Below, piece after piece: positions 1 to 64,000 of a stretch of DNA of 64,000 nt. Each line of letters starts with the position of its first letter. Within the stretch, counting starts at the first letter, position 1. The stretch lies in contig NZ_CP067130.1 in the NCBI RefSeq assembly GCF_028553745.1, forward strand, positions 124,001 through 188,000, written 5' to 3'. The notes under the pieces were generated by a model. The model had not been told where the DNA came from and made no database searches. It saw only the letters and a list, made by a program, of their open reading frames with translations. The DNA is from Paracoccus seriniphilus. Its GTDB lineage: Bacteria; Pseudomonadota; Alphaproteobacteria; Rhodobacterales; Rhodobacteraceae. The position numbers and the translations under genes are program-made.

Positions 1-246
1 CAAGTCAAGCCCGGCGACAAAAGCATGATTGATGCGCTGTCACCAGCAGTTCAGGCGCTGCAGGGCGGCGATCTGGCGGCGGCGGTTGCTGCGGCCGGGG
101 CGGGGCGGGATGCCACCGTCGAAATGATCGCCCGGCGCGGACGGGCGCAATATGTCGAAGGCGGCGGGCAGGGTCACATGGACCCCGGTGCCGTGTCCCT
201 GACGATGATGCTGGCCCTGCTGGCCGAAACCGAGGCTGCCGCATGA
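1..246 (+). CDS. dhaL: DhaL-type kinase subunit, C-terminal part (cut by window edge)
   Basis: Only the last 81 residues are in the window; the frame is open from base 1. DhaL subunits bind ADP/ATP and hand phosphate to a ketose held on DhaK. The visible part carries family landmarks: a GDKSMIDAL stretch near the start and a GRAQYVEGGGQGHMDPGAVS stretch near the end, matching the GDKTM..AL and GRASY...GHxDPGA motifs of DhaL. The stop overlaps the DhaK start by four bases (ATGA), so the two subunits are translationally coupled. No DhaM-like phosphotransferase protein is seen nearby, which favours ATP as donor (inference). Confidence 0.85.
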   Translation, partial: QVKPGDKSMIDALSPAVQALQGGDLAAAVAAAGAGRDATVEMIARRGRAQYVEGGGQGHMDPGAVSLTMMLALLAETEAAA

Positions 247-1274
247 AGAAATTGTTCAACAGTCCGGAAACCATGGTCGACGACATGATCGACGGTTTTG
301 TCGAGGCCTATCCTCAGGTGCGGCGTGGTGCGATTGATCCGCGTGTGGTGGTGCGTCGTCGTGGCACCAAGAACCCGGATGAAAAGGTCACCCTGCTGAT
401 CGGCAATGGCGCCGGGCATGAGCCGATTGCCATGGGCTTTGTCGGGCAGGGATTGCTGGATGCCAATGTGGTGGGCGATGTCTTTGCCGCGCCCTCGGCC
501 GATCTTATCCTGGATGGCGTGCGCGAGGTCACCGGCAAGGCCGGGTCCATCCTGCTGATCTCGCAGCATTCCGGCGATGTCATCAATGGCCGCGCGGCCA
601 CGATGCTGGCCGAGGAAGACGGGCTGAATGTGCTGCCCCTGCTGATGTATGACGATATTTCCGCCGCTCCGCCCGAGCGTCGGCAGGACCGGCGCGGCGC
701 CCCCGGCACGATGTTCATCTACAAGATCCTTGGCGCGGCTGCCGAGGAAGGCATGGATCAGGCCGCGCTGATGCGCCTTGGCGAAGAGGTGCGCGACCGC
801 ACGGTGACGCTGGCTGCCGCTCTTTCTCCGGGCATTTCGCCGCTGACCGGCCTGCCGATGTTCTCGCTGCCGGATGACGAGATATATCTGGGCATGGGCG
901 TGCATGGCGAGCCGGGCGTCGGGCGGGTCAAGACCGGCCCCGTGCGCGGGCTGGTGGTCGAGATGATCGCCCGCCTGCTGGAGGACCGCCCGATTGACCA
1001 GGGCGGACGCGCTGCGGTGATCATCAATGGCATGGGCGGCACCACGCAGATGGAGCTGTTGACCGTCTGGCGCGAAACCGCCGCCGAGCTGCGCCGTCGT
1101 GGCATCACGCCGCTGGCGCCGATGGTGGGCAGCTTTGTCACCACGCAGGAAATGGGCGGCTTCTCGATTTCGCTGCTTGAGCCAGAGGATGAGATGCTGC
1201 GCCTGTGGTGTGCGCCCCAGGACAGCCCCGCCTTTCCCGAAATTCACATGATCCCCGAGGATGACCAGAAATGA
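243..1274 (+). CDS. dhaK: DhaK-type ketose kinase subunit (divergent)
   Basis: 343 aa, close to the usual DhaK length. In this family the substrate keto group is held covalently on a His and phosphorylated with the DhaL subunit. The His is present in the YLGMGVHGEPG segment (about H221), and an Asp in QHSGD (about D112) matches the catalytic Asp of the NYTGD motif. The substrate loop reads GNGAGHEP (54-61) instead of the usual GGGSGHEP, and NYTGD has become QHSGD. It is therefore probably a paralogue acting on a ketose other than dihydroxyacetone (inference). It sits between dhaL and a LacD-like aldolase with four-base overlaps on both sides, so the product is probably a ketose phosphate for that aldolase. 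Confidence 0.85.
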   Translation: MKKLFNSPETMVDDMIDGFVEAYPQVRRGAIDPRVVVRRRGTKNPDEKVTLLIGNGAGHEPIAMGFVGQGLLDANVVGDVFAAPSADLILDGVREVTGKAGSILLISQHSGDVINGRAATMLAEEDGLNVLPLLMYDDISAAPPERRQDRRGAPGTMFIYKILGAAAEEGMDQAALMRLGEEVRDRTVTLAAALSPGISPLTGLPMFSLPDDEIYLGMGVHGEPGVGRVKTGPVRGLVVEMIARLLEDRPIDQGGRAAVIINGMGGTTQMELLTVWRETAAELRRRGITPLAPMVGSFVTTQEMGGFSISLLEPEDEMLRLWCAPQDSPAFPEIHMIPEDDQK

Positions 1275-2191
1275 CCGACATTCCCTTGAGCAAGCGCCGT
1301 CCGATCCATGGCGTCGCGGTCGATCAGGGCAGCGGTCTGGCTACCGCCCTGCGTGAGGCCCGTGGCGCTGCGGCGCGTGATGATGATCTGTTCCGCTTCA
1401 AGCAGCTTGTGGCCCGCACCATGAGCGCCGAGGCCACGACGCTGTTGGTGGATGCCCAATACGGGCGGGCCTTGCTGCCCGAGATCGCCGCGTCCTGCCT
1501 GCCGATGCTGGCCTTCGAGGCCGATGTCTACAAGATCGTCAATGACGACCGCATCACCGTGCTGCCCGACAATCTGCAAGTGGCGGACTACCCTGCCTTG
1601 GGCGTCGATGTGCTGAAATTCTTTCTGTATTACGGCCCCAATGACGATCCCCGGATCAATGACCGCAAACATAAGCTGGTGCAGCAGATCGGCGAGCAAT
1701 GTCGCGAACATGGCATCAGCTTCCTGTTCGAGCCGATCGTCTATGACCGGGCCATCCCCGACAGCGCCTCGGCCGAATTCGCGGATCGGAAACCGGACCT
1801 GGTCGCCCGCGCCACGCGCATCTTTGCCCAGCCGGAATTCAATATCGCCATCCTCAAGGTCGAATTGCCGGTCAATCTCAATTTCGTCGAAGGGATCGGC
1901 ACGGCGCGGATAAGCCGCAAGGATGCCGAGGCCGCCTTCCGCAATGCCGCCGAAGCCGCCGGCAATGTGCCGCTGCTCTATCTCAGCGCCGGGGTCACGT
2001 TCGAACAATTCGAGGCGGGGCTGAAACTGGCGCGCGCGGCTGGTGTGGATATGGCCGGTTTCATGTGCGGCCGGGCGATCTGGTCTGATGCCATCGCCGT
2101 CTTTGGTGCGGAAGGACCGGAAGCTGCCGAGCGCTGGATGGCCGATGAGGGCCTGCGCCGGTTGCGTCTGCTGGGCGAGGCACTGGCATGA
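1271..2191 (+). CDS. LacD/YihT-like class I ketose-phosphate aldolase
   Basis: 306 aa, the size of the tagatose-1,6-bisphosphate aldolase (LacD) and sulfofructose-phosphate aldolase (YihT) family. These TIM-barrel enzymes form a Schiff base on Lys and release dihydroxyacetone phosphate plus an aldehyde. Landmarks: AVDQGSGL near 16-23, VDVLKFFLYYGP near 112-123, FLFEP near 151-155, and ILKVELPVN (Schiff-base Lys about K196). ATGA overlaps with the kinase gene upstream and the aldehyde dehydrogenase downstream indicate one operon: the kinase makes its substrate and the dehydrogenase takes the aldehyde product. The natural ketose cannot be read from sequence. Confidence 0.85.
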   Translation: MTDIPLSKRRPIHGVAVDQGSGLATALREARGAAARDDDLFRFKQLVARTMSAEATTLLVDAQYGRALLPEIAASCLPMLAFEADVYKIVNDDRITVLPDNLQVADYPALGVDVLKFFLYYGPNDDPRINDRKHKLVQQIGEQCREHGISFLFEPIVYDRAIPDSASAEFADRKPDLVARATRIFAQPEFNIAILKVELPVNLNFVEGIGTARISRKDAEAAFRNAAEAAGNVPLLYLSAGVTFEQFEAGLKLARAAGVDMAGFMCGRAIWSDAIAVFGAEGPEAAERWMADEGLRRLRLLGEALA

Positions 2192-3657
2192 CGATGATCC
2201 CGCTTTTGCCCGAAGTCGCCGCCTTTCTGGACAGGGTGCAGGGTTTGCGCATCGCGGATGCGCGGATCGACAGCGCAATCACGATTCCGGTGGAAAACCC
2301 CTCGACCGGCGAGCGGCTGGCCGAGGTGGCCGGAGCATCTGCGGCCGATGTGGACAGCGCTGTCGCTGCTGCCCGCGCGGCATTGTCGGGGCCATGGGGG
2401 CGGATGATGCCCCATGACCGCGGACAGCTGATCGCGCGGCTGGCCGATGCGATCGAAGACCGCAAGGCGGTGTTCGGGCAGTTGGACGCGCTGGACAATG
2501 GCAAGCCCTTTGCCGTGGCACGCGATGTCGATGCCGTCTGGTCGGCGCGTCATTTCCGCTATTTCGCGGGCTGGCCCGACAAGATCGAGGGCGCGACCAT
2601 TCCGGTCTCGACGCCGGGCCGGTTCAATTACACAAGGATCGAACCGGTCGGTGTCTGCGGATTGATCACGCCCTGGAACTATCCGACGCTGATGGTGGCC
2701 TGGAAGCTGGCGCCCGCGCTGGCGGCGGGCAATACGGTGGTGCTGAAACCGGCCGAACAGACGCCGCTCAGCGCGCTCTATCTGGCCGATCTGGCGCTGG
2801 AACTGGGCTTTCCGCCCGGTGTGCTGAATGTCATTCCCGGATATGGACAAGAGGCCGGTGCCGCGCTGGCCGCGCATCCGGGCGTGGACAAGATCGGCTT
2901 TACCGGCTCGACCGAGACCGGGCGGCGGATCGTGCAGGCCTCGGCGGGAAATCTCAAGAAGGTCTCGCTGGAACTGGGCGGCAAGGCCGCCAATATCATC
3001 TTTGACGATGCCGATCTCGCGCGCGCGATTCCGGGCGCTTTCTGGGCGCTGTTTGGCAATAACGGGCAGTCCTGCACCGCAGGCGCACGGCTTTACGTCC
3101 AGCGCCCGCTGCTGGAGCGCGTGACCGAGCCGCTGGCGGACATGGCGCGCGGCCTTCGCGTCGGGCCGGGCATGGCGGCCAGCGGGCATGACCTTGGGCC
3201 GGTGATTTCGTCGCCGCAGATGGAAAAGGTTCTGGGCTATATCGCCAGCGCGCGCGAGGACGGGGCAGAGATCCGCGCCGGTGGTGCGCGGCAGGGCGAG
3301 GCGGGTTATTTCGTGCAGCCCACGGTTCTGGGCGCTGTGCAGGATCAGATGCGGGTGGCCCGTGAAGAAATCTTTGGTCCGGTGCTTTGCGTGCTGCCCT
3401 TTGACGAGGAAGACGAGGTTCTGGCCCGCGCCAATGACACGATCTACGGGCTGGCGGCAGGCTGCTGGACCGAAAATCTTGGGCGCGCCAATCGCATGGC
3501 TGCCGGGCTGCGTGCCGGGACGATCTGGACCAATTGCTGGGGTGACACCGATGCGGCCTCTCCTTTCGGCGGCATGGGGCAAAGCGGTTACGGGCGCGAA
3601 ATGGGGCGCGAGGCACTGGCGCTGTATTCCCAGACCAAGAGCGTCTGGCAGGGCTGA
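2188..3657 (+). CDS. NAD(P)-dependent aldehyde dehydrogenase
   Basis: 489 aa, full length for the ALDH superfamily. It has the TPWNYP cofactor motif, GFTGSTETG, the general base Glu in SLELGGK (about E262) and the nucleophile Cys in NNGQSCTAG (about C296). It oxidises an aldehyde to a carboxylate. As the last structural gene directly after a ketose-phosphate aldolase (ATGA overlap), it probably oxidises the aldehyde half of the cleavage: glycolaldehyde if the ketose is a pentulose, another aldehyde if not (inference). Confidence 0.9.
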   Translation: MTMIPLLPEVAAFLDRVQGLRIADARIDSAITIPVENPSTGERLAEVAGASAADVDSAVAAARAALSGPWGRMMPHDRGQLIARLADAIEDRKAVFGQLDALDNGKPFAVARDVDAVWSARHFRYFAGWPDKIEGATIPVSTPGRFNYTRIEPVGVCGLITPWNYPTLMVAWKLAPALAAGNTVVLKPAEQTPLSALYLADLALELGFPPGVLNVIPGYGQEAGAALAAHPGVDKIGFTGSTETGRRIVQASAGNLKKVSLELGGKAANIIFDDADLARAIPGAFWALFGNNGQSCTAGARLYVQRPLLERVTEPLADMARGLRVGPGMAASGHDLGPVISSPQMEKVLGYIASAREDGAEIRAGGARQGEAGYFVQPTVLGAVQDQMRVAREEIFGPVLCVLPFDEEDEVLARANDTIYGLAAGCWTENLGRANRMAAGLRAGTIWTNCWGDTDAASPFGGMGQSGYGREMGREALALYSQTKSVWQG

Positions 3658-3708
3658 GCAATGCGTGATTTGATGCAATCAATTCGACGGATCAACAAAG
3701 GTTAAGCG

Positions 3709-4446
3709 ATGAACACGCGTCCCGCTGCGAAATATCAGATTGTCCATGACGAATTGCTGCGTCGGCTGAAGGCGGGAATGTATTCCGTGGGAACGCGTTT
3801 GCCCTCGGAAGAGGCGCTGGCGCAGTCTTTCGGGGTCAGCCGGGTCACCACCCGCCGGGCCTTGGAAATACTGGTCGATGCGGGCTATCTGATCTCGCGT
3901 CAGGGCAGTGGCTATCTGGTCAATACGCTTTCGCCGCCGGAAACCACCTGCCTGACCTCGTTCACCGACATGATGCTGCGCGAAGGCCGGGTGCCGGGTG
4001 CGCGGCTGATCGAGATACGCGAGCAGGACCCGACACCGCCTGCCGAGGTGACGGCGCTGTTTGACGAACCCGTGGCGTTGATCCGGCGCTTGCGGACTGT
4101 GGATGGCGTGCCGAAGCTGCTGGTCAATACATGGCTGCCCTGCAGGCTGGTGCCGGGTCTCAGCCCCGACGATTTTCCCGAAGAAGGGCAGGATCAGTCG
4201 ATCCTGCGGATCCTGACCGAGCGTTTTCATATCGACTGGGGCCGGGCCTGCGAGACGGTCGGGTCCTGCGCCGCACCGGCGGATGCCGCAAAATGGCTGG
4301 GGATCAAGCCCGACACACCGATCCTGTCGCAGGCCTGCACCGCCTTTGACGATGACCAGAAGCCGGTGTTTTTCGACCAGGTCTATCGGGTCAGCCCCAT
4401 CACCTACAATCTCGTCGGATCGCGGCGCCAAGCCGATCCGGCCTGA
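3709..4446 (+). CDS. GntR/HutC-family regulator with UTRA ligand domain
   Basis: 245 aa. An N-terminal winged helix-turn-helix (about 8-75, with LPSEEALAQSFGVSRVTTRRALEIL and RQGSGYLV) is followed by a UTRA effector domain (about 90-235). HutC-type regulators usually repress a catabolic operon and are released by a sugar or sugar phosphate. It lies between the aldehyde dehydrogenase and the isomerase-like gene on the same strand. A small inverted repeat (TTGAT, 3 bp, ATCAA at 3670-3682) lies upstream, and a longer palindrome precedes the ABC transporter genes. Both are plausible operators but unproven. Confidence 0.88.
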   Translation: MNTRPAAKYQIVHDELLRRLKAGMYSVGTRLPSEEALAQSFGVSRVTTRRALEILVDAGYLISRQGSGYLVNTLSPPETTCLTSFTDMMLREGRVPGARLIEIREQDPTPPAEVTALFDEPVALIRRLRTVDGVPKLLVNTWLPCRLVPGLSPDDFPEEGQDQSILRILTERFHIDWGRACETVGSCAAPADAAKWLGIKPDTPILSQACTAFDDDQKPVFFDQVYRVSPITYNLVGSRRQADPA

Positions 4447-4462
4447 ACCGAAGGAAGTTCAC

Positions 4463-5884
4463 ATGACCCTCGTTGTCGGCCTCATCAAGGCATCCCTGCC
4501 CAGCTATTTTCCCCAGCGTCACGGAGTCTTTGATGCTGCGCTGGCGGCGGTGGAAAAGATCGCGGCCATGACGGGGGCGCGACTTGTCGAGGCGCCCGGC
4601 GTGCCGATGAACGGTGCCGAGGCGCAAAAGGCGCTGGATCATTGCCGGGGGCAGGGGGCGGATTTCATCCTGCTGCTGCATGGTGGCTTTACCATGGGCG
4701 ATGTGGCGCGCCAGATTGCGTTGTCCGGCCTGCCGATGGGGGTTTGGGCAACGCCCGAGCCTGGCCATGAAGGCGATATCCAGCTGAACAATTTCGTCTC
4801 GCTGAACATGAGCATGTCCATTGCCCGTGGCGTGCGCGACCTGCGCAAGGCTCCGGTGCAATGGTATTTCGGCGCGCCGGATGACAGCGCATTGCAGGCC
4901 CGGCTGGGGCGCAGTTTCCGCGCGCTTTCGGCCCGGGTGGCACTGCGTGATGCGCGGATCGGGGTGATTGGCGGGCTGGCCCCGACCTTCTACAATATGG
5001 ATATTTCCGCCCATACGCTGAAGGTCGCGACGGGGGCCGAGCCGGTGCATGTGGATATGCACCGCCTGACCGCTGGCATGAAGAATTGCGCCCATGACAG
5101 CGTGCAGCGCGAAGTGGCGGCCATGGCCGCACGGGCCGAAATTCGCGGCGTGTCCGATGAGCAGATGGCACTGACGGCGCAAGCCGCGCTGGCGATGCGC
5201 GACATCGTGGCGCAAGAGGGCTTTGCCGGATTGGCGGTGTCGGACTGGCCGGCCCTGCAGGAAGACCCCGGAATGCATCCCGGCGCGGCATTCAGCTGGC
5301 TGGAAGAGGTCGATAATCTGCCGCTGGCCTCGGAGGGCGATGTGCTGGGCACGGTGACGCAGATCGTCACCCGCGCGCTGACCGGCCGGGTCGGCAGTCT
5401 GCTGGACATGACCTCGCCGCAACTGGCCAATGACCGCATCCTGATGTGGCATGGCGGCGGCGGCCCCCTTTATATGGGCGGCCCGGAGGTCGCATGGATC
5501 AATCACCCGATGATCGGCCGGGGTACGCCCGAAGGGCCGCGTTTCGGGGCGATTGCCGATTTCATCTTTCCCGACGGCCCCTGCACTGTCCTGCGCGTGG
5601 CGCGCAGCGGCACGGCGGCCTTCGGTTTCGAAGGCACGCTGAGGGCTGAAGGAGAGTCGGGCTTCACCGGCTGCCGGGGCTGGGTCACCGATTTCCACAG
5701 CACCAGGGGGCAACACAGCGCGGGCGATATCGTGACCTCGGTGATGGAACACGGGCTGGAACATCACTTCGTTCTGGTGCCGGGTGCCTTCCATCGCGAC
5801 TTTCAGGAATTCGCCGCATGGATGGCCATGACCCCTCTGGACATCATCGCCGAACATGACGGTTTGCCCGCTGGTATCTGTTGA
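4463..5884 (+). CDS. L-fucose/L-arabinose isomerase-superfamily protein
   Basis: 473 aa from the ATG preceded by AAGGAAG; a longer open frame upstream overlaps the regulator and is not used. The C-terminal half resembles the FucI/AraA fold: EGDVLGTVTQ followed by a DRILMWHGGGGP segment, where family members have a His-Cys-Gly motif. The N-terminal half has a GVIGGLAPTFYNM stretch. The family interconverts aldoses and ketoses with a divalent metal. In this operon an isomerase would supply the ketose for the DhaKL-type kinase. The metal-site residues are not a clean match to FucI, so a related sugar or a non-isomerase role is possible. Confidence 0.65.
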   Translation: MTLVVGLIKASLPSYFPQRHGVFDAALAAVEKIAAMTGARLVEAPGVPMNGAEAQKALDHCRGQGADFILLLHGGFTMGDVARQIALSGLPMGVWATPEPGHEGDIQLNNFVSLNMSMSIARGVRDLRKAPVQWYFGAPDDSALQARLGRSFRALSARVALRDARIGVIGGLAPTFYNMDISAHTLKVATGAEPVHVDMHRLTAGMKNCAHDSVQREVAAMAARAEIRGVSDEQMALTAQAALAMRDIVAQEGFAGLAVSDWPALQEDPGMHPGAAFSWLEEVDNLPLASEGDVLGTVTQIVTRALTGRVGSLLDMTSPQLANDRILMWHGGGGPLYMGGPEVAWINHPMIGRGTPEGPRFGAIADFIFPDGPCTVLRVARSGTAAFGFEGTLRAEGESGFTGCRGWVTDFHSTRGQHSAGDIVTSVMEHGLEHHFVLVPGAFHRDFQEFAAWMAMTPLDIIAEHDGLPAGIC

Positions 5885-5950
5885 CAGACAGACGGCACCG
5901 TGTAGAATTTGTAGATACTAATTAGGCAATACAAATTGCCTAAAGGGAGG
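5881..5950 (+). promoter_or_regulatory. Promoter, palindromic operator and RBS before the ABC importer genes
   Basis: TTGACA (5881-5886), a 16-bp spacer and TAGAAT (5903-5908) form a near-consensus sigma-70 promoter starting at the stop codon of the isomerase-like gene. Downstream is a perfect 8-bp inverted repeat, TTAGGCAA at 5922-5929 and TTGCCTAA at 5936-5943, separated by 6 bp, then a GGGAGG ribosome site at 5945-5950. A palindrome between promoter and RBS is a typical repressor position; the local GntR protein is the obvious candidate (inference). Confidence 0.65.
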
Positions 5951-5955
5951 CCCAT

Positions 5956-6993
5956 GTGACCAAGGTTCAGCTCAATGCCGTTCGCAAGCAGTTCGGTGCA
6001 TTCGTGGCGATCGAGAATATCGATCTGGACATCGAATCCGGAGAACTGGTGGCGCTGCTTGGCCCGTCGGGCTGCGGCAAGACGACGACGCTGCGCATGA
6101 TCGCCGGGCTGGAACGCCCCAGCGGCGGCGCGATCCTGTTTGACGGCAAGGACGTGTCCGAACAGCCGGTCCAAGACCGCAATGTCGGCATGGTCTTTCA
6201 GCGCTACGCGTTGTTTCCGCATATGACCGTGGAAAAGAATGTCGCCTTCGGGCTGAGCGTGCGGGGCACTCCGCGGGACGAGATCGGCGAACGGCTGGAA
6301 GAAATCCTTGATGTCGTGCAGCTGACGCAGTTCCGGCACCGCTTTCCCGCGCAGCTTTCGGGAGGGCAGATGCAGCGGGTGGCGATTGCGCGGACATTGA
6401 TCACCAAGCCCTCGGTGCTGATGATGGATGAGCCACTGGCCAATCTGGATACCAAGCTGCGGGGCGAGATGCGCCGCTTTATCCGCGATCTGCAGCAGCG
6501 GTTTGGCATCACCACCATCTTCGTCACCCATGATCAGGTCGAGGCGATGGAGCTGGCCGACCGCGTGGCGGTGATCTTCAACGGCCATCTGGCACAATAT
6601 GACGCGCCCGCCAAATTGTATCAGCAGCCCGCCAATCTGGATGTGGCCGATTTCATGGGGGCCAGCAATATCGTGCCCGGACGCATGAAATCCCATGAAC
6701 TGGTGGAAACCGCCATTGGCGAGATCCGGGTTGCATCGCGCGCCGGCTTTGACTCTGGCAAGGATGTGCAGGTGATGCTGCGCGGTGAAGCGATTGACCT
6801 GTTGACCAGCCAGCCCGCGCGGGGAGGCGTAGCGGGCCGGGTGGTGGCCCGCGATTTCTTCGGGGCCAGCGTCAATTACAACATCGACTGCGGCACGCAT
6901 CAGATCACGGTCAGCGAACAGGCGCGGCGACTGGTGGATGTCGGCACGCCGGTCTGGCTGAGTATCGATCCCGAAAGGGTCTGGCTTCTTTGA
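5956..6993 (+). CDS. ABC importer ATPase, PotA/UgpC-like
   Basis: 345 aa. Walker A GPSGCGKT (36-43), the Q-loop in FQRYALFP, signature LSGGQ (134-138), Walker B LMMDEP (155-160) and a switch His in FVTHDQ, followed by a C-terminal TOBE-type regulatory region. It powers uptake together with the following binding protein and two permeases. Translation starts at GTG 5956; an ATG two bases earlier is in another frame and runs straight into TGA (ATGTGA). RBS AAAGGGAGG is well placed. Confidence 0.92.
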   Translation: MTKVQLNAVRKQFGAFVAIENIDLDIESGELVALLGPSGCGKTTTLRMIAGLERPSGGAILFDGKDVSEQPVQDRNVGMVFQRYALFPHMTVEKNVAFGLSVRGTPRDEIGERLEEILDVVQLTQFRHRFPAQLSGGQMQRVAIARTLITKPSVLMMDEPLANLDTKLRGEMRRFIRDLQQRFGITTIFVTHDQVEAMELADRVAVIFNGHLAQYDAPAKLYQQPANLDVADFMGASNIVPGRMKSHELVETAIGEIRVASRAGFDSGKDVQVMLRGEAIDLLTSQPARGGVAGRVVARDFFGASVNYNIDCGTHQITVSEQARRLVDVGTPVWLSIDPERVWLL

Positions 6994-7038
6994 CGATAAC
7001 GGCTTTGCCGGAAACAAGAAATCTTTGGGAGGAGAACC

Positions 7039-8373
7039 ATGAAGATCACCGCAATTTACACGAGCCTGCTTGCGCTTGTCGCAGCCGGGGCCGTGCATGC
7101 CGATACGGCGCAGTTTCGCGAAGCGTTTCTGGCTGGCGAGGTCGACTGGGCTGCCGTCGAGGCGCAGGCCAAGGATGAAGGCAGCGTCAATCTGTATTAC
7201 TGGGGCGGGTCGGACCTGCTGAATGTGTGGATGGATCGGGTGGTGGCCCCGGCGCTGGAAAGCCAGGGCGTCGAGCTGAACCCGGTGCGTATCACCAGCA
7301 CCAAGGATGCGGTCGATCTGGTTCTGGCCGAGCAGAATTCCGGCGCCAGCGAAGGCAGCGTCGACATGATCTGGCTCAATGGCGAGAACTTTGCCACGCT
7401 CAAGCGGCAGGATGCGCTGTTTGGCAGCTTTGCTCCGCTGTTGCCCAATGCGGCCAATCTTGAATGGAACCCCGAGGATGAGCGCTCGGTCCTGAATCTG
7501 CGCGATTTCGGGGTCGAGACGGGTGGCGCCGAAATCCCCTGGTCGGGCGAGCAATATGTCTGCGCCTATAATGCCGACCGCGTGGCGGCAGAGGATGTGC
7601 CTTCGACCTTCGAGGCGCTGCGCAGCTATCTGGAAGAAAATCCCGGCAAGTTCACCTATATCAAGCCGCCGCATTATATCGGCAATACCTTCGTGCAAGA
7701 GGCGATCTACGCGCATAATCCCGATGGCACCGGCGCGGAACCGTTTCAGCAATCCTCCGATCAGATCCCGGCTGCGGAACTGGCGCGGCTGATCACGCCG
7801 GGCATGGAGTATCTGCGCGATCTGGAACCGCTGTTGCTGGATGCGGCTGGCGGATCGCCGCGCTATCCCGAAGACAATGCCGCGCTGGACGGGCTGTTCC
7901 TGAATGGCGAAGTGGATTTCAGCTGCACCTTCGGCCTGTATGCCGTGGCGACAGGGCTGGCCACAGGGTCCTATCCAGAGGCGGCGCAGCAATTCATCTT
8001 TCCCGAAGGCCATATGATCAAGAACAAGAACTATCTTGCGATTCCGGTGAATGCTCCGCATCCGGCCGCATCGCTTGTTCTGGCCAACTGGATGACCTCG
8101 GTCGAAGCCCAGGCCTCGAAGCTGCAACAGACCGGAATGCCCTCGGGTATCGACAGCTGGAAGCTGGACGAGGCCGGTGCAAAGGCGATTGCCGAGGCAT
8201 CGCCGGGACTGGTCGGTGTCGAGCAGGACGCGCTTGATGCCAACGCCGCACCCGATACCAATGCCACGCTGGTCGATGTGATCGAGGCGACCTGGCTGGA
8301 ATATATCGAACGCGACAGCTCGGACCCGATCGAGACGATCGTGGCCCGTGCCTACGAAAATCTGGCGAAGTAA
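7039..8373 (+). CDS. ABC importer periplasmic binding protein, YnjB-like
   Basis: 444 aa with a signal peptide cleaved near residue 21 (AGAVHA). The mature protein looks like the YnjB/extracellular-solute-binding group: a GSVNLYYWGGSD start, IWLNGENF and a C-terminal hinge region. It would deliver substrate to the two downstream permeases. A strong GGGAGGAG lies before the ATG. The substrate is not readable from sequence; context with a nucleoside hydrolase and sugar enzymes suggests a glycosylated compound (inference). Confidence 0.82.
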   Translation: MKITAIYTSLLALVAAGAVHADTAQFREAFLAGEVDWAAVEAQAKDEGSVNLYYWGGSDLLNVWMDRVVAPALESQGVELNPVRITSTKDAVDLVLAEQNSGASEGSVDMIWLNGENFATLKRQDALFGSFAPLLPNAANLEWNPEDERSVLNLRDFGVETGGAEIPWSGEQYVCAYNADRVAAEDVPSTFEALRSYLEENPGKFTYIKPPHYIGNTFVQEAIYAHNPDGTGAEPFQQSSDQIPAAELARLITPGMEYLRDLEPLLLDAAGGSPRYPEDNAALDGLFLNGEVDFSCTFGLYAVATGLATGSYPEAAQQFIFPEGHMIKNKNYLAIPVNAPHPAASLVLANWMTSVEAQASKLQQTGMPSGIDSWKLDEAGAKAIAEASPGLVGVEQDALDANAAPDTNATLVDVIEATWLEYIERDSSDPIETIVARAYENLAK

Positions 8374-8452
8374 TTCGCCGTCCCGGCCGTCCTGCACTCT
8401 TGTCTGACAGGGCGGCCATCCTTCCCTTTCCCCTTTTCTATCGGAGGCCCGG

Positions 8453-9376
8453 ATGTCCGTTTCATCGCCGCCCGCCCCCAGCGCAAGGCTGACCGCGCGT
8501 GAGCGCCGCACCCGGTTCTGGCAGATGGTCCAGCTTATGCCGATCATGGCCATTCTGGTGTTGCTGTTCGGCGGTGCGCTGGTGCTGGCGATCCTGCAAT
8601 CGCTGGGTTTTGCCCCCTGGTTCGGGGTGAATACCTTCCCTGATTTCAGCTATTTCGGGGCGCTCTGGGGGTCTTCAACCTTCTGGGCATCGCTGGGGCT
8701 GACGCTGTATTACGCGACGGTTTCGACCGTGCTGGCGCTGATCCTTGGCATTCTTCTGGCCTTGGCGCTGGTGAAGACCTTTCCCAGCAAGACCTTCTAC
8801 AAATATCTCTACAAGCTGCCGCTGATGATCCCCTATACGGTCGGCATCGCGCTGGCGGTCCTGATGCTGTCCAATGGCGGGATGCTGTCGCGCCTTGCGG
8901 CCTTTTTCGGGATGATCGACGATCCCTCGCAATTTCCCCAGATCCTGAAAACCCATTACGGCTGGGGCATCATTGCGGTCTATGTATGGAAGCAGACCCC
9001 TTTCATCACGCTGGCTGTCTATGCGGTTCTGCTGGGCATCGGGCGCGAAACCGAAGAGGCGGCGGCAATCCTTGGGGCCAGCCGACGCACGATATTCTTT
9101 CGCGTGACCCTGCCCCAGATCCTGCCGGGCGTGGTGTCCTCGACGCTGATCTGCTTTGCCTTCAATGTCGGTGCCTTCGAAGCGCCCTTCATTCTGGGCG
9201 GCGGTTTCCCCGATACGCTGCCGGTGGTGGCATGGCGCTATTTCAATGACGCCGATTACACCTTGCAGCTTCAGGGCATGGCCACGGTGGTGTCCATCGG
9301 ACTGGTCGCCGGGGTGATCCTGTTTGGCTATCTCGCGGCCTATCGCCGCTATGAACGACGCATGGGACGGAACTGA
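8453..9376 (+). CDS. ABC importer permease 1
   Basis: 307 aa, about six to seven hydrophobic segments. The cytoplasmic EAA loop that docks the ATPase is visible as EEAAAILGASRRTIFFRVTLP. It belongs to the binding-protein-dependent permease family (PotB/YnjC type) and pairs with the next gene in a heterodimer. The permease 2 start follows the stop by one base. Confidence 0.9.
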   Translation: MSVSSPPAPSARLTARERRTRFWQMVQLMPIMAILVLLFGGALVLAILQSLGFAPWFGVNTFPDFSYFGALWGSSTFWASLGLTLYYATVSTVLALILGILLALALVKTFPSKTFYKYLYKLPLMIPYTVGIALAVLMLSNGGMLSRLAAFFGMIDDPSQFPQILKTHYGWGIIAVYVWKQTPFITLAVYAVLLGIGRETEEAAAILGASRRTIFFRVTLPQILPGVVSSTLICFAFNVGAFEAPFILGGGFPDTLPVVAWRYFNDADYTLQLQGMATVVSIGLVAGVILFGYLAAYRRYERRMGRN

Positions 9377-9377
9377 C

Positions 9378-10238
9378 ATGGCCAAGAAATTCAATATCGC
9401 GTTGTCCAGCCGGCTTTCGCCGTTCCAGAAATTCTATCTGCTGGTGATTGCCGGGTTCATCCTTGGCCCCTTCATCCCGCTGATCATCCAGAGCTTTGCC
9501 TTCCGTTGGGCCTGGCCCGATCTGCTGCCGGGCACATGGTGGCTGGAGCAACGCGAAAAGGCGATGGCACCGCTGGCCTGGGATTATGTGCTGTCGCCCT
9601 ATAGCCGCGTCTGGGAGGCAACGGTCAATACCGTGTTCATCGGCACCATCGTCACGGTGATCTGTCTGGCGATCTGTCTGCCTGCCGCCCGCGTTCTCGC
9701 GCGCGAGAAGTTCCGGGGCAAAAGCGCCTTCGAGTTCTTTCTGTCGCTGCCCCTGATCGTGCCCGAGGCGGCCATCGGCATCGCCCTGCTGATGATGTTC
9801 ATCCGGCTGGGGCTGGCGGGCAGCTATGTCGGCATCATCCTTGCCCATCTGATCCCCACGATCCCCTATATGGTGCGGATGCTGACCGCCGTTTATCAGG
9901 GGCTTGGCCGCGATTTCGAGGAACAGGCGATGATCCTTGGCGCCAGCCGCTGGCAGGTTCTGCGCCTTGTGACGCTGCCCATGCTGCTGCCCGGTGTGGT
10001 GGCGGGGGCGCTGTTCACCTTCCTGGTATCGACCAATATCTTCCTGCTGACCTTCTTTCTGGGGCAGGGCCAGATCGTCACCCTGCCGACGCTGCTGTTC
10101 TCGAAGATCGCGGGCGGCACGCTGGATGCCTCGGCTGCCGGCATCACCCTGATCGTGACCCTGCCGGGGATCATTCTGCTCATCATTTCGGAACGCTTCA
10201 TCAAGGAAGAGGCTTTCGGCAAGGGCTTTGGAAATTAA
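9378..10238 (+). CDS. ABC importer permease 2
   Basis: 286 aa from the ATG right after the permease 1 stop; the frame extends upstream but this start fits the spacing. Multiple membrane segments, EAA loop FEEQAMILGASRWQVLRLVTLP. It is the second half of the importer channel, followed closely by the nucleoside hydrolase gene with an AAGGAG site. Confidence 0.9.
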   Translation: MAKKFNIALSSRLSPFQKFYLLVIAGFILGPFIPLIIQSFAFRWAWPDLLPGTWWLEQREKAMAPLAWDYVLSPYSRVWEATVNTVFIGTIVTVICLAICLPAARVLAREKFRGKSAFEFFLSLPLIVPEAAIGIALLMMFIRLGLAGSYVGIILAHLIPTIPYMVRMLTAVYQGLGRDFEEQAMILGASRWQVLRLVTLPMLLPGVVAGALFTFLVSTNIFLLTFFLGQGQIVTLPTLLFSKIAGGTLDASAAGITLIVTLPGIILLIISERFIKEEAFGKGFGN

Positions 10239-10250
10239 GGAGACCCATCC

Positions 10251-11360
10251 ATGACCACCCCGCTTTCCATTCTCGAAAGGTTTCCAAAGCTTGACGATGC
10301 CTTCGTCGAGGGCCGCCTTGGCCGTCCCGGTCCATCGCCGCGGGTGATCATCGACACCGACACCGCCAATGAGATCGACGATCAATATGCGCTGGCATGG
10401 GCCTTGCTGTCGCCCGAGCGGCTGGAACTGGAGGGCGTCACCGCCGTGCCCTTCAGCTTTGCCCATCACCGCGAAGAGCTGATCGAGTCGGTTGCCGCGC
10501 TGCGCGCGGCCTCGGATGCGGACAGCAAGGACAAGTTCATGGGCGGTCTGGGCGGCTGGGCACAGCGCCTGATCGAACAGGATCGCCGCGCCGAAGAGGT
10601 GAAATTCGTCGGCCCCGACGAGGGTGTCGAACTGTCCTATCAAGAGATCCTGCGCGTCTTTGACAAATGCGGCGTCCCCGCCGAGGGCAAGGTCTTTCGG
10701 GGCAGCCCCGGCTATCTGCAAGGTCTGGATGCGCCCATCGACACGCCGGCCGCGCGTTTCATCATTGAACGGGCGCGTGCGGATGACGACCGTCCGCTCT
10801 ATATTCTGGCGATGGGCGCGCTGACCAATATCGCCTCGGCGCTGCTGATGGCCCCTGACATCATCGAAAAGATCGTCGTGGTCTGGACCTCGGGCTTTCC
10901 ATCCTATGCGCCCTTCAGCAATGTGCCCTCGCTGAATCTTGTGCAGGACCGTCTGGCTTCGCAACTGCTGTTTGATTGCGCTGTGCCCCATGTCTATCTG
11001 CCCGGTTATCATGTCGGCGCGCAGTTGAAGCTGTCGTTGCCCGAGATGGAGCGTTTCGTCCAGGACAAGGGCGCGATCGGCGCCTATCTGCATCACCTTT
11101 ATACCAACAATCCGCTGCACGAGATGTTCGCCATCACCGGCGCGGAAACCAAGACCTGGGTGATCTGGGATGTGATCAATGTCGCATGGCTGTTTGACGA
11201 GAAATATGTGTCCACGCATATGACCCGTTCGCCGCTGCTGGATGACGGGCTGTTCTGGCGCCATCCCGAGGGCCGTCATCCGATGCTGGAGGCCTATGAT
11301 CTGGATCGCGATGCGATTTTCGAGGACATGTATCGCGCATTGGATCGCGCCCCGGCCTAG
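10251..11360 (+). CDS. Nucleoside hydrolase (IUNH family), cytoplasmic
   Basis: 369 aa without signal peptide. The calcium-binding signature DTDTANEIDD (35-44) is the IUNH fingerprint, and ILAMGALTNIA matches the LGPLTNIA region. The family cleaves N-glycosidic bonds of nucleosides to base plus sugar. As last gene of the importer operon, and only 12 bp after it, it implies that the imported solute carries an N-glycosidic bond and that the released sugar feeds the isomerase, kinase and aldolase upstream (inference). The protein is somewhat longer than typical IUNH enzymes (about 310-330 aa), with insertions around residues 70-170. Confidence 0.88.
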   Translation: MTTPLSILERFPKLDDAFVEGRLGRPGPSPRVIIDTDTANEIDDQYALAWALLSPERLELEGVTAVPFSFAHHREELIESVAALRAASDADSKDKFMGGLGGWAQRLIEQDRRAEEVKFVGPDEGVELSYQEILRVFDKCGVPAEGKVFRGSPGYLQGLDAPIDTPAARFIIERARADDDRPLYILAMGALTNIASALLMAPDIIEKIVVVWTSGFPSYAPFSNVPSLNLVQDRLASQLLFDCAVPHVYLPGYHVGAQLKLSLPEMERFVQDKGAIGAYLHHLYTNNPLHEMFAITGAETKTWVIWDVINVAWLFDEKYVSTHMTRSPLLDDGLFWRHPEGRHPMLEAYDLDRDAIFEDMYRALDRAPA

Positions 11361-11365
11361 TCTGT

Positions 11366-11395
11366 TTCAGGGGGGCAGGGCCTGTCCCCCGCTCC
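11366..11395 (+). terminator. Possible hairpin between convergent operons
   Basis: A G-rich arm and a C-rich arm (GGGGGGCA and TGTCCCCC, one wobble pair) can form an 8-bp stem with a short loop just after the nucleoside hydrolase stop. There is no T tract, so it is at best a weak terminator. Confidence 0.3.
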
Positions 11396-11416
11396 CGCCG
11401 CCGGGGCCGGGAAACC

Positions 11417-12439
11417 CTATGGCTGCACCATGGCGGCATTCCATTCCGCCAGCAGCCCGGCCCGCCGCAGCTGATCGCCATAGACCAGCAGGCCGGTATC
11501 CAGCCGGATCGGTCGCAAATGCGCCGAAGGTTCGGGACCAAGGCCGGGCATCAGGGCGACGCCCGCATCGCTGGCGATCTGCCGTTGCGCGACATCCGAC
11601 AGCAGGAAAGACAGCAGGTCGGTCGCGCCCTGCGGGTCATTCGCATTCGATGGAACCAGCGCCGAACGGACAATCGCGAATGTGTAATCCTCAAGCGCCA
11701 GCTGCACCAGATCGGGATCGCCGGGCGTGAAGCGCGACGCATAGCTGGCGACGACATTATAGGCGATGGTAATCCGTCCGGCGCGCAATTCGTCGATCAT
11801 CTCGACGGAACAGCAGAACAGCCGCGTGTTCAGCCGACCCATGACCTCGGCAAGACGCCAGAACCCTTCGGATTCGCGGCTGTCCTGCGAGATCAGGAAA
11901 TAGCCGACCCCCGATTGCTGCGGATCATAGGTCGCGATACGACCGTTCAGCGCATCGGGATGTTCGCGCATCATGGCGATCAGGTCGCGCCTTGTATGCG
12001 GCACCGGCAGATCGCCAAGACCACGACGCGATGCCAGTGTCACCACCGGCTCCAGCGCGACGCCGAAAAGCTGATCGCGCCAGCGCGCCCATGCGGGCAG
12101 ATTGCCCAGCTTTGGCATGATCGATGCCGCGAAACCGTCATTGGCCAGTTTCATCTGCAGATCCATTGCCGAGGACATGACCAGATCATAGGGCACCGCC
12201 TCGTCATGTATCGCACGGAAGACCTCGATGCTGGCGGCCTGATCGTAACGGATGCGCAGATCGGGGCGGGCATCCGCGAAGGCCTGCATCACCTGGCTTA
12301 TGGCGGCCAGATCGGTTGTCGACAGAACCGATATCTCTTTCGCGCCAGCGCCGAAGATCTGCTGTTCCTCGATCTCATAGGCGTGGCTCTGCGTGGTCAG
12401 GCCAAGCGTTACAAGAGCGGCAAGAACAAGATGGCGCAT
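11417..12439 (-). CDS. Periplasmic binding protein linked to the TctDE-type system
   Basis: 340 aa with signal peptide (cleavage near TQSHA, about residue 20). It resembles Fe3+/thiamine-type periplasmic binding proteins (extracellular solute-binding family). It is encoded last in the regulator-sensor-binding protein operon and its start lies 31 bp inside the histidine kinase gene, so the two are co-translated. No permease or ATPase is adjacent, so it probably acts as a ligand-sensing partner of the kinase rather than in transport (inference). Confidence 0.78.
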   Translation of the reverse strand: MRHLVLAALVTLGLTTQSHAYEIEEQQIFGAGAKEISVLSTTDLAAISQVMQAFADARPDLRIRYDQAASIEVFRAIHDEAVPYDLVMSSAMDLQMKLANDGFAASIMPKLGNLPAWARWRDQLFGVALEPVVTLASRRGLGDLPVPHTRRDLIAMMREHPDALNGRIATYDPQQSGVGYFLISQDSRESEGFWRLAEVMGRLNTRLFCCSVEMIDELRAGRITIAYNVVASYASRFTPGDPDLVQLALEDYTFAIVRSALVPSNANDPQGATDLLSFLLSDVAQRQIASDAGVALMPGLGPEPSAHLRPIRLDTGLLVYGDQLRRAGLLAEWNAAMVQP

Positions 12440-13797
12440 GCGCCTTTCTCCTTTCCCGGTTCAAGGGTGAATTTGCCGCGATGGGCTGCGGCCACCCCGG
12501 CGACGATGGTCAGTCCCAGACCCGATCCGACAATGTCGCTGACATTGCTGCCACGCTGGAAGCGCGCGGTCAGATTGCTGTCGGATGCGGACAAGCCCCG
12601 GCCTTCATCGGTGATCGTCAGCCGGGCCATGCCCTCGGCCTTGTCCAGCCGGATTCGCACCTGACCCTCGCTTCGGGAGTATTTCAATGCATTGTCCAGC
12701 AGGTTGCGCAGCGCGACCTCGATCATCCGCTCATCGGCCTGAACGGGGCAGCTTTCGTCCAGACCCTCGTTCAGGATCTCGATGTCGCGCATTTCGGCGA
12801 TGGGCTGGACCGAACGCAGCACCGAGCGCGTCAGCATGGCGAAATCTACCTGTGTCGTCAGGAATTGTTCGCTGCGATACAGAACCATCGCATGATCGAG
12901 GATCTGGTTCGCCGAGCGGCTGCTTTCCCCGATGGCGCGCACCATCCGCCGCAGCCGTGCCCGTGTCACCTCGTCCGAGGTTTCGGCCAGCGCCATTTCT
13001 GCCTCGGTTCGCACCAGAGACAGGGGCGTGCGAATGCGATGCGCGGCTTCAAAGATGAAGGTTTCGGTCAGCTTCAGCGCGCCGCGAAGCCGGGCGATGA
13101 AGTCGTTCAGCGAGCCCACCAGCGGCACCAGCTCGCGCGGGGTGGGATGGCGGACCGGGCGCAGATCATGCGGCCCGCGCCGGGCGACGGCCTCGGCCAG
13201 ACGATCCACGGGGCGGATCACCGCGCGGGTGGTCCACAGCGCCAGCGGCACGGCAAGCGCCAGAAATCCCAGCCCGATCCATGCTGCGCTGCGTGCTGTG
13301 TCACGTGCGATGGTCGCCTGACCATCGCGCGTCTGGCCCAATGTCACGGCGATTTCCTGCATCCGGTTGTCCAGCCGCACGCGCCGGGTAATCGCCGCCA
13401 GTCTCAGCCTGCTGTCCTGATAGTCTCCGCTGTAAAAGACCGGCGACAGATCATCCGGTGCGTGTGGCGGCTGTGGCAGCGCCGGATAGCCCGTCACCAG
13501 ACGATCCCCGATCATCAGGCTGTAGAAGATCCGTTCATCCCCCATCGCGCCCAGCATCGAGAATGTCGCATAGGGCAGATCCAGCGCCAGCCCTTCGTCC
13601 ACAGCCCGGATGCCGTCGCCGACCGAGATCACCGCCGCGCCCAGAATGGCGTCCTGACTGGCACGAGAGGCGCGTTCGGCCGCAAAGCGCACCGCAAAGA
13701 ACAGCGCCACGACCAGCAAGAGAAACAGGGCGACGAATTGCCAGACCAGCCTGCGCCGCAGCGAGAATCCGGCCGGGCGCGGCTGCAGCGGTCTCAT
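12409..13797 (-). CDS. tctE: TctE-type sensor histidine kinase
   Basis: 462 aa. Two membrane segments (about 18-38 and 173-192) enclose a periplasmic TctE-N-like sensor region. A HAMP-like linker, the H box EAAHRIRTPL (H253), the N box RNLLDNALKYS and the G boxes DEGRGLS and GSGLGLTI follow. It phosphorylates the adjacent OmpR-type regulator. The residue after the His is Arg rather than the common Glu/Gln. Four-base overlap with the regulator gene. Confidence 0.9.
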   Translation of the reverse strand: MRPLQPRPAGFSLRRRLVWQFVALFLLLVVALFFAVRFAAERASRASQDAILGAAVISVGDGIRAVDEGLALDLPYATFSMLGAMGDERIFYSLMIGDRLVTGYPALPQPPHAPDDLSPVFYSGDYQDSRLRLAAITRRVRLDNRMQEIAVTLGQTRDGQATIARDTARSAAWIGLGFLALAVPLALWTTRAVIRPVDRLAEAVARRGPHDLRPVRHPTPRELVPLVGSLNDFIARLRGALKLTETFIFEAAHRIRTPLSLVRTEAEMALAETSDEVTRARLRRMVRAIGESSRSANQILDHAMVLYRSEQFLTTQVDFAMLTRSVLRSVQPIAEMRDIEILNEGLDESCPVQADERMIEVALRNLLDNALKYSRSEGQVRIRLDKAEGMARLTITDEGRGLSASDSNLTARFQRGSNVSDIVGSGLGLTIVAGVAAAHRGKFTLEPGKEKGACAILFLPLL

Positions 13798-14459
13798 TCC
13801 GGGATCAGCCGATAGCCAACCCCGCGCAGCGTCTCCAGACGCGCGCCCGAACCTTCCAGCTTGCGTCGCAACCGGCCGACATAGACCTCGATCGCATTGT
13901 CGCTGATTTCCTCGTCAAAGGAAAACAGCCGGTCGATCAGATGGGCTTTGGAATAGGCCTGGCCGGGCCGCGACAGCAGGATTTCCAGCAGGCGCAATTC
14001 GCGCGCGCGCAGCTCGCGGACCTCATCCCCGATGGTGATATTGGCCGCCAGCGCATCAAAGATGAAGCCTGCATAATGCTGGCGGCTGTCGGCCACACCC
14101 TGATGGCGGCGCAGGACGGCGCGGCAGCGGGCCTGCAATTCGGCGAAATCGAAGGGTTTGGTGATATAATCATCGGCACCCTGATCCAGCGTGCTGACCC
14201 GGTCGCTGACCGAGGCGCTGGCGGTCATCATGATGACAGGCGTGTTGTGCCGCGCCGCGCGTTCGCGCGCCAGAAAGTCGCGGCCATCGCCATCTGGCAG
14301 GGAAATATCCAGCAGGATCAGGTCATAGGGGGCGGTTGCCAGAAATTCCTTTGCCTCGCCCAATGTGCCCGCGCGGTCCACACCATGCCCGTCCATCGCC
14401 AGACGTGACGCCACGGCGGCAGCCAGTTCATCGCTGTCTTCGACAAGAAGAAACCGCAT
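13794..14459 (-). CDS. tctD: TctD-type OmpR-family response regulator
   Basis: 221 aa. Receiver domain with acidic pocket VEDSD (7-11), phospho-acceptor D51 in LLDISLPDGDG and the conserved Lys in YITKPFDF; C-terminal winged helix (about 125-220). It is transcribed divergently from tctCBA, the classical arrangement for TctD-controlled tricarboxylate uptake. Confidence 0.92.
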   Translation of the reverse strand: MRFLLVEDSDELAAAVASRLAMDGHGVDRAGTLGEAKEFLATAPYDLILLDISLPDGDGRDFLARERAARHNTPVIMMTASASVSDRVSTLDQGADDYITKPFDFAELQARCRAVLRRHQGVADSRQHYAGFIFDALAANITIGDEVRELRARELRLLEILLSRPGQAYSKAHLIDRLFSFDEEISDNAIEVYVGRLRRKLEGSGARLETLRGVGYRLIPE

Positions 14460-14563
14460 TCGCCCAACTTTTCAGCAGTTCATGACAGGTTGGTGTCAGC
14501 TTTTCATCAAAATCTGTGTCTCGCAAGCCCGCGCCGATCCGGCGGGTGAGAGGGAGGAATATC
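14460..14563. promoter_or_regulatory. Divergent tctD/tctC control region
   Basis: The 104-bp gap holds an inverted repeat TGACA (14483-14487), 6 bp, TGTCA (14494-14498), flanked by TTCAT on both sides. It is a candidate TctD operator by position. A strong AGGGAGGA ribosome site precedes the tctC ATG. Confidence 0.5.
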
Positions 14564-15523
14564 ATGAAGAACTGGACCCGCGTGGCGATTGCCGCGCTGA
14601 TGACAAGTGTTGCCGCACCTGCAATTGCCGAAGAATGCATTGCGCCGGCCAATCCCGGCGGCGGCTGGGACTTTACCTGCCGTCAGATCGGGCGGATCAT
14701 GACCGAGCTGGGGATCGTGCCCAATCTGGTGCAGGTGACCAATCTTGCCGGTGCCGGTGGCGGCGTGGCCTTCACGCAGGTCGTCAGCAGCCGCAACGAG
14801 GACCCCGATGTCTTTGTCGCCGCCAGTTCGGCCACGACCACCCGTCTGGCGCAGAATGCCTTTGCCGGTGCGACCGCAGATCAGGTACGCTGGGTGGGCA
14901 CGATTGGCGGCGATCCCGGGGTGATTGTCGTGGCCAAGGACAGCCCGTTCCAGAATCTGGGCGATCTGGTCGAGGCCGTGAAGGCCGATCCGTCGAAAGT
15001 GGCCTTTGCCGGTGGTTCCGCCGTGGGCGGTTTCGATCACCTGAAGGTCCTGATGATGCTGGACAAGGCCGGTTTTGACGAGGCCCGCAAGGTCAAATAT
15101 ATCGGTCTTGACGGTGGCGCGGATGCCATCACCCAGACGGTTGGCGGCTTTGCGCAGGCCATGACCGGCGATCTGTCCGAGATCACGGGCTTCATCAAAT
15201 CCGGCGATGTGCGCCAGATCGCGGTGCTGTCCGAGGAACGCATCTCGGGCTTTGAGGATGTCCCGACCGCCAAGGAGCAGGGCGTGGATATCGTCGCAAT
15301 GAACTGGCGCGGGATCTATGTGCCCAAGGGCATCAGCGATGAACGCTATGACGAATGGGTCGAGACCCTGAAAAAGGTCGGTGCCAGCGACGAATGGCAA
15401 CAGGTCATGTCCGAAAACGGACTGGCATCCTATGATGTGTTCGGCGCTGAATTCGAGCAATTCGTGGCCGACAATATCGCCCAGATTCAAGAGGTCTCGA
15501 AAGAGATCGGGTTGCTGAAATGA
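14564..15523 (+). CDS. tctC: TctC-family tripartite tricarboxylate binding protein
   Basis: 319 aa from the ATG behind AGGGAGGA. Signal peptide about 1-22 (AAPAIA). Mature part typical of TctC: PGGGWDFTCRQIG near 30-42, a VTNLAGAGGGVAF ligand loop, and a VPTAKEQGVD region. It captures an organic acid in the periplasm for the TctB/TctA channel. Its control by the divergent TctDE-type system is implied by position. The ligand is unknown; citrate-like acids are usual for the family. Confidence 0.9.
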   Translation: MKNWTRVAIAALMTSVAAPAIAEECIAPANPGGGWDFTCRQIGRIMTELGIVPNLVQVTNLAGAGGGVAFTQVVSSRNEDPDVFVAASSATTTRLAQNAFAGATADQVRWVGTIGGDPGVIVVAKDSPFQNLGDLVEAVKADPSKVAFAGGSAVGGFDHLKVLMMLDKAGFDEARKVKYIGLDGGADAITQTVGGFAQAMTGDLSEITGFIKSGDVRQIAVLSEERISGFEDVPTAKEQGVDIVAMNWRGIYVPKGISDERYDEWVETLKKVGASDEWQQVMSENGLASYDVFGAEFEQFVADNIAQIQEVSKEIGLLK

Positions 15524-15963
15524 TCCGCGGCGACCGTATCTTCGGGACGGTCATGATTGTCATAGCGCTGGGGTATATCCTCAGCGCATATGGCATCGAG
15601 ACCAGCTTCATGTCCGACCCGGTCGGCCCGCGTGTCTTTCCCTATCTGATTGCGCTCGTGATGATCGTCTGCTCGCTTGTCATGGTGCTGCGCCCCGATC
15701 CCGAGGCCGACTGGCCCGCCGCGCCGATGCTGCTTCAGCTTGGGATCGCCTTTGCGGTGCTGGTCGCCTATGCCTATGCGATCACGCCCCTGGGCTTCAT
15801 CCTGCCCACCGCCATCGCTTCGGGCGTGCTGTGTTGGCAGATCGCGGGCAAGCCGCTTCGTGCCGCGATTACCGGCGCCGGACTGGGTGTCGGGCTGTGG
15901 GTGTTGTTCCGTCTGATCCTGGGGCTTGGCCTGCGCGGCCTGCCTGCCGGCTGGGGGTTCTGA
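15520..15963 (+). CDS. tctB: TctB-family small membrane subunit
   Basis: 147 aa, four hydrophobic segments, as in TctB subunits. It starts inside the tctC stop (ATGA) and precedes tctA by 3 bp. It forms the membrane complex with TctA. Confidence 0.9.
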   Translation: MIRGDRIFGTVMIVIALGYILSAYGIETSFMSDPVGPRVFPYLIALVMIVCSLVMVLRPDPEADWPAAPMLLQLGIAFAVLVAYAYAITPLGFILPTAIASGVLCWQIAGKPLRAAITGAGLGVGLWVLFRLILGLGLRGLPAGWGF

Positions 15964-15966
15964 GCC

Positions 15967-17493
15967 ATGGACATTCTTTCCAATCTTGCGATGGGCTTTC
16001 AGATCGCCGCATCGCCCTATACGCTGCTTCTGGCCGTGATCGGCTGTTTTGTCGGCACGATCATCGGGGCGCTGCCCGGACTTGGGCCGTCAAATGGTGT
16101 GGCGCTGCTGATTCCCATATCGTTCTCGATGGGGCTGGACGCGATTTCCTCGCTGGTGCTGCTGACTTCGGTCTATTACGGCGCGATGTATGGTGGGCGG
16201 ATCAGTTCGATCCTGCTGAATATTCCCGGCGATGAACCGGCGATGATGACAACGCTGGACGGCTATCCGATGGCCAAACAAGGGCGCGCCGCCGAGGCCC
16301 TGGTCGTGTCGGGCGTCGCCTCTTTTGTCGGCGCTTTCGCCGCAACGATCGGGCTGATGATCTTTGCGCCCTATCTGGCCCGCGTTGCCTTCAAATTCGG
16401 CCCGGCCGAATATTTCGCGCTGTATATGCTGGCCTTCTGCACGCTTGGCGGAATCGGGTCCAGCAATCAGGCCAAATCCGCGCTTGCCGCCGCGATCGGT
16501 CTGGCCATTGCCATGATCGGTCTGGACAAGACAACTGGCATGCCGCGTTTCACCTTTGGCGAGCTGCATCTGATGGACGGGGTGGATTTTCTGGTCGCGA
16601 TTGTCGGCCTGTTCGCCGTTGCCGAGGTGTTCTTCTTCATCGAGACCCATGGCCGGGACAGCGCCATCGGTGTCAAGCTGGGCAAGATCAGGGTGCCCTG
16701 GAAGATGCTGCGCCAGACCAGCGGCGCGATGATGCGTGGCACGGGGATCGGCTTTGTCTCGGGCGTCCTGCCGGGCGCGGGGGCTTCGCTGGGGTCATTT
16801 CTGGCCTATATGGCAGAGAAATCTCTGGCCCGCGACAAGGACAGCTTTGGTTCGGGCAATCCCAAGGGCGTCGCCGCGCCCGAGGCTGGCAACAATGCCG
16901 CAGCTGGGGGTGCGCTGGTGCCGATGCTGACGCTGGGAGTGCCGGGTTCGGGGACGACGGCGGTGCTGCTGGCGCTGTTGCTGACGCTGAACATCACGCC
17001 TGGCCCGTTGCTGTTCACCGAAAGGCCCGAGGTGGTCTGGTCGCTGATCGCGGCGCTGCTGATTGCCAATATCGTGCTGCTGCTGATGAACGTGCCGATG
17101 GTCAGGATCTTTGTGCATATCCTGTCGGTGCCCGCATGGATCCTGCTGCCGGGCGTCACCATGGTTGCCTTTGTGGGCATCTATTCCCTGACCGGGTCCA
17201 GCTTTGACATGCTTATGATGGTCGGGTTCGGGGCCCTTGGCTATGTGATGCGCAAGCTGAGCATTCCGACGGTGCCGGCGATCCTTGGCATTCTTCTGGG
17301 CAATGCCATGGAGGACAATCTGCGCCGCGCGATGGTGCTGTCGGACGGAGACTGGGCTTTCCTGTTCAGTTCACCTATCGCCGTGGGGCTGTGGATTGCG
17401 GCCATTCTGGGCTTTGTCGCCCCGATTTTCCTGCGTGGCCTGCTGAAAAAGCCGGCCTTGCCGGATGACGACCCAACAACGATCGAGGACTGA
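15967..17493 (+). CDS. tctA: TctA-family large membrane subunit
   Basis: 508 aa, about ten to twelve membrane segments. Conserved TctA features: GALPGLGPSNGVALLIP near 38-54, YGGRISSILLNIPGDEPA, and GVAAPEAGNNAAAGGALVPMLTLGVPGSGTTA in the middle. It is the ion-coupled translocation subunit. An AtuA-family gene follows one base after the stop, suggesting that the transported acid is metabolised by it. Confidence 0.93.
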   Translation: MDILSNLAMGFQIAASPYTLLLAVIGCFVGTIIGALPGLGPSNGVALLIPISFSMGLDAISSLVLLTSVYYGAMYGGRISSILLNIPGDEPAMMTTLDGYPMAKQGRAAEALVVSGVASFVGAFAATIGLMIFAPYLARVAFKFGPAEYFALYMLAFCTLGGIGSSNQAKSALAAAIGLAIAMIGLDKTTGMPRFTFGELHLMDGVDFLVAIVGLFAVAEVFFFIETHGRDSAIGVKLGKIRVPWKMLRQTSGAMMRGTGIGFVSGVLPGAGASLGSFLAYMAEKSLARDKDSFGSGNPKGVAAPEAGNNAAAGGALVPMLTLGVPGSGTTAVLLALLLTLNITPGPLLFTERPEVVWSLIAALLIANIVLLLMNVPMVRIFVHILSVPAWILLPGVTMVAFVGIYSLTGSSFDMLMMVGFGALGYVMRKLSIPTVPAILGILLGNAMEDNLRRAMVLSDGDWAFLFSSPIAVGLWIAAILGFVAPIFLRGLLKKPALPDDDPTTIED

Positions 17494-17494
17494 C

Positions 17495-18856
17495 ATGCCA
17501 ACACGCGTTCTGGTGCCTTCGGGCGTTCTTGGACTGGGCTTTGACCGCGCTGCGCTGGCGCGCGGCGTGGCCATGCGCCCGGATATCATCTGCATCGACG
17601 GAGGGTCCACCGACAGTGGGCCCTTCAGCCTGGGGGCGGGACAGTCGAAATATTCCCGCGCGGCGACGAAATCGGAATGGCGCAGCCTGATGCAGGCCCG
17701 CGCCGAACTTGGCGTCCCGCTGGTCATCGGCACGGCGGGCACCTGCGGCACGGACAGCACCGTCGACTGGATGTATGACATCACCATCGAACTGGCGCAG
17801 GAGCTGGGCCAGTCGCTGAAGATCGCGCGGCTTTATTCCAGCCAGCCGGTCGAGCGCATCGCCGCAGCGGCGAAGGCCGGGCAGGTCACGCCGCTGACCC
17901 CCGCGCCGGAACTGGACTTGTCGAACCTGTCCAATATCGTCGCTCTGGCGGGCGCCGAACATATTCAGGCGGCCTTGGAAACCGGTGCCGATATCGTCAT
18001 TGCCGGTCGCACGACCGACACCGCGACCATTGCGGCGCTGCCTCTGTCACGCGGTGACGCGGCAGGCGGGGCCTGGCATGGCGCCAAGATCGCCGAATGC
18101 GGGGCGCTGTGTTCCACCAATCCGACCTCGGGCGTCATCATGGTCGATTTCGATGCCGATGGCTTTACGGTCGAACCGATGGCGGAAAGCGCCGCCTGCA
18201 CGCCGCATTCGGTCAGCGCGCATATGCTCTATGAGAATTCGGACCCTTTCCATCTATACGAACCGGGCGGGCATCTGGATGTGACCGGCGCGCATTATAC
18301 GGCACTGGATGATCGTCGCGTGCGGGTCGAGGGTTCTCGTTGGATCCCCGGTCCTTATACCGTCAAGCTGGAGGGCGCACGGATCGGGGGCTATCAGACC
18401 ACGATCATGGCCATTCTGCGCAACGCCCATTATGTAGGCAATGCACAGACATGGGTTGACCGGCTGACCGGCTTTTTGACCGCCGAGATCGAAACCCGGA
18501 TGGGGCTGACCCCTGGCGATTACAGGCTGGATTTCCGGCTGATTGGTGTCAATGGCGCATTGGGCGCGCTGGAAAACCGTATCGGCGATCCGGCAGAGGT
18601 CGGGGTGCTGGGCATCATCACCGCGCGCAGCCAGGATGAGGCCGGCGAGATCGGCAAGCTGATCAATCCTTTCGTGCTGCATTATCCGCTGACCGATGAC
18701 GAGGAGCTGCCGACCTTTGCCTTTCCCTATTCCCCAGCCACCACGAACCGGGGGGCGCTGTATGAGTTCGCGCTGAACCATGTCATGCATCTCACAGACC
18801 CGATGTCGGCCTTCCGCATCGAGGTCAGTCAGACTCAATCAAAGGTTGCAAGATGA
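17495..18856 (+). CDS. AtuA/DUF1446-family protein
   Basis: 453 aa from the ATG right after the tctA stop. The N-terminus (GVLGLGFDRAAL, CIDGGSTDSGP) is typical of the acyclic-terpene-utilisation AtuA family, whose chemistry is not firmly known; AtuA is needed for citronellol/geraniol degradation in Pseudomonas. Here there is no terpene pathway. The gene sits in a tctCBA operon and pairs with a DUF4387 gene, a recurring arrangement. It probably acts on the imported acid, perhaps as a hydratase, isomerase or acyl-handling enzyme (inference only). Confidence 0.8.
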   Translation: MPTRVLVPSGVLGLGFDRAALARGVAMRPDIICIDGGSTDSGPFSLGAGQSKYSRAATKSEWRSLMQARAELGVPLVIGTAGTCGTDSTVDWMYDITIELAQELGQSLKIARLYSSQPVERIAAAAKAGQVTPLTPAPELDLSNLSNIVALAGAEHIQAALETGADIVIAGRTTDTATIAALPLSRGDAAGGAWHGAKIAECGALCSTNPTSGVIMVDFDADGFTVEPMAESAACTPHSVSAHMLYENSDPFHLYEPGGHLDVTGAHYTALDDRRVRVEGSRWIPGPYTVKLEGARIGGYQTTIMAILRNAHYVGNAQTWVDRLTGFLTAEIETRMGLTPGDYRLDFRLIGVNGALGALENRIGDPAEVGVLGIITARSQDEAGEIGKLINPFVLHYPLTDDEELPTFAFPYSPATTNRGALYEFALNHVMHLTDPMSAFRIEVSQTQSKVAR

Positions 18857-19152
18857 AACTGGGTGACGTTGTTCTGAAAGTCAGATCAAAGAATGCGGGC
18901 CCTTTCTGGGTGACCATCGATATTTTCTGCGACCGGCCGGATATCTACAAACGGGTCCGCGACGGCCTGTCCAGCACCTCTGTGGCGCAGCTTTATCGGG
19001 TGCCCGAACAAACGCTCAAACGTTTCGACATCGAGGATCTTCGCGTCGTCAAGTTCAGCTTGCCGCGGCCTGTCGTGCAGGGTAGCGCCGAAGATCGTGA
19101 CATGCATGGCGCGCAATATGCCGCATTGCTGGAGGAATATGAGCTGGGCTAG
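18853..19152 (+). CDS. DUF4387 / AtuA-related small protein
   Basis: 99 aa. It starts within the AtuA stop (ATGA). The sequence (KVRSKNAGPFWVTIDIFC near the start, RPVVQGSAEDRDMHGAQY near the end) matches the small DUF4387 partner that usually accompanies AtuA-family genes. No signal peptide or membrane segment. Probably a second subunit of the AtuA-like enzyme. Confidence 0.8.
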   Translation: MKLGDVVLKVRSKNAGPFWVTIDIFCDRPDIYKRVRDGLSSTSVAQLYRVPEQTLKRFDIEDLRVVKFSLPRPVVQGSAEDRDMHGAQYAALLEEYELG

Positions 19153-19174
19153 GCCGCGCGGGCCTGCGTTCTTC

Positions 19175-19204
19175 TTGTATGTCAGTCATTTTGACAATAT
19201 ATTG
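19175..19204 (+). promoter_or_regulatory. Promoter with palindromic operator for the toxin-antitoxin pair
   Basis: TTGTAT (19175-19180), 17 bp, TATATT (19198-19203) is a plausible sigma-70 promoter. A perfect 10-bp palindrome CAATATATTG (19195-19204) covers the -10 element, the expected place for autorepression by a Xre-type antitoxin. An alternative -35, TTGACA at 19191, has no well-spaced -10. Confidence 0.5.
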
Positions 19205-19232
19205 CGTCTAGATAGCTGATTGGAGCCATGCC

Positions 19233-19583
19233 ATGCATCTGATGAATTTTGCCGAAGGCGGACAGTTCGAACCTCGCAAGATCGCCGTGGCCCTGCGCAC
19301 CACGGCGGAAGAGATTGGCCTGACGGTGGGGCTGGGCAAGGATGCCATGCAGCGCCGCACAAGGGTTCAGTCGGACAAGACTCAGCGCCGCCTGCGCGAA
19401 CTGGTCGAGATACTCAACAAGGTCGAGCCGCGCTTTGGCTCGGAGCTGATGGCCTATGCCTGGTATCGCTCCGAACCTCTGCCCGGCTTTGATGGACGGA
19501 CCGCGATGCAGCTGGTGCAGGAAGGCAAGGCGCAACAAGTGCTGGAATATATCGATGCGGTTGATGCGGGCGTCTTTGCCTGA
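19233..19583 (+). CDS. Xre/MbcA/ParS-type antitoxin (DUF2384)
   Basis: 116 aa. An N-terminal helix-turn-helix-like part (about 12-60) is followed by an MbcA/ParS antitoxin-binding domain (RFGSELMAYAWYRSEPLPGFDGRTAMQLV at about 70-98; PGFDGRTAMQLV is the DUF2384 signature). It neutralises the RES toxin encoded next and represses their promoter. RBS TGGAG. Shorter than many Xre antitoxins at the N-terminus. The stop overlaps the toxin start by one base (TGATG). Confidence 0.85.
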   Translation: MHLMNFAEGGQFEPRKIAVALRTTAEEIGLTVGLGKDAMQRRTRVQSDKTQRRLRELVEILNKVEPRFGSELMAYAWYRSEPLPGFDGRTAMQLVQEGKAQQVLEYIDAVDAGVFA

Positions 19584-20095
19584 TGCCGCTGACGAAGGGA
19601 CGCTATCAGGGGCCGCTCTATCGCGCCCTGAACCCGGTCTATGCGCGCCAGCCGCTGTCGGGCCGGGGCGCCATGCTTTACGGCGGGCGTTTCAACCCAA
19701 AGGGTGTGCCCGCTCTCTATACGGCCTTTGACCCCGCGACCGCCCTGCGCGAGGCCAATCAGGTCGGCAGCCTGCAACCTACGGTGCTGGTCTCTTATCT
19801 CGCCGATCTTGGTCCTCTTTTTGATACGCGCGACAGCGCGGCATTGGGCGCATATGGCATGACGGCGGATGCTCTGGCCGATCCCGGCTGGCGCGCGACC
19901 ATGCTTGGGGGGCAAAGGGCACCGACCCAGAGCTTTGCCTGCGCATTGATCGAAAGCGGTTTCGCCGGGATGTTGATACGCAGCTTTGCCAAGGGCGCAT
20001 CCGAGACCAGTCTGAATCTTGTCCTGTGGCGTTGGACAGGTCGTGATTGCAGGCTTGACGTCATAGATGACGAGGATCGTCTGGGACGGATGTAA
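19583..20095 (+). CDS. RES-domain toxin (NAD+-degrading family)
   Basis: 170 aa. RES features: the Arg in LYRALNP, GGRFNPKGVPALYTAFDPATALREA (Gly-Arg-Phe-Asn, Tyr and Glu of the active site) and a late Ser-containing stretch. Characterised RES toxins (MbcT, ParT, Res) remove or transfer ADP-ribose using NAD+. The pair is intact, so the toxin is probably functional (inference). Confidence 0.88.
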   Translation: MPLTKGRYQGPLYRALNPVYARQPLSGRGAMLYGGRFNPKGVPALYTAFDPATALREANQVGSLQPTVLVSYLADLGPLFDTRDSAALGAYGMTADALADPGWRATMLGGQRAPTQSFACALIESGFAGMLIRSFAKGASETSLNLVLWRWTGRDCRLDVIDDEDRLGRM

Positions 20096-20320
20096 GAAGC
20101 CCGGTGACATTCTCACAGACAACGTGAGCATTTGCAGGTCGAGATCTGCAAACATCGATCGAAACCCGACGAATTCGTGTCTTCGGGACGCGTCTTGTTG
20201 ATACAGCGGGTGGCGCAACCGGAAATTGTGGCAACCTTGCCCAGGCTCTGCCGTTATAGGCCTTCACGCGACAGCCTGTTTGGTCTAACTGCTGCAGGGG
20301 CAAAAGACGGATTGAAGCAG

Positions 20321-20860
20321 ATGATCGCAGCAAAAGACGATAATGTGTCCGATGTCACCGGCGCGTCGGAACGACCGCAGGCCGAACAGCATGCTTTGGC
20401 CGTATCGCTCGGGAATGACACGGAAACGGTTGAAGCCAGTCAGGCCCGGCGGATCGCAGAACTTGAACAGCAGCTTGCCGAGGCCTGGTCGCAGCATGAC
20501 GCCCGTATCGAAGATATCGCAGCGCTGACCGAAAGCTGGCAGCGAGATCTGGAAACCACCAAGAAGCCCAATGCTTCGCTGCATGACGAGATCGAGGCGC
20601 TCAAGAAAGCGCGCAATGCAGCCGAGAAGGCGCGAAATGCAGCCGACAAGGCGCGCCTTGCGGCCGAGAAGGCCAGAGACGACGCCAGCGCGAAGCTGGC
20701 CGCGATGAAGAAGAAATTCGATCAGAAAGAAGCCCAGTTCCAGCTTCTGAGGATCAAGTTCATCAAGGCGACCAAACAGCGCGATGCGATGCTGGCCAGC
20801 ACCTCATGGAAACTCACCGCGCCATTGCGGAAGGTAAACGGCGTCCTGCGCCGAAAATAA
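20321..20860 (+). CDS. Coiled-coil protein, likely remnant of a glycosyltransferase tail
   Basis: 179 aa from ATG 20321; the frame stays open upstream to a TTG at 20132, but that part has non-coding-like composition. Residues about 45-150 form a long charged coiled coil (AEQQLAE-like, then three KAR-AAEKA repeats). The C-terminus AMLASTSWKLTAPLR is the short motif that closes coiled-coil linkers in many surface-polysaccharide glycosyltransferases. No catalytic domain is present, so this is either a small scaffold protein or a truncated relic. There is no function I can support. Confidence 0.45.
   Translation: MIAAKDDNVSDVTGASERPQAEQHALAVSLGNDTETVEASQARRIAELEQQLAEAWSQHDARIEDIAALTESWQRDLETTKKPNASLHDEIEALKKARNAAEKARNAADKARLAAEKARDDASAKLAAMKKKFDQKEAQFQLLRIKFIKATKQRDAMLASTSWKLTAPLRKVNGVLRRK
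20609..20671 (+). repeat. Three tandem 21-bp coding repeats
   Basis: Copies at 20609-20629, 20630-20650 and 20651-20671 share the pattern GCGCG..(A/T)TGC.GCCGA.AAG and encode the heptad A-R-(N/L)-A-A-(E/D)-K. They extend the coiled coil in steps of one heptad. Confidence 0.75.
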
Positions 20861-20869
20861 CCCTGACTT

Positions 20870-20896
20870 CGCGGCCCGTTCAGGGCCGCGTTCCTT
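20870..20896 (+). terminator. Intrinsic terminator after the coiled-coil gene
   Basis: Perfect 8-bp stem CGCGGCCC / GGGCCGCG with a 5-base loop, followed by TTCCTT. It closes the toxin-antitoxin and coiled-coil stretch. Confidence 0.65.
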
Positions 20897-21750
20897 CCGT
20901 CCTGCCGCGCGAATGCGCCGGTCCCGATGGCATGAAAACCACGGAACCGGTTTGGTGATTGCCGATCCTGCGACCGCAATGGAATAGGTCATCGGCGACT
21001 ATTATTCCTGATTGCCCGGCCGCGATCAGAGGCGGGTTCAGGCCCTGCGACCGGCCGACCGCGCGCATCCGCGGCCGGTGGTCTTTCCCTTTGGCGCGCG
21101 TGCCAAGCAGATCCGCGAGGGGCGTGAAAGCAATCTGACCATTGCCGTTCTTCCTGCCGTGCCTTGCCGGATCGCGCGGATGACACCCCGCAAGGACTAT
21201 CAGCGCGCGGTTGTGGAGATGTCCATGGGTTGTGCCGAAGAAGAACGTGACCAGTTGCTGGCCCTGCGTGATTGGTGACAGCGCCAATGGTTCAGGCAGC
21301 GGATAACCAGCGCTTGCTGTTCGATCGCGGTCCGGTTTTCTTCGGACAGCAATTCGCCCGATGGCATGGCGGCACCGCGCATGTCGATGCTGCCGATGAT
21401 ATCTACGGAATTCCTGTCTGCGCCGCGCACCAACATGGCCGTCTGCTGGTCGGTGCAGCTGCCTCTGTCCAAGGCGACCGTCGCGGTGCAGCAAAGCCTG
21501 ATCGCGCTGGCATGGCAATCCGCGGAACAGGTGGCCTTCCGGGTCAGGACGGCGCAATGGCGTCGCCCGCTGACCAGGTTTCTGCGGAGCGGATCCCCTT
21601 GAAACGGTTCGGTTTGACGCGGCAGATCTGGACATCGCCGTCAGACGAACGCAAACCGTTTACAGCCTGAAGGCGAATATATCGCCATATGGGCCAGGCA
21701 CGGAGGCGCGGCATGAAAATCGGGATCACATTGCGCATGGAAGCTGTCGG
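20897..21750. other. About 0.85 kb without a credible gene
   Basis: Short open frames exist on both strands (for example plus-strand 21012-21278 and 21366-21602, and a 251-residue minus-strand frame at 20880-21635). None shows a recognisable family motif, good RBS or protein-like composition. Stops interrupt the plus-strand frames near 20960 and 21010. Together with the preceding glycosyltransferase-like tail this looks like eroded DNA at an old rearrangement site. Confidence 0.5.
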
Positions 21751-23172
21751 GTGGGGCGGTTGAGCGCGGAACTGCGCAGGCGGGTGATGGAGCTTGCCGG
21801 GCTGTTTCCCGTTCTGGCGATGTTGGTGATGATAGCCGGGTTCTACAGCCACAGCGCAACGGCAGCGATGCTGGCGGGGGCATTGGCGCTGGCCGGGATC
21901 ATCGCCTTTGCGCTGGCCGATCGTTCTGCCCCGGTCATCTTTGTCCTGGTCGGTCTGGCCATGGTGTCGGTGGCGGCGCTGACCCAGCCAGACTGGTGGG
22001 GCGGAACATGGAACGCGGTCGAACGCGGCAGCTTTGTCATGGCGCTCTATACCGCGCTCAGCGCCATTCGCATCGCGGCGATGGGATCGGAAGAGATCCT
22101 GGAATGCGGTCGCTTTCTGGCCGGGCAGAGGCCGGGGCTGCGCTATATCGCCCTGTCCATCGGGGGACATCTGTTCGGGCTGATCCTGATGTATGGTTCG
22201 ATCGCACTTCTGGGTGGCCTGTCAAAGGCCAGCACGATGCGTGAAACCGACCCCGAATTGCGCCGCCACCGGCTGCGTCGGATGCTGGTGGCGATCAATC
22301 GCGGCTTTGCGGCAACGCTGTGCTGGTCGCCTCTTGGGTTTTCCATGGCGATCACGCTGGCACTGGTGCCGGGGGCCAGCTGGAACAATGTCGTGCTGCC
22401 CTGCGCGGTCAATGCCCTGTTGCTGATCGGGCTGGGCTGGGGACTGGACACGCTGTTCAAGCCGCGCCTCAGCCATCCCGCCCCGCCGCGCGCCGCGCCT
22501 TCGGGAAAATGGCTGCGGCATCTGCGCCCGTTGCTTCTGTTGCTGGCGGCCATCGTGACCGGGGTGGTTCTGCTGCACAATCTGGTGGGGGTCGATGTGG
22601 TGGCCGCGGTGATGACCTGCGTGCCCGCGATCGCCGTCGCCTGGATCTGCCTGCAGGGCAGCTTGGTGGTCGGTGGGGCGCGACGGCATCTGTCAACGCA
22701 GGTCAGTCATTTCGTGCGCCGCGAGTTGCCCTCCTGCGGGAACCAGATCGTGCTGCTGTTCATGGCGGCCTTCATCGGCAGCCTTGGGGCCTTCATGCTG
22801 GAGCCGGTCTTGCCGCGACTGGGGTTGGATCTGTCGGTGCTGCCGGGCTGGCTGATCGTGGTGGCAATGGTCTGGCTGGTGCCCTTGACCGGTCAGCTGG
22901 GGATGAACCCGATCCTCTCGGTGTCGATGATCCTGCCGATCCTGCCCGCGCCCGAGGTGATGGGCGTTCCGCCTGCTGCGCTGGTCGCGGCCGTGACGGG
23001 GGGCTGGGCGATCAGCGGCACGACCTCGCCCTTCACGGCATCGGTGATGCTGCTGGGCGGCTTTGCCGGGCTGCCCGCGCGACAGCTGGGATTGCGCTGG
23101 AATGGCCCCTATGCGCTGTGCATGGGCTGCGCGATATCGGCCTGGGTGCTGATCCTGATCTGGCTGATCTAG
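21751..23172 (+). CDS. Polytopic membrane protein, ion-transporter-superfamily-like permease
   Basis: 473 aa (GTG start), about 11-12 membrane helices. The C-terminal part QLGMNPILSVSMILP and the later GGWAISGTTSPFTASVML resemble the paired Gly/Asn re-entrant regions of ArsB/CitM/NhaD/DctM-like carriers. No family assignment is firm. It stands alone between the eroded region and the second tctCBA operon. It may be a secondary carrier for an organic anion (inference). Confidence 0.55.
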   Translation: MGRLSAELRRRVMELAGLFPVLAMLVMIAGFYSHSATAAMLAGALALAGIIAFALADRSAPVIFVLVGLAMVSVAALTQPDWWGGTWNAVERGSFVMALYTALSAIRIAAMGSEEILECGRFLAGQRPGLRYIALSIGGHLFGLILMYGSIALLGGLSKASTMRETDPELRRHRLRRMLVAINRGFAATLCWSPLGFSMAITLALVPGASWNNVVLPCAVNALLLIGLGWGLDTLFKPRLSHPAPPRAAPSGKWLRHLRPLLLLLAAIVTGVVLLHNLVGVDVVAAVMTCVPAIAVAWICLQGSLVVGGARRHLSTQVSHFVRRELPSCGNQIVLLFMAAFIGSLGAFMLEPVLPRLGLDLSVLPGWLIVVAMVWLVPLTGQLGMNPILSVSMILPILPAPEVMGVPPAALVAAVTGGWAISGTTSPFTASVMLLGGFAGLPARQLGLRWNGPYALCMGCAISAWVLILIWLI

Positions 23173-23272
23173 CCTGCCGTGACGACATGGCGCGACTCAA
23201 GCTGCGGAAGGCAGGGGCAGAATACCTTGGCGGCAAGGCAAAACCGGGGCGTTTCGGTCTTGCACTTTGACG

Positions 23273-23296
23273 GGGCAGAATGCGAATGTTCTGCCC
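23273..23296. promoter_or_regulatory. Inverted repeat upstream of second tctCBA
   Basis: Perfect 8-bp arms GGGCAGAA (23273-23280) and TTCTGCCC (23289-23296) with an 8-bp spacer, 60 bp before the tctC start. Spacing and lack of a T tract favour a regulator site over a terminator. No dedicated regulator gene is adjacent. Confidence 0.5.
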
Positions 23297-23355
23297 GAAA
23301 AATATCCGTTTGTGGAATGGATCGCGCTTCGGAACTGTCAGGGAGACTACATGTT

Positions 23356-24291
23356 ATGCTGAAACCCATCATTGCTGCGGGGCTTGCCGTCGCCGGCCTT
23401 GCCTCAGGTGCCATGGCCCAGGATTACCCCGCCGAACCGATCGAGATCATCGTCCCCTCCAGCGCCGGAGGCTCGACCGATACCACCGCGCGCATCTTTG
23501 CCGAGGTGGCCGAAAAGAAATTCGACGGCTTCGAATTCGTCATCAACAACATCAAGGGATCGGGTGGCCAGAAGGGCTTTGAGGCCATCGCGCGCGCCGA
23601 GCCCGATGGCTATACCATCGGCATGGTATTCACCCCGCAACTGGTGGCCCATATCGCATCCGGGCGCGCGGCCTACACGCTGGACAGCTTTCACGTGATG
23701 GGCAACACCGCTGAAGACCCGGAACTGGTTTCCGTGCCCAAGGACAGCCCGATCCAGACTCTGGATGATCTGGCCAAGGGTGAAGAACTGACTGTCGCTG
23801 TCAATGGCATCGGCTCGGATGACTTCCTTGCGGCCAAGGATTTCGAGGCCCTGACGGGCACCACCTTCAACCTGCTGCCCACCAAGGGATCGACCGAACA
23901 GAAGGCCGCGATCCTGGGGGGGCATGTCGATGCGTCGTTCATGAACCTGTCGCAGATGATCGCCCAGCACAAGGCCGGTGATGCGCGCATCATCGCCATG
24001 CTCAGCGAAGAGCGCAACGATCTGCTGCCCGATGTGCCCACCGCCAAGGAGCAGGGCTATGACACGCTGATGCGCGCCACCCGTGGCTTTGTTGCCCCGG
24101 CAGGCGTGCCCGAGGATGTCGCCAGCAAGCTGGACGAGGTTCTGGCCGAGGTCATGGCCGATCCCGAATTCATCGAGAAGGCCGCAGCCAGCAATATCTA
24201 TCTGCTGCCGATGAGCGGGCCGGACTATCTGGCCTATCTGCAGCAACTGCAGGCCGACACGATGAAAGTGTTCGAGACGGCTCCCTGGTAA
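23356..24291 (+). CDS. tctC: TctC-family binding protein (second set)
   Basis: 311 aa from ATG 23356, preceded by GGGAGA. Signal peptide about 1-22 (ASGAMA). Mature start DYPAEPIEIIVPSSAGGSTDTTAR is typical of TctC/Bug proteins, and VPTAKEQGYD appears late. It differs clearly from the first TctC (14564) and has no adjacent TctDE, so it should serve another carboxylate. Confidence 0.9.
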   Translation: MLKPIIAAGLAVAGLASGAMAQDYPAEPIEIIVPSSAGGSTDTTARIFAEVAEKKFDGFEFVINNIKGSGGQKGFEAIARAEPDGYTIGMVFTPQLVAHIASGRAAYTLDSFHVMGNTAEDPELVSVPKDSPIQTLDDLAKGEELTVAVNGIGSDDFLAAKDFEALTGTTFNLLPTKGSTEQKAAILGGHVDASFMNLSQMIAQHKAGDARIIAMLSEERNDLLPDVPTAKEQGYDTLMRATRGFVAPAGVPEDVASKLDEVLAEVMADPEFIEKAAASNIYLLPMSGPDYLAYLQQLQADTMKVFETAPW

Positions 24292-24734
24292 TGTCACGCA
24301 ATATTCTCGACAGGCTTCTTCTGGCGGGATTCATCGGGTTGGCCGTGCTGCTTTATCTCAGCACGGCCGATTATTCGGGGATCGCCCAAAAGACATCGGC
24401 GAAATATGTTCGCTTTCTGGCGGTCTCTTTCGGTGGGCTTGGCGCCATTCAGTTGCTGCTGTCGTTGCGCAACCGCGCGGCGGATGAAAGGCTGGATCTG
24501 TTCGGACGGGCAGGGCGGTTCTTCGGGCTGCTGGCCGGGCTGGTGGCCTTTGCGCTGGCGTTCGAGCCGCTTGGCTTCTTCATTCCGGCAGCGGTGTTCA
24601 TCCCGGTGATCGCGGTGCTTCTGGGTTATCGCAATCCCGTTGTCATCGGGCTCAGCACGGCAGGGGTTCTGGCCGCCGTCTGGCTGATCTTCGTGCAACT
24701 TCTGTCGGTCAATCTGCCCGGCCCAAGCTTCTGA
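24291..24734 (+). CDS. tctB: TctB-family membrane subunit (second set)
   Basis: 147 aa, four membrane segments. It starts on the last base of the tctC stop (TAATG). Small subunit of the second tripartite transporter. Confidence 0.87.
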   Translation: MSRNILDRLLLAGFIGLAVLLYLSTADYSGIAQKTSAKYVRFLAVSFGGLGAIQLLLSLRNRAADERLDLFGRAGRFFGLLAGLVAFALAFEPLGFFIPAAVFIPVIAVLLGYRNPVVIGLSTAGVLAAVWLIFVQLLSVNLPGPSF

Positions 24735-24751
24735 AAACAAGGTAGATCCCT

Positions 24752-26224
24752 ATGGATTATATCGCGATCGTGCTGATGCCGGCATCGTTGCTGGCCATCG
24801 CAATCGGGACTGTCGCCGGTGTGGTCATCGGTGCCATGCCGGGGCTGACGGCGACCATGGCGGTCGGCCTGCTGGTGCCGTTCACCTATACGATGGATCC
24901 TGTTCTGGGGCTGATGCTGCTGGGCGGGATCTATGCGGGGGCCATGTATGGAGGTTCGATCCCCGCAATTCTTCTGAACACCCCGGGCACCCCCGCGGCC
25001 GTCGCCACCGCGCTGGAAGGCTATGCGATGAGCCGCGAGGGCCGTGGCCGTCTGGCGCTGAAAGTGTCGGTGGTGGCCTCTTTCATGGGCGGGCTGATTT
25101 CGGCCGTGGTGCTGTTGATGTTCGCGCCGCTTCTGGCCCAGCAGGCGCTGGCCTTCGGTCCGGCAGAGACTTTCCTTCTGGCGCTGATGGGCCTGGCCGG
25201 GATCGTCTCTATTGCGGATGAGGATACCTCGCTGATCAAGGCGCTGTTGGCCGGTGTCCTGGGCATGATCATCGCCGTGATCGGCACCGATGCCATGTCG
25301 GGCAGCCTGCGCTATACCTTTGGATCGGTAGAGCTGATCGACGGCATCGACTTCATGCCCGCGCTGATCGGGCTGTTCTCGATGATCCAGATGCTGGAAA
25401 TCGCGGGCCAGCGCCATGCAACGACCATCGATGCCTCGGCGCTGGAACGCAGCCAGAAATCCGAACCCATGCCCAAGGGCATCGGGCGCTATATGGCGCT
25501 GGGGTCGGGGACGGGCACCGTGGTGGGAATCCTGCCCGGCGAAGGGGCGACCATTGCCGCCTTCCTGTCCTATAACTTCGCCAAGCGGCTGGCCGGTGCC
25601 AAGGCCCGTTTCGGCAAGGGCGCGCCCGAAGGGGTGGCCGCCGCCGAGGCGGGCAACAACGGCTGCGTCGGTGGTTCGCTGGTGCCGACGCTGACCCTGG
25701 GGATTCCGGGCAATTCGGTTGCGGCCGCATTGATGGGGGCCTTTATCATCCACGGGATGATCCCGGGGCCGGATCTGTTCACCATTCACGCCGACAAGAC
25801 CTATCCCTTCATCTATTCGCTGTTCATCGCCAATGCGGTCTTTCTGATCGTGGGCATCAGCGTCGCCCCCTATCTGGCGCGCATCGCGCTGATTCCGCCT
25901 GCCATCATGGTGCCGGTGATCAGCGCCTTTGCGGTATTGGGATCCTATGCGCTGAATCAGTCGACCTTCGATGTCTATCTGATGATCGGTTTCGCCTTTT
26001 TCGGGCTGATCCTGAAAAAGCTGGGTTATTCGCTCGAGGCGCTGATCCTGGGGTTGATCCTTGGACCCATTGCCGAGGGCGGGTTCTCGCAGGGGATGAT
26101 CATCGGCAAGGGGTCTCCGGCGATCTTCTTTGAAAGCAATATCGCCAAGGTCATGTGGGTGATCATCCTTGGCCTGCTGACGCCGCCGCTTCTGGCACAT
26201 CTGCGGCGAATGCTGCGCAAATAG
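24752..26224 (+). CDS. tctA: TctA-family membrane subunit (second set)
   Basis: 490 aa, about ten to twelve membrane helices. Conserved GAMPGLTATMAVGLLVP, YGGSIPAILLNTPGTPAA and GVAAAEAGNNGCVGGSLVPTLTLGIPGN regions. A strong terminator follows, ending this operon. Confidence 0.92.
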   Translation: MDYIAIVLMPASLLAIAIGTVAGVVIGAMPGLTATMAVGLLVPFTYTMDPVLGLMLLGGIYAGAMYGGSIPAILLNTPGTPAAVATALEGYAMSREGRGRLALKVSVVASFMGGLISAVVLLMFAPLLAQQALAFGPAETFLLALMGLAGIVSIADEDTSLIKALLAGVLGMIIAVIGTDAMSGSLRYTFGSVELIDGIDFMPALIGLFSMIQMLEIAGQRHATTIDASALERSQKSEPMPKGIGRYMALGSGTGTVVGILPGEGATIAAFLSYNFAKRLAGAKARFGKGAPEGVAAAEAGNNGCVGGSLVPTLTLGIPGNSVAAALMGAFIIHGMIPGPDLFTIHADKTYPFIYSLFIANAVFLIVGISVAPYLARIALIPPAIMVPVISAFAVLGSYALNQSTFDVYLMIGFAFFGLILKKLGYSLEALILGLILGPIAEGGFSQGMIIGKGSPAIFFESNIAKVMWVIILGLLTPPLLAHLRRMLRK

Positions 26225-26250
26225 GGCGGGCGATCCTGTTGGAACGACCG

Positions 26251-26290
26251 ACAGGCCGGTATCGGGACATGACCCGGTGCCGGCCTGTTT
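26251..26290 (+). terminator. Strong intrinsic terminator after second tctA
   Basis: 16-bp stem (nine perfect outer pairs ACAGGCCGG / CCGGCCTGT, inner part with two wobbles), 6-base loop ACATGA, followed by TTTCCTGTT. Confidence 0.75.
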
Positions 26291-26407
26291 CCTGTTCAGG
26301 CAGGGGCATGCTGGACATCGCCGGCGGACCGTGAATGATAACTGTCGACAAAGGAAGAATATCGTGCCAGCATAGGTGATGAATATGCCGATATATGGAA
26401 CGATAAG

Positions 26408-28747
26408 ATGGTCTCCGACAATTCTGCCCGCTCTGCCACATTGATGACGGCCAGCCATTGGGGGCCCGGTCGGGCGGTGGTCGAAAATGGCCGTATCGTC
26501 AATGTCTCGGGTCACGAGGATGATCCGGATCCCTCGCCGATCAATGGCAATATCGCCTCGAGTCTGAACGGAAGGGCAAGGGTGCTGCGCCCTGCCGTTC
26601 GCGAAAGCTGGCTGCGTGATGGCCCGGGGCGCGCCGCGGGGCGGCGGGGGGCAGAGCCTTTTGTCGAGGTCAGTTGGGACCGCGCGCTTGATCTGATCGC
26701 GGGAGAGGTGACGCGCGTGCGGGGCCAGCATGGCAATGGCGCGATCTTTGCCGGTTCCTATGGGTGGAGCAGCGCCGGCCGCTTTCACCATGCGCAATCC
26801 CAACTCAAGCGGTTTCTCAATACGGTCGGCGGTTTCGTCGCCTCGGAAGGCAACTACAGCTATAACGCGGCGCTGGTGCTGATGCCCCATATCGTCGGGA
26901 ACTTCCGGCAGCATGTCAAAGAGGCCACCCGCTGGCGCAGCGTTGCCCGAAACGGGGAACTGGTGGTGATGTTTGGTGGCGTGCCGCTGCGTTCGGCGCA
27001 GGTCGGGGCAGGGGGCGTCTATCGCCATCGGTTGCGCGCCGATCTCGAGGCCTGCCGCCAGGCCGGGGTCGATTTCGTGAGCATCAGCCCCTATCGCAAT
27101 GACGCGGCACAATCGCTGCAGGCGGAATGGCTGGCCCCGCGGCCCGGATCGGACACCGCGATCATGCTGGGTCTTGCCCATACGCTGCTGGTCGAAGGAC
27201 TGCATGATCAGGCTTTCCTGGATCGCTATACGGTCGGTTTTGACAAGCTGCGCAGCTATCTTCTGGGGCAAGAGGACGGACAGCCCAAGGATGCCGAATG
27301 GGCTGCGCGGCAATCGGGTCTGGATGCCGAACGGCTGCGCGCGCTGGCGCGGCGCATGGCGGCATCGCGGACCCTGATCTGCACGGCGGTCAGCCTGCAG
27401 CGTGGGGAACATGGTGAACAGCCGCTCTGGGCCACGGTGACACTGGCCTCGATGCTGGGGCAGATCGGTCTGCCGGGCGGTGGCTATGGCATCGGCTATG
27501 GTTCCGAAGCGCATATCGGCACCATGGACCGGCCTGTCGGCTGGCCCTCGCTGCCGCAGGGGGACAATCCGGTCAAGGACTTCATCCCCGTTGCCATGAT
27601 TTCGGATATGCTGCTGAACCCCGGGCAGGGCTACGACTACAATGGAGAAAAGCGGGTCTTTCCCGATGTGCGGCTGGTCTGGTGGGCCGGGGGCAACCCC
27701 TTCCACCACCATCAGGATCTGAACCGGCTGCGAGAGGCGTTTCAGCAGCCCGAAACCATCATCGTGAACGAGTTGAACTGGACCGCGACGGCGCGACATG
27801 CCGATATCGTGCTGCCGGTCGCGGCGCCGCAGGAGCGCTGTGATTTCGGGGCCGGAACCCAGGACAATGCGCTGATCCCGATGCCGAAACTGGTCGATCC
27901 TCCGGCCGAGGCGCGCTGCGAATATGACATCTATTGCGATCTGGCGGCGCGGCTGGATGTGCTGGATGCCTTTTCCGAAGGGCGCAGCAGCGAGGACTGG
28001 CTGCGTCACATGTGGCAGCGGATGACGCAAACCGCCCTGGCCGAGGATATCCGCCTGCCGGAATGGGATGAATTCATCACCGGGCAGAAGGCAGTCGAAT
28101 TTCCCGACCGCGCGCCCGAACATGTGTTCCTTGGTGATTTCCGCGCCGATCCCCGGGCCAATGCCCTGCCCACGCCCTCGGGGCGGATCGAGTTGTATTC
28201 GCAGGTGATTGCGGGGTTCGATTATGCCGATTGTCCGGGTCATGCCGCTTGGCTGCCGCCGCGCGAATGGCTGGGCAATCGCAACGATCCCGATCTGCTG
28301 CATATGGTCTCGGGTCAGCCGGCGACGCGGCTGCACAGTCAACTGGACAATGGTGATTACAGTCGCAGCCGCAAGGTCGGGGGGCGCGAGCCGGTGCTGA
28401 TCAATCCCGCGGATGCGCAGGCGCGGGGCATCGCCGATGGCGATATCGTTCTGCTGCACAATGACCGGGGAAGATGCCTGGCCGGGGCCGTGCTGACCGA
28501 AGATATCCGGCCCGGCGTGGTATTCCTGTGGACAGGGGCCTGGTATGATCCCGACCTCTCTGACCCGCAGCATCTGGACCGACACGGCAACCCCAACGTG
28601 CTGACACATGATTGGCGGACCTCGCGTCTGTCCCAGGGGCCGGCGGCACATTCGGCGCTGGTGCGGCTGGCGCGTTTTGAAGGCGTGGCACCGGATATTC
28701 GCGTCTTTGACCAGCCGGACATCAGATCCGCCGACAGCGTGGATTGA
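26408..28747 (+). CDS. bisC: BisC-like molybdopterin S-/N-oxide reductase, cytoplasmic
   Basis: 779 aa, the length of E. coli BisC (biotin sulfoxide / methionine sulfoxide reductase). No twin-arginine signal and no N-terminal Cys cluster, so no Fe-S centre and a cytoplasmic location. The likely Mo ligand is Ser in GNYSYNAA (about S151). The SYGWSSAGR segment keeps Tyr118 and Trp120, corresponding to the Tyr/Trp pair of DMSO reductase; TMAO reductases lack the Tyr. It reduces an S-oxide or N-oxide. A biotin importer lies 5.5 kb downstream, so biotin sulfoxide salvage is attractive but unproven; TMAO, DMSO or methionine sulfoxide are alternatives. Confidence 0.75.
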   Translation: MVSDNSARSATLMTASHWGPGRAVVENGRIVNVSGHEDDPDPSPINGNIASSLNGRARVLRPAVRESWLRDGPGRAAGRRGAEPFVEVSWDRALDLIAGEVTRVRGQHGNGAIFAGSYGWSSAGRFHHAQSQLKRFLNTVGGFVASEGNYSYNAALVLMPHIVGNFRQHVKEATRWRSVARNGELVVMFGGVPLRSAQVGAGGVYRHRLRADLEACRQAGVDFVSISPYRNDAAQSLQAEWLAPRPGSDTAIMLGLAHTLLVEGLHDQAFLDRYTVGFDKLRSYLLGQEDGQPKDAEWAARQSGLDAERLRALARRMAASRTLICTAVSLQRGEHGEQPLWATVTLASMLGQIGLPGGGYGIGYGSEAHIGTMDRPVGWPSLPQGDNPVKDFIPVAMISDMLLNPGQGYDYNGEKRVFPDVRLVWWAGGNPFHHHQDLNRLREAFQQPETIIVNELNWTATARHADIVLPVAAPQERCDFGAGTQDNALIPMPKLVDPPAEARCEYDIYCDLAARLDVLDAFSEGRSSEDWLRHMWQRMTQTALAEDIRLPEWDEFITGQKAVEFPDRAPEHVFLGDFRADPRANALPTPSGRIELYSQVIAGFDYADCPGHAAWLPPREWLGNRNDPDLLHMVSGQPATRLHSQLDNGDYSRSRKVGGREPVLINPADAQARGIADGDIVLLHNDRGRCLAGAVLTEDIRPGVVFLWTGAWYDPDLSDPQHLDRHGNPNVLTHDWRTSRLSQGPAAHSALVRLARFEGVAPDIRVFDQPDIRSADSVD

Positions 28748-28832
28748 TTCCACCCGGCCAGTCGATCCGGCACTCCGGCGCAGGATTGCGCCGCATCCGT
28801 CATGTGAAAATCCCTTCCGATCGGTGAAAGTT

Positions 28833-28866
28833 CCGACGGTGCCCGAATGGGTGCCGTCGGTTTGAT
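28833..28866 (+). terminator. Intrinsic terminator after bisC
   Basis: 12-bp stem CCGACGGTGCCC / GGGTGCCGTCGG (two wobble pairs), loop GAATG, then TTTG. The rest of the 298-bp gap up to the next gene holds only the promoter noted below. Confidence 0.7.
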
Positions 28867-28958
28867 CATGGTGATCATTCAATGGGCCATGCCGTGCTGC
28901 CAGCATGAATCTGACCTTCATTCGTGCTGAAATGTGCCAACATGCAGGACGCGAATAT

Positions 28959-28992
28959 CAAATGTTGACATGATTTGGAATCGCCCCATACT
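28959..28992 (+). promoter_or_regulatory. Promoter with overlapping pseudo-palindrome before the OCD-aap operon
   Basis: TTGACA (28965-28970), 16 bp, CATACT (28987-28992). The -35 element lies inside a dyad: CAAAT (28959-28963) and ATTTG (28973-28977), with inner ATGT/ACAT. A regulator bound here would occlude RNA polymerase. Confidence 0.5.
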
Positions 28993-29045
28993 GATTTTCA
29001 CAGATCGGGACGGCATGTCCCGGATCATTCTGGGGGCTGAACTGC

Positions 29046-29948
29046 ATGTCACTCGTCAATCTCACCGAAGAAGATGTCGCCCGGCTTTTGACCTATCGCG
29101 ATCTTGTTCCGCTGATGGAGCGCGCCCTGAGCGAGCTGTCTTCGGGCGATGCCATCCAGCCCGTGCGTCAGATGCTGCCGGTCGAGCCAGAGCGGCGCTA
29201 TCTGGGCATGATGCCGGCGGTGACCTCGCAGGCGATGGGGGCCAAGCTGGTCTGTTTCTATCCGGCGAATGCGGGCAGCGAATATCCGACCCATCTGGCC
29301 AGCATCCTGCTGTTCGATCCGCAAACGGGCCAGCCTCTGGCGGTCATGGATGGCCGGCTGATCACCGAAATGCGCACGGCGGCGACCTCGGCCGCGGTCA
29401 GCCGTCGGCTGGCCAGCCCGGAAAGTTCGCGTCTGGCCCTGATCGGCAGCGGTGTTCAGGCCGAGGCGCATTTGCAGGCGCTGCGCGAGATCTTTCCCAT
29501 CGACGAGGTTCGTGTCTGGAGCCGCACCCAGGCCAATGCCCGCGCCTTTGCCGACAGGCATGGCGCGCAGGCCATGGCGCTGCAACAGGCGGTGGAAGGC
29601 GCGGATATCGTCGTCGTGGCAACCAATTCGACCACGCCCGTTGTGCAGGGCGCATGGCTGAAGGCCGGGGCGCATGTCAATTCCGTTGGCTCGCCACGTC
29701 CGACATGGCGCGAGCTGGATGACGCGGTCATGGCCAATGCGCTGGTCGTGGATTCGCGCGAAGCCGCCATGACCGAGGCTGGCGATGTCATCCTGTCCGG
29801 CGCGGAAATCCTGGCCGAAGCAGGCGAACTGTTCGCGGGCAGGGTCCAGATCGATCCGGGCCAGACCACGGTGTTCAAATCGGTCGGTGTCGCCGTCGAG
29901 GATCTGGCAGCGGCGCGCCATGTCTATGACGCCTATCTGAACCAATGA
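29046..29948 (+). CDS. Ornithine cyclodeaminase / mu-crystallin family enzyme
   Basis: 300 aa. Rossmann motif GSGVQAEAH (about 139-147), RTAATSAAVSRRLA before it, and the late VGVAVEDLAAA stretch are typical of the family. Members include ornithine cyclodeaminase, alanine dehydrogenase and ketimine (pyrroline-2-carboxylate) reductases, and cannot be separated from sequence alone. It is the first gene of an operon with an amino-acid ABC importer 64 bp downstream, so it probably acts on the imported amino acid. Confidence 0.85.
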   Translation: MSLVNLTEEDVARLLTYRDLVPLMERALSELSSGDAIQPVRQMLPVEPERRYLGMMPAVTSQAMGAKLVCFYPANAGSEYPTHLASILLFDPQTGQPLAVMDGRLITEMRTAATSAAVSRRLASPESSRLALIGSGVQAEAHLQALREIFPIDEVRVWSRTQANARAFADRHGAQAMALQQAVEGADIVVVATNSTTPVVQGAWLKAGAHVNSVGSPRPTWRELDDAVMANALVVDSREAAMTEAGDVILSGAEILAEAGELFAGRVQIDPGQTTVFKSVGVAVEDLAAARHVYDAYLNQ

Positions 29949-30011
29949 CCAAAAGCCCGGCCGGGTTCGACATCACGGCCGGAACAAAATCAACCGACAG
30001 GGAAAAACAAC

Positions 30012-31055
30012 ATGCAAATCAATGCCAAATTTCTGATGTTCGCGACCGCTCTGGCGGGGGCGGGGCTGGGTTCACAGGCATGGGCCGGGGAACCGGGGCC
30101 GACCCTGCAGGCGGTGCTGGAACGGGGAAAGCTGATCTGTCCCAGCCATAACGGCAGCTATCGCGGCTTTGCCGAGGTCGACAACGAGGGTCGCTGGAAG
30201 GGGCTGGACATCGATCTGTGCCGCGCGATGGCGACGATGATCCTTGGCTCGCCCGATCAGGCGGAATTCGTGCCGCTCAGCTGGGCGCAGCGCTTTCCCG
30301 CGCTGCAGGCCAAGGAAATCGATGTCATCATCAAGCTGACCGAATGGACCATGTCGCGCGACACCGAGCTGAATTTGCAGATGTCGCTGCCCTATTTCTA
30401 TGGTGGCACGCAATTCGCCATCAAGACCGAGCATGGTGTCACAAGCGCCGCCGAACTGGACGGCGCGACCATTTGCGGCGAGGCGGGCACATCCACGGTG
30501 CGCCATGCCGCGAATTACCTGACCGGTCTGGGGCTGGAATATGACTTGGTCCAATATGAAAAGCAGGAAGAGGCGCAGGCGGCCTTCAACGAGGATCGCT
30601 GCGATGCCTTTATCGGCTGGGGGCCGAATCTGGCGGTCTTCCTTGCCGATGCCGAAGGCGGCGCGGACAAGAACATGATCCTGCCCGATCTGGTGAACAT
30701 GGGGCCTCAGGCCATCGCCATGCGCGAGGGTGACGATCAGTTCGTCGATGTGGCCAACTGGATGATCAGCGCGCTGCTGCTGGCCGAATACAACGGCGTC
30801 ACCTCGGAAAATGCCGAGCAGATGCGGGACAATCCGCCCAATCCTGTCGTGGCAAAGCTGCTGGGCGTCGATCCGGGCATCGGTGAACGCCTGGGCCTGC
30901 CCGATGACTGGGCCTACAAGATGATCAGCCAGAACGGCAATTATGCCGAGATCTATGATCGCAATCTGGGCGCAAACTCTCCCTACAAGCTGGATCGCGG
31001 CGTGAATTCGCTGTGGAACCATGGCGGCGTCCTGGCCCCGATGACGCTGGATTGA
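30012..31055 (+). CDS. aapJ: Polar amino-acid ABC importer binding protein (AapJ/BztA)
   Basis: 347 aa, signal peptide about 1-25 (GSQAWA). The start of the mature part, TLQAVLERGKLICPSHNGSYRGFA, and the C-terminal SPYKLDRGVNSLWNHGGVLAP match the AapJ/BztA group (family 3 solute-binding). These bind a broad range of L-amino acids or Glu/Gln/Asp/Asn. Followed by two permeases and an ATPase. Confidence 0.9.
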   Translation: MQINAKFLMFATALAGAGLGSQAWAGEPGPTLQAVLERGKLICPSHNGSYRGFAEVDNEGRWKGLDIDLCRAMATMILGSPDQAEFVPLSWAQRFPALQAKEIDVIIKLTEWTMSRDTELNLQMSLPYFYGGTQFAIKTEHGVTSAAELDGATICGEAGTSTVRHAANYLTGLGLEYDLVQYEKQEEAQAAFNEDRCDAFIGWGPNLAVFLADAEGGADKNMILPDLVNMGPQAIAMREGDDQFVDVANWMISALLLAEYNGVTSENAEQMRDNPPNPVVAKLLGVDPGIGERLGLPDDWAYKMISQNGNYAEIYDRNLGANSPYKLDRGVNSLWNHGGVLAPMTLD

Positions 31056-31103
31056 TGCTGCGGCGGGCGGCCCTGCCGCCTGCCCCCTGAGAAGGAGACG
31101 GCC

Positions 31104-32246
31104 ATGACTTCGCTTCGCTTCCGCAACAATCTGATCCAGATCGCCTTCCTGTCGCTGCTTGTCCTGCTGGCTGTGAGCTTTGTCGTGATCGCCGGGCGCA
31201 ATATGGCGGCGCAGGGGATCACCTCGGGCTTTGGCTTTCTGGAACGCGCCACCGGCTGGGATGTCGGTTTCTCGTTGCTGCCCTTCAGCATTCGCGACCC
31301 CTATTGGTGGACCCTGCTGATCGGCTTTCTGAACACGCTGTTTGTGGGATATTTCTCGATCATCTTCGCGACACTGGTGGGTCTGGTCGTGGCAATGATG
31401 CGGATTTCGGGGAACCCGGTGCTCAATCTTGTGTCACTGGGCTATGTCGAATTGATCCGCAACATTCCGCCCATCTTGCAGGTGCTGGCCTGGTATGGGG
31501 TATTCTCGGCACTGCCCGCTCCGAAACAGGCGATCCAGCTGGGCGACAGCATCTTCCTCAGCGCGCGCGGATTGTTCGTGCCGGTGCTGAACGTCCATCC
31601 CTGGGCCTTGCTGGCGATCTCGCTGGTGGTGCTGGTCATGGTCGGGCTGCTGTGCTGGGTTGCCTTCGGGCGTCGATTCCTGTTCCGGCCCCGCAGCGTC
31701 AGGCTGAAGATGCAGGGGGCCACGGTGATCGGCGCAATGCTGGCGGTCGCGGCCATCATTCTGGTGTCGCGCATCCCCGACATGCCGCTGTTGTCTGTCC
31801 CCGAACTCAAGGGGTTCAATTTCCGGGGCGGGATCTCGGTCTCGCCGGAACTGGCCACCATTCTTGTCGCCACGACGATCTATGGATCGGCCTATGTCGC
31901 CGAGATCGTGCGCGGCGGCTTTCTGTCGGTGCCGGAAGGTCAGATCGAGGCGGGCCGCGCCCTGGGCATGCCGCCCTGGAAGATCTTTGCCTGCATCCAG
32001 CTGCCGATCACCATTCGAAACGTGATCCCGATGATGACCAATTTCTACGTCTGGCTGATCAAGGCCACGACGCTGGGGATCGCCATCGGCTTCAGCGATC
32101 TGTTCATGGTTGTCGCTTCGGCCATCAACCAGTCGGGGCAGACCATCGAACTGATCATCATTCTTGCCGCATCATTCTGGCTGCTGAACGGAGTCATCGT
32201 GGCCGGAATGAACCGGATAGACGCCCGCCTGCGGGTCAAGCGCTGA
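31104..32246 (+). CDS. aapQ: Amino-acid ABC importer permease (AapQ/BztB)
   Basis: 380 aa, about eight membrane segments. The N-terminal extension with a periplasmic loop and the C-terminal permease domain (EAA loop GRALGMPPWKIFACIQLP) are typical of AapQ. Pairs with the next gene. AAGGAG site before the ATG. Confidence 0.92.
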   Translation: MTSLRFRNNLIQIAFLSLLVLLAVSFVVIAGRNMAAQGITSGFGFLERATGWDVGFSLLPFSIRDPYWWTLLIGFLNTLFVGYFSIIFATLVGLVVAMMRISGNPVLNLVSLGYVELIRNIPPILQVLAWYGVFSALPAPKQAIQLGDSIFLSARGLFVPVLNVHPWALLAISLVVLVMVGLLCWVAFGRRFLFRPRSVRLKMQGATVIGAMLAVAAIILVSRIPDMPLLSVPELKGFNFRGGISVSPELATILVATTIYGSAYVAEIVRGGFLSVPEGQIEAGRALGMPPWKIFACIQLPITIRNVIPMMTNFYVWLIKATTLGIAIGFSDLFMVVASAINQSGQTIELIIILAASFWLLNGVIVAGMNRIDARLRVKR

Positions 32247-32253
32247 GGACGCC

Positions 32254-33357
32254 ATGGCTGATATTGCTGATATTCCCCATTCTTCCGCGGCGCTGGCCGT
32301 GTCCGATCATCCCGTGATGCGCTTTGTGTCCCATATGCGAAAACATCCGGTGCAGGGGCTGATTTCCCTCGGTGTCCTGATGCTGCTGGGCTGGGTCGCG
32401 CTGCGGCTGGGCGATTGGGCGATCCTGCATGCCGTGTGGAATTCGCCTGACGGCCAGTTGTGCCGGGCCGAGGACGCCGGGGCCTGCTGGGCGGTGATCC
32501 GCGAACGCTGGCGGATCATCATCTTCGGCCTGTATCCCTATGAAGAGCAGTGGCGCTCGGCGCTGGCCTGTCTGTTGCTGTTCGTCACCGGGGTCCTGTC
32601 CTGCATGCCCCGTTTCTGGCATGCACGCCGGCTTGGCCCGCTGTGGATCGTTGCTTTCACCGGTTTTGCCACCCTGATGTGGGGCGGAGTGGCCGGCATG
32701 CCCTATATCCCGACGCGGGAATGGGGTGGTCTGGCGCTGACGCTGTTTGTCTTTGCCTCGGTCGTTCTTCTGACCATGCCGACGGCGCTGGTGCTGTTGC
32801 TGTTGCGTCAGTCGCCCCTGCCTCTGGTGCGCCGCCCGACACAGTTCATCATTGATGCGGTGCGTTCCCTGCCATTGCTGGTGGTGATGTTTGTCGCCGG
32901 AGTCCTGCTGCCCTTTGGCCTGCCGGATTTCATGGTCGGAGAGAAGCTGTTCCGGGTGATTGCCGGGTTCACGCTCTATGTGTCCTGCTACCAGGCCGAG
33001 ATTCTGCGCGGCGGCATCCAGTCCCTGCCCAAGGGTCAGGACGAGGCCGGCAAGGCTCTGGGCCTGAGCTGGTGGCAGCGGATGCGGATGGTGGTTCTGC
33101 CGCAGGCCTTCAAGGTGACGCTGCCGGCCACGATCAACCAGATCGTCATCATCTTTCTGGAAACCCCCCTGATCGTGGTGATCGGTTTCTTCGACGTGCT
33201 GGCATCGGGGGCTGCGGCCTTCGGGACGGCGGAATGGGGTATCGCCTCGGTCGAGGTCTATCTGTTCATCGGGGCGATCTTCTTCGCCTTTTCCTTCAGT
33301 CTTTCACGCTATGGCGCATTCCTCGAGGCGCGCCTTGCCCGCAGCAGCCGGAGATAA
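32254..33357 (+). CDS. aapM: Amino-acid ABC importer permease (AapM/BztC)
   Basis: 367 aa, about eight membrane segments, with the AapM-type central loop containing [21 protein letters not shown] and the EAA loop [18 protein letters not shown]. Starts 7 bp after aapQ. Confidence 0.92.
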
Positions 33358-33361
33358 TCCC

Positions 33362-34105
33362 ATGTCAGATCAAATCGCGGTCAATGTCACCGGATTGAAC
33401 AAGTATTACGGCACCTTCCACGCCCTGAAAGAGATCAACATCAGTATCTCCGAGGGCGAGCGCATCGTGGTCTGCGGTCCCTCGGGGTCGGGCAAATCGA
33501 CGCTGATCCGCTGCATCAACCAGCTGGAGGTTCACCAGGCCGGGCGCATCGAGGTGCTGGGCCGGGAAATGAACGCGGATTCACGCGATATCGACCAGTT
33601 GCGCAGCGAAGTCGGCATGGTGTTCCAGCATTTCAATCTGTTCCCGCATATGACCGTGCTGGAGAACTGCATGCTGGCGCCTTCGCTGGTCAGAAAGACG
33701 GATCGCGCGGCGGCCGAGGCGGATGCACGCCATTTTCTTGAGAAGGTGCATATTCCTCATCAGGCGGACAAATATCCCGAACAGCTGTCGGGCGGGCAGC
33801 AGCAGCGGGTGGCCATCGCCCGCGCCCTTTGCATGCGCCCCAAGATCCTGCTGTTTGACGAGCCGACCTCGGCGCTGGACCCCGAGATGGTCTCCGAGGT
33901 TCTGGATGTGATGATCGAACTGGCCAGCGAGGGCATCACCATGGTCTGCGTGACCCATGAGATGGGCTTTGCGCGCAAGGTGGCCGACCGGGTCGTGTTC
34001 ATGGATGGCGGGGAAATCATCGAAAGCGCGTCCCCCGAGCAGTTCTTCCAGAACCCGCAAAGCGGTCGCGCGCGCGACTTCCTGGAACAGGTTCTGGTGC
34101 ATTAG
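33362..34105 (+). CDS. aapP: Amino-acid ABC importer ATPase (AapP/BztD)
   Basis: 247 aa from the ATG four bases after the aapM stop; an in-frame upstream ATG lies within aapM and is unlikely. Walker [10 protein letters not shown], signature LSGGQQQR, Walker [14 protein letters not shown], switch His in VTHEMGFA. Completes the importer. Confidence 0.93.
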
Positions 34106-34223
34106 CCCGAAGCTGCAAGGCCAGATGCCGTCGCGACATGGGGGCGGGCCTGCGGGTCGGGGAGTGCGATGTCCCGTTTCCGCGCCGGGCGAGGCCATCG
34201 CCCGACGCATGAGCAGATCGTTC

Positions 34224-34252
34224 GGGGCTGGCAGCCGGGGGCCAGCCCCTTT
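34224..34252 (+). terminator. Terminator after aapP
   Basis: Perfect 9-bp stem GGGGCTGGC / GCCAGCCCC, 8-base loop, followed by TTT. It sits between the convergent aap and bio operons. Confidence 0.55.
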
Positions 34253-34272
34253 CACCTGTCCGGGAATACGGC

Positions 34273-34824
34273 TCAGGCAGAGCTGCGGGACAACAGGCTG
34301 GAGGGACGCGCCCGCGCCAGACCCGAGGTCAGAAGCCCCGCGACAATTGCCTTGACGATATCTCCGGGCACGAAGGCAAGGGTCAGCGCCGCAGCCTCGG
34401 GCAGGCTCTTGTTCAGGACGATCGCCATGCCTGCGGCCCCGAAGGCATAAAGCACCAGGATGCCCCCGATGATCGAGGCCACCGATGCGACCAGGGCCAC
34501 GGGTGCGCCGCGCCATTTTTCCATGATCAGGCCGGTGACAAAGGCCGCCGGCACCCAGCCCACCAGAAAGCCCGCGGTCGGCCCGACGAAAACACCCAGC
34601 CCGCCACGCGCCCCCGCCAGCACCGGCAAGCCAAGCGCGACGATCAGCAGCAGCAGCAGGATGGCCATGGCGCCCCGCCTTGCGCCCAGAATGGTGCCAC
34701 ACAGCATGACCCCAAGGGTCTGGGCGGTGATCGGCACGCCGAAACCCAGCGAAATCTTGGGCAAAAGCCCCAGAACCGCGATGACCGCCGCAAACAGCGC
34801 CACATGGGCGACTGATTTTTCCAT
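34273..34824 (-). CDS. bioY: BioY, biotin-binding S-component
   Basis: 183 aa, six membrane helices. Family landmarks: PITAQTLGVMLCGTILGARRG near 31-51 and GPTAGFLVGW near 81-90. It binds biotin and works with the EcfT/EcfA proteins encoded just upstream (3-bp gap to bioN). Confidence 0.93.
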   Translation of the reverse strand: MEKSVAHVALFAAVIAVLGLLPKISLGFGVPITAQTLGVMLCGTILGARRGAMAILLLLLIVALGLPVLAGARGGLGVFVGPTAGFLVGWVPAAFVTGLIMEKWRGAPVALVASVASIIGGILVLYAFGAAGMAIVLNKSLPEAAALTLAFVPGDIVKAIVAGLLTSGLARARPSSLLSRSSA

Positions 34825-34827
34825 GAT

Positions 34828-35442
34828 CTACTCCTTTTCAAGATTCCCCAGGCCGCCGCGCGCGCGCAGGGCCGTGCCGACATTGTCGGCATCGTCCAAT
34901 GCCAATAGGGCCAGCGGTGCAATGACCCGCCAGCGGGCACGTCTTGGCGAGCGTGCCGCCCAGCTTTCCGTCAGTTGATGCCCCTTGTCCGACAGCACCG
35001 GAACCATGCGGATCACCAGCGCAACGCCGATCTCCAGCGCTTTCATGTTCAGGCCCAGGCGGGTCAACGGCCGCACGATCCGGCGGATCACCGCCATCAT
35101 GTCGGTCAGCCGCGTCGTCATGGTCACCAGATTGGCCAGCCCCACCGCGCTGATCATGCGCAACACGATCACCAGCCCCTGGTCCAGATCGCGCGTCACG
35201 AGATGCCAGATCAGGATCATCACGACAAAGGGCCAAAGCACCCGCAGCCGCGACAGTCCGGCCCGGAAGAACCGCAGGCCCGGCGCAAGATACAGCCCCA
35301 ATGTTCCCGCGCAGGCCGCCAGTTGAAACCAGAGGTCCGAAACCATCGCAAGGATGGCGGTCGCCACCAGCAGAAGCCCCAGCTTCAGCGCTGCGGGCAG
35401 ATCATGGGCGCGGGTTCTAACGGGTGAGGTCAGAGATATCAT
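34828..35442 (-). CDS. bioN: BioN, EcfT transmembrane subunit
   Basis: 204 aa, four to five hydrophobic segments; the C-terminal SWAARSPRRARWRVIAPLA region carries the Ala-Arg-Gly-like coupling motif of EcfT (ARG-type AARSPR). Overlaps bioM by 26 bp. Couples ATP hydrolysis by BioM to BioY. Confidence 0.87.
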   Translation of the reverse strand: MISLTSPVRTRAHDLPAALKLGLLLVATAILAMVSDLWFQLAACAGTLGLYLAPGLRFFRAGLSRLRVLWPFVVMILIWHLVTRDLDQGLVIVLRMISAVGLANLVTMTTRLTDMMAVIRRIVRPLTRLGLNMKALEIGVALVIRMVPVLSDKGHQLTESWAARSPRRARWRVIAPLALLALDDADNVGTALRARGGLGNLEKE

Positions 35443-36187
35443 CGCTCTCTCCCAGCCGGGTCATCTCGGCAAGATAGCTGGCCATGACCTCGGGGCCGTT
35501 CCCCTGCTGCACGATCCGGCCCTTTTCCAGCCAGATCACCGTCTCGCAGCCGTCCAGATCCTGCGGGTCATGGGAAATATGAATGACTGCGCCCGGGAAC
35601 AGTTGCAGATAACGGCGCAATTGTGCCCGCGTCGGCATGTCAAGTCCGGCAAAGGGCTCATCCAGGATCAGAACCCGGGGCGCCATGGCCATGATGGACA
35701 TCAGGCAGACCAGATGTTTCTGTCCCTGTGACAGGGTCGAAATCGCCACTTCGGCCCAATCCGACTTGTGAAAGCTGGTCAGGGTCGCGCGGGCATCACG
35801 CTCGGCATCGCGGCTGGAACGGCCCAGTTGGGTCAGCCCGAAGGCGATCTCTTCCAGCACCGTGGGAAAGATGATCTGGTGATCGGGGTTCTGGAACAGG
35901 ATGCCCACGGTCCGCAGCGCGGCGCGACGGTCGGCATACATATCCGCGCCGTTCAGCCTCGCGCGACCGTCGGTCGGCCGGATCAGCCCGGCCAGCACCC
36001 GCGCCAGCGTGGACTTGCCCGAGCCATTGCGCCCGACCACCCCCATGCGCCGGATGCCAAGGTCCAGGTTCAGCCCGGTCAGAACCTCGCGCCCCTCGCG
36101 CCGCAGGGTAACGCCCTCCAGGGTCACCCGCATCGGTCGGGCGTTCTCGGTCATTGCGGCCGTGGTGTGCTTTGCTTGCATCGTCAT
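35417..36187 (-). CDS. bioM: BioM, EcfA ATPase
   Basis: 256 aa. Walker A GRNGSGKST, LSQGQKHLV signature (the typical EcfA variant of LSGGQ), Walker B VLILDEPFAGLD, switch His in IHISHD. First gene of bioMNY, reading away from the RpiR-type regulator. The initiator ATG directly follows the stop of a small open frame (TGAATG). No obvious BioR box (TTATAGATAA type) was found upstream. Confidence 0.92.
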   Translation of the reverse strand: MTMQAKHTTAAMTENARPMRVTLEGVTLRREGREVLTGLNLDLGIRRMGVVGRNGSGKSTLARVLAGLIRPTDGRARLNGADMYADRRAALRTVGILFQNPDHQIIFPTVLEEIAFGLTQLGRSSRDAERDARATLTSFHKSDWAEVAISTLSQGQKHLVCLMSIMAMAPRVLILDEPFAGLDMPTRAQLRRYLQLFPGAVIHISHDPQDLDGCETVIWLEKGRIVQQGNGPEVMASYLAEMTRLGESDDISDLTR

Positions 36188-36304
36188 TCAGCGTTTCGCC
36201 TGCCTTCCATGTGAACGGGGCCCCCGCGGGGCGATGCCGGGCGGGATCAGCAAGCCAAGTAGCAGCACCATCCGCATATAGGAACTGGGCTGGACAAGTT
36301 TCAT
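36188..36304 (-). CDS. Possible small leader peptide upstream of bioM
   Basis: 38 aa starting MKLVQPSSYMRMVLLLG; a short hydrophobic stretch (MVLLLGLLIPPG) then a basic tail. Its stop abuts the bioM start (TGAATG), so translation could be coupled. The RBS is poor and the frame may be chance. Confidence 0.25.
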   Translation of the reverse strand: MKLVQPSSYMRMVLLLGLLIPPGIAPRGPRSHGRQAKR

Positions 36305-36443
36305 GCCGATCCCGGCCCCGGGATTTCCGCCGGGCGGGCGGCCTGCCGATGTGACCGGCCGGTTTCGCCCATGTCCCGCACGGCAAAAGTCGCTTGGGCA
36401 GGGATGCATGGTTGTTGCAAGATGCCTTGAAAGGAGCGGGCAG

Positions 36444-37304
36444 ATGCCAGACAAGACACCGCCGCAGGACCATGAAGAATTGATCCGCCTGATTCATGAT
36501 CGCCATGACGCGATGAGCCGGGCATATCAGCGGATCGGCCTCTTCCTGACCCAGAATCCGCATGATGTCGCCGTGCTCACGGCAAGTGCCATGGCCAAAC
36601 GCTGCGGCCTTCATGCGTCGAGCCTTGTCAGATTCGCCCAGTCACTGGGATACAGGGGGTTCAAGGATCTGCAGCTGCTGTTCCAGAAACATCTGGCCGC
36701 CACGGTGCCGGGCTTCGTGACAAGGGTTGCCGCGCTTGAGGACGCCTTTCCGACGTCACCAGGGCATCCGCAAGAGGGTTTCTTGCGCGATCAGGTTCTT
36801 CGCGACATCGCCTCGCTGCAACTGCTGCTGGAAGACATCGACGGCCCGGGCATGGCTCTGGCGGCAGAGATGCTGGTTCAGGCCGAGGTCATCCATCTGA
36901 TCGGACAGCTGCACGGCAGACCTGTCGTGGACCTGTTGCGCCAAGAGCTGATCATGCTGGGCAAGCGTTGCGTGCTGCTTGATGGCGGCGGGGGATTGGC
37001 CGGTTGCATGGCCCAGACGATCGGTCACAAGGATGTTCTTCTGGCGGTCTCGTTGCAAAGCCCTGCCAGCGAACTGGCAGAGATCGTGCAAGAGGCAGGC
37101 CGGAAAGGCCGCGCGATCATCGCCATCACGGATGGCAGCCTGTCGCCGCTGGGAAAATGGGCGCGGGTCATCTTCCCGGTGCCCTCGCGTGATGCAAGGT
37201 TCCCCCATGCGCTGGCCGCGCCGATATGCCTGACGCAAGCATTGGCCGCCGCCGTCGCCGCCCGGATGCAGAATGATGCCCGGACCGGGACCTTCCGGGC
37301 GTGA
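36444..37304 (+). CDS. MurR/RpiR-family regulator with SIS domain
   Basis: 286 aa from the ATG behind AAGGAG. N-terminal HTH (about 15-90, with LTASAMAKRCGLHASSLVRFAQSLGYRGFKDLQ) and C-terminal SIS sugar-phosphate-binding domain (about 125-270). It is divergent from bioMNY and convergent with the TRAP operon. The SIS domain suggests a phosphosugar effector, which fits the sugar-type operon downstream better than biotin (inference). Confidence 0.88.
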   Translation: MPDKTPPQDHEELIRLIHDRHDAMSRAYQRIGLFLTQNPHDVAVLTASAMAKRCGLHASSLVRFAQSLGYRGFKDLQLLFQKHLAATVPGFVTRVAALEDAFPTSPGHPQEGFLRDQVLRDIASLQLLLEDIDGPGMALAAEMLVQAEVIHLIGQLHGRPVVDLLRQELIMLGKRCVLLDGGGGLAGCMAQTIGHKDVLLAVSLQSPASELAEIVQEAGRKGRAIIAITDGSLSPLGKWARVIFPVPSRDARFPHALAAPICLTQALAAAVAARMQNDARTGTFRA

Positions 37305-37401
37305 CCTGACCTCCAGGCGCCGTCATCTCGTCATGCCGCGTCGTGACATGGGCCGCTCTGCCGGGGCGGTCTGGCCGGGTCGGGCATGAAGGAACGTAGG
37401 C

Positions 37402-37423
37402 AAACGGGCCCCGCAAGGGCCCG
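37402..37423 (-). terminator. Terminator of the TRAP/monooxygenase operon
   Basis: Perfect 7-bp stem CGGGCCC / GGGCCCG, 5-base loop, followed on the minus strand by TTTGCC. It lies just downstream of the dctP-like stop. Confidence 0.55.
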
Positions 37424-37458
37424 CCGCGATGATCTGTCGCGATGATCCGCCGGGCGCG

Positions 37459-38517
37459 TCACCGGATGTCGCGGGCGCGTTCCTCTGCCAGTTCCTCGGT
37501 CGCCTTGGTGACGGCGGCCTGCATGGCGTCAAAGATCTCCTGCCCGCCCTGCACATTCGCGGTGAACCATTCATAGACCGGCTGCGCCGCCTCGGCGAAG
37601 GCCTGTTTTTCTTCGGGGCTGGGCACATAGAGATCGCCGCCACCCGCGACGAATTCCTCGTAGGCCGGGATGGATTTGCGCTTGGGCGCGGCAAAGGTCG
37701 CCTGCTGAAGCTGGTAGAAACCATCGACCACGACACGGCGCATGTCTTCGGGCATGGCCATGAACTTGTCGTTCGACATCCACCACAAGGCGCCCATATA
37801 GGCGTGGCCGTCCAAGGTCAGATATTGCAGCCCGGCCTCGGGGAATTTCATCGACATGATATCGGTGATGCCATTCTTGGTGCCCTCGACCACCCCGGTC
37901 TGCAGCGAGGTGAACAGTTCCGGCCAGGGAATCGGCGTCGGGGCCGCTTCCAGCGTGCTGACCAGTTCTTGCGGCAGATCGGCCACCACGGTGCGGATCT
38001 TCATGCCCTTCAGATCCTCGGGGCGCTGCACGCGGCGCTTGGTATTGGCAAAGTTGCGCCAGCCGCCGGTATTGCCAATGGTCATCAGCCGGATCGTGCC
38101 GCCGGAATCCTCCAGCGCCATGTCGCGCATGGTCCGGGTAAAGTCGCCCGACAGCACCTTTTCCGCCACGCGGTCATCCTGCATCACATAGGGAAGGTCC
38201 AGGACCTGCACATAGGGAAACAGCCCTGCCGCCCCGCCCGAGGTCGAGATATAGACGTCGATCGAACCCTCGGCGACGCCCTGCAGGCATTCCGCCCCGT
38301 TCGAGCACAGCTGCGTGCCCATGTAGATCTCGACCTCGATGGCGCCATTCGAGGCGCTTTCGACATAGGATTTGAAGACCTGCAGCCCGTCATAATCCTC
38401 GTCACTCTCGTTCGAATTGGCGACCGCGCGAATGGTGTATTCCTGCGCCATCGCAGGCAGGGCAAGCGCGGCCGTCATGGTCAGCGTCGCCGCCAATGTT
38501 GTCATCTTCTTGAGCAT
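37459..38517 (-). CDS. TRAP transporter binding protein (DctP family)
   Basis: 352 aa, signal peptide about 1-24 (ALPAMA). DctP features: the Arg-containing LKGMKIRTVVADLPQEL segment and a PIPWPELFTSLQTGVVEGTKNG ligand region. It captures a substrate, in this family normally an anion whose carboxylate pairs with the conserved Arg; sulfonates are also known. Last gene of a six-gene operon with a monooxygenase set. Confidence 0.92.
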   Translation of the reverse strand: MLKKMTTLAATLTMTAALALPAMAQEYTIRAVANSNESDEDYDGLQVFKSYVESASNGAIEVEIYMGTQLCSNGAECLQGVAEGSIDVYISTSGGAAGLFPYVQVLDLPYVMQDDRVAEKVLSGDFTRTMRDMALEDSGGTIRLMTIGNTGGWRNFANTKRRVQRPEDLKGMKIRTVVADLPQELVSTLEAAPTPIPWPELFTSLQTGVVEGTKNGITDIMSMKFPEAGLQYLTLDGHAYMGALWWMSNDKFMAMPEDMRRVVVDGFYQLQQATFAAPKRKSIPAYEEFVAGGGDLYVPSPEEKQAFAEAAQPVYEWFTANVQGGQEIFDAMQAAVTKATEELAEERARDIR

Positions 38518-38545
38518 CGTATCCTCCCAGTGGCTCGGATGAAAA

Positions 38546-39838
38546 TCAGTCCGCGAAACCGGCCAGACGCGGAATCGTCATGGAGATCGCGGGGAAATAG
38601 GTAATCAGAAAGATCACGAGGATCTCGACAGCAAGGAATGGCAGGATGGCACGGGAAATGGTCGTCACCCGTTCCTGCGACACGGCCGAGGCCACGAAGA
38701 GCACCAGGCCCATCGGCGGCGTGGCCAGGCCGACGGTCAGGTTCACGCACATGATGATGGCGAAATGCACGCTGTCCACGCCCATGTCGGCAAAGACCGG
38801 TCCCAGGATCGGGCCAAGGATGATGATCGCGGGGCCGGCGTCCAGGAACATTCCCACCACGAACAGCAGCAGGTTGATCAGGAACAGCATCAGCAGCGGA
38901 TTGTCCGTCAGCATCAGAATGAATTCGGCCATCATCTGCGGCGCATGTGACAGTGAAACCACGGTCTTGAAGGACATCGCCGCCCCCACCAGCAGCAGCA
39001 CCACCGCCGAGGTCAGCCCGGCGCGGCCCAGCACCTCGGGCAGTTCGGAGAAACGCAGGCTTCTCAGCACGAACAGGCTGATGAACAGCGCATAGAAGAC
39101 GGCAACGGCCGCAGCCTCGGTCGGGGTGAAGACGCCCGCCAGAATGCCCCCCAGGATGATCACCGGTGTCATCAGCGGAAAGAAGGCCTTCAGGCTGGCC
39201 TGTCCCCGCTCTTTCCAGCCATATCTGCGCGAGGCGACCGGAAAATCATAGCGATCGGCCATGAATTTGATCAGCAGCATCAGCCCGACCCCGACCAGAA
39301 TGCCCGGCACCAGACCGGCCAGAAACAGCGCCGCGACGCTTTCGCCCATCACATAGGCATAGATGATCATGATTCCCGAGGGCGGAATGATCGGCCCGAT
39401 GACCGAGCTTGCGGCCGTGATGGCGGCTGCAAAGCGGCGGGTATAGCCCTGTTTCTCCATCGCCGGGATCAGCATCGAGCCAAGCGCCGAGGTATCGGCC
39501 ACGGCCGAGCCCGACAGCCCGGCAAAGAGCATCGAGGACAAGACGTTCACATGCGCCAGCCCGCCGCGCAGATGCCCCATGAAGGCCTGGCTGAATTCGA
39601 CCAGCCGATGGGTGATGCCGCCGCGATTCATGATCTCGCCCGCCAGCATGAAGAAGGGAATGGCCATCAGCGGGAAACTGTCCATGCCGTTGTAAAGGTT
39701 CCGGTAAAGCAGCGTCAGGTCGCGCTCTTGCCCGTTCAGGAACAGCAGGATTCCCGGCGCGGCCAGCAGGCCGAAGAACACCGGCAGGCCGATCATCAGG
39801 AAGACAAGGAACAGGGGAAGAAACCAGATCAACATCAC
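38546..39838 (-). CDS. TRAP transporter large permease (DctM family)
   Basis: 430 aa, about twelve helices. Typical DctM stretches include IPFFMLAGEIMNRGGIT, LSGSAVADTSALGSMLIPAM and GLATPPMGLVLFVAS. Sodium-coupled uptake channel; four-base overlap with the DctQ-type gene. Confidence 0.93.
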   Translation of the reverse strand: MMLIWFLPLFLVFLMIGLPVFFGLLAAPGILLFLNGQERDLTLLYRNLYNGMDSFPLMAIPFFMLAGEIMNRGGITHRLVEFSQAFMGHLRGGLAHVNVLSSMLFAGLSGSAVADTSALGSMLIPAMEKQGYTRRFAAAITAASSVIGPIIPPSGIMIIYAYVMGESVAALFLAGLVPGILVGVGLMLLIKFMADRYDFPVASRRYGWKERGQASLKAFFPLMTPVIILGGILAGVFTPTEAAAVAVFYALFISLFVLRSLRFSELPEVLGRAGLTSAVVLLLVGAAMSFKTVVSLSHAPQMMAEFILMLTDNPLLMLFLINLLLFVVGMFLDAGPAIIILGPILGPVFADMGVDSVHFAIIMCVNLTVGLATPPMGLVLFVASAVSQERVTTISRAILPFLAVEILVIFLITYFPAISMTIPRLAGFAD

Positions 39839-40422
39839 TCACTGCCTCCGGTCCGGGGCTCGGCGTTCAGCGCCAGTCCATGAAGGCCGCACAAGACGGC
39901 CAGATTGCGCAGGATCAGCTCGATATTGACCAGCAGCAGCAACAGGAAGCCGACCAGCAGCGACGCCATCATCCAGCTGCGGGGCAGGCGATACCATGCG
40001 CTGAAATCCCAGGCGGTCGGCACGAAAAGCGAGGCCGAGGCAAAGCGCCCGCCAATGCCGGTGACTTCGCTCCAGCCCAGTTTCAGGGCCACGGCCAGCA
40101 CGATCAGGCTGAGCGACAGCAGCACAAGGTTCAACAGGCTGCCCAGCCATTGCGGCAGCATGGTGGGCAGGATGTCGATGGCAACGAACCCCCCGCGCCG
40201 AAAGGCCGTCGGGGCCATCAGCCCGGTCATCCACAACATGCAGAAGCGCGCGGCTTCATCCGGCCAGGGCAGCGCATTGTTCAGCAGGTAGCGGCAGAAC
40301 ACCTGCACCAGCGTGACCGCGACCATGACCGCGATGGCGAAGATGCCGATGCCATAGCCGATCTTCAGCAATCGTTCATTCACCCATGACAGGCAGCGGA
40401 TCGGCCCGTGCAACATGAACAT
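39835..40422 (-). CDS. TRAP transporter small permease (DctQ family)
   Basis: 195 aa from the ATG preceded by GGAGGGGGAAG; the frame is open further upstream over the flavin reductase gene but this start is well supported. Four membrane helices; WPDEAARFCMLWMTGL is the DctQ signature region. Confidence 0.9.
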   Translation of the reverse strand: MFMLHGPIRCLSWVNERLLKIGYGIGIFAIAVMVAVTLVQVFCRYLLNNALPWPDEAARFCMLWMTGLMAPTAFRRGGFVAIDILPTMLPQWLGSLLNLVLLSLSLIVLAVALKLGWSEVTGIGGRFASASLFVPTAWDFSAWYRLPRSWMMASLLVGFLLLLLVNIELILRNLAVLCGLHGLALNAEPRTGGSE

Positions 40423-40480
40423 TTTTCTTCCCCCTCCACTGCAGGCGCGACCGCCCCCTCCTCGGGGCGGGATGGCGCGG

Positions 40481-40987
40481 TCAGTTATATTGTATCCGCG
40501 CCATTCGACCTCCGAAAAAGGCCAGCGGATCGCCCTGTTGCATGGTGGCGCGCAGCACCTCGCCCAGAACGATGGCATGGTCGCCCGCGTCATGGCGCGC
40601 GTAACGACGACAATCAAAGCGGGCAAGGCATTGTTCCAGCACCGGCACGCCGTGATCGTTCTGCGCCAGCCTGCGGTCCTTCAGGGCGGCGCCATTGCGC
40701 GCGACCGCCCATGCCAGTTCATGCTGATCGGCCGACAGCACGTGAATCGCGTAATGTTCGGCCTCGGCGAACAATGCAAAGCGGCTGGAATGACGCGCCG
40801 GAGACCACAGCACCAGCGGCGGGTTCATCGAGACCGAGGAAAAGCTGTTGGCGGTGATCGCCGCACAGCCGGATGGACCCTGCGCGGTCACGATGGTCAC
40901 GCCGGTTGCGAACATGCCAAAGGCGTCGCGCAGAACCCGGCCATTTTCCGGGTCGGGCACGAAACTGCGGGGTTGAGCGACTTGCAT
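40481..40987 (-). CDS. Flavin reductase partner of the monooxygenase (HpaC/RutF-like)
   Basis: 168 aa; its ATG overlaps the aldo-keto reductase stop (ATGA). Flavin-reductase domain with FATGVTIVTAQG, AITANSFSSVSMNPPLVL and a late GDPLAFFGGR. It supplies reduced FMN to the LLM-class monooxygenase two genes upstream. The pair of monooxygenase plus reductase is the standard two-component desulfonation system. Confidence 0.9.
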   Translation of the reverse strand: MQVAQPRSFVPDPENGRVLRDAFGMFATGVTIVTAQGPSGCAAITANSFSSVSMNPPLVLWSPARHSSRFALFAEAEHYAIHVLSADQHELAWAVARNGAALKDRRLAQNDHGVPVLEQCLARFDCRRYARHDAGDHAIVLGEVLRATMQQGDPLAFFGGRMARIQYN

Positions 40988-41901
40988 CAGGCCACCTCGC
41001 GGCCCAGGGCCGCCTCGTAAAGCTGGAACCATTGCACGCGGGTCATGTCGACCTTGCAGGCATCGGAAATGCCGGCGATCCGGGGCAGGGAGTTCGTGCC
41101 CAGAACCGGCAGTATCCGGGCCGGGTGGCGCAGCAGGAAGGCCACCGCAATGGCGGCACGGTCGACACCGAATTCCGCGGCCATCGCGTCCATGCGCCGG
41201 GTCAGTTCGCTGTCCTCGCGCATCAGGCTTCCCCCGCCGAGGGGCGACCATGCCATGACCGGATCGTTGCGGCGCTGGTGAAAGGCCAGATCGCCATCGC
41301 TGAAAGGTTCGATGCGGGCCAGCGACAGCTCGATCTGGTTCGTGGCCAGCGGCGTCTGCATGGCGCTTTGCAGCAATTCGACATCATGGGGGCGGAAATT
41401 GGACACGCCGACGGCCCGGATCTTGCCCGATTTGACCAGCCCGTCCAGCGCCGCGCCCGTTTCGCGGTGATCCATCAGCGGATCGGGGCGGTGGATCAGC
41501 AGCAGGTCGATATGATCGGTGCCCAGATCGCGCAGCGAATTTTCGACCGAGGCGGTGATATGGGCCGCCGTGGTGTCGTAATGCTTGCAGGCGACATCCG
41601 CATATTTGCCGCAGGGTGCGACAATCCCGCATTTGGTCACCAGTTCGACCCGCTGGCGCAGTCCCGGATCGGCTTTCAGCGCCTGGCCGAGGATCGATTC
41701 AGCGGTATAATCGCCATAGATGTCGGCCTGATCCAGCGTGGTGATGCCCTGCGCCAGAACCGCATCGATCTTGGCGCGGACATGGGCCACCGATGTATCG
41801 GCATCGTCGCCGATGCGCCACATGCCATAGACGAGGCGCGAGAAGCTCAGGTCTTCGGAAATGCTGACCCGTTCGACTGGAAAATCCCTGCGAGTATCCA
41901 T
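40987..41901 (-). CDS. Aldo-keto reductase, YdhF-like
   Basis: 304 aa, starting within the monooxygenase stop (ATGA). The AKR tetrad is complete: D57 (TLDQADIYG), Y62, K90 (LVTKCG) and H137 (LLIHRPDP). NATNQ-like and MAWSPLGGG regions bind NADPH. In the described sulfoquinovose monooxygenase pathway an AKR (SmoB) reduces 6-oxoglucose to glucose. Operon position between an SsuD-like monooxygenase and a flavin reductase fits that role, but other aldehyde products are possible. Confidence 0.87.
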   Translation of the reverse strand: MDTRRDFPVERVSISEDLSFSRLVYGMWRIGDDADTSVAHVRAKIDAVLAQGITTLDQADIYGDYTAESILGQALKADPGLRQRVELVTKCGIVAPCGKYADVACKHYDTTAAHITASVENSLRDLGTDHIDLLLIHRPDPLMDHRETGAALDGLVKSGKIRAVGVSNFRPHDVELLQSAMQTPLATNQIELSLARIEPFSDGDLAFHQRRNDPVMAWSPLGGGSLMREDSELTRRMDAMAAEFGVDRAAIAVAFLLRHPARILPVLGTNSLPRIAGISDACKVDMTRVQWFQLYEAALGREVA

Positions 41902-43055
41902 CAACGACGCTCTCCTGCTCCAAGCGGGGTCTGCGGCATGCTGTCGGGCACGCGGCCCCAGACCCGGTTCAACTGACAAGTCTTCATCTGCGGCAGAACC
42001 CGGCTGCCGAAATGTTCTGCCTCATCGATATGGGGATAGCCCGACAGGATAAAGGCACGGATTCCCATATTCCGCAGTTCTTCCAGTTTGCTCAGAACCT
42101 GGTCGGTCGAGCCGACAATGGCCGCCCCGCAGCCCGAGCGCGCACGGCCGACACCGGTCCAGAGATTGGGTTCGATATAGCCTTCCAGATCGGCCAGCTC
42201 GCGGTTGCGGGCCTGATGGCTGACACCCAGGCTGCCCGCGTCGAGCGCGCGTTCGCGAATCGCGCGGCCCAGGTCGTCATCCAGCTTGCTGGCGATATGG
42301 CGGGCATATTCGCGGGCCTCGGCCTCGGTATCGCGGACGATCACATGGGCGCGGAAACCGTAATCCAGCGTGCGGCCGTATTTCTCGGCGGCGGCATGGG
42401 CGGCCTGCATCCGCGCGGCGATATCCTCGGTCTTTTCCGGCCACATCAGATAGACATCGCAATGCTGTCCACACAGATCCAGGGCGTCGGGGGAATAGCC
42501 GCCAAAATACAGCATCGGCCCGCCCTGCTGGTAGGGTTTGGCCGGATCGGTGGTCAGACCCGAGAAATTGTAAACCTGTCCCTGATAGTCGATCTGATCG
42601 CGATTCCATGCCTGTTTCAGGATTTCGACCACCTCGCGCGAACGCTGGTAGCGATAGGCGCTGTCGGCCTTTTCGCCCGGAAAGTCGGACGAGATGATAT
42701 TCACCGTCAGCCGCCCCTGCAGCATGTGATCCAGCGTCGCGATGGTGCGCGCCAGCATGATCGGCTGCATCTCGCCGCAGCGCACGGCGGCCAGCAGGTT
42801 GATGCTTTCGGTGATCGGCGCGCAGCCTGCCACGAAGCTGAGCGTATCCTGCCCGACCTGATAGGATGACGGGCACAGGATATTGCCGAAACCCTGTGCT
42901 TCGGCGGTCTTCACGATATCGGAACAATGTTTCCAGGACGAGCGCAGGTCACCGTCCGGCACGCCCAGGAACTGATAGTCATCCGAACAGAGCGCCGAGA
43001 ACCAGGCGACCTCCACTGCATCCAGATCCGCGGATGTCACGGGAACAACCGTCAT
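41901..43055 (-). CDS. SsuD-like LLM-class FMNH2-dependent monooxygenase
   Basis: 384 aa from the ATG preceded by GGGAGGAAAGC. Resembles alkanesulfonate monooxygenase: a CPSSYQVGQDTLSF region, LLAAVRCGEMQPIMLARTIATLDHMLQGRLTVNI and SREVVEILKQAW. With FMNH2 from the co-encoded reductase it would oxidise a C-SO3 or similar bond, releasing sulfite and an aldehyde. The neighbouring AKR and Gfo/Idh/MocA genes point to a sugar sulfonate such as sulfoquinovose (SmoC/SqoD role), which is inference. Nitrilotriacetate- or dibenzothiophene-type substrates are alternatives. Confidence 0.87.
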   Translation of the reverse strand: MTVVPVTSADLDAVEVAWFSALCSDDYQFLGVPDGDLRSSWKHCSDIVKTAEAQGFGNILCPSSYQVGQDTLSFVAGCAPITESINLLAAVRCGEMQPIMLARTIATLDHMLQGRLTVNIISSDFPGEKADSAYRYQRSREVVEILKQAWNRDQIDYQGQVYNFSGLTTDPAKPYQQGGPMLYFGGYSPDALDLCGQHCDVYLMWPEKTEDIAARMQAAHAAAEKYGRTLDYGFRAHVIVRDTEAEAREYARHIASKLDDDLGRAIRERALDAGSLGVSHQARNRELADLEGYIEPNLWTGVGRARSGCGAAIVGSTDQVLSKLEELRNMGIRAFILSGYPHIDEAEHFGSRVLPQMKTCQLNRVWGRVPDSMPQTPLGAGERR

Positions 43056-43165
43056 GCTTTCCTCCCTCAGGATCGCTGAAATTTCTACTTTACTAGCTCT
43101 CGATTTGATGTAGATCAATGGTGTATCAATTTCGTTCCCCAGCAAAGCGGAGGATGGGCGGGGCC
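43056..43165. promoter_or_regulatory. Divergent control region with dyad TTGAT-N4-ATCAA
   Basis: The gap between the monooxygenase operon and the GntR gene carries TTGAT (43105-43109) and ATCAA (43114-43118), a perfect 5-bp dyad and a candidate GntR operator. The second arm overlaps the earliest possible GntR start, which argues for a start further downstream. Confidence 0.45.
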
Positions 43166-43891
43166 ATGCAGAACATGCGTCGCAACAGCGGCAACAGGCC
43201 CGATGCGTTGCCGATCTACATGCAGATCTGTGAATTGCTGATTCGGGATATCGCCGCAGGTCGGCTGGTCGATGGCCAGAAACTGCCGCCCGAGCGCGAC
43301 TTTGCCAAAGCCCATGGCACGACCGTGCGGACCCTGCGCAAAGCCCTGTCGATGCTGGAAGAAAAGGGCCTGCTGGAGCGGCGGCAGGGGTCGGGAAACT
43401 ATGTTCGCGCCGCCGGTCAGGTCGAATCGGTCTATTCGATGCTGCGCCTTGAACTGGCGCAGGGCGGGGGCGGATTGCCGACGGCGGATATCCTGTCAGT
43501 CGATTACCTGCCCAAGGATTCCGCCCAGCCAGGTTATGGCACATCCGACCATGGCACCCGCTTTCGCCGGCTGCGCTATCTGGACGATCAGATCGTCGCC
43601 ATCGAGGAAATCTGGCTGGATGGCGGCGCCGGTCGCGTGGCGCGCGAAATGGTGCAGGATTCGCTTTACCTGACCTATCGGCGCGTCCTGAACCTGTGGA
43701 TCACCCGTGCCGAGGACCGTGTCGGAATCGGCAAGGTCCCCGGCTGGACCCCCGATGCCTTTCCGCTGCCCGAAGGCAGCATCACCGCCTATATCGAACG
43801 GCTTGCCTGGGGGCAGGACGTCGCGGCGGTCGAATTTTCACGCACCTGGTATGACACCGAAAAGGCGCTCTACGTGCAGCGCCTGACCTGA
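43118..43891 (+). CDS. GntR-family regulator with UTRA-like domain
   Basis: 257 aa at most. Winged HTH (about 30-100, with LPPERDFAKAHGTTVRTLRKALSMLEEKGLLERRQGSGNYV) and a C-terminal effector domain. The start is undecided: ATG 43118 lacks an RBS and overlaps the dyad; ATG 43154 and 43166 are alternatives, the latter 12 bp after GGAGG. Divergent from the monooxygenase/TRAP operon and 15 bp before the Gfo/Idh gene, so it probably controls both. Confidence 0.85.
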   Translation: MVYQFRSPAKRRMGGAMQNMRRNSGNRPDALPIYMQICELLIRDIAAGRLVDGQKLPPERDFAKAHGTTVRTLRKALSMLEEKGLLERRQGSGNYVRAAGQVESVYSMLRLELAQGGGGLPTADILSVDYLPKDSAQPGYGTSDHGTRFRRLRYLDDQIVAIEEIWLDGGAGRVAREMVQDSLYLTYRRVLNLWITRAEDRVGIGKVPGWTPDAFPLPEGSITAYIERLAWGQDVAAVEFSRTWYDTEKALYVQRLT

Positions 43892-43906
43892 TGAGGGAAG
43901 GACCCC

Positions 43907-45049
43907 ATGACGACCGAAACGCTTCTGCGCAGTGAGACCCGGACCATCACCTATGGCATCATCGGCTGCGGCATGATGGGACAGGAGCATCTGCGCAATA
44001 TCGCACTGCTCGGGAACACCACCGTCGGCGCGATCTTCGAGCCGGATGCAGAGATGCGGGCGCGTGCCGCGCAATTTGCCCCGAAGGCGTGCTTTGTCGA
44101 CAGCATCGAGGCACTGCTGGATGTGCCCGACCTCGACTGTCTGCTGATCGTCAGTCCCAATTACCGCCATGTCGAACAGTTGCAGGCCATCGCCGGCAAG
44201 CGGCCCCTGCCTGTGCTGGTGGAAAAGCCGCTTTTCACCGACCCCGAACATGCCCGCGCGATCGATGCCTTTGCGGCCAGCTATCCGGCGCCGGTCTGGG
44301 TGGCGATGGAATATCGCTATATGCCGCCCGTCGCCAAGCTGCTGGAAGAGGCCGGGGCCGCGACCGGCGGCATCAAGATGCTGACCATCCGCGAGAACCG
44401 TTTCCCCTTTCTGGAGAAGGTCGGCGACTGGAACCGCTTCAACCGCTATACGGGCGGCACCTTCGTCGAGAAATGCTGCCACTTCTTCGATCTGATGCGT
44501 CTGGCGCTGAAATCCGATCCCCTGCGTGTCATGGCAATGGGCGGACAGGCGGTGAACCATCTGGACGAAACCTATGGCGGCGAAAGGCCGGACATTCTGG
44601 ACCATGGCTATGTTCTGGTCGATTTCGAGAACGGCGCCAAGGCGATGCTGGAACTGTGCATGTTCGCCGAGGGCGCGCGCTATCAAGAGGAAATTTCGGC
44701 CATTGGCCCCAAGGGAAAGATCGAGGCCCTGGTGCCCGGCCCGACGCGTTTCTGGCCATCCCATCTGGGTGCCCCCCCCGTGGCACAGGTCATCCGGTCT
44801 CCGCGCAATCCAAAGGGGCCGGAAGTGCAGGAAATTCCCGTCGATCCGACCATTCTGGAAGCCGGGGATCACAATGGTTCCACTTTCTACCAGCATCGCG
44901 GTTTTCTGGAACTGGTGCGCGGCGAACGCAGCGCGCCCGATGTGTCGCTGCTTGATGGGAAATGGGCGGTGCTGATGGGGCTGGCGGCACAGCGTTCCAT
45001 GGCCGAGCGGCGCGCGGTCGAACTGAGCGAACTGACTGGCACCGACTGA
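43907..45049 (+). CDS. Gfo/Idh/MocA-family NAD(P)-dependent protein
   Basis: 380 aa. N-terminal Rossmann fold (YGIIGCGMMGQEHLRN), EKP motif in VEKPLFTDPEH (about K105), and GGTFVEKCCHFFD for substrate binding, then a C-terminal alpha/beta domain. The family contains sugar dehydrogenases and NAD-dependent glycosidases, including sulfoquinovosidases (SqgA-like, GH188). In a sulfosugar operon the glycosidase role is attractive; a dehydrogenase role is equally possible on sequence. Confidence 0.82.
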   Translation: MTTETLLRSETRTITYGIIGCGMMGQEHLRNIALLGNTTVGAIFEPDAEMRARAAQFAPKACFVDSIEALLDVPDLDCLLIVSPNYRHVEQLQAIAGKRPLPVLVEKPLFTDPEHARAIDAFAASYPAPVWVAMEYRYMPPVAKLLEEAGAATGGIKMLTIRENRFPFLEKVGDWNRFNRYTGGTFVEKCCHFFDLMRLALKSDPLRVMAMGGQAVNHLDETYGGERPDILDHGYVLVDFENGAKAMLELCMFAEGARYQEEISAIGPKGKIEALVPGPTRFWPSHLGAPPVAQVIRSPRNPKGPEVQEIPVDPTILEAGDHNGSTFYQHRGFLELVRGERSAPDVSLLDGKWAVLMGLAAQRSMAERRAVELSELTGTD

Positions 45050-45064
45050 CTGGCACCGACTGAC
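45032..45064 (+). repeat. 14-bp tandem duplication at the end of the Gfo/Idh gene
   Basis: CTGACTGGCACCGA occurs at 45032-45045 and 45046-45059, followed by CTGAC. The unit is not a multiple of three, and the stop codon used lies inside the second copy; one more or less copy would change the last residues. Confidence 0.85.
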
Positions 45065-45235
45065 GGGAAACGGAAAGGACATTGTGCAGCGCGGCCCGGG
45101 ATCGACAGCCCATGCCCGGGTCTGCCTGCGGATTGCGCATTCCTGATCGCGACCCGACCCAAGGAAAATATACTCCTCTACTATCAGTGGACCCTATCAA
45201 TATGTCGGAGCTCTTTCCCAGCGAGACAGGGCGCA

Positions 45236-45594
45236 GTGGCCACAATCACCGGAACGAATGATGACGACACCCTGACCGGTGCCGGTGCCGCCGATGATCT
45301 GTCTGGCCTGGCTGGGGACAATCTGCATCCGTCACCCAAATGCATCTGGTGTTTGATTCCCATCAGATCATTTTCGCCAACGGGCGCCCGGTCGAGAGTT
45401 TCTACCCCGGCCCGCAGGCGCTCAAGGCATTGGACGCCGAGGCATTCGAGGAGTTCAGGCTGATATTCCCCGAGCTGGTCGATGGGGCAGAACATGGGCG
45501 CATTCTCCGCGCCGGCCAAACATTCGCCATGGTCACAAAACGTCACTTTCGTGCTGTCAATCAGCAGGGTCAACGACTCTCCGAGTGGGGATAG
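45236..45594 (+). pseudogene. Remnant of an RTX/Hint-domain protein
   Basis: From GTG 45236 the frame encodes ATITGTNDDDTLTGAGAADDLSGLAGDN, a calcium-binding RTX-like start. After about 35 codons similarity shifts to another frame (45340-45594) reading HLVFDSHQIIFANGRPVESFYPGPQALKAL, the C-terminal part of a Rhodobacterales Hint_2 (hedgehog/intein-type) domain. The middle of the gene is missing. A large secreted protein has been deleted down to its ends with a frame change. Confidence 0.65.
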
Positions 45595-45683
45595 GGTAAT
45601 GGCACGTCGATCCGCGCCTCTGATGGCAGCGGAAACAGCCTGGCAATCCGGTGGCAATTGGCACGACCTCGCGTGACCATCGG

Positions 45684-46664
45684 TCAGGATGTGGCTGCGG
45701 GTTTCATCTGTCGCCAGGCGTCGGGCGAGATGCCTTCCCGACTGCGGAACACCTTGCCGAAATGTGACGCATCGCAAAAGCCGGTCGCCGCGGCGATATG
45801 GGTCACCGAATGGTCGGTGCTGGCCAGCATACGGCGCGCGGCCTTCATTCGCAGCGCTATTCCGGCCTCGGCTGGCGAAAGCTGCAATGCGTGGTTGAAG
45901 TGACGCTCCAGCTTGCGTCGGCTGACGGCCAGCAGCCTTGACATCTGATCGACCTTCAAGGGCGTCGCCATGTTCTGCTGCATCAGATGCAGGGCCCTCT
46001 TGACCAGCTTGTCCGTGGTGGTGAACTCGAGCGGCAGGCCGGGTTGCGGGTTTTCGCCCGTCTGCGCCTCATCGATGATCATGATGTTCAGGCTCTTGCG
46101 CGCTGCGGCCTGACCGACGTGACGGTCGACCAGGAATGCCGCCAGATGTGCGGAACTTGCCCCGCCAGAACAGGTCAGACGATCACGGTCGACGACGAAG
46201 ATCTGGTCCGATACGGGGATCAGCCCCTCGAACTGTTCAAGAAAATCATCGTGATGGAACCAGCTGACACAGCAGCGATAGCCCTCCATCAGTCCTGCCT
46301 TGTGCAGGATGAAGGCCCCCGTGCAGACCCCGACCAGCGGAACATTGGCCTGCGCCGCGCGCTGCAGATAGGTGATGTAGGCGGGGTTGAGGTTCTGGAT
46401 CGCGGGGATCAGCCCACCCACCACGACGACATAATCGAACTCGCGCGGGTCGCCCAGGCGTTCGTCGGGCTGCACCGGGATGCCACAGCTTGAGGCCACC
46501 GGATTCATGGTTGCCGAGATGACACGCCAGGAACAGCGGATCGGACGCGAGCGGTCGCCCTCATCCGCCGCCAGCCGAAGGACATCCACGAAATTCGCAA
46601 AAGCCGACAGGGTGAAGCGCCGCGCCAGGATCAGGCCAACCTTCAGGACGGGTTTCTGCTGCAT
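45684..46664 (-). CDS. GlxA-type AraC-family activator
   Basis: 326 aa. N-terminal DJ-1/PfpI-like domain (about 8-190, VGVCTGAFILHKAGLM around the nucleophile-elbow region) and C-terminal AraC HTH (about 225-320, MSRLLAVSRRKLERHFNHAL and IAAATGFCDASHFGKVFRSREG). Related regulators (GbdR, SouR, CdhR) control betaine, sarcosine and carnitine catabolism. Divergent from soxBDAG, so a sarcosine- or betaine-responsive activator is likely. Confidence 0.88.
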   Translation of the reverse strand: MQQKPVLKVGLILARRFTLSAFANFVDVLRLAADEGDRSRPIRCSWRVISATMNPVASSCGIPVQPDERLGDPREFDYVVVVGGLIPAIQNLNPAYITYLQRAAQANVPLVGVCTGAFILHKAGLMEGYRCCVSWFHHDDFLEQFEGLIPVSDQIFVVDRDRLTCSGGASSAHLAAFLVDRHVGQAAARKSLNIMIIDEAQTGENPQPGLPLEFTTTDKLVKRALHLMQQNMATPLKVDQMSRLLAVSRRKLERHFNHALQLSPAEAGIALRMKAARRMLASTDHSVTHIAAATGFCDASHFGKVFRSREGISPDAWRQMKPAATS

Positions 46665-46687
46665 TCCGAAGATCCGTTTTCATGGGC

Positions 46688-46722
46688 GTGACGCAATCAT
46701 CATAGATTTGTGACGTAATGAT
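46688..46722. promoter_or_regulatory. Direct repeat GTGACGNAATNAT, candidate activator site
   Basis: GTGACGCAATCAT (46688-46700) and GTGACGTAATGAT (46710-46722) match in 11 of 13 bases and are exactly 22 bp apart, about two helical turns. This is the usual geometry for an AraC-type dimer. They lie between the divergent regulator and soxB. Confidence 0.6.
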
Positions 46723-46791
46723 GCAATCCGTTTCAGGGCAGATACCGCAGCTTGGCTCCTGTTGCTTCCTTCCACATCCGAGGCCCGGCCC

Positions 46792-48045
46792 ATGACGCAT
46801 TTTTCCGCCTTTTCGCTGCTCAAGAACGCGTTGAGTGGTCACAAGAACTGGCCAGAGCAATGGCCTGACAAACAGCCCAGGGCCGAATATGACGTCATCA
46901 TCGTCGGCGCAGGTGGTCACGGTCTGGGCGCGGCATATTACCTTGCCAAGGAACATGGCATCACCAATGTCGCGGTGATCGAGAAGGGCTGGCTTGGCGG
47001 CGGCAATACCGGGCGCAATACGACCATCATCCGGTCGAACTATCTTTACGATGAAAGCGCGCGTCTGTTCGACCACGCTCTGGATCTTTGGGAGGACCTG
47101 AGCACCGAACTGAACTACAACGTCATGTATTCCAAGCGCGGCGTGATGATGCTGGCCCATAACGTGCATGATGTTCAAAGCTTTCAGCGCCACATCCACG
47201 CCAATCGCCTGAACGGCGTCGACAACCGCTGGTTGACGGCGAAAGAGGCCAAGGCCTATTGCCCGCCGCTGAATATCTCGCCCGATGCGCGCTATCCGGT
47301 CCTGGGGGCGGCCCTTCAGCAGCGCGCCGGCACCGCTCGCCATGATGCCGTTGCCTGGGGCTATGCGCGGGCGGCGGCCAAACGCGGCGTGGACATCATC
47401 CAGAACTGTCCCGTCATCGCGATCCGGCGCGGGGTGGATGGCTCGGTCGAGGGCGTCGATACCGCCAAGGGCTTCATCAAGGCCAGAAAGGTCGCTGTTT
47501 CGGCCGCGGGTCACACCAGCGTCGTGATGGACAGCGCCGGCGTGCGGATGCCGCTGGAAAGCTATCCTCTTCAGGCGCTGGTCTCCGAGCCGGTCAAGCC
47601 GGTCTTTCCCTGTGTGGTGATGTCGAACACCGTGCATGCCTATATCAGCCAGTCCGACAAGGGAGAGTTGGTCATCGGGTCGGGCACCGACCAATATACC
47701 AGCTATTCCCAGCGGGGCGGCCTGCCCCTGATCGAACATACCGTCGCCGCGATCTGCGAAGTCTTTCCGATATTCAACCGCATGCGCATGCTGCGCAAAT
47801 GGGGTGGCATCGTCGATGTGACGCCGGACCGCTCGGCCATTCTGGGCAAGACGCCGGTCAAAGGGCTCTACGTCAACTGTGGCTGGGGCACGGGCGGCTT
47901 CAAGGCGACGCCGGGTGCCGCCCATACGCTGGCCTGGACCGTGGCCAGGGATGAACCGCATCCGATCAATGCGCCCTTCACGCTGGAACGCTTTACCACT
48001 GGCCGCCTGATCGACGAAGCCGCCGCCGCCGCCGTGGCGCATTGA
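46792..48045 (+). CDS. soxB: Heterotetrameric sarcosine oxidase beta subunit
   Basis: 417 aa. FAD-binding VGAGGHGLGAAYYL (38-51), EKGWLGGGNTGRNTTIIRS (65-82), and the His in RHDAVAWGYAR (H184), which carries covalent FMN in this family. It oxidatively demethylates sarcosine to glycine, feeding the methylene group to tetrahydrofolate with SoxA. Order soxB-D-A-G is canonical. Confidence 0.95.
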   Translation: MTHFSAFSLLKNALSGHKNWPEQWPDKQPRAEYDVIIVGAGGHGLGAAYYLAKEHGITNVAVIEKGWLGGGNTGRNTTIIRSNYLYDESARLFDHALDLWEDLSTELNYNVMYSKRGVMMLAHNVHDVQSFQRHIHANRLNGVDNRWLTAKEAKAYCPPLNISPDARYPVLGAALQQRAGTARHDAVAWGYARAAAKRGVDIIQNCPVIAIRRGVDGSVEGVDTAKGFIKARKVAVSAAGHTSVVMDSAGVRMPLESYPLQALVSEPVKPVFPCVVMSNTVHAYISQSDKGELVIGSGTDQYTSYSQRGGLPLIEHTVAAICEVFPIFNRMRMLRKWGGIVDVTPDRSAILGKTPVKGLYVNCGWGTGGFKATPGAAHTLAWTVARDEPHPINAPFTLERFTTGRLIDEAAAAAVAH

Positions 48046-48058
48046 GGGAGAAACCGAC

Positions 48059-48358
48059 ATGCTATTGATCCATTGCCCCTATTGCGACGCCACGCTGCCC
48101 GAACTGGAGTTCGCCTATGCCGGCGAGGCGCATATCGCCCGCCCCGCCGATCCGTCGAAACTGAGCGACGAGGAATGGCGCGACTTCCTGTTCATCCGCA
48201 GCAACGTCAAGGGCGTTCACGCCGAACGCTGGCGCCATGTCCACGGCTGTGGACGCTTTTTCAACGCGCTGCGCGACACCGTGAGCGACCGTTTCCTGAT
48301 CACCTACAGGGCAGGCGAGGCCCGCCCCGACATGACCGAACTGGAGGCCGCAGAGTGA
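48059..48358 (+). CDS. soxD: Sarcosine oxidase delta subunit
   Basis: 99 aa. Zinc-site residues: CPYC near 6-9 and a later HVHGCGR. Small structural subunit. Its stop overlaps the GTG start of soxA. Confidence 0.95.
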   Translation: MLLIHCPYCDATLPELEFAYAGEAHIARPADPSKLSDEEWRDFLFIRSNVKGVHAERWRHVHGCGRFFNALRDTVSDRFLITYRAGEARPDMTELEAAE

Positions 48359-51357
48359 ACGATTTTCGCGTATCAGGCCGGGGCCGCGTCAATCGCGCCA
48401 AGCCGGTAAGCTTCAGCTTTGACGGCACGACCTATCAGGGCTTCGAAGGCGACACGGTTGCCTCGGCGCTGCTGGCCAACGGGGTGCATCTGATGGGCCG
48501 CAGCTTCAAATATCACCGTCCGCGCGGTGTGGTCACCGCAGGCTCCGAAGAGCCCAATGCGCTGCTGGGCACAACGCGGGGCAAGGGCCGGTTCGAACCC
48601 AACACCCGCGCCACCATGCAAGAGATCTATCCCGGGCTGATCACCGAGAGCCAGAACAAATGGCCCAGCCTGAAATTCGATCTGGGGGCGATCAACGACC
48701 GGCTCTACATGCTGTTTTCGGCAGGTTTCTACTACAAGACCTTCATGTGGCCGCGCAGCTTCTGGGACAGGGTCTATGAACCGATGATCCGCAAGGCCGC
48801 GGGATTGGGCAAGGCCCCGTCCGAGGCCGACCCGGACATCTATGCCAGCCGCTACATGCATTGCGACGTGCTGATTGTCGGCGCGGGTCCGTCGGGGATC
48901 GCCTCGGCGCTGACTGCGGGGCGCGCGGGGTCCAGGGTGGTCCTGGTGGACGAAAATCCCGAGATGGGCGGAACGCTTCTGTCAGAGCCTTCGGTTTCCA
49001 TCGACGGTCAGACGGCCTGGGACTGGCTGGCCGGAGCCCTGGCCGAACTTGACGCCATGCCCAACGTGCGCCGCATGACGCGCACCACGGCAATGGGCTA
49101 TTATCACCAGAACATGATCGGTCTGGTGCAGAAGCTGACCGACCATATGGCCGAGGTGACACCGGGTGCGCCGCGCGAAAGAATGTGGCGGTTGCGCGCC
49201 AGAGAGGTCGTGCTTGCCCAGGGGGCCATCGAAAGGCCCATGGTCTTTGACGGCAACGATTGTCCCGGCGTGATGATGGCCGGGGCCGCGCAGACCTTCC
49301 TCAACCGATTTGGCGTGCTGGTGGGCAAGAAGCCCGTCGTTCTGACCAGCCATGACAGCGCCTGGTACGCGGCATTCGACATGGCCGATGCCGGCGCGGA
49401 TGTCGTGGCGATCGTGGACACCCGTTCCGAGGTCAGCGCAGAGCTGATGCAACAGGCGAGGTCCCGTGGAATCGAAACCCTGCCGGGACATAGCGCGACG
49501 GGCACGAAGGGGCGTCTGCGGGTCAAGGCCCTGCGGGTCAATCCGGTCAGGAACGGCAAGCCGGGCGCCGGTCGCCTGCTGTCCTGCGACGCGGTGCTGG
49601 TCTGCGGTGGCTGGACGCCTTCATTGCATCTGTTCTCGCATACCAAGGGCTCGCTTGATTGGGACGCCGAGGCCGGGGCCTATCTGCCCGGACGGAAAAC
49701 CGAGGATGTGCATATCGCCGGTGCCGGACGCGGTCTGTGGGGCATTGCCGCCGCGCTTGAGGATGGCACCAGGGCCGGCGCCGAGGCGGTTCGATCTCTG
49801 GGCGGCAATATCGGCGCGGCGACCTATCAGGTCGGTGGCGACCGCATTGGCACCGGCATCACACAGAAAGAACTGCCCACCGACCGCAGCCCCGGAAAGG
49901 CCAAGGCCTTCGTCGATTTCCAGAACGACGTGACGGCCAAGGACATCCGGCTGGCCGTGCGCGAGGGCATGAAATCCATCGAACATGTCAAGCGCTATAC
50001 CACCAACGGCATGGCGACCGACCAGGGCAAGCTGTCCAATATGAACGGGTTGACCATTGCCGCGGATGCGCTTGGCAAGGAGGCTCCGCAGGTCGGTCTG
50101 ACGACATTTCGTCCGCCCTATACACCGACCACCTTTGGCGCCTTCGCGGGCTATCACAAGGGCGCGCATTTCGAGGTGACGCGCAAGACCCCGATCGACG
50201 CCTGGGCCGAGGAACATGGTGCCGAATTCGAGCCGGTCGCCCTGTGGCGACGGGCGTGGTATTTCCCCAAAGCTGGCGAGGACATGCATCAGGCCGTGGC
50301 GCGTGAATGCAGATCGACGCGCCAGAGCTTGGGCATTTTCGATGCCTCGACCCTGGGCAAGATCGAGGTTGCAGGTCCCGACGCGACCGAGTTCATGAAC
50401 CGCATGTATACCAACCCCTGGACCAAGCTGGGCATCGGGCGGGCCCGCTATGGCCTGCTGCTGGGCGAGGATGGCTTCATCCGCGATGACGGCGTCATCG
50501 GCCGGATGCGCGACGACCTGTTCCATGTGACCACCACGACTGGCGGCGCGGCACGGGTGCTGAACATGATGGAGGACTATCTTCAGACCGAATGGCCCGA
50601 TCTGAAGGTCTGGCTGACCTCGACCACCGAGGAATGGGCAACCATCGCGTTGAATGGTCCCAATGCGCGCAAGCTGCTGCAGCCCTTTGTCGAGGGCGCG
50701 GATATCTCGGCCGATGCCATGCCCCATATGTCGGTTGTGGAATGCAGGGTTGCGGGCTTTCCCTCGCGTCTCTTCAGGCTCAGCTTCACCGGCGAACTGG
50801 GGTTCGAGATCAACGTGCCTGCCCGTCACGGCAGGGAGCTTTGGGAAAAGCTGTGGCAGGCGGGGCAGCAATACGACATCTGCGCCTATGGCACCGAAAC
50901 CATGCATGTTCTGCGGGCCGAAAAGGGCTTTATCATCGTCGGCCAGGATACTGACGGCACGGTCACGCCGCAGGATGCGGGAATGGACTGGGCCATTGGC
51001 AAGAAAAAGCCGGATTTCGTGGGCAAACGTTCGCTTGCCCGCCCCGATATCGTGGCACCGGGACGCAAGCAGCTTGTTGGTCTGCTGACCGAGGACCCGG
51101 GAACCGTGCTGACCGAGGGCGCGCAGATCGTGGATGATCCCCATCAGCCCAAGCCGATGAAGATGATCGGCCATGTCACCTCCTCTTATTGGTCTGAAAC
51201 GCTGGGGCGTTCGATCGCCATGGCGGTGATCGAAGGCGGTTTCGACCGGATGGAGGAAACCCTGCATATTCCCACCGAGGACGGCGGCGTGGTGGCGGCA
51301 AAGGTCACCGGAACCCAGTTGTACGATCCCGCGGGCGAACGCCTGAAGGTCGAATGA
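48355..51357 (+). CDS. soxA: Sarcosine oxidase alpha subunit
   Basis: 1000 aa starting at GTG 48355 (GTGA overlap with soxD); the frame extends upstream through soxD but is not used. N-terminal ferredoxin-like part (GFEGDTVASALLANGVHLMGRSFKYHRPRG), a dinucleotide-binding domain (DVLIVGAGPSGIASAL near 170) and a C-terminal glycine-cleavage T-protein-like folate domain (about 615-990). It uses NAD+ and tetrahydrofolate sites of the complex. Length is standard. Confidence 0.95.
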   Translation: MNDFRVSGRGRVNRAKPVSFSFDGTTYQGFEGDTVASALLANGVHLMGRSFKYHRPRGVVTAGSEEPNALLGTTRGKGRFEPNTRATMQEIYPGLITESQNKWPSLKFDLGAINDRLYMLFSAGFYYKTFMWPRSFWDRVYEPMIRKAAGLGKAPSEADPDIYASRYMHCDVLIVGAGPSGIASALTAGRAGSRVVLVDENPEMGGTLLSEPSVSIDGQTAWDWLAGALAELDAMPNVRRMTRTTAMGYYHQNMIGLVQKLTDHMAEVTPGAPRERMWRLRAREVVLAQGAIERPMVFDGNDCPGVMMAGAAQTFLNRFGVLVGKKPVVLTSHDSAWYAAFDMADAGADVVAIVDTRSEVSAELMQQARSRGIETLPGHSATGTKGRLRVKALRVNPVRNGKPGAGRLLSCDAVLVCGGWTPSLHLFSHTKGSLDWDAEAGAYLPGRKTEDVHIAGAGRGLWGIAAALEDGTRAGAEAVRSLGGNIGAATYQVGGDRIGTGITQKELPTDRSPGKAKAFVDFQNDVTAKDIRLAVREGMKSIEHVKRYTTNGMATDQGKLSNMNGLTIAADALGKEAPQVGLTTFRPPYTPTTFGAFAGYHKGAHFEVTRKTPIDAWAEEHGAEFEPVALWRRAWYFPKAGEDMHQAVARECRSTRQSLGIFDASTLGKIEVAGPDATEFMNRMYTNPWTKLGIGRARYGLLLGEDGFIRDDGVIGRMRDDLFHVTTTTGGAARVLNMMEDYLQTEWPDLKVWLTSTTEEWATIALNGPNARKLLQPFVEGADISADAMPHMSVVECRVAGFPSRLFRLSFTGELGFEINVPARHGRELWEKLWQAGQQYDICAYGTETMHVLRAEKGFIIVGQDTDGTVTPQDAGMDWAIGKKKPDFVGKRSLARPDIVAPGRKQLVGLLTEDPGTVLTEGAQIVDDPHQPKPMKMIGHVTSSYWSETLGRSIAMAVIEGGFDRMEETLHIPTEDGGVVAAKVTGTQLYDPAGERLKVE

Positions 51358-51370
51358 AAAGGACGATCCC

Positions 51371-51901
51371 ATGAATGCTCCTGTCACTTCCTTTGACACG
51401 GTGTCCGTTGCGGTCCTGCCACCGGTGGCGCGGTTCAATCTGCGCATTGCGCCGGCGGATATTGCGGAGGCCTCGCAGGCCTTCGGCGTCACGCTTCCCT
51501 CCCGGATCGGCGGGGGCGCCCGCCACGAGGATCGCGCGGCCTATTGCCTTGGGCCGGATGAATGGCTGCTGCATGCCGCCGAGACCGATCAGGCTCCGAT
51601 CCAGTCGGCCTTCGACGGCTTGCGCGCCACGACAGCGCACAGCCTGACGGTCATTTCCGACCGCGAGATCACCATTGCCGTCGCCGGTCCAGCGGTGCTT
51701 GATCTGCTGGCCACCGGCTGTCCGCTCGATCTTTCCCTCATGCCGGTGGGTAGGGCCAAGCGGACGGTCTTCGACTATGCGCAGGTCGTGCTGATCCGCG
51801 ATGGCGAAGACGCCTTCCGTCTGGAGGTCTGGCGGTCGTTCTTTCCCCATGTGCATGGCCTTCTGGAGATTGCCGCAAGGGAAATTGCCATCGGTCTCTG
51901 A
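51371..51901 (+). CDS. soxG: Sarcosine oxidase gamma subunit
   Basis: 176 aa, fold related to the T-protein N-part; GPDEWLL and a C-terminal FRLEVWRSFFPHVHGLLE are typical. Fourth subunit, 13 bp after soxA. The second sox set is cut before its soxG could be seen. Confidence 0.92.
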   Translation: MNAPVTSFDTVSVAVLPPVARFNLRIAPADIAEASQAFGVTLPSRIGGGARHEDRAAYCLGPDEWLLHAAETDQAPIQSAFDGLRATTAHSLTVISDREITIAVAGPAVLDLLATGCPLDLSLMPVGRAKRTVFDYAQVVLIRDGEDAFRLEVWRSFFPHVHGLLEIAAREIAIGL

Positions 51902-51976
51902 CCGCAGGTTCACCGCCTTGCCTGAACGCGCCTTCGCGGGCGCGACCCCACACTCATGTCTGAAAGGACGCTTTTC

Positions 51977-53251
51977 ATGCTGAAGACCCTGAACTCCTCT
52001 CGCATTTCCGACACGGCGATTGCCGATGCCATCGAGCATGAGCTGACCCGCCAGCAGAGTCAGATCGAGCTGATCGCCTCTGAAAACATTGTCAGCGCAG
52101 ATGTGATGCGGGCTCAGGGCTCGGTGCTGACCAACAAATATGCCGAAGGCTATCCGGGTCGTCGCTACTATGGCGGCTGCGAACATGTGGATACGGTCGA
52201 ACAGATCGCCATTGATCGCGCGAAAGAGCTGTTCGGCGCCGAATTCGTCAACGTCCAGCCCCATTCCGGCGCCCAGGCCAATCAGGCGGTGTTCCTGGCG
52301 CTGCTGCAGCCCGGCGACCGGATCATGGGGCTTGATCTTGCGCATGGCGGGCATCTGACCCACGGTTCGCCCGTGACCATGTCGGGCAAGTGGTTCGATG
52401 TCGTCAGCTACGAGGTGTCGAGGGACGATCATCTGATCGACATGGAAAATGTGCGCAGGGTTGCGCTTGAGACCCGGCCCAAGCTGATCGTGGCCGGTGC
52501 CTCGGCCTATCCGCGGCATATTGATTTCGCGGCCTTCCGCGCGATTGCCGATGAGATCGGTGCATATCTGATGGTCGACATGGCGCATTACGCCGGCCTG
52601 ATCGCGGCAGGGGAATATCCCGATCCGCTGCCCCATGCCCATGTGGTGACCACCACCACCCACAAGACCCTGCGCGGTCCGCGCGGCGGCATGATCCTGT
52701 GCAATGATCCGGCATTGGGCAAGAAGTTCAATTCCGCCGTCTTCCCGGGCAATCAGGGCGGCCCGCTGATGCATGTGATCGCGGCCAAGGCCGTGGCCTT
52801 TGGCGAGGCGCTTGATCCCTCTTTCACCCAATATGCCAAGGCTGTCATTGCCAATGCGCGCAAGCTGTCCGAGGTTCTGGTCGCTGGCGGATTGGGCGTC
52901 ATCTCCGGCGGCACCGATTGCCACATGGTGCTGGTCGATCTGCGGCCCAAGGGGGTGACGGGCAAGGCTGCGGAAATTGCCCTCGAACGGGCGGGGCTGA
53001 CCTGCAACAAGAATGCCATACCCTTCGATCCCGAGAAGCCCTTCGTCACCTCTGGCGTGCGTCTGGGCAGTTCGGCGGGGACGACGCGCGGTTTTGGCGA
53101 GGATGAATTCCGCCGTGTCGGCGAACTGATCCTGAAGGTGATCGACGCGCTGGCCGAGAATCCCGAAGGCAATCCCGAAGTCGAGGCGGCGGTGCTGAAA
53201 GAGGTTCAGGCCCTTTGCGCGGCGCATCCGATCTATGCCGACGGCGTATAG
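51977..53251 (+). CDS. glyA: Serine hydroxymethyltransferase
   Basis: 424 aa from the ATG preceded by GAAAGGA; an in-frame ATG at 51956 lacks an RBS. PLP enzyme with the Schiff-base Lys in [14 protein letters not shown] (about K230) and the YYGGCEHVD substrate loop. It joins glycine with 5,10-methylene-THF to give serine. Following soxG, it uses both products of sarcosine oxidase. This may be a catabolic second copy rather than the housekeeping glyA (inference). Confidence 0.95.
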
Positions 53252-53255
53252 GCCC

Positions 53256-54668
53256 ATGTTCCTGTCGGTCTTCGATATCTTCAAGGTCGGCGTCGGTCCG
53301 TCGTCCTCTCATACCATGGGGCCGATGACGGCCGCCGCGCGGTTTCTGGACGATCTGCGCGGCGCAGCCGAGATCATTCCCGGCGCGGGCAGGCTGACAC
53401 GGCTGGGGGCTTCGCTGCATGGCTCTCTGGCCTTGACGGGAAAGGGCCATGCAACCGATCGCGCGGTGATCCTGGGGTTGCTTGGCTATCTGCCCGACAC
53501 GCTGGACCCCGATGCGGCGGAACGGCTGGAGGCCGAGGTCCGCCAGACCCGGCGCATCAGCCCGCCCGGTCTTGGCACGCTGGATTTCGACCCCGAGGTT
53601 GATCTGCTGTTCGACTATGGCCCACCCCTGCCGGGGCACGCCAACGGATTGATCCTGCGTGCCTTCGACGAACGCGGCAATCCTTATATGACGCAGACCT
53701 ATTATTCGATCGGTGGCGGTTTCGTCGTCACCAAGGCTGAACTTGAGCGCGGCCAGGCCGCCAGCGGCACCGGTCTGACCGCGGAAAAATCGGCGCGTGG
53801 GTATCCCTATCCCTTTGGATCCGCGGATGAGATGCTGAAGATGGGGCGCGCTTCGGGGCTGAGCATTGCCGCGATGAAGCGCGCCAATGAGAAAATCCAC
53901 TTCGGGGCAACGCTTGACCAACGCCTTGATCGGATCTGCGAGGTGATGGATGCCTGCATCGATCGTGGCCTGCGGATGGATGGGGTTCTGCCCGGTGGAT
54001 TGTCGGTGAAGCGCCGGGCGAAGGCGATCCATGAACAGCTGCTGGCCGAACGGGGCAGAAACCAGAGCCAACCGCATGTCGCCAATGACTGGTTGTCGGT
54101 CTATGCCATGGCCGTCAACGAGGAAAACGCCGCCGGCGGGCGGGTTGTCACCTCGCCTACCAATGGTGCGGCGGGCGTCGTTCCGGCGGTCATCCGCTAT
54201 TACCGGGACCACTGCATCGGCGCGACGCATGAGGGGGTCAGGACGCTGTTGCTGACTGCGGCGGCCATCGGCGGGCTGATCAAACACAATGCGTCGATCT
54301 CGGGCGCCGAGGTCGGATGCCAGGGTGAGGTCGGCTCGGCCTCGGCAATGGCGGCGGCGGGGCTGTGTGCGGCGCTTGGCGGCAGCAATGAACAGGTCGA
54401 AAACGCGGCGGAAATCGCGCTGGAGCATCATCTGGGCATGACCTGCGATCCGGCCGCCGGCCTGGTGCAGGTGCCCTGCATCGAGCGAAACGGTCTTGGC
54501 GCGATCAAGGCGGTCTCGGCAGCCAGCATCGCCTTGCGCGGCGATGGCACGCATTTCATGCCGCTCGACAATTGTATCGAGACCATGCGCCAGACCGGCC
54601 ATGACATGCTGACGAAATACAAGGAGACAAGCCTCGGAGGCCTTGCGGTCAACTTGCCCGAATGCTGA
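53256..54668 (+). CDS. sdaA: L-serine ammonia-lyase (iron-sulfur type)
   Basis: 470 aa, single-chain type, start 4 bp after gly[10 protein letters not shown] near the N-terminus, [14 protein letters not shown] in the middle. The three cluster Cys are at about C355 (EVGCQGE), C397 (GMTCDPAAG) and C408 (VPCIERN), matching family spacing. Converts serine to pyruvate and ammonia, completing sarcosine to pyruvate. Confidence 0.95.
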
Positions 54669-54797
54669 GCAACAGCCCCGTCACAACCGTCACGACAGGG
54701 CCTGCAAGTTTCGGTTCAAGATCGACCTTCCTGCCCCCGGGTCAGAGGCAGGTTCGAAGTCTGGATACGCATGATCCCTGCCGAAACGGACGCTGGG

Positions 54798-56462
54798 TTA
54801 CTGTCCGGCAAGGATCCAGCGGGCTGCCTTTTCCGCGATCATCAGGGTCGGGGAATTGGTGTTGCCGCTGGTGATTTCGGGCATGATGCTGGCATCCACG
54901 ACGCGCAGCCCGGCCACGCCCTTCAGGCGCAGATGCGGATCAAGAACGGCGGTCTGATCGTCTTCGCGCCCCATCTTCACGGTGCCGACGGGGTGAAAGA
55001 TCGTATTGGCGATATCGCCGGCCAGACGGGCCAGTTCCGCGTCGCTTTGATATTGCGGGCCGGGCTTGAACTCCTCGGGCTGATAGGGCTGCATCGCGGG
55101 TTGGGCCATCAGCTTGCGCACCTGACGAAGGCTGTCGGCCGCGACCTTGCGGTCATCCTCGGTGTCCAGATAGTTGGGGGAAATCATCGGCGCATCGCGG
55201 AAATTGGCCGAGCGGATGCGCACGTTGCCCCGGCTTGTCGGGTTGAGGTTGCAGACGCTGACGGTCATCGCCGGGAAACGATGCAGGTCCTCGCCAAAGG
55301 CATCCAGGCTGAGCGGCTGGACGTGATATTCAAGATTGGCATAACGGCGCCCCGGGTCCGAGCGGGTAAAGGCACCCAACTGGCTGGGTGCCATGCTCAT
55401 CGGACCGGAACGCCTCAGCAGATATTCCCCACCGATCATCGCCTTACCCCAAAGGCTTGCGGCCAGGGTGTTCAGTGTGCGCGTGCCCTTGACCTTGAAC
55501 ACCGCGCGGATCTGCAGATGGTCTTGCAGGTTTTCGCCCACAGGCGCATCGCGCAGAACCTCGATTCCATGCGCCTGCAACACCGCAGCCGGACCAATGC
55601 CCGACAGCTGCAATATCTGCGGAGAGTTGATCGCCCCCGCCGAGAGCACCGTCTCGCGCCGGGCCGAGACCGTCACGACCTGTCCCCTGCGGTTGACCCT
55701 TGCCCCCGCGCATCGCGGCTGGCCATCCGCGCCGATCGTGAAAACCAGCTTTTCGACCTGTGCTTCGGTCCAGACAGCCAGATTGGGCCGGGATCTGGCG
55801 GGTCTCAGAAAGGCTTTCGCGCTGCTCCATCGCCAACCCGAGCACTGGTTGACGTCGAAATAGCCGACGCCGGCATTGTCGCCACCGTTGAAATCCTCGG
55901 TTCTTTCGATCCCCGCCTGCTGGGCCGCTTTGGCGAAACTGTCCAGCACGTCCCAGCGCAGCCGCTGTTTCTCGACGCGCCATTCGCCGCCGTGACCGTG
56001 CATGTCGGAAAAGCGGCCATTGTCGCCGGTCGCCGGATCGGCCCCGCCATCCAGCGTGCAATGATCTTCATGCGCCATGAAATCGCGCAGTGAATGATCC
56101 CAGTCCCATTCCTGTTCGCCGCTGAGCCGCGCCCAGTTGTCGTAGTCACGCGATTGACCGCGCATGTAGATCATGCCGTTGATCGATGAACAGCCTCCCA
56201 GGGTCTTGCCGCGCGGATAGCGCAGGCGGCGCCCGTTCAGGCCCTTGTCGGCCTCGGTCTCATACATCCAGTCGGTGCGCGGATTGCCGATGCAATAGAG
56301 ATATCCGACAGGAATATGAATCCAAGGATAGTTATCCTTCTTTCCGGCTTCCAGCAGCAGCACCCGGTTGGCCGGATCTGCGCTTAGCCGGTTGGCCATG
56401 AGGCAGCCTGCAGAACCGCCACCGATCACGATGAAGTCAAAATCCGTTTCGGTATTGCGCAT
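54798..56462 (-). CDS. GMC-family FAD-dependent oxidoreductase
   Basis: 554 aa from ATG 56462; the frame is open 22 codons further upstream. FAD motif [17 protein letters not shown] (about 10-26), [21 protein letters not shown] (about 86-106), [16 protein letters not shown] (GMC signature 2) and catalytic His in [10 protein letters not shown], with NTNSPT at the end. Related to choline and alcohol dehydrogenases of similar length, but not a clean BetA. Divergent from the LysR gene. Confidence 0.88.
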
Positions 56463-56469
56463 CGTGATG

Positions 56470-56478
56470 CCCCCCCCC
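56470..56478 (-). repeat. Run of nine G (minus strand) in the GMC leader
   Basis: A homopolymeric tract of nine G (nine C on the plus strand) sits 7 bases upstream of the chosen start, in the ribosome-binding region. Confidence 0.8.
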
Positions 56479-56623
56479 GGTCTGTCCCGCAGCACCACGA
56501 GAAGATCCAGCCCCAAAGACACCCCCATATCAGGGGCATCCTCGGCGGTGATAGCTCCTCCCGGCGCAGCTATTCTTACAGGCTTAGAAAGCCCGGACAG
56601 GTTTTGCCAATGACAAATTCCTC

Positions 56624-56646
56624 ATTGCGATATTAAAGATCGTAAT
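56624..56646. promoter_or_regulatory. Dyad abutting the LysR start codon
   Basis: ATTGCGAT (56624-56631), 7 bp, ATCGTAAT (56639-56646); seven of eight pairs match. It directly touches the ATG, leaving no room for an RBS. Candidate LysR autoregulatory site in the divergent GMC/LysR gap. Confidence 0.5.
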
Positions 56647-57552
56647 ATGACAAGATTTTCGAACCTGAATGGTATCCTCGCCTTCGTGACGGTGGCGCGC
56701 GAGGGAAGCGTGTCGCGCGCGGCCGAGGTGCTGAACCTCACCCAACCCGCGATCAGCCACCAGATCAGGAAGTTGAGCGAAGAGACAGGGATCGTGCTGT
56801 TCAATCGCACGTCGCGCGGGTTGGTGCTGACCCCGGACGGTGTGACATTGCTGCCCCGGGCCCGGCAGGTGCTTGCCGCCATGACCGAGTTCCAGCGCAG
56901 CGCCAGCAAGCAATGTGGTCAGGTCTCGGGGATGCTGAAGATCGGCACCATCGTCGACCCCGAGTTCATCCGTCTTGGCCGCCTGCTCGGCCGACTGGGT
57001 GCGGCGCATCCCGGGATCACCACCGAATTGATCCATGGCGTCAGCGGCGAGATACTTGCAAAGCTCAAGCGGCAACAGATCGATGCCGGGTTCTACCTGA
57101 CCGCCCCTGACGAGGTGGATCGTCTTGCCTCGGACCGGCCGCTTTACAGCAGGAAGCTGGCCGAGTTCACCTATCGCGTCATCGCTCCGGCGGGCTGGGA
57201 AAGGCATCTTTCCGGGGCCAACTGGGCGCAGGTGGCCGCACTGCCATGGATCGGCACATCTCCGCAATCGGTTCACAACCGCTTGCTGACCCGGATTTTT
57301 GCCGGTCATGGCTGCGTGCAGAATGCGGTGGCGCTTGTTGATCACGAGGCGTCGATGACGGAAATGGTGCTGTCCGGGGTGGGGCTGAGCCTGTGCCGAG
57401 AGTCCATCGCCCTGCATCACAGGCAGGCCTATGGGCTGGCCGTCAGCGAAGAGCTGCGCGTTCCGGCCTGCCTGGTCTTTCTGACCCTGCTGGAGCGGAA
57501 GGAGGACCCCGTCATCGCCGCGCTTCTCGACCAGATCGAAGACATATGGTGA
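56647..57552 (+). CDS. LysR-family regulator
   Basis: 301 aa. N-terminal HTH (about 5-65, REGSVSRAAEVLNLTQPAISHQIRKL) and C-terminal periplasmic-binding-like effector domain. No ribosome site is visible upstream; the transcript may be leaderless. Divergent from the GMC oxidoreductase gene, its probable target. Confidence 0.9.
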   Translation: MTRFSNLNGILAFVTVAREGSVSRAAEVLNLTQPAISHQIRKLSEETGIVLFNRTSRGLVLTPDGVTLLPRARQVLAAMTEFQRSASKQCGQVSGMLKIGTIVDPEFIRLGRLLGRLGAAHPGITTELIHGVSGEILAKLKRQQIDAGFYLTAPDEVDRLASDRPLYSRKLAEFTYRVIAPAGWERHLSGANWAQVAALPWIGTSPQSVHNRLLTRIFAGHGCVQNAVALVDHEASMTEMVLSGVGLSLCRESIALHHRQAYGLAVSEELRVPACLVFLTLLERKEDPVIAALLDQIEDIW

Positions 57553-57637
57553 GGCAAAGGTATCATCCTTGCACGCGCTTCGGGGAGTCATCGGTCCGAA
57601 TGTGCGGCCGGCAGGCCCGGCGATGCCTTGCCCCGCT

Positions 57638-58228
57638 TCAAATCAGGAATGACAGCCCGCCCACCACGGCAATGGTCGCGCCGATGAACCCCAGCAGCAT
57701 CAACAGACCATCGCTGAACAACATGCCCAGCCCGAAAATCGCGATCACGATCATCGGGGCGGAACTGGCCAGGGGAACGATTTCCAATGGGGGGACGGTC
57801 AGCAGCAGGCCCAGGATGACGCAACCGGCAGCGCGGCGACCGGCCGGGCCCGCAAAACGCGACAGACGCTCGTGCAGCTTGGCGTCGATGCGCTGCGACA
57901 ACGGTCTGAGCCATTCGACGGATCTGATCACCCGATCTGACCTCAGTTCGCGCCTGCGCAACCAGTTCGGCGCCCAGAAACTTTTGTAACCCAGCAAGAG
58001 TCTGAGCGTCAGCACGGCCAGAACAACGGCCAGCATGGTCGGGAACCCGGGGATTCCTCCGATTGGAGACAATTCGATCAGGGGCAGGATTGCAAGCGCG
58101 GCTCCGTAACCGCGATGCCCCAATGTCGCCAGCAGATCGCCGGCACGAACCTTTGATCCCGGCGTGTCCCTGGCGCATTTCTGAAGGTCATTGACGACGC
58201 TTGTCAGGACGCTTTCGTGTTCAGGCAA
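57638..58228 (-). CDS. exoD: ExoD-family membrane protein
   Basis: 196 aa, TTG start. Four to five membrane segments. SKVRAGDLLATLGHRGYGAALAILPLIELSPIGGIPG and LTVPPLEIVPLASSAPM are ExoD landmarks. Family members were linked to exopolysaccharide formation and alkali tolerance in rhizobia. Convergent with the LysR gene and divergent from the ferritin-like gene. Confidence 0.85.
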   Translation of the reverse strand: MPEHESVLTSVVNDLQKCARDTPGSKVRAGDLLATLGHRGYGAALAILPLIELSPIGGIPGFPTMLAVVLAVLTLRLLLGYKSFWAPNWLRRRELRSDRVIRSVEWLRPLSQRIDAKLHERLSRFAGPAGRRAAGCVILGLLLTVPPLEIVPLASSAPMIVIAIFGLGMLFSDGLLMLLGFIGATIAVVGGLSFLI

Positions 58229-58512
58229 CTTTGATCTCCGAAGGGCTGTCGTGTCGGTCGGGGTGACAGAGTCGAAACGAATTCCGCGGACGGATGTTCC
58301 AGAGATTTGCTGGTTTCCCTGAAATGGGTCTTGTCAGGACGGGATCATCCGCCACCAGTGGCCTGACAATGTCCAATCCCGGCAAACCTGCTCCCCTCAC
58401 GGCGGGTGCCCGGCGGTCATCGGCCGTAAGGGCTGATCCATCCGGGAAGGAACCAATCCTCCAGACCCGCCGTTGGTCACGAAATGGAACGCCGAACAGA
58501 AAGGCCGACATC

Positions 58513-59007
58513 ATGACGATCAATACACTGGAAGATCTTTTCCACGACCAGTTGCAGGATCAATGGAGCGCCAACACTCAGGCGTTGAACGTTCTGACCC
58601 AACTCGGAGAGGCCGCGCAGGACTCCGATCTGTCCAGGGCGCTGATCGCCGGATCGAACGGCATTCAGCAGGGCATCCGGACCGTCGAGGAAATCTGCAA
58701 CCGTCACGGCATTGCGCCCAATGGCGAAGATTGCAAGGGCATGGCTGGCCTGGTTGCCGAAGCCAGGGCGCATGCGCTGGAGGAAGATTTCGCAGATCCG
58801 GATGTTCGCGATGCCTGCATCATCACGCAATACCAGCGCATGGTGCATTATGCCTTGGCGGGCTATGGCAGTCTCGTGGCCTTTGCCAACCGGCTGGGGC
58901 ACGATCAGGATGGCGCCAAGCTGCAGGATTGTCTGGACCATACCTATGACGGGGATCGCACCATGACCGCGATCGCTACCGGTGGCGTCAACGCCGCCGC
59001 CCTCTGA
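58513..59007 (+). CDS. Ferritin-like YciE/DUF892-family protein
   Basis: 164 aa from the ATG after CCGACATC; the frame opens upstream without a good start. Helical bundle with LEDLFHDQLQDQWSANTQAL at the N-terminus, the typical DUF892 opening, and EEICNRHGIAPNGEDCKGMAGLVAEA. Members are stress-induced and carry a dimetal-like site. The 284 bp before it hold no other gene. Confidence 0.82.
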   Translation: MTINTLEDLFHDQLQDQWSANTQALNVLTQLGEAAQDSDLSRALIAGSNGIQQGIRTVEEICNRHGIAPNGEDCKGMAGLVAEARAHALEEDFADPDVRDACIITQYQRMVHYALAGYGSLVAFANRLGHDQDGAKLQDCLDHTYDGDRTMTAIATGGVNAAAL

Positions 59008-59207
59008 TCCGATCTGCTCAGGCTGGAGCGTAACAGGCGGGACGGTCCCTGAACCGACCCCTCGGCCTGTTGCGCAGCCGAACCGGGGAATTTCACCGCA
59101 ATTGGCATTGGCAAATCCCTCCTTTTCCTGGCGGGGATCCTGTCGGGTTGCGCGTGAAATGACCCATTTGTCCCCATCGGATCCGCATTTTGAACAGGGA
59201 GATCTTC

Positions 59208-59462
59208 ATGTCTCACGATGACAACAATCTGGAACGCGCGGCCAGCCGGCACCGTCCCGCAATTTTCGCCATCGCGGCGGCCATAATCGTCGCGGTCCTG
59301 CTGTATTTCGTCTTTCCTTTCGGCATGGACGAACAGGATGAAGGAATCGCAACGACGGCCCCGCCCGAGGGAACGACGATCACCGATGCCGAGGGCCGCG
59401 ACAACGAGTCCCCGATCCCGGTCGCCCCCGAGGGTTCGGCACCGGTTCAAGACACCGAATGA
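59208..59462 (+). CDS. Small single-pass membrane protein, unknown function
   Basis: 84 aa from the ATG behind AGGGAG. One hydrophobic helix (about 17-40, PAIFAIAAAIIVAVLLYFVFPFG) with a basic N-side and an acidic, Pro/Thr-rich tail (EGIATTAPPEGTTITDAEG). The topology suggests an inner-membrane anchor with a periplasmic tail. I recognise no family. Confidence 0.6.
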   Translation: MSHDDNNLERAASRHRPAIFAIAAAIIVAVLLYFVFPFGMDEQDEGIATTAPPEGTTITDAEGRDNESPIPVAPEGSAPVQDTE

Positions 59463-59764
59463 CCGGGCCGACCATCACCGCTGACAGTTGCATATCGCGG
59501 CGGCTTTGGCTGGACCAGGACGGCGTCCCGGCCGGGCTGTATCTGCCGCTCTTCCGTTTCTGTCGCGACATGCGGTTCGCCATGGTCGGGCTGAACGTGT
59601 CGCGCGAGCTGGTGCGCGGTGTGCGTCAGTCTGGCTGGAACGGGGTGGCGACGGATCTGAAAGAGGATCTGACCCGCTCCTTGCCCTCTTCGGCCTCCTA
59701 TCGACACTTCCTGTTCGATCTGACCGGCGGTGCAGGACCCGGGCGCGGCGCAATCACCCGATGA
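59459..59764 (+). CDS. Hypothetical small protein
   Basis: 101 aa; its start overlaps the previous stop (ATGA), supporting co-translation. No signal peptide, membrane segment or known motif; RFCRDMRFAMVGLNVSRELVRG could form a helix. Two other frames are open here, so it may be spurious. Confidence 0.35.
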   Translation: MTGPTITADSCISRRLWLDQDGVPAGLYLPLFRFCRDMRFAMVGLNVSRELVRGVRQSGWNGVATDLKEDLTRSLPSSASYRHFLFDLTGGAGPGRGAITR

Positions 59765-59844
59765 TCCGGCCTTTGACGCCTTCATCGCAAGACTGACGGT
59801 TTCGCAGGCTCGGCAGGGCCGGTACACGCCTTGCCGCGCATCAA

Positions 59845-60888
59845 TCACGTCGCCTTGGGGGAATCCTTGCGGACCATTCTGAAACGGGTCGGAGAGGTGC
59901 CGTATTTCTTCTGGAACCAGCGACTGAAATGCGCGCAATCCGAAAAGCCGCATTCATAGGCGATCTGGGTGATGGTGCGATTGGTGTTCAGCAACAGCCA
60001 GCGGCTGTGCGACAGACGCATGTTGCGCCAGACTTCCATCGGCCCGATCCCGGCGTGACGGTTGAAGGCGGCCAGCAGGCCACTGGGCGTGATGTTCACC
60101 TGCTCGGCAAGATCCTTGATGGTGAAAGGCGAGGACAGATGGCTTTCCATGATGCCAAGCGCGTTTTCGACCTTGGAGTTGCCGCAGGAAAACAGATGCG
60201 CATATTCGCGGTCGGGGGCCAGTTTCGCCGCCCGCTCTTTCCCCACCATCAGCGAGGTCAGGGCCTTGACCGCGCGGGCGCGCCCGCAACGTGACCGGAT
60301 CAACGAGAATGCCAGATCCAGCGCCGTGCTGCCCCCCGGACAGGTGAAGATGCCGTTGTCCGAAACGATCAGCTGATCGGTCACCGGAATGGCGTCAGGG
60401 AACAGCGCGCGCAATTGCCGGCTGTGTTCGACATGGACGGCGCATCGGGTGTTTTCCATCACCCCGGCCTGCGCAAGGATGAAGCTGCCGGTGCAGATGC
60501 CCACCAGCGCGACATTGGCCGCCCGTGACCTGCGGATGTAATCCAATGTCTCTTCGGGCAGGGCAAGACATTCGGGAAGATGTCCACCGGCCACGACAAG
60601 ATAGTCGAATTCGCATGGGTCGGGGAAGGCGCTGTCGACCCGCGAGGCAAGGCCACAGCTTGAAACCACATCCTCGCCTTCGGTTGGGCCGATGATCTTC
60701 CAGCTGCAATAGATCTGGCGACTGAAATCGGCCTCATCCGCCGCGTGGCGCAGGGCATCAAGAAAACTGGCGACGGGCAACAGCGAAAAGGTCGGGCTGA
60801 GGATGATGCCGACCCGCATTTCAGGCATAAGCTCGGGCGGTTCCGATGGCGCCGGAAACAGGCTTGAAGGAAACTCGAGGTCTGGCAA
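59845..60888 (-). CDS. GlxA-type AraC-family activator (second)
   Basis: 347 aa, TTG start at 60888 with AGAGGA 8 bases upstream; an internal ATG at 60828 is the alternative. DJ-1/PfpI-like N-domain (VGICTGSFILAQAGVM) and AraC HTH at the C-terminus (ITQIAYECGFSDCAHFSRWFQKKYG). Same architecture as the soxBDAG regulator at 45684, but well diverged. Divergent from the enolase-type and second sox genes, so probably their activator. Confidence 0.88.
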   Translation of the reverse strand: MPDLEFPSSLFPAPSEPPELMPEMRVGIILSPTFSLLPVASFLDALRHAADEADFSRQIYCSWKIIGPTEGEDVVSSCGLASRVDSAFPDPCEFDYLVVAGGHLPECLALPEETLDYIRRSRAANVALVGICTGSFILAQAGVMENTRCAVHVEHSRQLRALFPDAIPVTDQLIVSDNGIFTCPGGSTALDLAFSLIRSRCGRARAVKALTSLMVGKERAAKLAPDREYAHLFSCGNSKVENALGIMESHLSSPFTIKDLAEQVNITPSGLLAAFNRHAGIGPMEVWRNMRLSHSRWLLLNTNRTITQIAYECGFSDCAHFSRWFQKKYGTSPTRFRMVRKDSPKAT

Positions 60889-60940
60889 GGCATTGATCCT
60901 CTGGCTGGTCGTTTTGATCTGTACAACAGCATTGATGTTT

Positions 60941-61014
60941 CTTTCAAGAAAGCCAGAAATAATCGCTGTAGCTTACCAATCAGGACAAGCCTCGTCCCGG
61001 CGGTAAAGGACAAG
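60941..61014. promoter_or_regulatory. Candidate control elements of the second sox operon
   Basis: A palindrome CTTTC-AA-GAAAG (60941-60952) and a direct repeat AGGACAAG at 60982-60989 and 61007-61014 (25 bp apart) lie between the divergent regulator and the enolase-type gene. No clear -10/-35 could be assigned. Confidence 0.4.
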
Positions 61015-61049
61015 TTCAATTTGATGACCGGGTAGGAGCCACGGAAACC

Positions 61050-62195
61050 ATGAAAATCGCCAAGATCAAGATCACGCCGCTATTCGTGCCTTACAAGGCC
61101 CCGTTCTACTGGGCCCACGGGCAGATCGACGGAGCCGAGGTTCTGCTGGTCGAGATGCAAACCGACACGGGCATCACCGGCCATGGTGAATGTATTGCCG
61201 CGCCCAATGGGCGGGCCATCAAGGCGCTGGTCGAGGATGCCGCCGCCCTGATGATCGGGCGCGATCCCTATCAGGGACGGCTGCTGATGCGCGAGGCCTA
61301 TACGGCGCTGTTCCGCGCCCAGGCAGTATGCAGTGCGCCACGGTTCGGCGGCCAGATACTGGCCGGGCTGGAAATGGCGCTTTGGGATGTGCTGGGGAAG
61401 GCCGTGAACAGGCCGGTTCATGCGCTGCTGGGCGGCGCCGCACATGAACATATCGGCTATTTCGGCTTTGCCATGGGCAAGACGCCTGAGGCGGTGGCAC
61501 GTGAGGCCCGGGACTTCGTCGAACAGGGTTTTGAGGTCATCTATATCAAGGCCGGATTCGGCGCCGCGCGTGATCTGGCGACGGTCAAGGCCGTGCGCGA
61601 GGCCATCGGCCCCGCCGCTCGCCTGCGGATTGATCCGAATGAAAGCTGGTCGCCGCTGGAGGCCCGGCAGATGATCGCCCGTCTTGCGCCTTATGATCTG
61701 GAATTCGTCGAACAGCCGACCCCTGCGGAAAGCCTGTCGGGTCTGGCACAGGTGCGCGCGACCTCTCCGGTGGCGATTGCCGCCGACCAATCGGTGTTCA
61801 CCCCGGACGAGGCCTATGAGGCCATCCGCCAGCAGGCCGCCGATCTGATCGTGATCGGCCCGCATGAATGTGGCGGTCTGGCGCGGATGACCGACATCGC
61901 CCGCGTCGCGCAGCTGGCCGGGGTGAATATCTGCATCCATGGACTCTATGAGACCGGCATTACCACCTGCGCGGCGCATATGGCCGCCGCCGCCTGCCCG
62001 AATATCGACGATGGCAACCAGCATATGCTGAAATTCCTTGAATGGGACATCGTGCAGACCCCCGATCTGATGCCTGTCGCCGGGCGGATGCCGGTTCTGA
62101 CCGGTCCCGGACTGGGTTTCACCCTTGATGCCGAGAATGTCGCCCGCGCTGCCGAACTCTACAAGGCACGCTTGCCAGATGGAGCGAAGACCTGA
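61050..62195 (+). CDS. Enolase-superfamily (MLE/mandelate-racemase type) enzyme
   Basis: 381 aa. Capping domain 1-125, barrel domain after. Metal ligands D195 (RIDPNESW), E221 (FVEQP) and D246 (AADQSV). The family removes a proton next to a carboxylate, then racemises, epimerises, dehydrates or cycloisomerises. The usual KxK pair is reduced to Y-I-K (K167), the seventh-strand Lys of MLE enzymes is not evident (DLIVIGPHECGG), and H297 is present. So the subgroup cannot be assigned. It is directly followed by soxB2 (adjacent stop and start), implying it works on the substrate or product of an N-methyl amino-acid oxidase. Confidence 0.82.
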   Translation: MKIAKIKITPLFVPYKAPFYWAHGQIDGAEVLLVEMQTDTGITGHGECIAAPNGRAIKALVEDAAALMIGRDPYQGRLLMREAYTALFRAQAVCSAPRFGGQILAGLEMALWDVLGKAVNRPVHALLGGAAHEHIGYFGFAMGKTPEAVAREARDFVEQGFEVIYIKAGFGAARDLATVKAVREAIGPAARLRIDPNESWSPLEARQMIARLAPYDLEFVEQPTPAESLSGLAQVRATSPVAIAADQSVFTPDEAYEAIRQQAADLIVIGPHECGGLARMTDIARVAQLAGVNICIHGLYETGITTCAAHMAAAACPNIDDGNQHMLKFLEWDIVQTPDLMPVAGRMPVLTGPGLGFTLDAENVARAAELYKARLPDGAKT

Positions 62196-63437
62196 ATGAA
62201 CTACAATGTTTTCAACTTGTTGTGGCAGGGGCTCTCCGGTCACAAGGGCTGGCAGCAGGCCTGGCGCTCGCCCGAACCCAAGCCGCGTTATGACGCCGTG
62301 ATCATCGGCGGCGGCGGGCATGGGCTGGCAACGGCCTATTACCTCGCCCGTGAATACGGCATGACCAATATCGCCCTGCTGGAAAAGGGCTGGCTGGGCG
62401 GCGGCAATACGGGGCGCAACACCACCAATGTGCGTTCGGATTACATGTTTCCCGAAAGTGCCGCCATCTATGACATGGCGCTGCGCCTGTATGAGACTTT
62501 GGGCAAGGATCTGAACTACAACATCATGCTGTCCCAGCGCGGCTGGCTGACGCTGATCGAAGACCAGCACCAGATGGAAGGCGCGCGGCACAAGGCCAAC
62601 TGGCTGCAGTGCAATGGTGTCGATGGCGAGATCATCGGCGCGGCGCAGGTGGCGCAGATGATGCCCGGACTGCAGATGAAGGGCCGCTATCCGGTGCGTG
62701 GCGCGTTCCTGCAAAAGCGCGGCGGCACGATCCGTCATGACGCGGTGGCCTGGGGCTATGCCCGTGCAGCCGACCGTCTTGGCGTCGATATCATTCAGAA
62801 TTGCGAGGTGCAGGGGTTCGAGCAGGAGAATGGCCGGATCACCGCGATCAATACCTCGCGCGGGCGCATCGAGACCGACCGTGTGGGCGTGGCCGTGGCC
62901 GGGCATTCCGGCGTGATTGCCGAAAAGGCCGGATTCCGCCTGCCGATCACCAGCCATTGCCTGCAGGCGATGGTGTCGGAACCGGTCAGGCCGTTTCTGG
63001 ACCATGTGGTGATCTCGCCGGGCACGGGTGTCTATATCAACCAGACCCAGAAGGGCGAAATGGTGATGGGCGGCGTGCTGGACCTGTATCATTCCTATGG
63101 GCAGCGCGGCAATTTCCCGACCATCGAAAAGGTCATCACCTCGGCGGTGGAAATGTTCCCCGCCTTCAGCCAGATGCGGCTGATGCGGCATTGGGCGGGG
63201 ATCGTCGACATCTCACCCGACAGTTCGCCCATTCTCGGGCAGACGCCGGTCGAGAACATGTACATCAATTGCGGTTGGGGCACCGGCGGGTTCAAGGCCA
63301 TTCCGGCGGGCGGCTATATGCTGGCGCATTCGATTGCCACGGGCCGCCCCCATGAACTGGCCGCGCCCTTTGGACTGAACCGTTTCCGGGACAACCGGCT
63401 GGTGGACGAAGGTGCCGCAGCAGGCATTGCACATTAA
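62196..63437 (+). CDS. soxB: Sarcosine-oxidase beta-like subunit (second set)
   Basis: 413 aa. Same fold and cofactors as SoxB: GGGGHGLATAYYL, EKGWLGGGNTGRNTTNVRS and H181 in RHDAVAWGYAR for covalent FMN. It differs from SoxB at 46792 in substrate-side segments: NYLYDES becomes DYMFPES and SKRGVMML becomes SQRGWLTL. A different N-methyl or secondary amine is therefore possible (inference). Confidence 0.87.
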   Translation: MNYNVFNLLWQGLSGHKGWQQAWRSPEPKPRYDAVIIGGGGHGLATAYYLAREYGMTNIALLEKGWLGGGNTGRNTTNVRSDYMFPESAAIYDMALRLYETLGKDLNYNIMLSQRGWLTLIEDQHQMEGARHKANWLQCNGVDGEIIGAAQVAQMMPGLQMKGRYPVRGAFLQKRGGTIRHDAVAWGYARAADRLGVDIIQNCEVQGFEQENGRITAINTSRGRIETDRVGVAVAGHSGVIAEKAGFRLPITSHCLQAMVSEPVRPFLDHVVISPGTGVYINQTQKGEMVMGGVLDLYHSYGQRGNFPTIEKVITSAVEMFPAFSQMRLMRHWAGIVDISPDSSPILGQTPVENMYINCGWGTGGFKAIPAGGYMLAHSIATGRPHELAAPFGLNRFRDNRLVDEGAAAGIAH

Positions 63438-63448
63438 GAGGCCACAGA

Positions 63449-63724
63449 ATGATCGTAATCAACTGCCCCTATTGTGGCCAGGATCGGCATGAAGAAGAGC
63501 TGACCTATGGCGGCGAGGCCGAAATCATCCGCCCCGTGGACCCGACCACGGTCAGTGACGAAACCTGGACGGACTATCTCTATTTCCGCAACAACCCCAA
63601 GGGCATTCACCATGAACAATGGTGCTGCTCGGCGGGCTGCGGGCAATGGTTCAAGGTGGCGCGGGATACGGTCAGCCACGCGGTTCTGGAAGTTGTGACC
63701 TTCGACAAGAGGCTGAGCGCATGA
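63449..63724 (+). CDS. soxD: Sarcosine-oxidase delta-like subunit (second set)
   Basis: 91 aa. Zinc-site CPYCG at the N-terminus and a later HHEQWCCSAGCG. A short C-terminus compared with SoxD at 48059. Overlaps the next gene by four bases (ATGA). Confidence 0.87.
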   Translation: MIVINCPYCGQDRHEEELTYGGEAEIIRPVDPTTVSDETWTDYLYFRNNPKGIHHEQWCCSAGCGQWFKVARDTVSHAVLEVVTFDKRLSA

Positions 63725-64000
63725 GCGGCTATCGTCTGACATCGGGCGGCCGGATCGACCGGTCCCGGCCCCTGAACTTCACCTTTGATGGCCGCGCGAT
63801 GCAGGGCTTTGCGGGGGACACGCTGGCCTCGGCCATGCTGGCCAATGGCGTCGGCACGCTGGGGCGCAGCTTCAAATATCACCGCCCGCGCGGGATTTAT
63901 GCCGCCGGGATCGAAGACCCCAACGCCATGCTGGAAGTCATCGACGGTCATGGGCGCGAACCGGCCTTGCGCGCCGGACAGGTGCAACTGGTCGAGGGGT
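63721..64000 (+). CDS. soxA: Sarcosine-oxidase alpha-like subunit, N-terminal part (cut by window edge)
   Basis: First 93 residues only, starting MSGYRLTSGGRIDRS. MQGFAGDTLASAMLANGV and GRSFKYHRPRGIYAAG match the ferredoxin-like N-domain of SoxA at 48355. Whether it keeps the folate-binding C-domain cannot be seen. Confidence 0.85.
   Translation, partial: MSGYRLTSGGRIDRSRPLNFTFDGRAMQGFAGDTLASAMLANGVGTLGRSFKYHRPRGIYAAGIEDPNAMLEVIDGHGREPALRAGQVQLVEG

Follow-up and report, generated by a model that had tools for sequence, protein, structure and literature searches.

A TRAP transporter as the probable importer of sulfoquinovose or its glycoside in the sulfoquinovose monooxygenase operon of Paracoccus seriniphilus

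The window analysed here, a stretch of 64,000 nucleotides from Paracoccus seriniphilus, contains what is, on sequence comparison, probably an operon that allows sulfoquinovose (SQ) and its glycosides to be used completely. The operon represents a known pathway in a variant form that is widespread. GH188 enzymes in Roseobacter sulfo-SMO clusters were already known (PMC10755693); the new evidence concerns the substrate of its TRAP genes. There is good reason to think that the DctPQM transporter of this clade imports SQ or its glycoside, and it is likely, though a little less firmly so, that it is a dedicated TRAP importer, taking up the sulfosugar intact as SQ or as sulfoquinovosyl glycerol, and a module that has repeatedly shifted between two SQ pathways of different chemistry, the oxidative desulfonation of SMO and a sulfo-EMP-like split.

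The locus (window positions 37459–45049) consists of a minus-strand series, smoC-smoB-smoA-dctQ-dctM-dctP, and a divergent gntR-GH188 pair (Table 1). Stop and start codons overlap as TGATG at three of the five junctions of the series (smoC/smoB, smoB/smoA, and dctQ/dctM), while gaps of 58 and 28 bases separate smoA from dctQ and dctM from dctP. All family matches were far above chance (DctP PF03480, E 1e-53; DctM PF06808, 2e-120; DctQ PF04290, 1.5e-23; Flavin_Reduct, 8e-34; Aldo_ket_red, 4e-51; Bac_luciferase, 2e-52; GFO_IDH_MocA, 1e-17), and the operon genes that a preliminary description had read from the sequence were recovered at the same positions and in the same families, with the three TRAP components DctP, DctQ, and DctM present together. 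A GntR/UTRA gene between smoC and the Gfo/Idh/MocA gene was missing from that description; its start codon is uncertain, the reading frame being open from 43118. The palindrome TTGATGTAGATCAA occurs exactly in 48 of 86 smoC upstream regions and with at most one mismatch in 58; the window holds one copy against 0.05 expected, and at least one appeared in five of 100 shuffles. It may serve as an operator for the GntR protein, or be a site of the FNR type. Through it, the GntR/UTRA protein would probably repress the divergent promoter until a sugar ligand lifts the repression.

Table 1. Features of the sulfoquinovose locus, in window coordinates.
Feature	Position	Strand	Basis
smoC, FMNH2-dependent sulfoquinovose monooxygenase (LLM class), predicted	41901..43055	-	phmmer to 7olf, 7oh2
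smoB, aldo-keto reductase, 6-dehydroglucose to glucose, predicted	40987..41901	-	7bbz match
smoA, flavin reductase	40481..40987	-	PF01613; 4xhy E 2e-42; position same in other loci
dctQ, TRAP small permease	39835..40422	-	PF04290; start from sequence reading
dctM, TRAP large permease	38546..39835	-	PF06808; TIGR00786 above cut-off
dctP, TRAP substrate-binding protein	37459..38517	-	PF03480; 8t9t alignment
Candidate operator palindrome TTGATGTAGATCAA	43105..43118	n/a	divergent smoC-gntR promoter region
gntR, GntR/UTRA regulator	~43166..43891	+	PF00392 + PF07702
sqgA-type GH188 NAD-dependent sulfoquinovosidase, predicted	43907..45049	+	8zn9, 8qc3 matches; nine key residues

In a survey that kept 80 database loci of at least 589 relatives, the order GH188-gntR / smoC-smoB-smoA-dctQ-dctM-dctP recurs, indicating that the arrangement in the window did not arise by chance; smoA, smoB, and gntR are present in every kept locus and GH188 in 79. 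The TRAP genes stand beside smoCBA in 69 of the 80 and are therefore not peculiar to the window; Ruegeria sp. TM1040 is one relative that has the operon. Of the new variant proposed in the preliminary description, the pathway reading held and the novelty is more modest: the TRAP form is the majority among the kept loci, and GH188 has been published as near-universal in Roseobacter clade sulfo-SMO clusters (Kaur et al. 2023, PMC10755693), which are of the same kind as the window cluster. Among 295 genomes of the same family, SmoC and a DctP of this clade occurred together in 75, SmoC only in 48, DctP only in 25, and neither in 147 (Fisher test, 7e-17, uncorrected for kinship); the corresponding counts in a class sample of 385 were 8, 1, 3, and 373 (1e-13, likewise uncorrected). 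The identity cut-offs for both proteins were chosen once the matches were known, and three family genomes with DctP at 39–52% were scored negative, as were 12 SmoC-like matches at 49–54% and two DctP matches at 44–50% in the class sample. The TRAP genes are not a fixed companion of SmoC, since 48 of the 123 SmoC-positive family genomes lack this DctP; in the first 20 of these 48, an SMO-linked ABC binding-protein gene lies near smoC in seven, other ABC genes in one, and neither in 12.

The family genomes with DctP and without a SmoC match place the transporter in a second pathway context. In 17 of these 25, DctP lies in a sulfo-EMP-like cluster that also holds GH188, in six it lies in apparent SMO remnants, several of which retain merely one or two SMO genes (smoB in locus L091, smoA in L095), and in two it has a MauG-like neighbour only. 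The recurrent genes of the sister clusters sharing DctP encode an isomerase, a PfkB kinase, a LacD-type aldolase, and GH188, with the canonical Leu170 in all 20 GH188 proteins checked; matches to the SQ-isomerase model in these clusters fall under its curated cut-off. Published sulfo-EMP GH188 clusters (Arthrobacter AK01 type; Y158/Y160 groups) share this gene set but are described with ABC importers (PMC11465081), whereas the sister clusters carry DctQMP. On the DctP tree the SMO and sulfo-EMP-like contexts interleave, with bootstraps that are unsettled. Because SQ or its glycoside is the uptake step common to both pathways, this is what the TRAP transporter most likely imports, and the TRAP uptake proposed earlier thus gains support, at sequence level, from both co-occurrence and the second context.

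It is unlikely, on balance, that the enzymes degrade SQ while the TRAP transporter serves a different compound, either a carboxylate or a smaller sulfonate, leaving SQ uptake to another system. Arg154, Arg175, Asn215, and Trp198 of DctP match ligand-binding residues of the isethionate-binding IseP in the 8t9t alignment (residues and contacts from PMC11668362), and the first three are the conserved ligand arginines and asparagine of TRAP proteins by alignment and conservation, an anion site that is generic among TRAP binding proteins, common to carboxylate binders, and hence no proof of sulfonate. The IseP sulfonate contacts Ser95, Asn98, and Tyr153 are not kept in that alignment, where DctP has Thr92, Gly95, and Gly151, and DctP was therefore not filed as an IseP orthologue. 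Both belong to the TRAP class and keep the two arginines, the asparagine, and the tryptophan, but IseP (8t9t, 8te9; PMC11668362) binds a small C2 sulfonate and DctP resembles it at superfamily level only (E 6.5e-27). In favour of another route are the SmoC-positive genomes that lack such a DctP, an ABC sugar importer at window positions 5956–10235, and an ABC locus on another contig of the same genome. Of the two SMO-linked ABC binding-protein types, the L043 type has no close relative in the genome (best match 28%, E 1e-7), and the L037 type has one that is 56% identical (E 3e-153), at the locus on the other contig. However, an alpha-amylase-family (GH13) gene lies between the permease and ATPase genes of the latter, which makes an alpha-glucoside importer likelier than an SQ importer. 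Moreover, dctQMP is co-directional with smoCBA and stands again beside GH188 in the second SQ-type pathway, and the interleaving of the two contexts on the DctP tree argues against a non-SQ substrate.

SmoC is 76.0% identical over 383 residues to the SmoC structure 7olf (E 4e-205) and 73.9% identical to 7oh2 (E 3e-200) by phmmer, and SmoB is 63.2% identical over 296 to 7bbz (E 4e-121); we take 7oh2 and 7bbz to be SmoC and SmoB of Agrobacterium tumefaciens. In an alignment to 1m41, SmoC keeps Trp205, Arg235, His237, Arg306, and Tyr340 at the positions of Trp196, Arg226, His228, Arg297, and Tyr331 of Escherichia coli SsuD, the active-site residues of the SsuD type. Sulfo-SMO clusters have been recognized by SmoB and SmoC homologues within a 10-ORF window (PMC13372026); here the two genes are adjacent and overlap, with 63% and 76% identity to the solved proteins, and a PF01613 gene overlapping smoB provides the flavin reductase partner SmoA. 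The closest solved chains to the Gfo/Idh/MocA protein are 8zn9 (65.8% identical, E 3e-163), 8qc3 (ArSqgA; 49.9%, E 3e-108), and 8qc2. All nine key GH188 residues are kept, namely the six catalytic or substrate residues Lys107, Tyr136, Glu164, Glu189, His193, and His321 and the sulfonate triad Arg166, Leu170, and Lys172 of SqgA (PMC10755693, PMC11465081), which is Arg165, Leu169, and Lys171 in the window protein; the ArSqgA numbers are chain numbers minus 13, which puts at 164 the glutamate that the paper gives as 163. The protein is a predicted GH188 NAD-dependent sulfoquinovosidase, as the preliminary description had suspected, and the SQ monooxygenase reading of the SmoC/SmoA/SmoB set that it had recognized is strongly supported, the closest structures being SmoC and SmoB. 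Together, the SmoC and SmoB identities and the GH188 residues mark the locus as a sulfo-SMO (sulfoquinovose monooxygenase) cluster.

Sulfosugars besides SQ exist, and sulfofucose is used by a Paracoccus (PMC12421959). Another sugar sulfonate, which the preliminary description had kept as an alternative, is nevertheless an improbable substrate of the cluster, given the identity of SmoC to 7olf and the conserved GH188 residues that contact SQ, Glu189 (C4-OH) and those of the sulfonate triad among them (PMC10755693), and the published sulfofucose route is described with different enzymes and an ABC importer (PMC12421959). It is very improbable that the Gfo/Idh/MocA protein is a dehydrogenase of the usual kind, for a sugar or inositol: its top NCBIfam match, inositol 2-dehydrogenase, reaches 89 of 355 bits, far under the cut-off, whereas its closest solved chains are 8zn9, 8qc3, and 8qc2 and all nine GH188 residues are kept. 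Hardly credible is a general alkanesulfonate monooxygenase (SsuD) for sulfur scavenging without a link to sugar use. The enzyme does belong to the SsuD superfamily (TIGR03565, E 3e-69; 234 bits, where the cut-off is 518), but it scores 684 bits to 7olf against 178–184 to SsuD/MsuD-type chains, and its companions are SmoB and GH188.

The sulfoquinovosidase of the Agrobacterium sulfo-SMO pathway belongs to GH31, whereas that of the window belongs to GH188. The A. tumefaciens system (sulfo-ASMO) likewise has SmoA, SmoB, and SmoC side by side, with the same predicted chemistry (PMC12890257), but its importer is of the ABC type (PMC9594981) and that of the window operon is a TRAP transporter. Where the literature searched, whose coverage of Roseobacter work is incomplete, names an SQ uptake system, this is an ABC importer or SftA (a transporter) (PMC9594981, PMC12421959, PMC11659671), and no report of TRAP uptake of sulfoquinovose was found in it. 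The main text of PMC10755693, in the portions available, names no importer; the present analysis links the TRAP genes to SQ via the second pathway.

From the genes present and their order, from homology and conserved residues, and from the co-occurrence of the transporter and its second pathway context, we infer the following steps in P. seriniphilus. Periplasmic DctP would capture SQ or sulfoquinovosyl glycerol, and DctQM would carry it inward, powered by a gradient of a coupling ion. The GH188 SqgA would free SQ from its glycoside through transient NAD-dependent oxidation at C3. With reduced flavin from SmoA and O2, SmoC would cut the C-S bond to give sulfite and 6-dehydroglucose, which SmoB would convert to glucose.

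The membranes of plants and algae contain sulfoquinovose as their sulfur sugar. Its production is put at about 10 billion tons per year (PMC10755693). Roseobacter-type bacteria count among its marine consumers. If the proposed role is true, DctPQM would be a main route of SQ uptake in many Rhodobacterales and a sequence marker of SQ use in marine data, whatever the degradation route, and the substrates of TRAP transporters would extend to intact sulfosugars.

Judged from its encoded proteins, the cluster of the window is a predicted sulfoquinovose (SQ) monooxygenase (sulfo-SMO) pathway accompanied by a GH188 sulfoquinovosidase, and its gene positions in the preliminary description agree with the window sequence. 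The monooxygenase is identical at 291 of 383 residues (76.0%) to 7olf and at 283 of 383 (73.9%) to 7oh2, which we take to be SmoC structures and which the PDB lists under the names "Methanesulfonate sulfonatase" and "Alkanesulfonate monooxygenase". Its score is 684 bits against 7olf versus 178–184 bits against SsuD/MsuD-type chains, and it retains the SsuD-type active-site residues at the positions compared. The aldo-keto reductase is identical at 187 of 296 residues (63.2%) to 7bbz, presumably SmoB. The Gfo/Idh/MocA protein matches 8zn9 (240/365 identical, 65.8%) and 8qc3 (180/361, 49.9%), the latter being ArSqgA, a GH188 NAD-dependent sulfoquinovosidase according to PMC10755693. All nine GH188 residues compared (ArSqgA numbering: Lys107, Tyr136, Glu164, Arg166, Leu170, Lys172, Glu189, His193, and His321) are kept; absence of the SqgA sulfonate-binding residues had been named beforehand as grounds for abandoning this reading, and they are present.

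Features of the window
Feature	Position	Orientation
Second sugar cluster	243-11357	plus strand
Gene 1 of biotin ECF-like set	34273-34824	minus strand
Gene 2 of biotin ECF-like set	34828-35442	minus strand
Gene 3 of biotin ECF-like set	35417-36187	minus strand
dctP	37459-38517	minus strand
dctM	38546-39835	minus strand
dctQ	39835-40422	minus strand
smoA	40481-40987	minus strand
smoB	40987-41901	minus strand
smoC	41901-43055	minus strand
TTGATGTAGATCAA, in divergent promoter region	43105-43118	
GntR/UTRA regulator gene	about 43166-43891	divergent from smo-dct genes
Gfo/Idh/MocA gene (GH188)	43907-45049	divergent from smo-dct genes

TGATG overlaps, read from the sequence at the smoC/smoB, smoB/smoA, and dctQ/dctM junctions, suggest translational coupling; the remaining junctions, smoA-dctQ and dctM-dctP, are gaps of 58 and 28 bases. 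The palindrome TTGATGTAGATCAA occurs exactly in 48 of 86 smoC upstream regions, with at most one mismatch in 58 and at most two in 65, and 2000 composition-only shuffles of the window's region yielded no exact and three one-mismatch cases. It is a candidate GntR operator, and it also matches the FNR consensus. Nearby, three genes (34273-36187) look, from their translations, like the biotin ECF transporter set BioY, BioN, and BioM.

A SmoC scan of GTDB genome records returned at least 589 relatives. Among the best 80 loci, a sample that leans to close relatives and includes several from MAGs and some cut by contig ends, smoA, smoB, and gntR are each present in 80, GH188 in 79, dctQ, dctM, and dctP in 69, and an ABC binding-protein match in five; record titles include Paracoccus, Salipiger, Ruegeria, Phaeobacter, Roseibium, and others. 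Of 11 plasmid matches, five were inspected. The same operon is plasmid-borne in Ruegeria sp. TM1040, Salipiger sp. CCB-MM3, Roseicitreum antarcticum, and, outside Rhodobacterales, Rhizobium sp. SL42, while the fifth plasmid, of Photobacterium (47%), has dctM alone beside dctP and no SQ gene.

In 33 of these best 80 loci (e.g., L086:10547-12295 and L153:10046-11275), dctP is followed downstream, usually directly, by a MauG/di-haem cytochrome c peroxidase-like gene, which is also found in 16 of 18 sulfo-EMP-like loci (discussed below); we know of no role for it in SQ use, and the P. seriniphilus genome holds only a distant relative. A YeiH-type "putative sulfate exporter" gene, plausibly a sulfite exit route, is likewise present in 33 of the best 80 (e.g., L157:9083-10108) and directly 3' of dctP in the 10 SMO loci inspected. 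Both genes occur together in only four of the 80. The YeiH-type gene is absent from the window, and three PF03601 genes lie elsewhere in the genome.

Co-occurrence was scored with cut-offs set after the hits had been seen. Among 295 same-family genomes, SmoC (E up to 1e-100) was present in 123 and the DctP clade (at least 66% identity) in 100 (both 75, SmoC only 48, DctP only 25, neither 147; Fisher 7e-17, uncorrected for kinship), three genomes with DctP at 39–52% being scored negative. In the class sample of 385 genomes, these four categories held 8, 1, 3, and 373, respectively (Fisher 1e-13, likewise uncorrected), with 12 SmoC-like matches at 49–54% and two DctP matches at 44–50% scored negative. 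The first 20, by number, of the 48 family genomes with SmoC only comprised seven with a SMO-linked-type ABC binding protein near smoC, one with other ABC genes only, and 12 with neither. In two loci of other alphaproteobacterial families (L130, L131), a second subfamily of SmoC-like proteins (about 52% identical) adjoins GH188 and a distant SmoB, without the DctP clade of the window.

We fetched every one of the 25 family loci that carry DctP without a SmoC match. In 17, DctQMP accompanies an SftI-like isomerase, a PfkB kinase, and a second GH188, and 16 of these also have a LacD-type aldolase. We infer sulfo-EMP-like clusters, so worded because the SQ-isomerase model matched the three proteins scanned at 243–285 bits, below its curated cut-off of 700; two genomes of another family (L119, L120) show the same form. 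Six further loci look like SMO remnants: L094 (gntR, GH188), L099 (smoA, smoB, gntR, GH188), L103 (smoA, smoB), L091 (smoB), L095 (smoA), and L106, which is whole with SmoC matching in two pieces. L099:7853-9746 retains GH188, gntR, smoB, smoA, and dctQMP with no space for smoC between smoB and gntR, which reads as loss of the C–S cleaving enzyme. In the last two (L101, L104), the MauG-like gene is the only neighbour. The canonical GH188 residues, including Leu170, were found in 20 of 20 proteins checked from the sulfo-EMP-like loci and locus L107. Compared with the window, sulfo-EMP-like DctPs are 68–82% identical and their GH188s only 46–54%. In a tree of 79 of 112 DctPs, the 33 left out being SMO ones, the two contexts interleave; explaining the sulfo-EMP label takes 10 changes, of which at least four are required by well-supported branches, with bootstrap not settled. 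Since uptake of SQ or its glycosides is the step common to both pathways, these are the probable substrates of the TRAP system. The proposed TRAP uptake gains from the co-occurrence and from the recurrence in a second context, but the TRAP genes are not obligatory: the DctP clade is missing from 48 of the 123 SmoC-positive family genomes.

DctP Arg154, Arg175, Asn215, and Trp198 align to Arg156, Arg177, Asn217, and Trp200 of the isethionate-binding IseP (ligand residues from PMC11668362) and recur in at least 97% of the 74 SMO DctPs and 94% of the 18 sulfo-EMP-like DctPs, but their equivalents bind carboxylates in other proteins. Three further residues with which IseP contacts the sulfonate are different in the aligned window DctP. 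The predicted DctP structure (mean pLDDT 78) did not discriminate among ligands.

Less probably, SQ enters P. seriniphilus by an ABC importer instead. Two types of ABC binding protein are SMO-linked: one has no close relative in the genome (best 28%), and the other has a 56% identical relative on another contig, but the operon of this relative includes a GH13 alpha-amylase-family gene, which points to alpha-glucosides. This possible second route slightly lowers confidence in TRAP uptake. At L160:9023-15853 (contig 1), the neighbours of the ABC/GH13 operon include a SoxYZ-like fusion, a SoxH-related metallohydrolase, and a SPASM-domain radical SAM protein. The second sugar cluster of the window encodes a DhaK-type kinase, LacD-type aldolase, aldehyde dehydrogenase, GntR/UTRA regulator, ABC sugar importer, and nucleoside hydrolase-like protein; one ORF is a weak match (E 3e-23, 82 of 700 bits) to the sulfoquinovose isomerase model, and the cluster might serve another (sulfo)sugar.

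Kaur et al. 2023 (PMC10755693) describe GH188 as near-universal in Roseobacter sulfo-SMO clusters, which combine it with the SMO pathway as the window does, so this combination is already known. TRAP uptake of SQ was not found in the literature searched, which did not include Liu et al. 2023 or Ma et al. 2025, where it would most probably be described. The earlier suggestion of a new variant should be moderated: given its recurrence in 69 of the 80 loci and on plasmids, the TRAP-bearing sulfo-SMO operon is widespread rather than unique, and the window represents the usual arrangement of its group.
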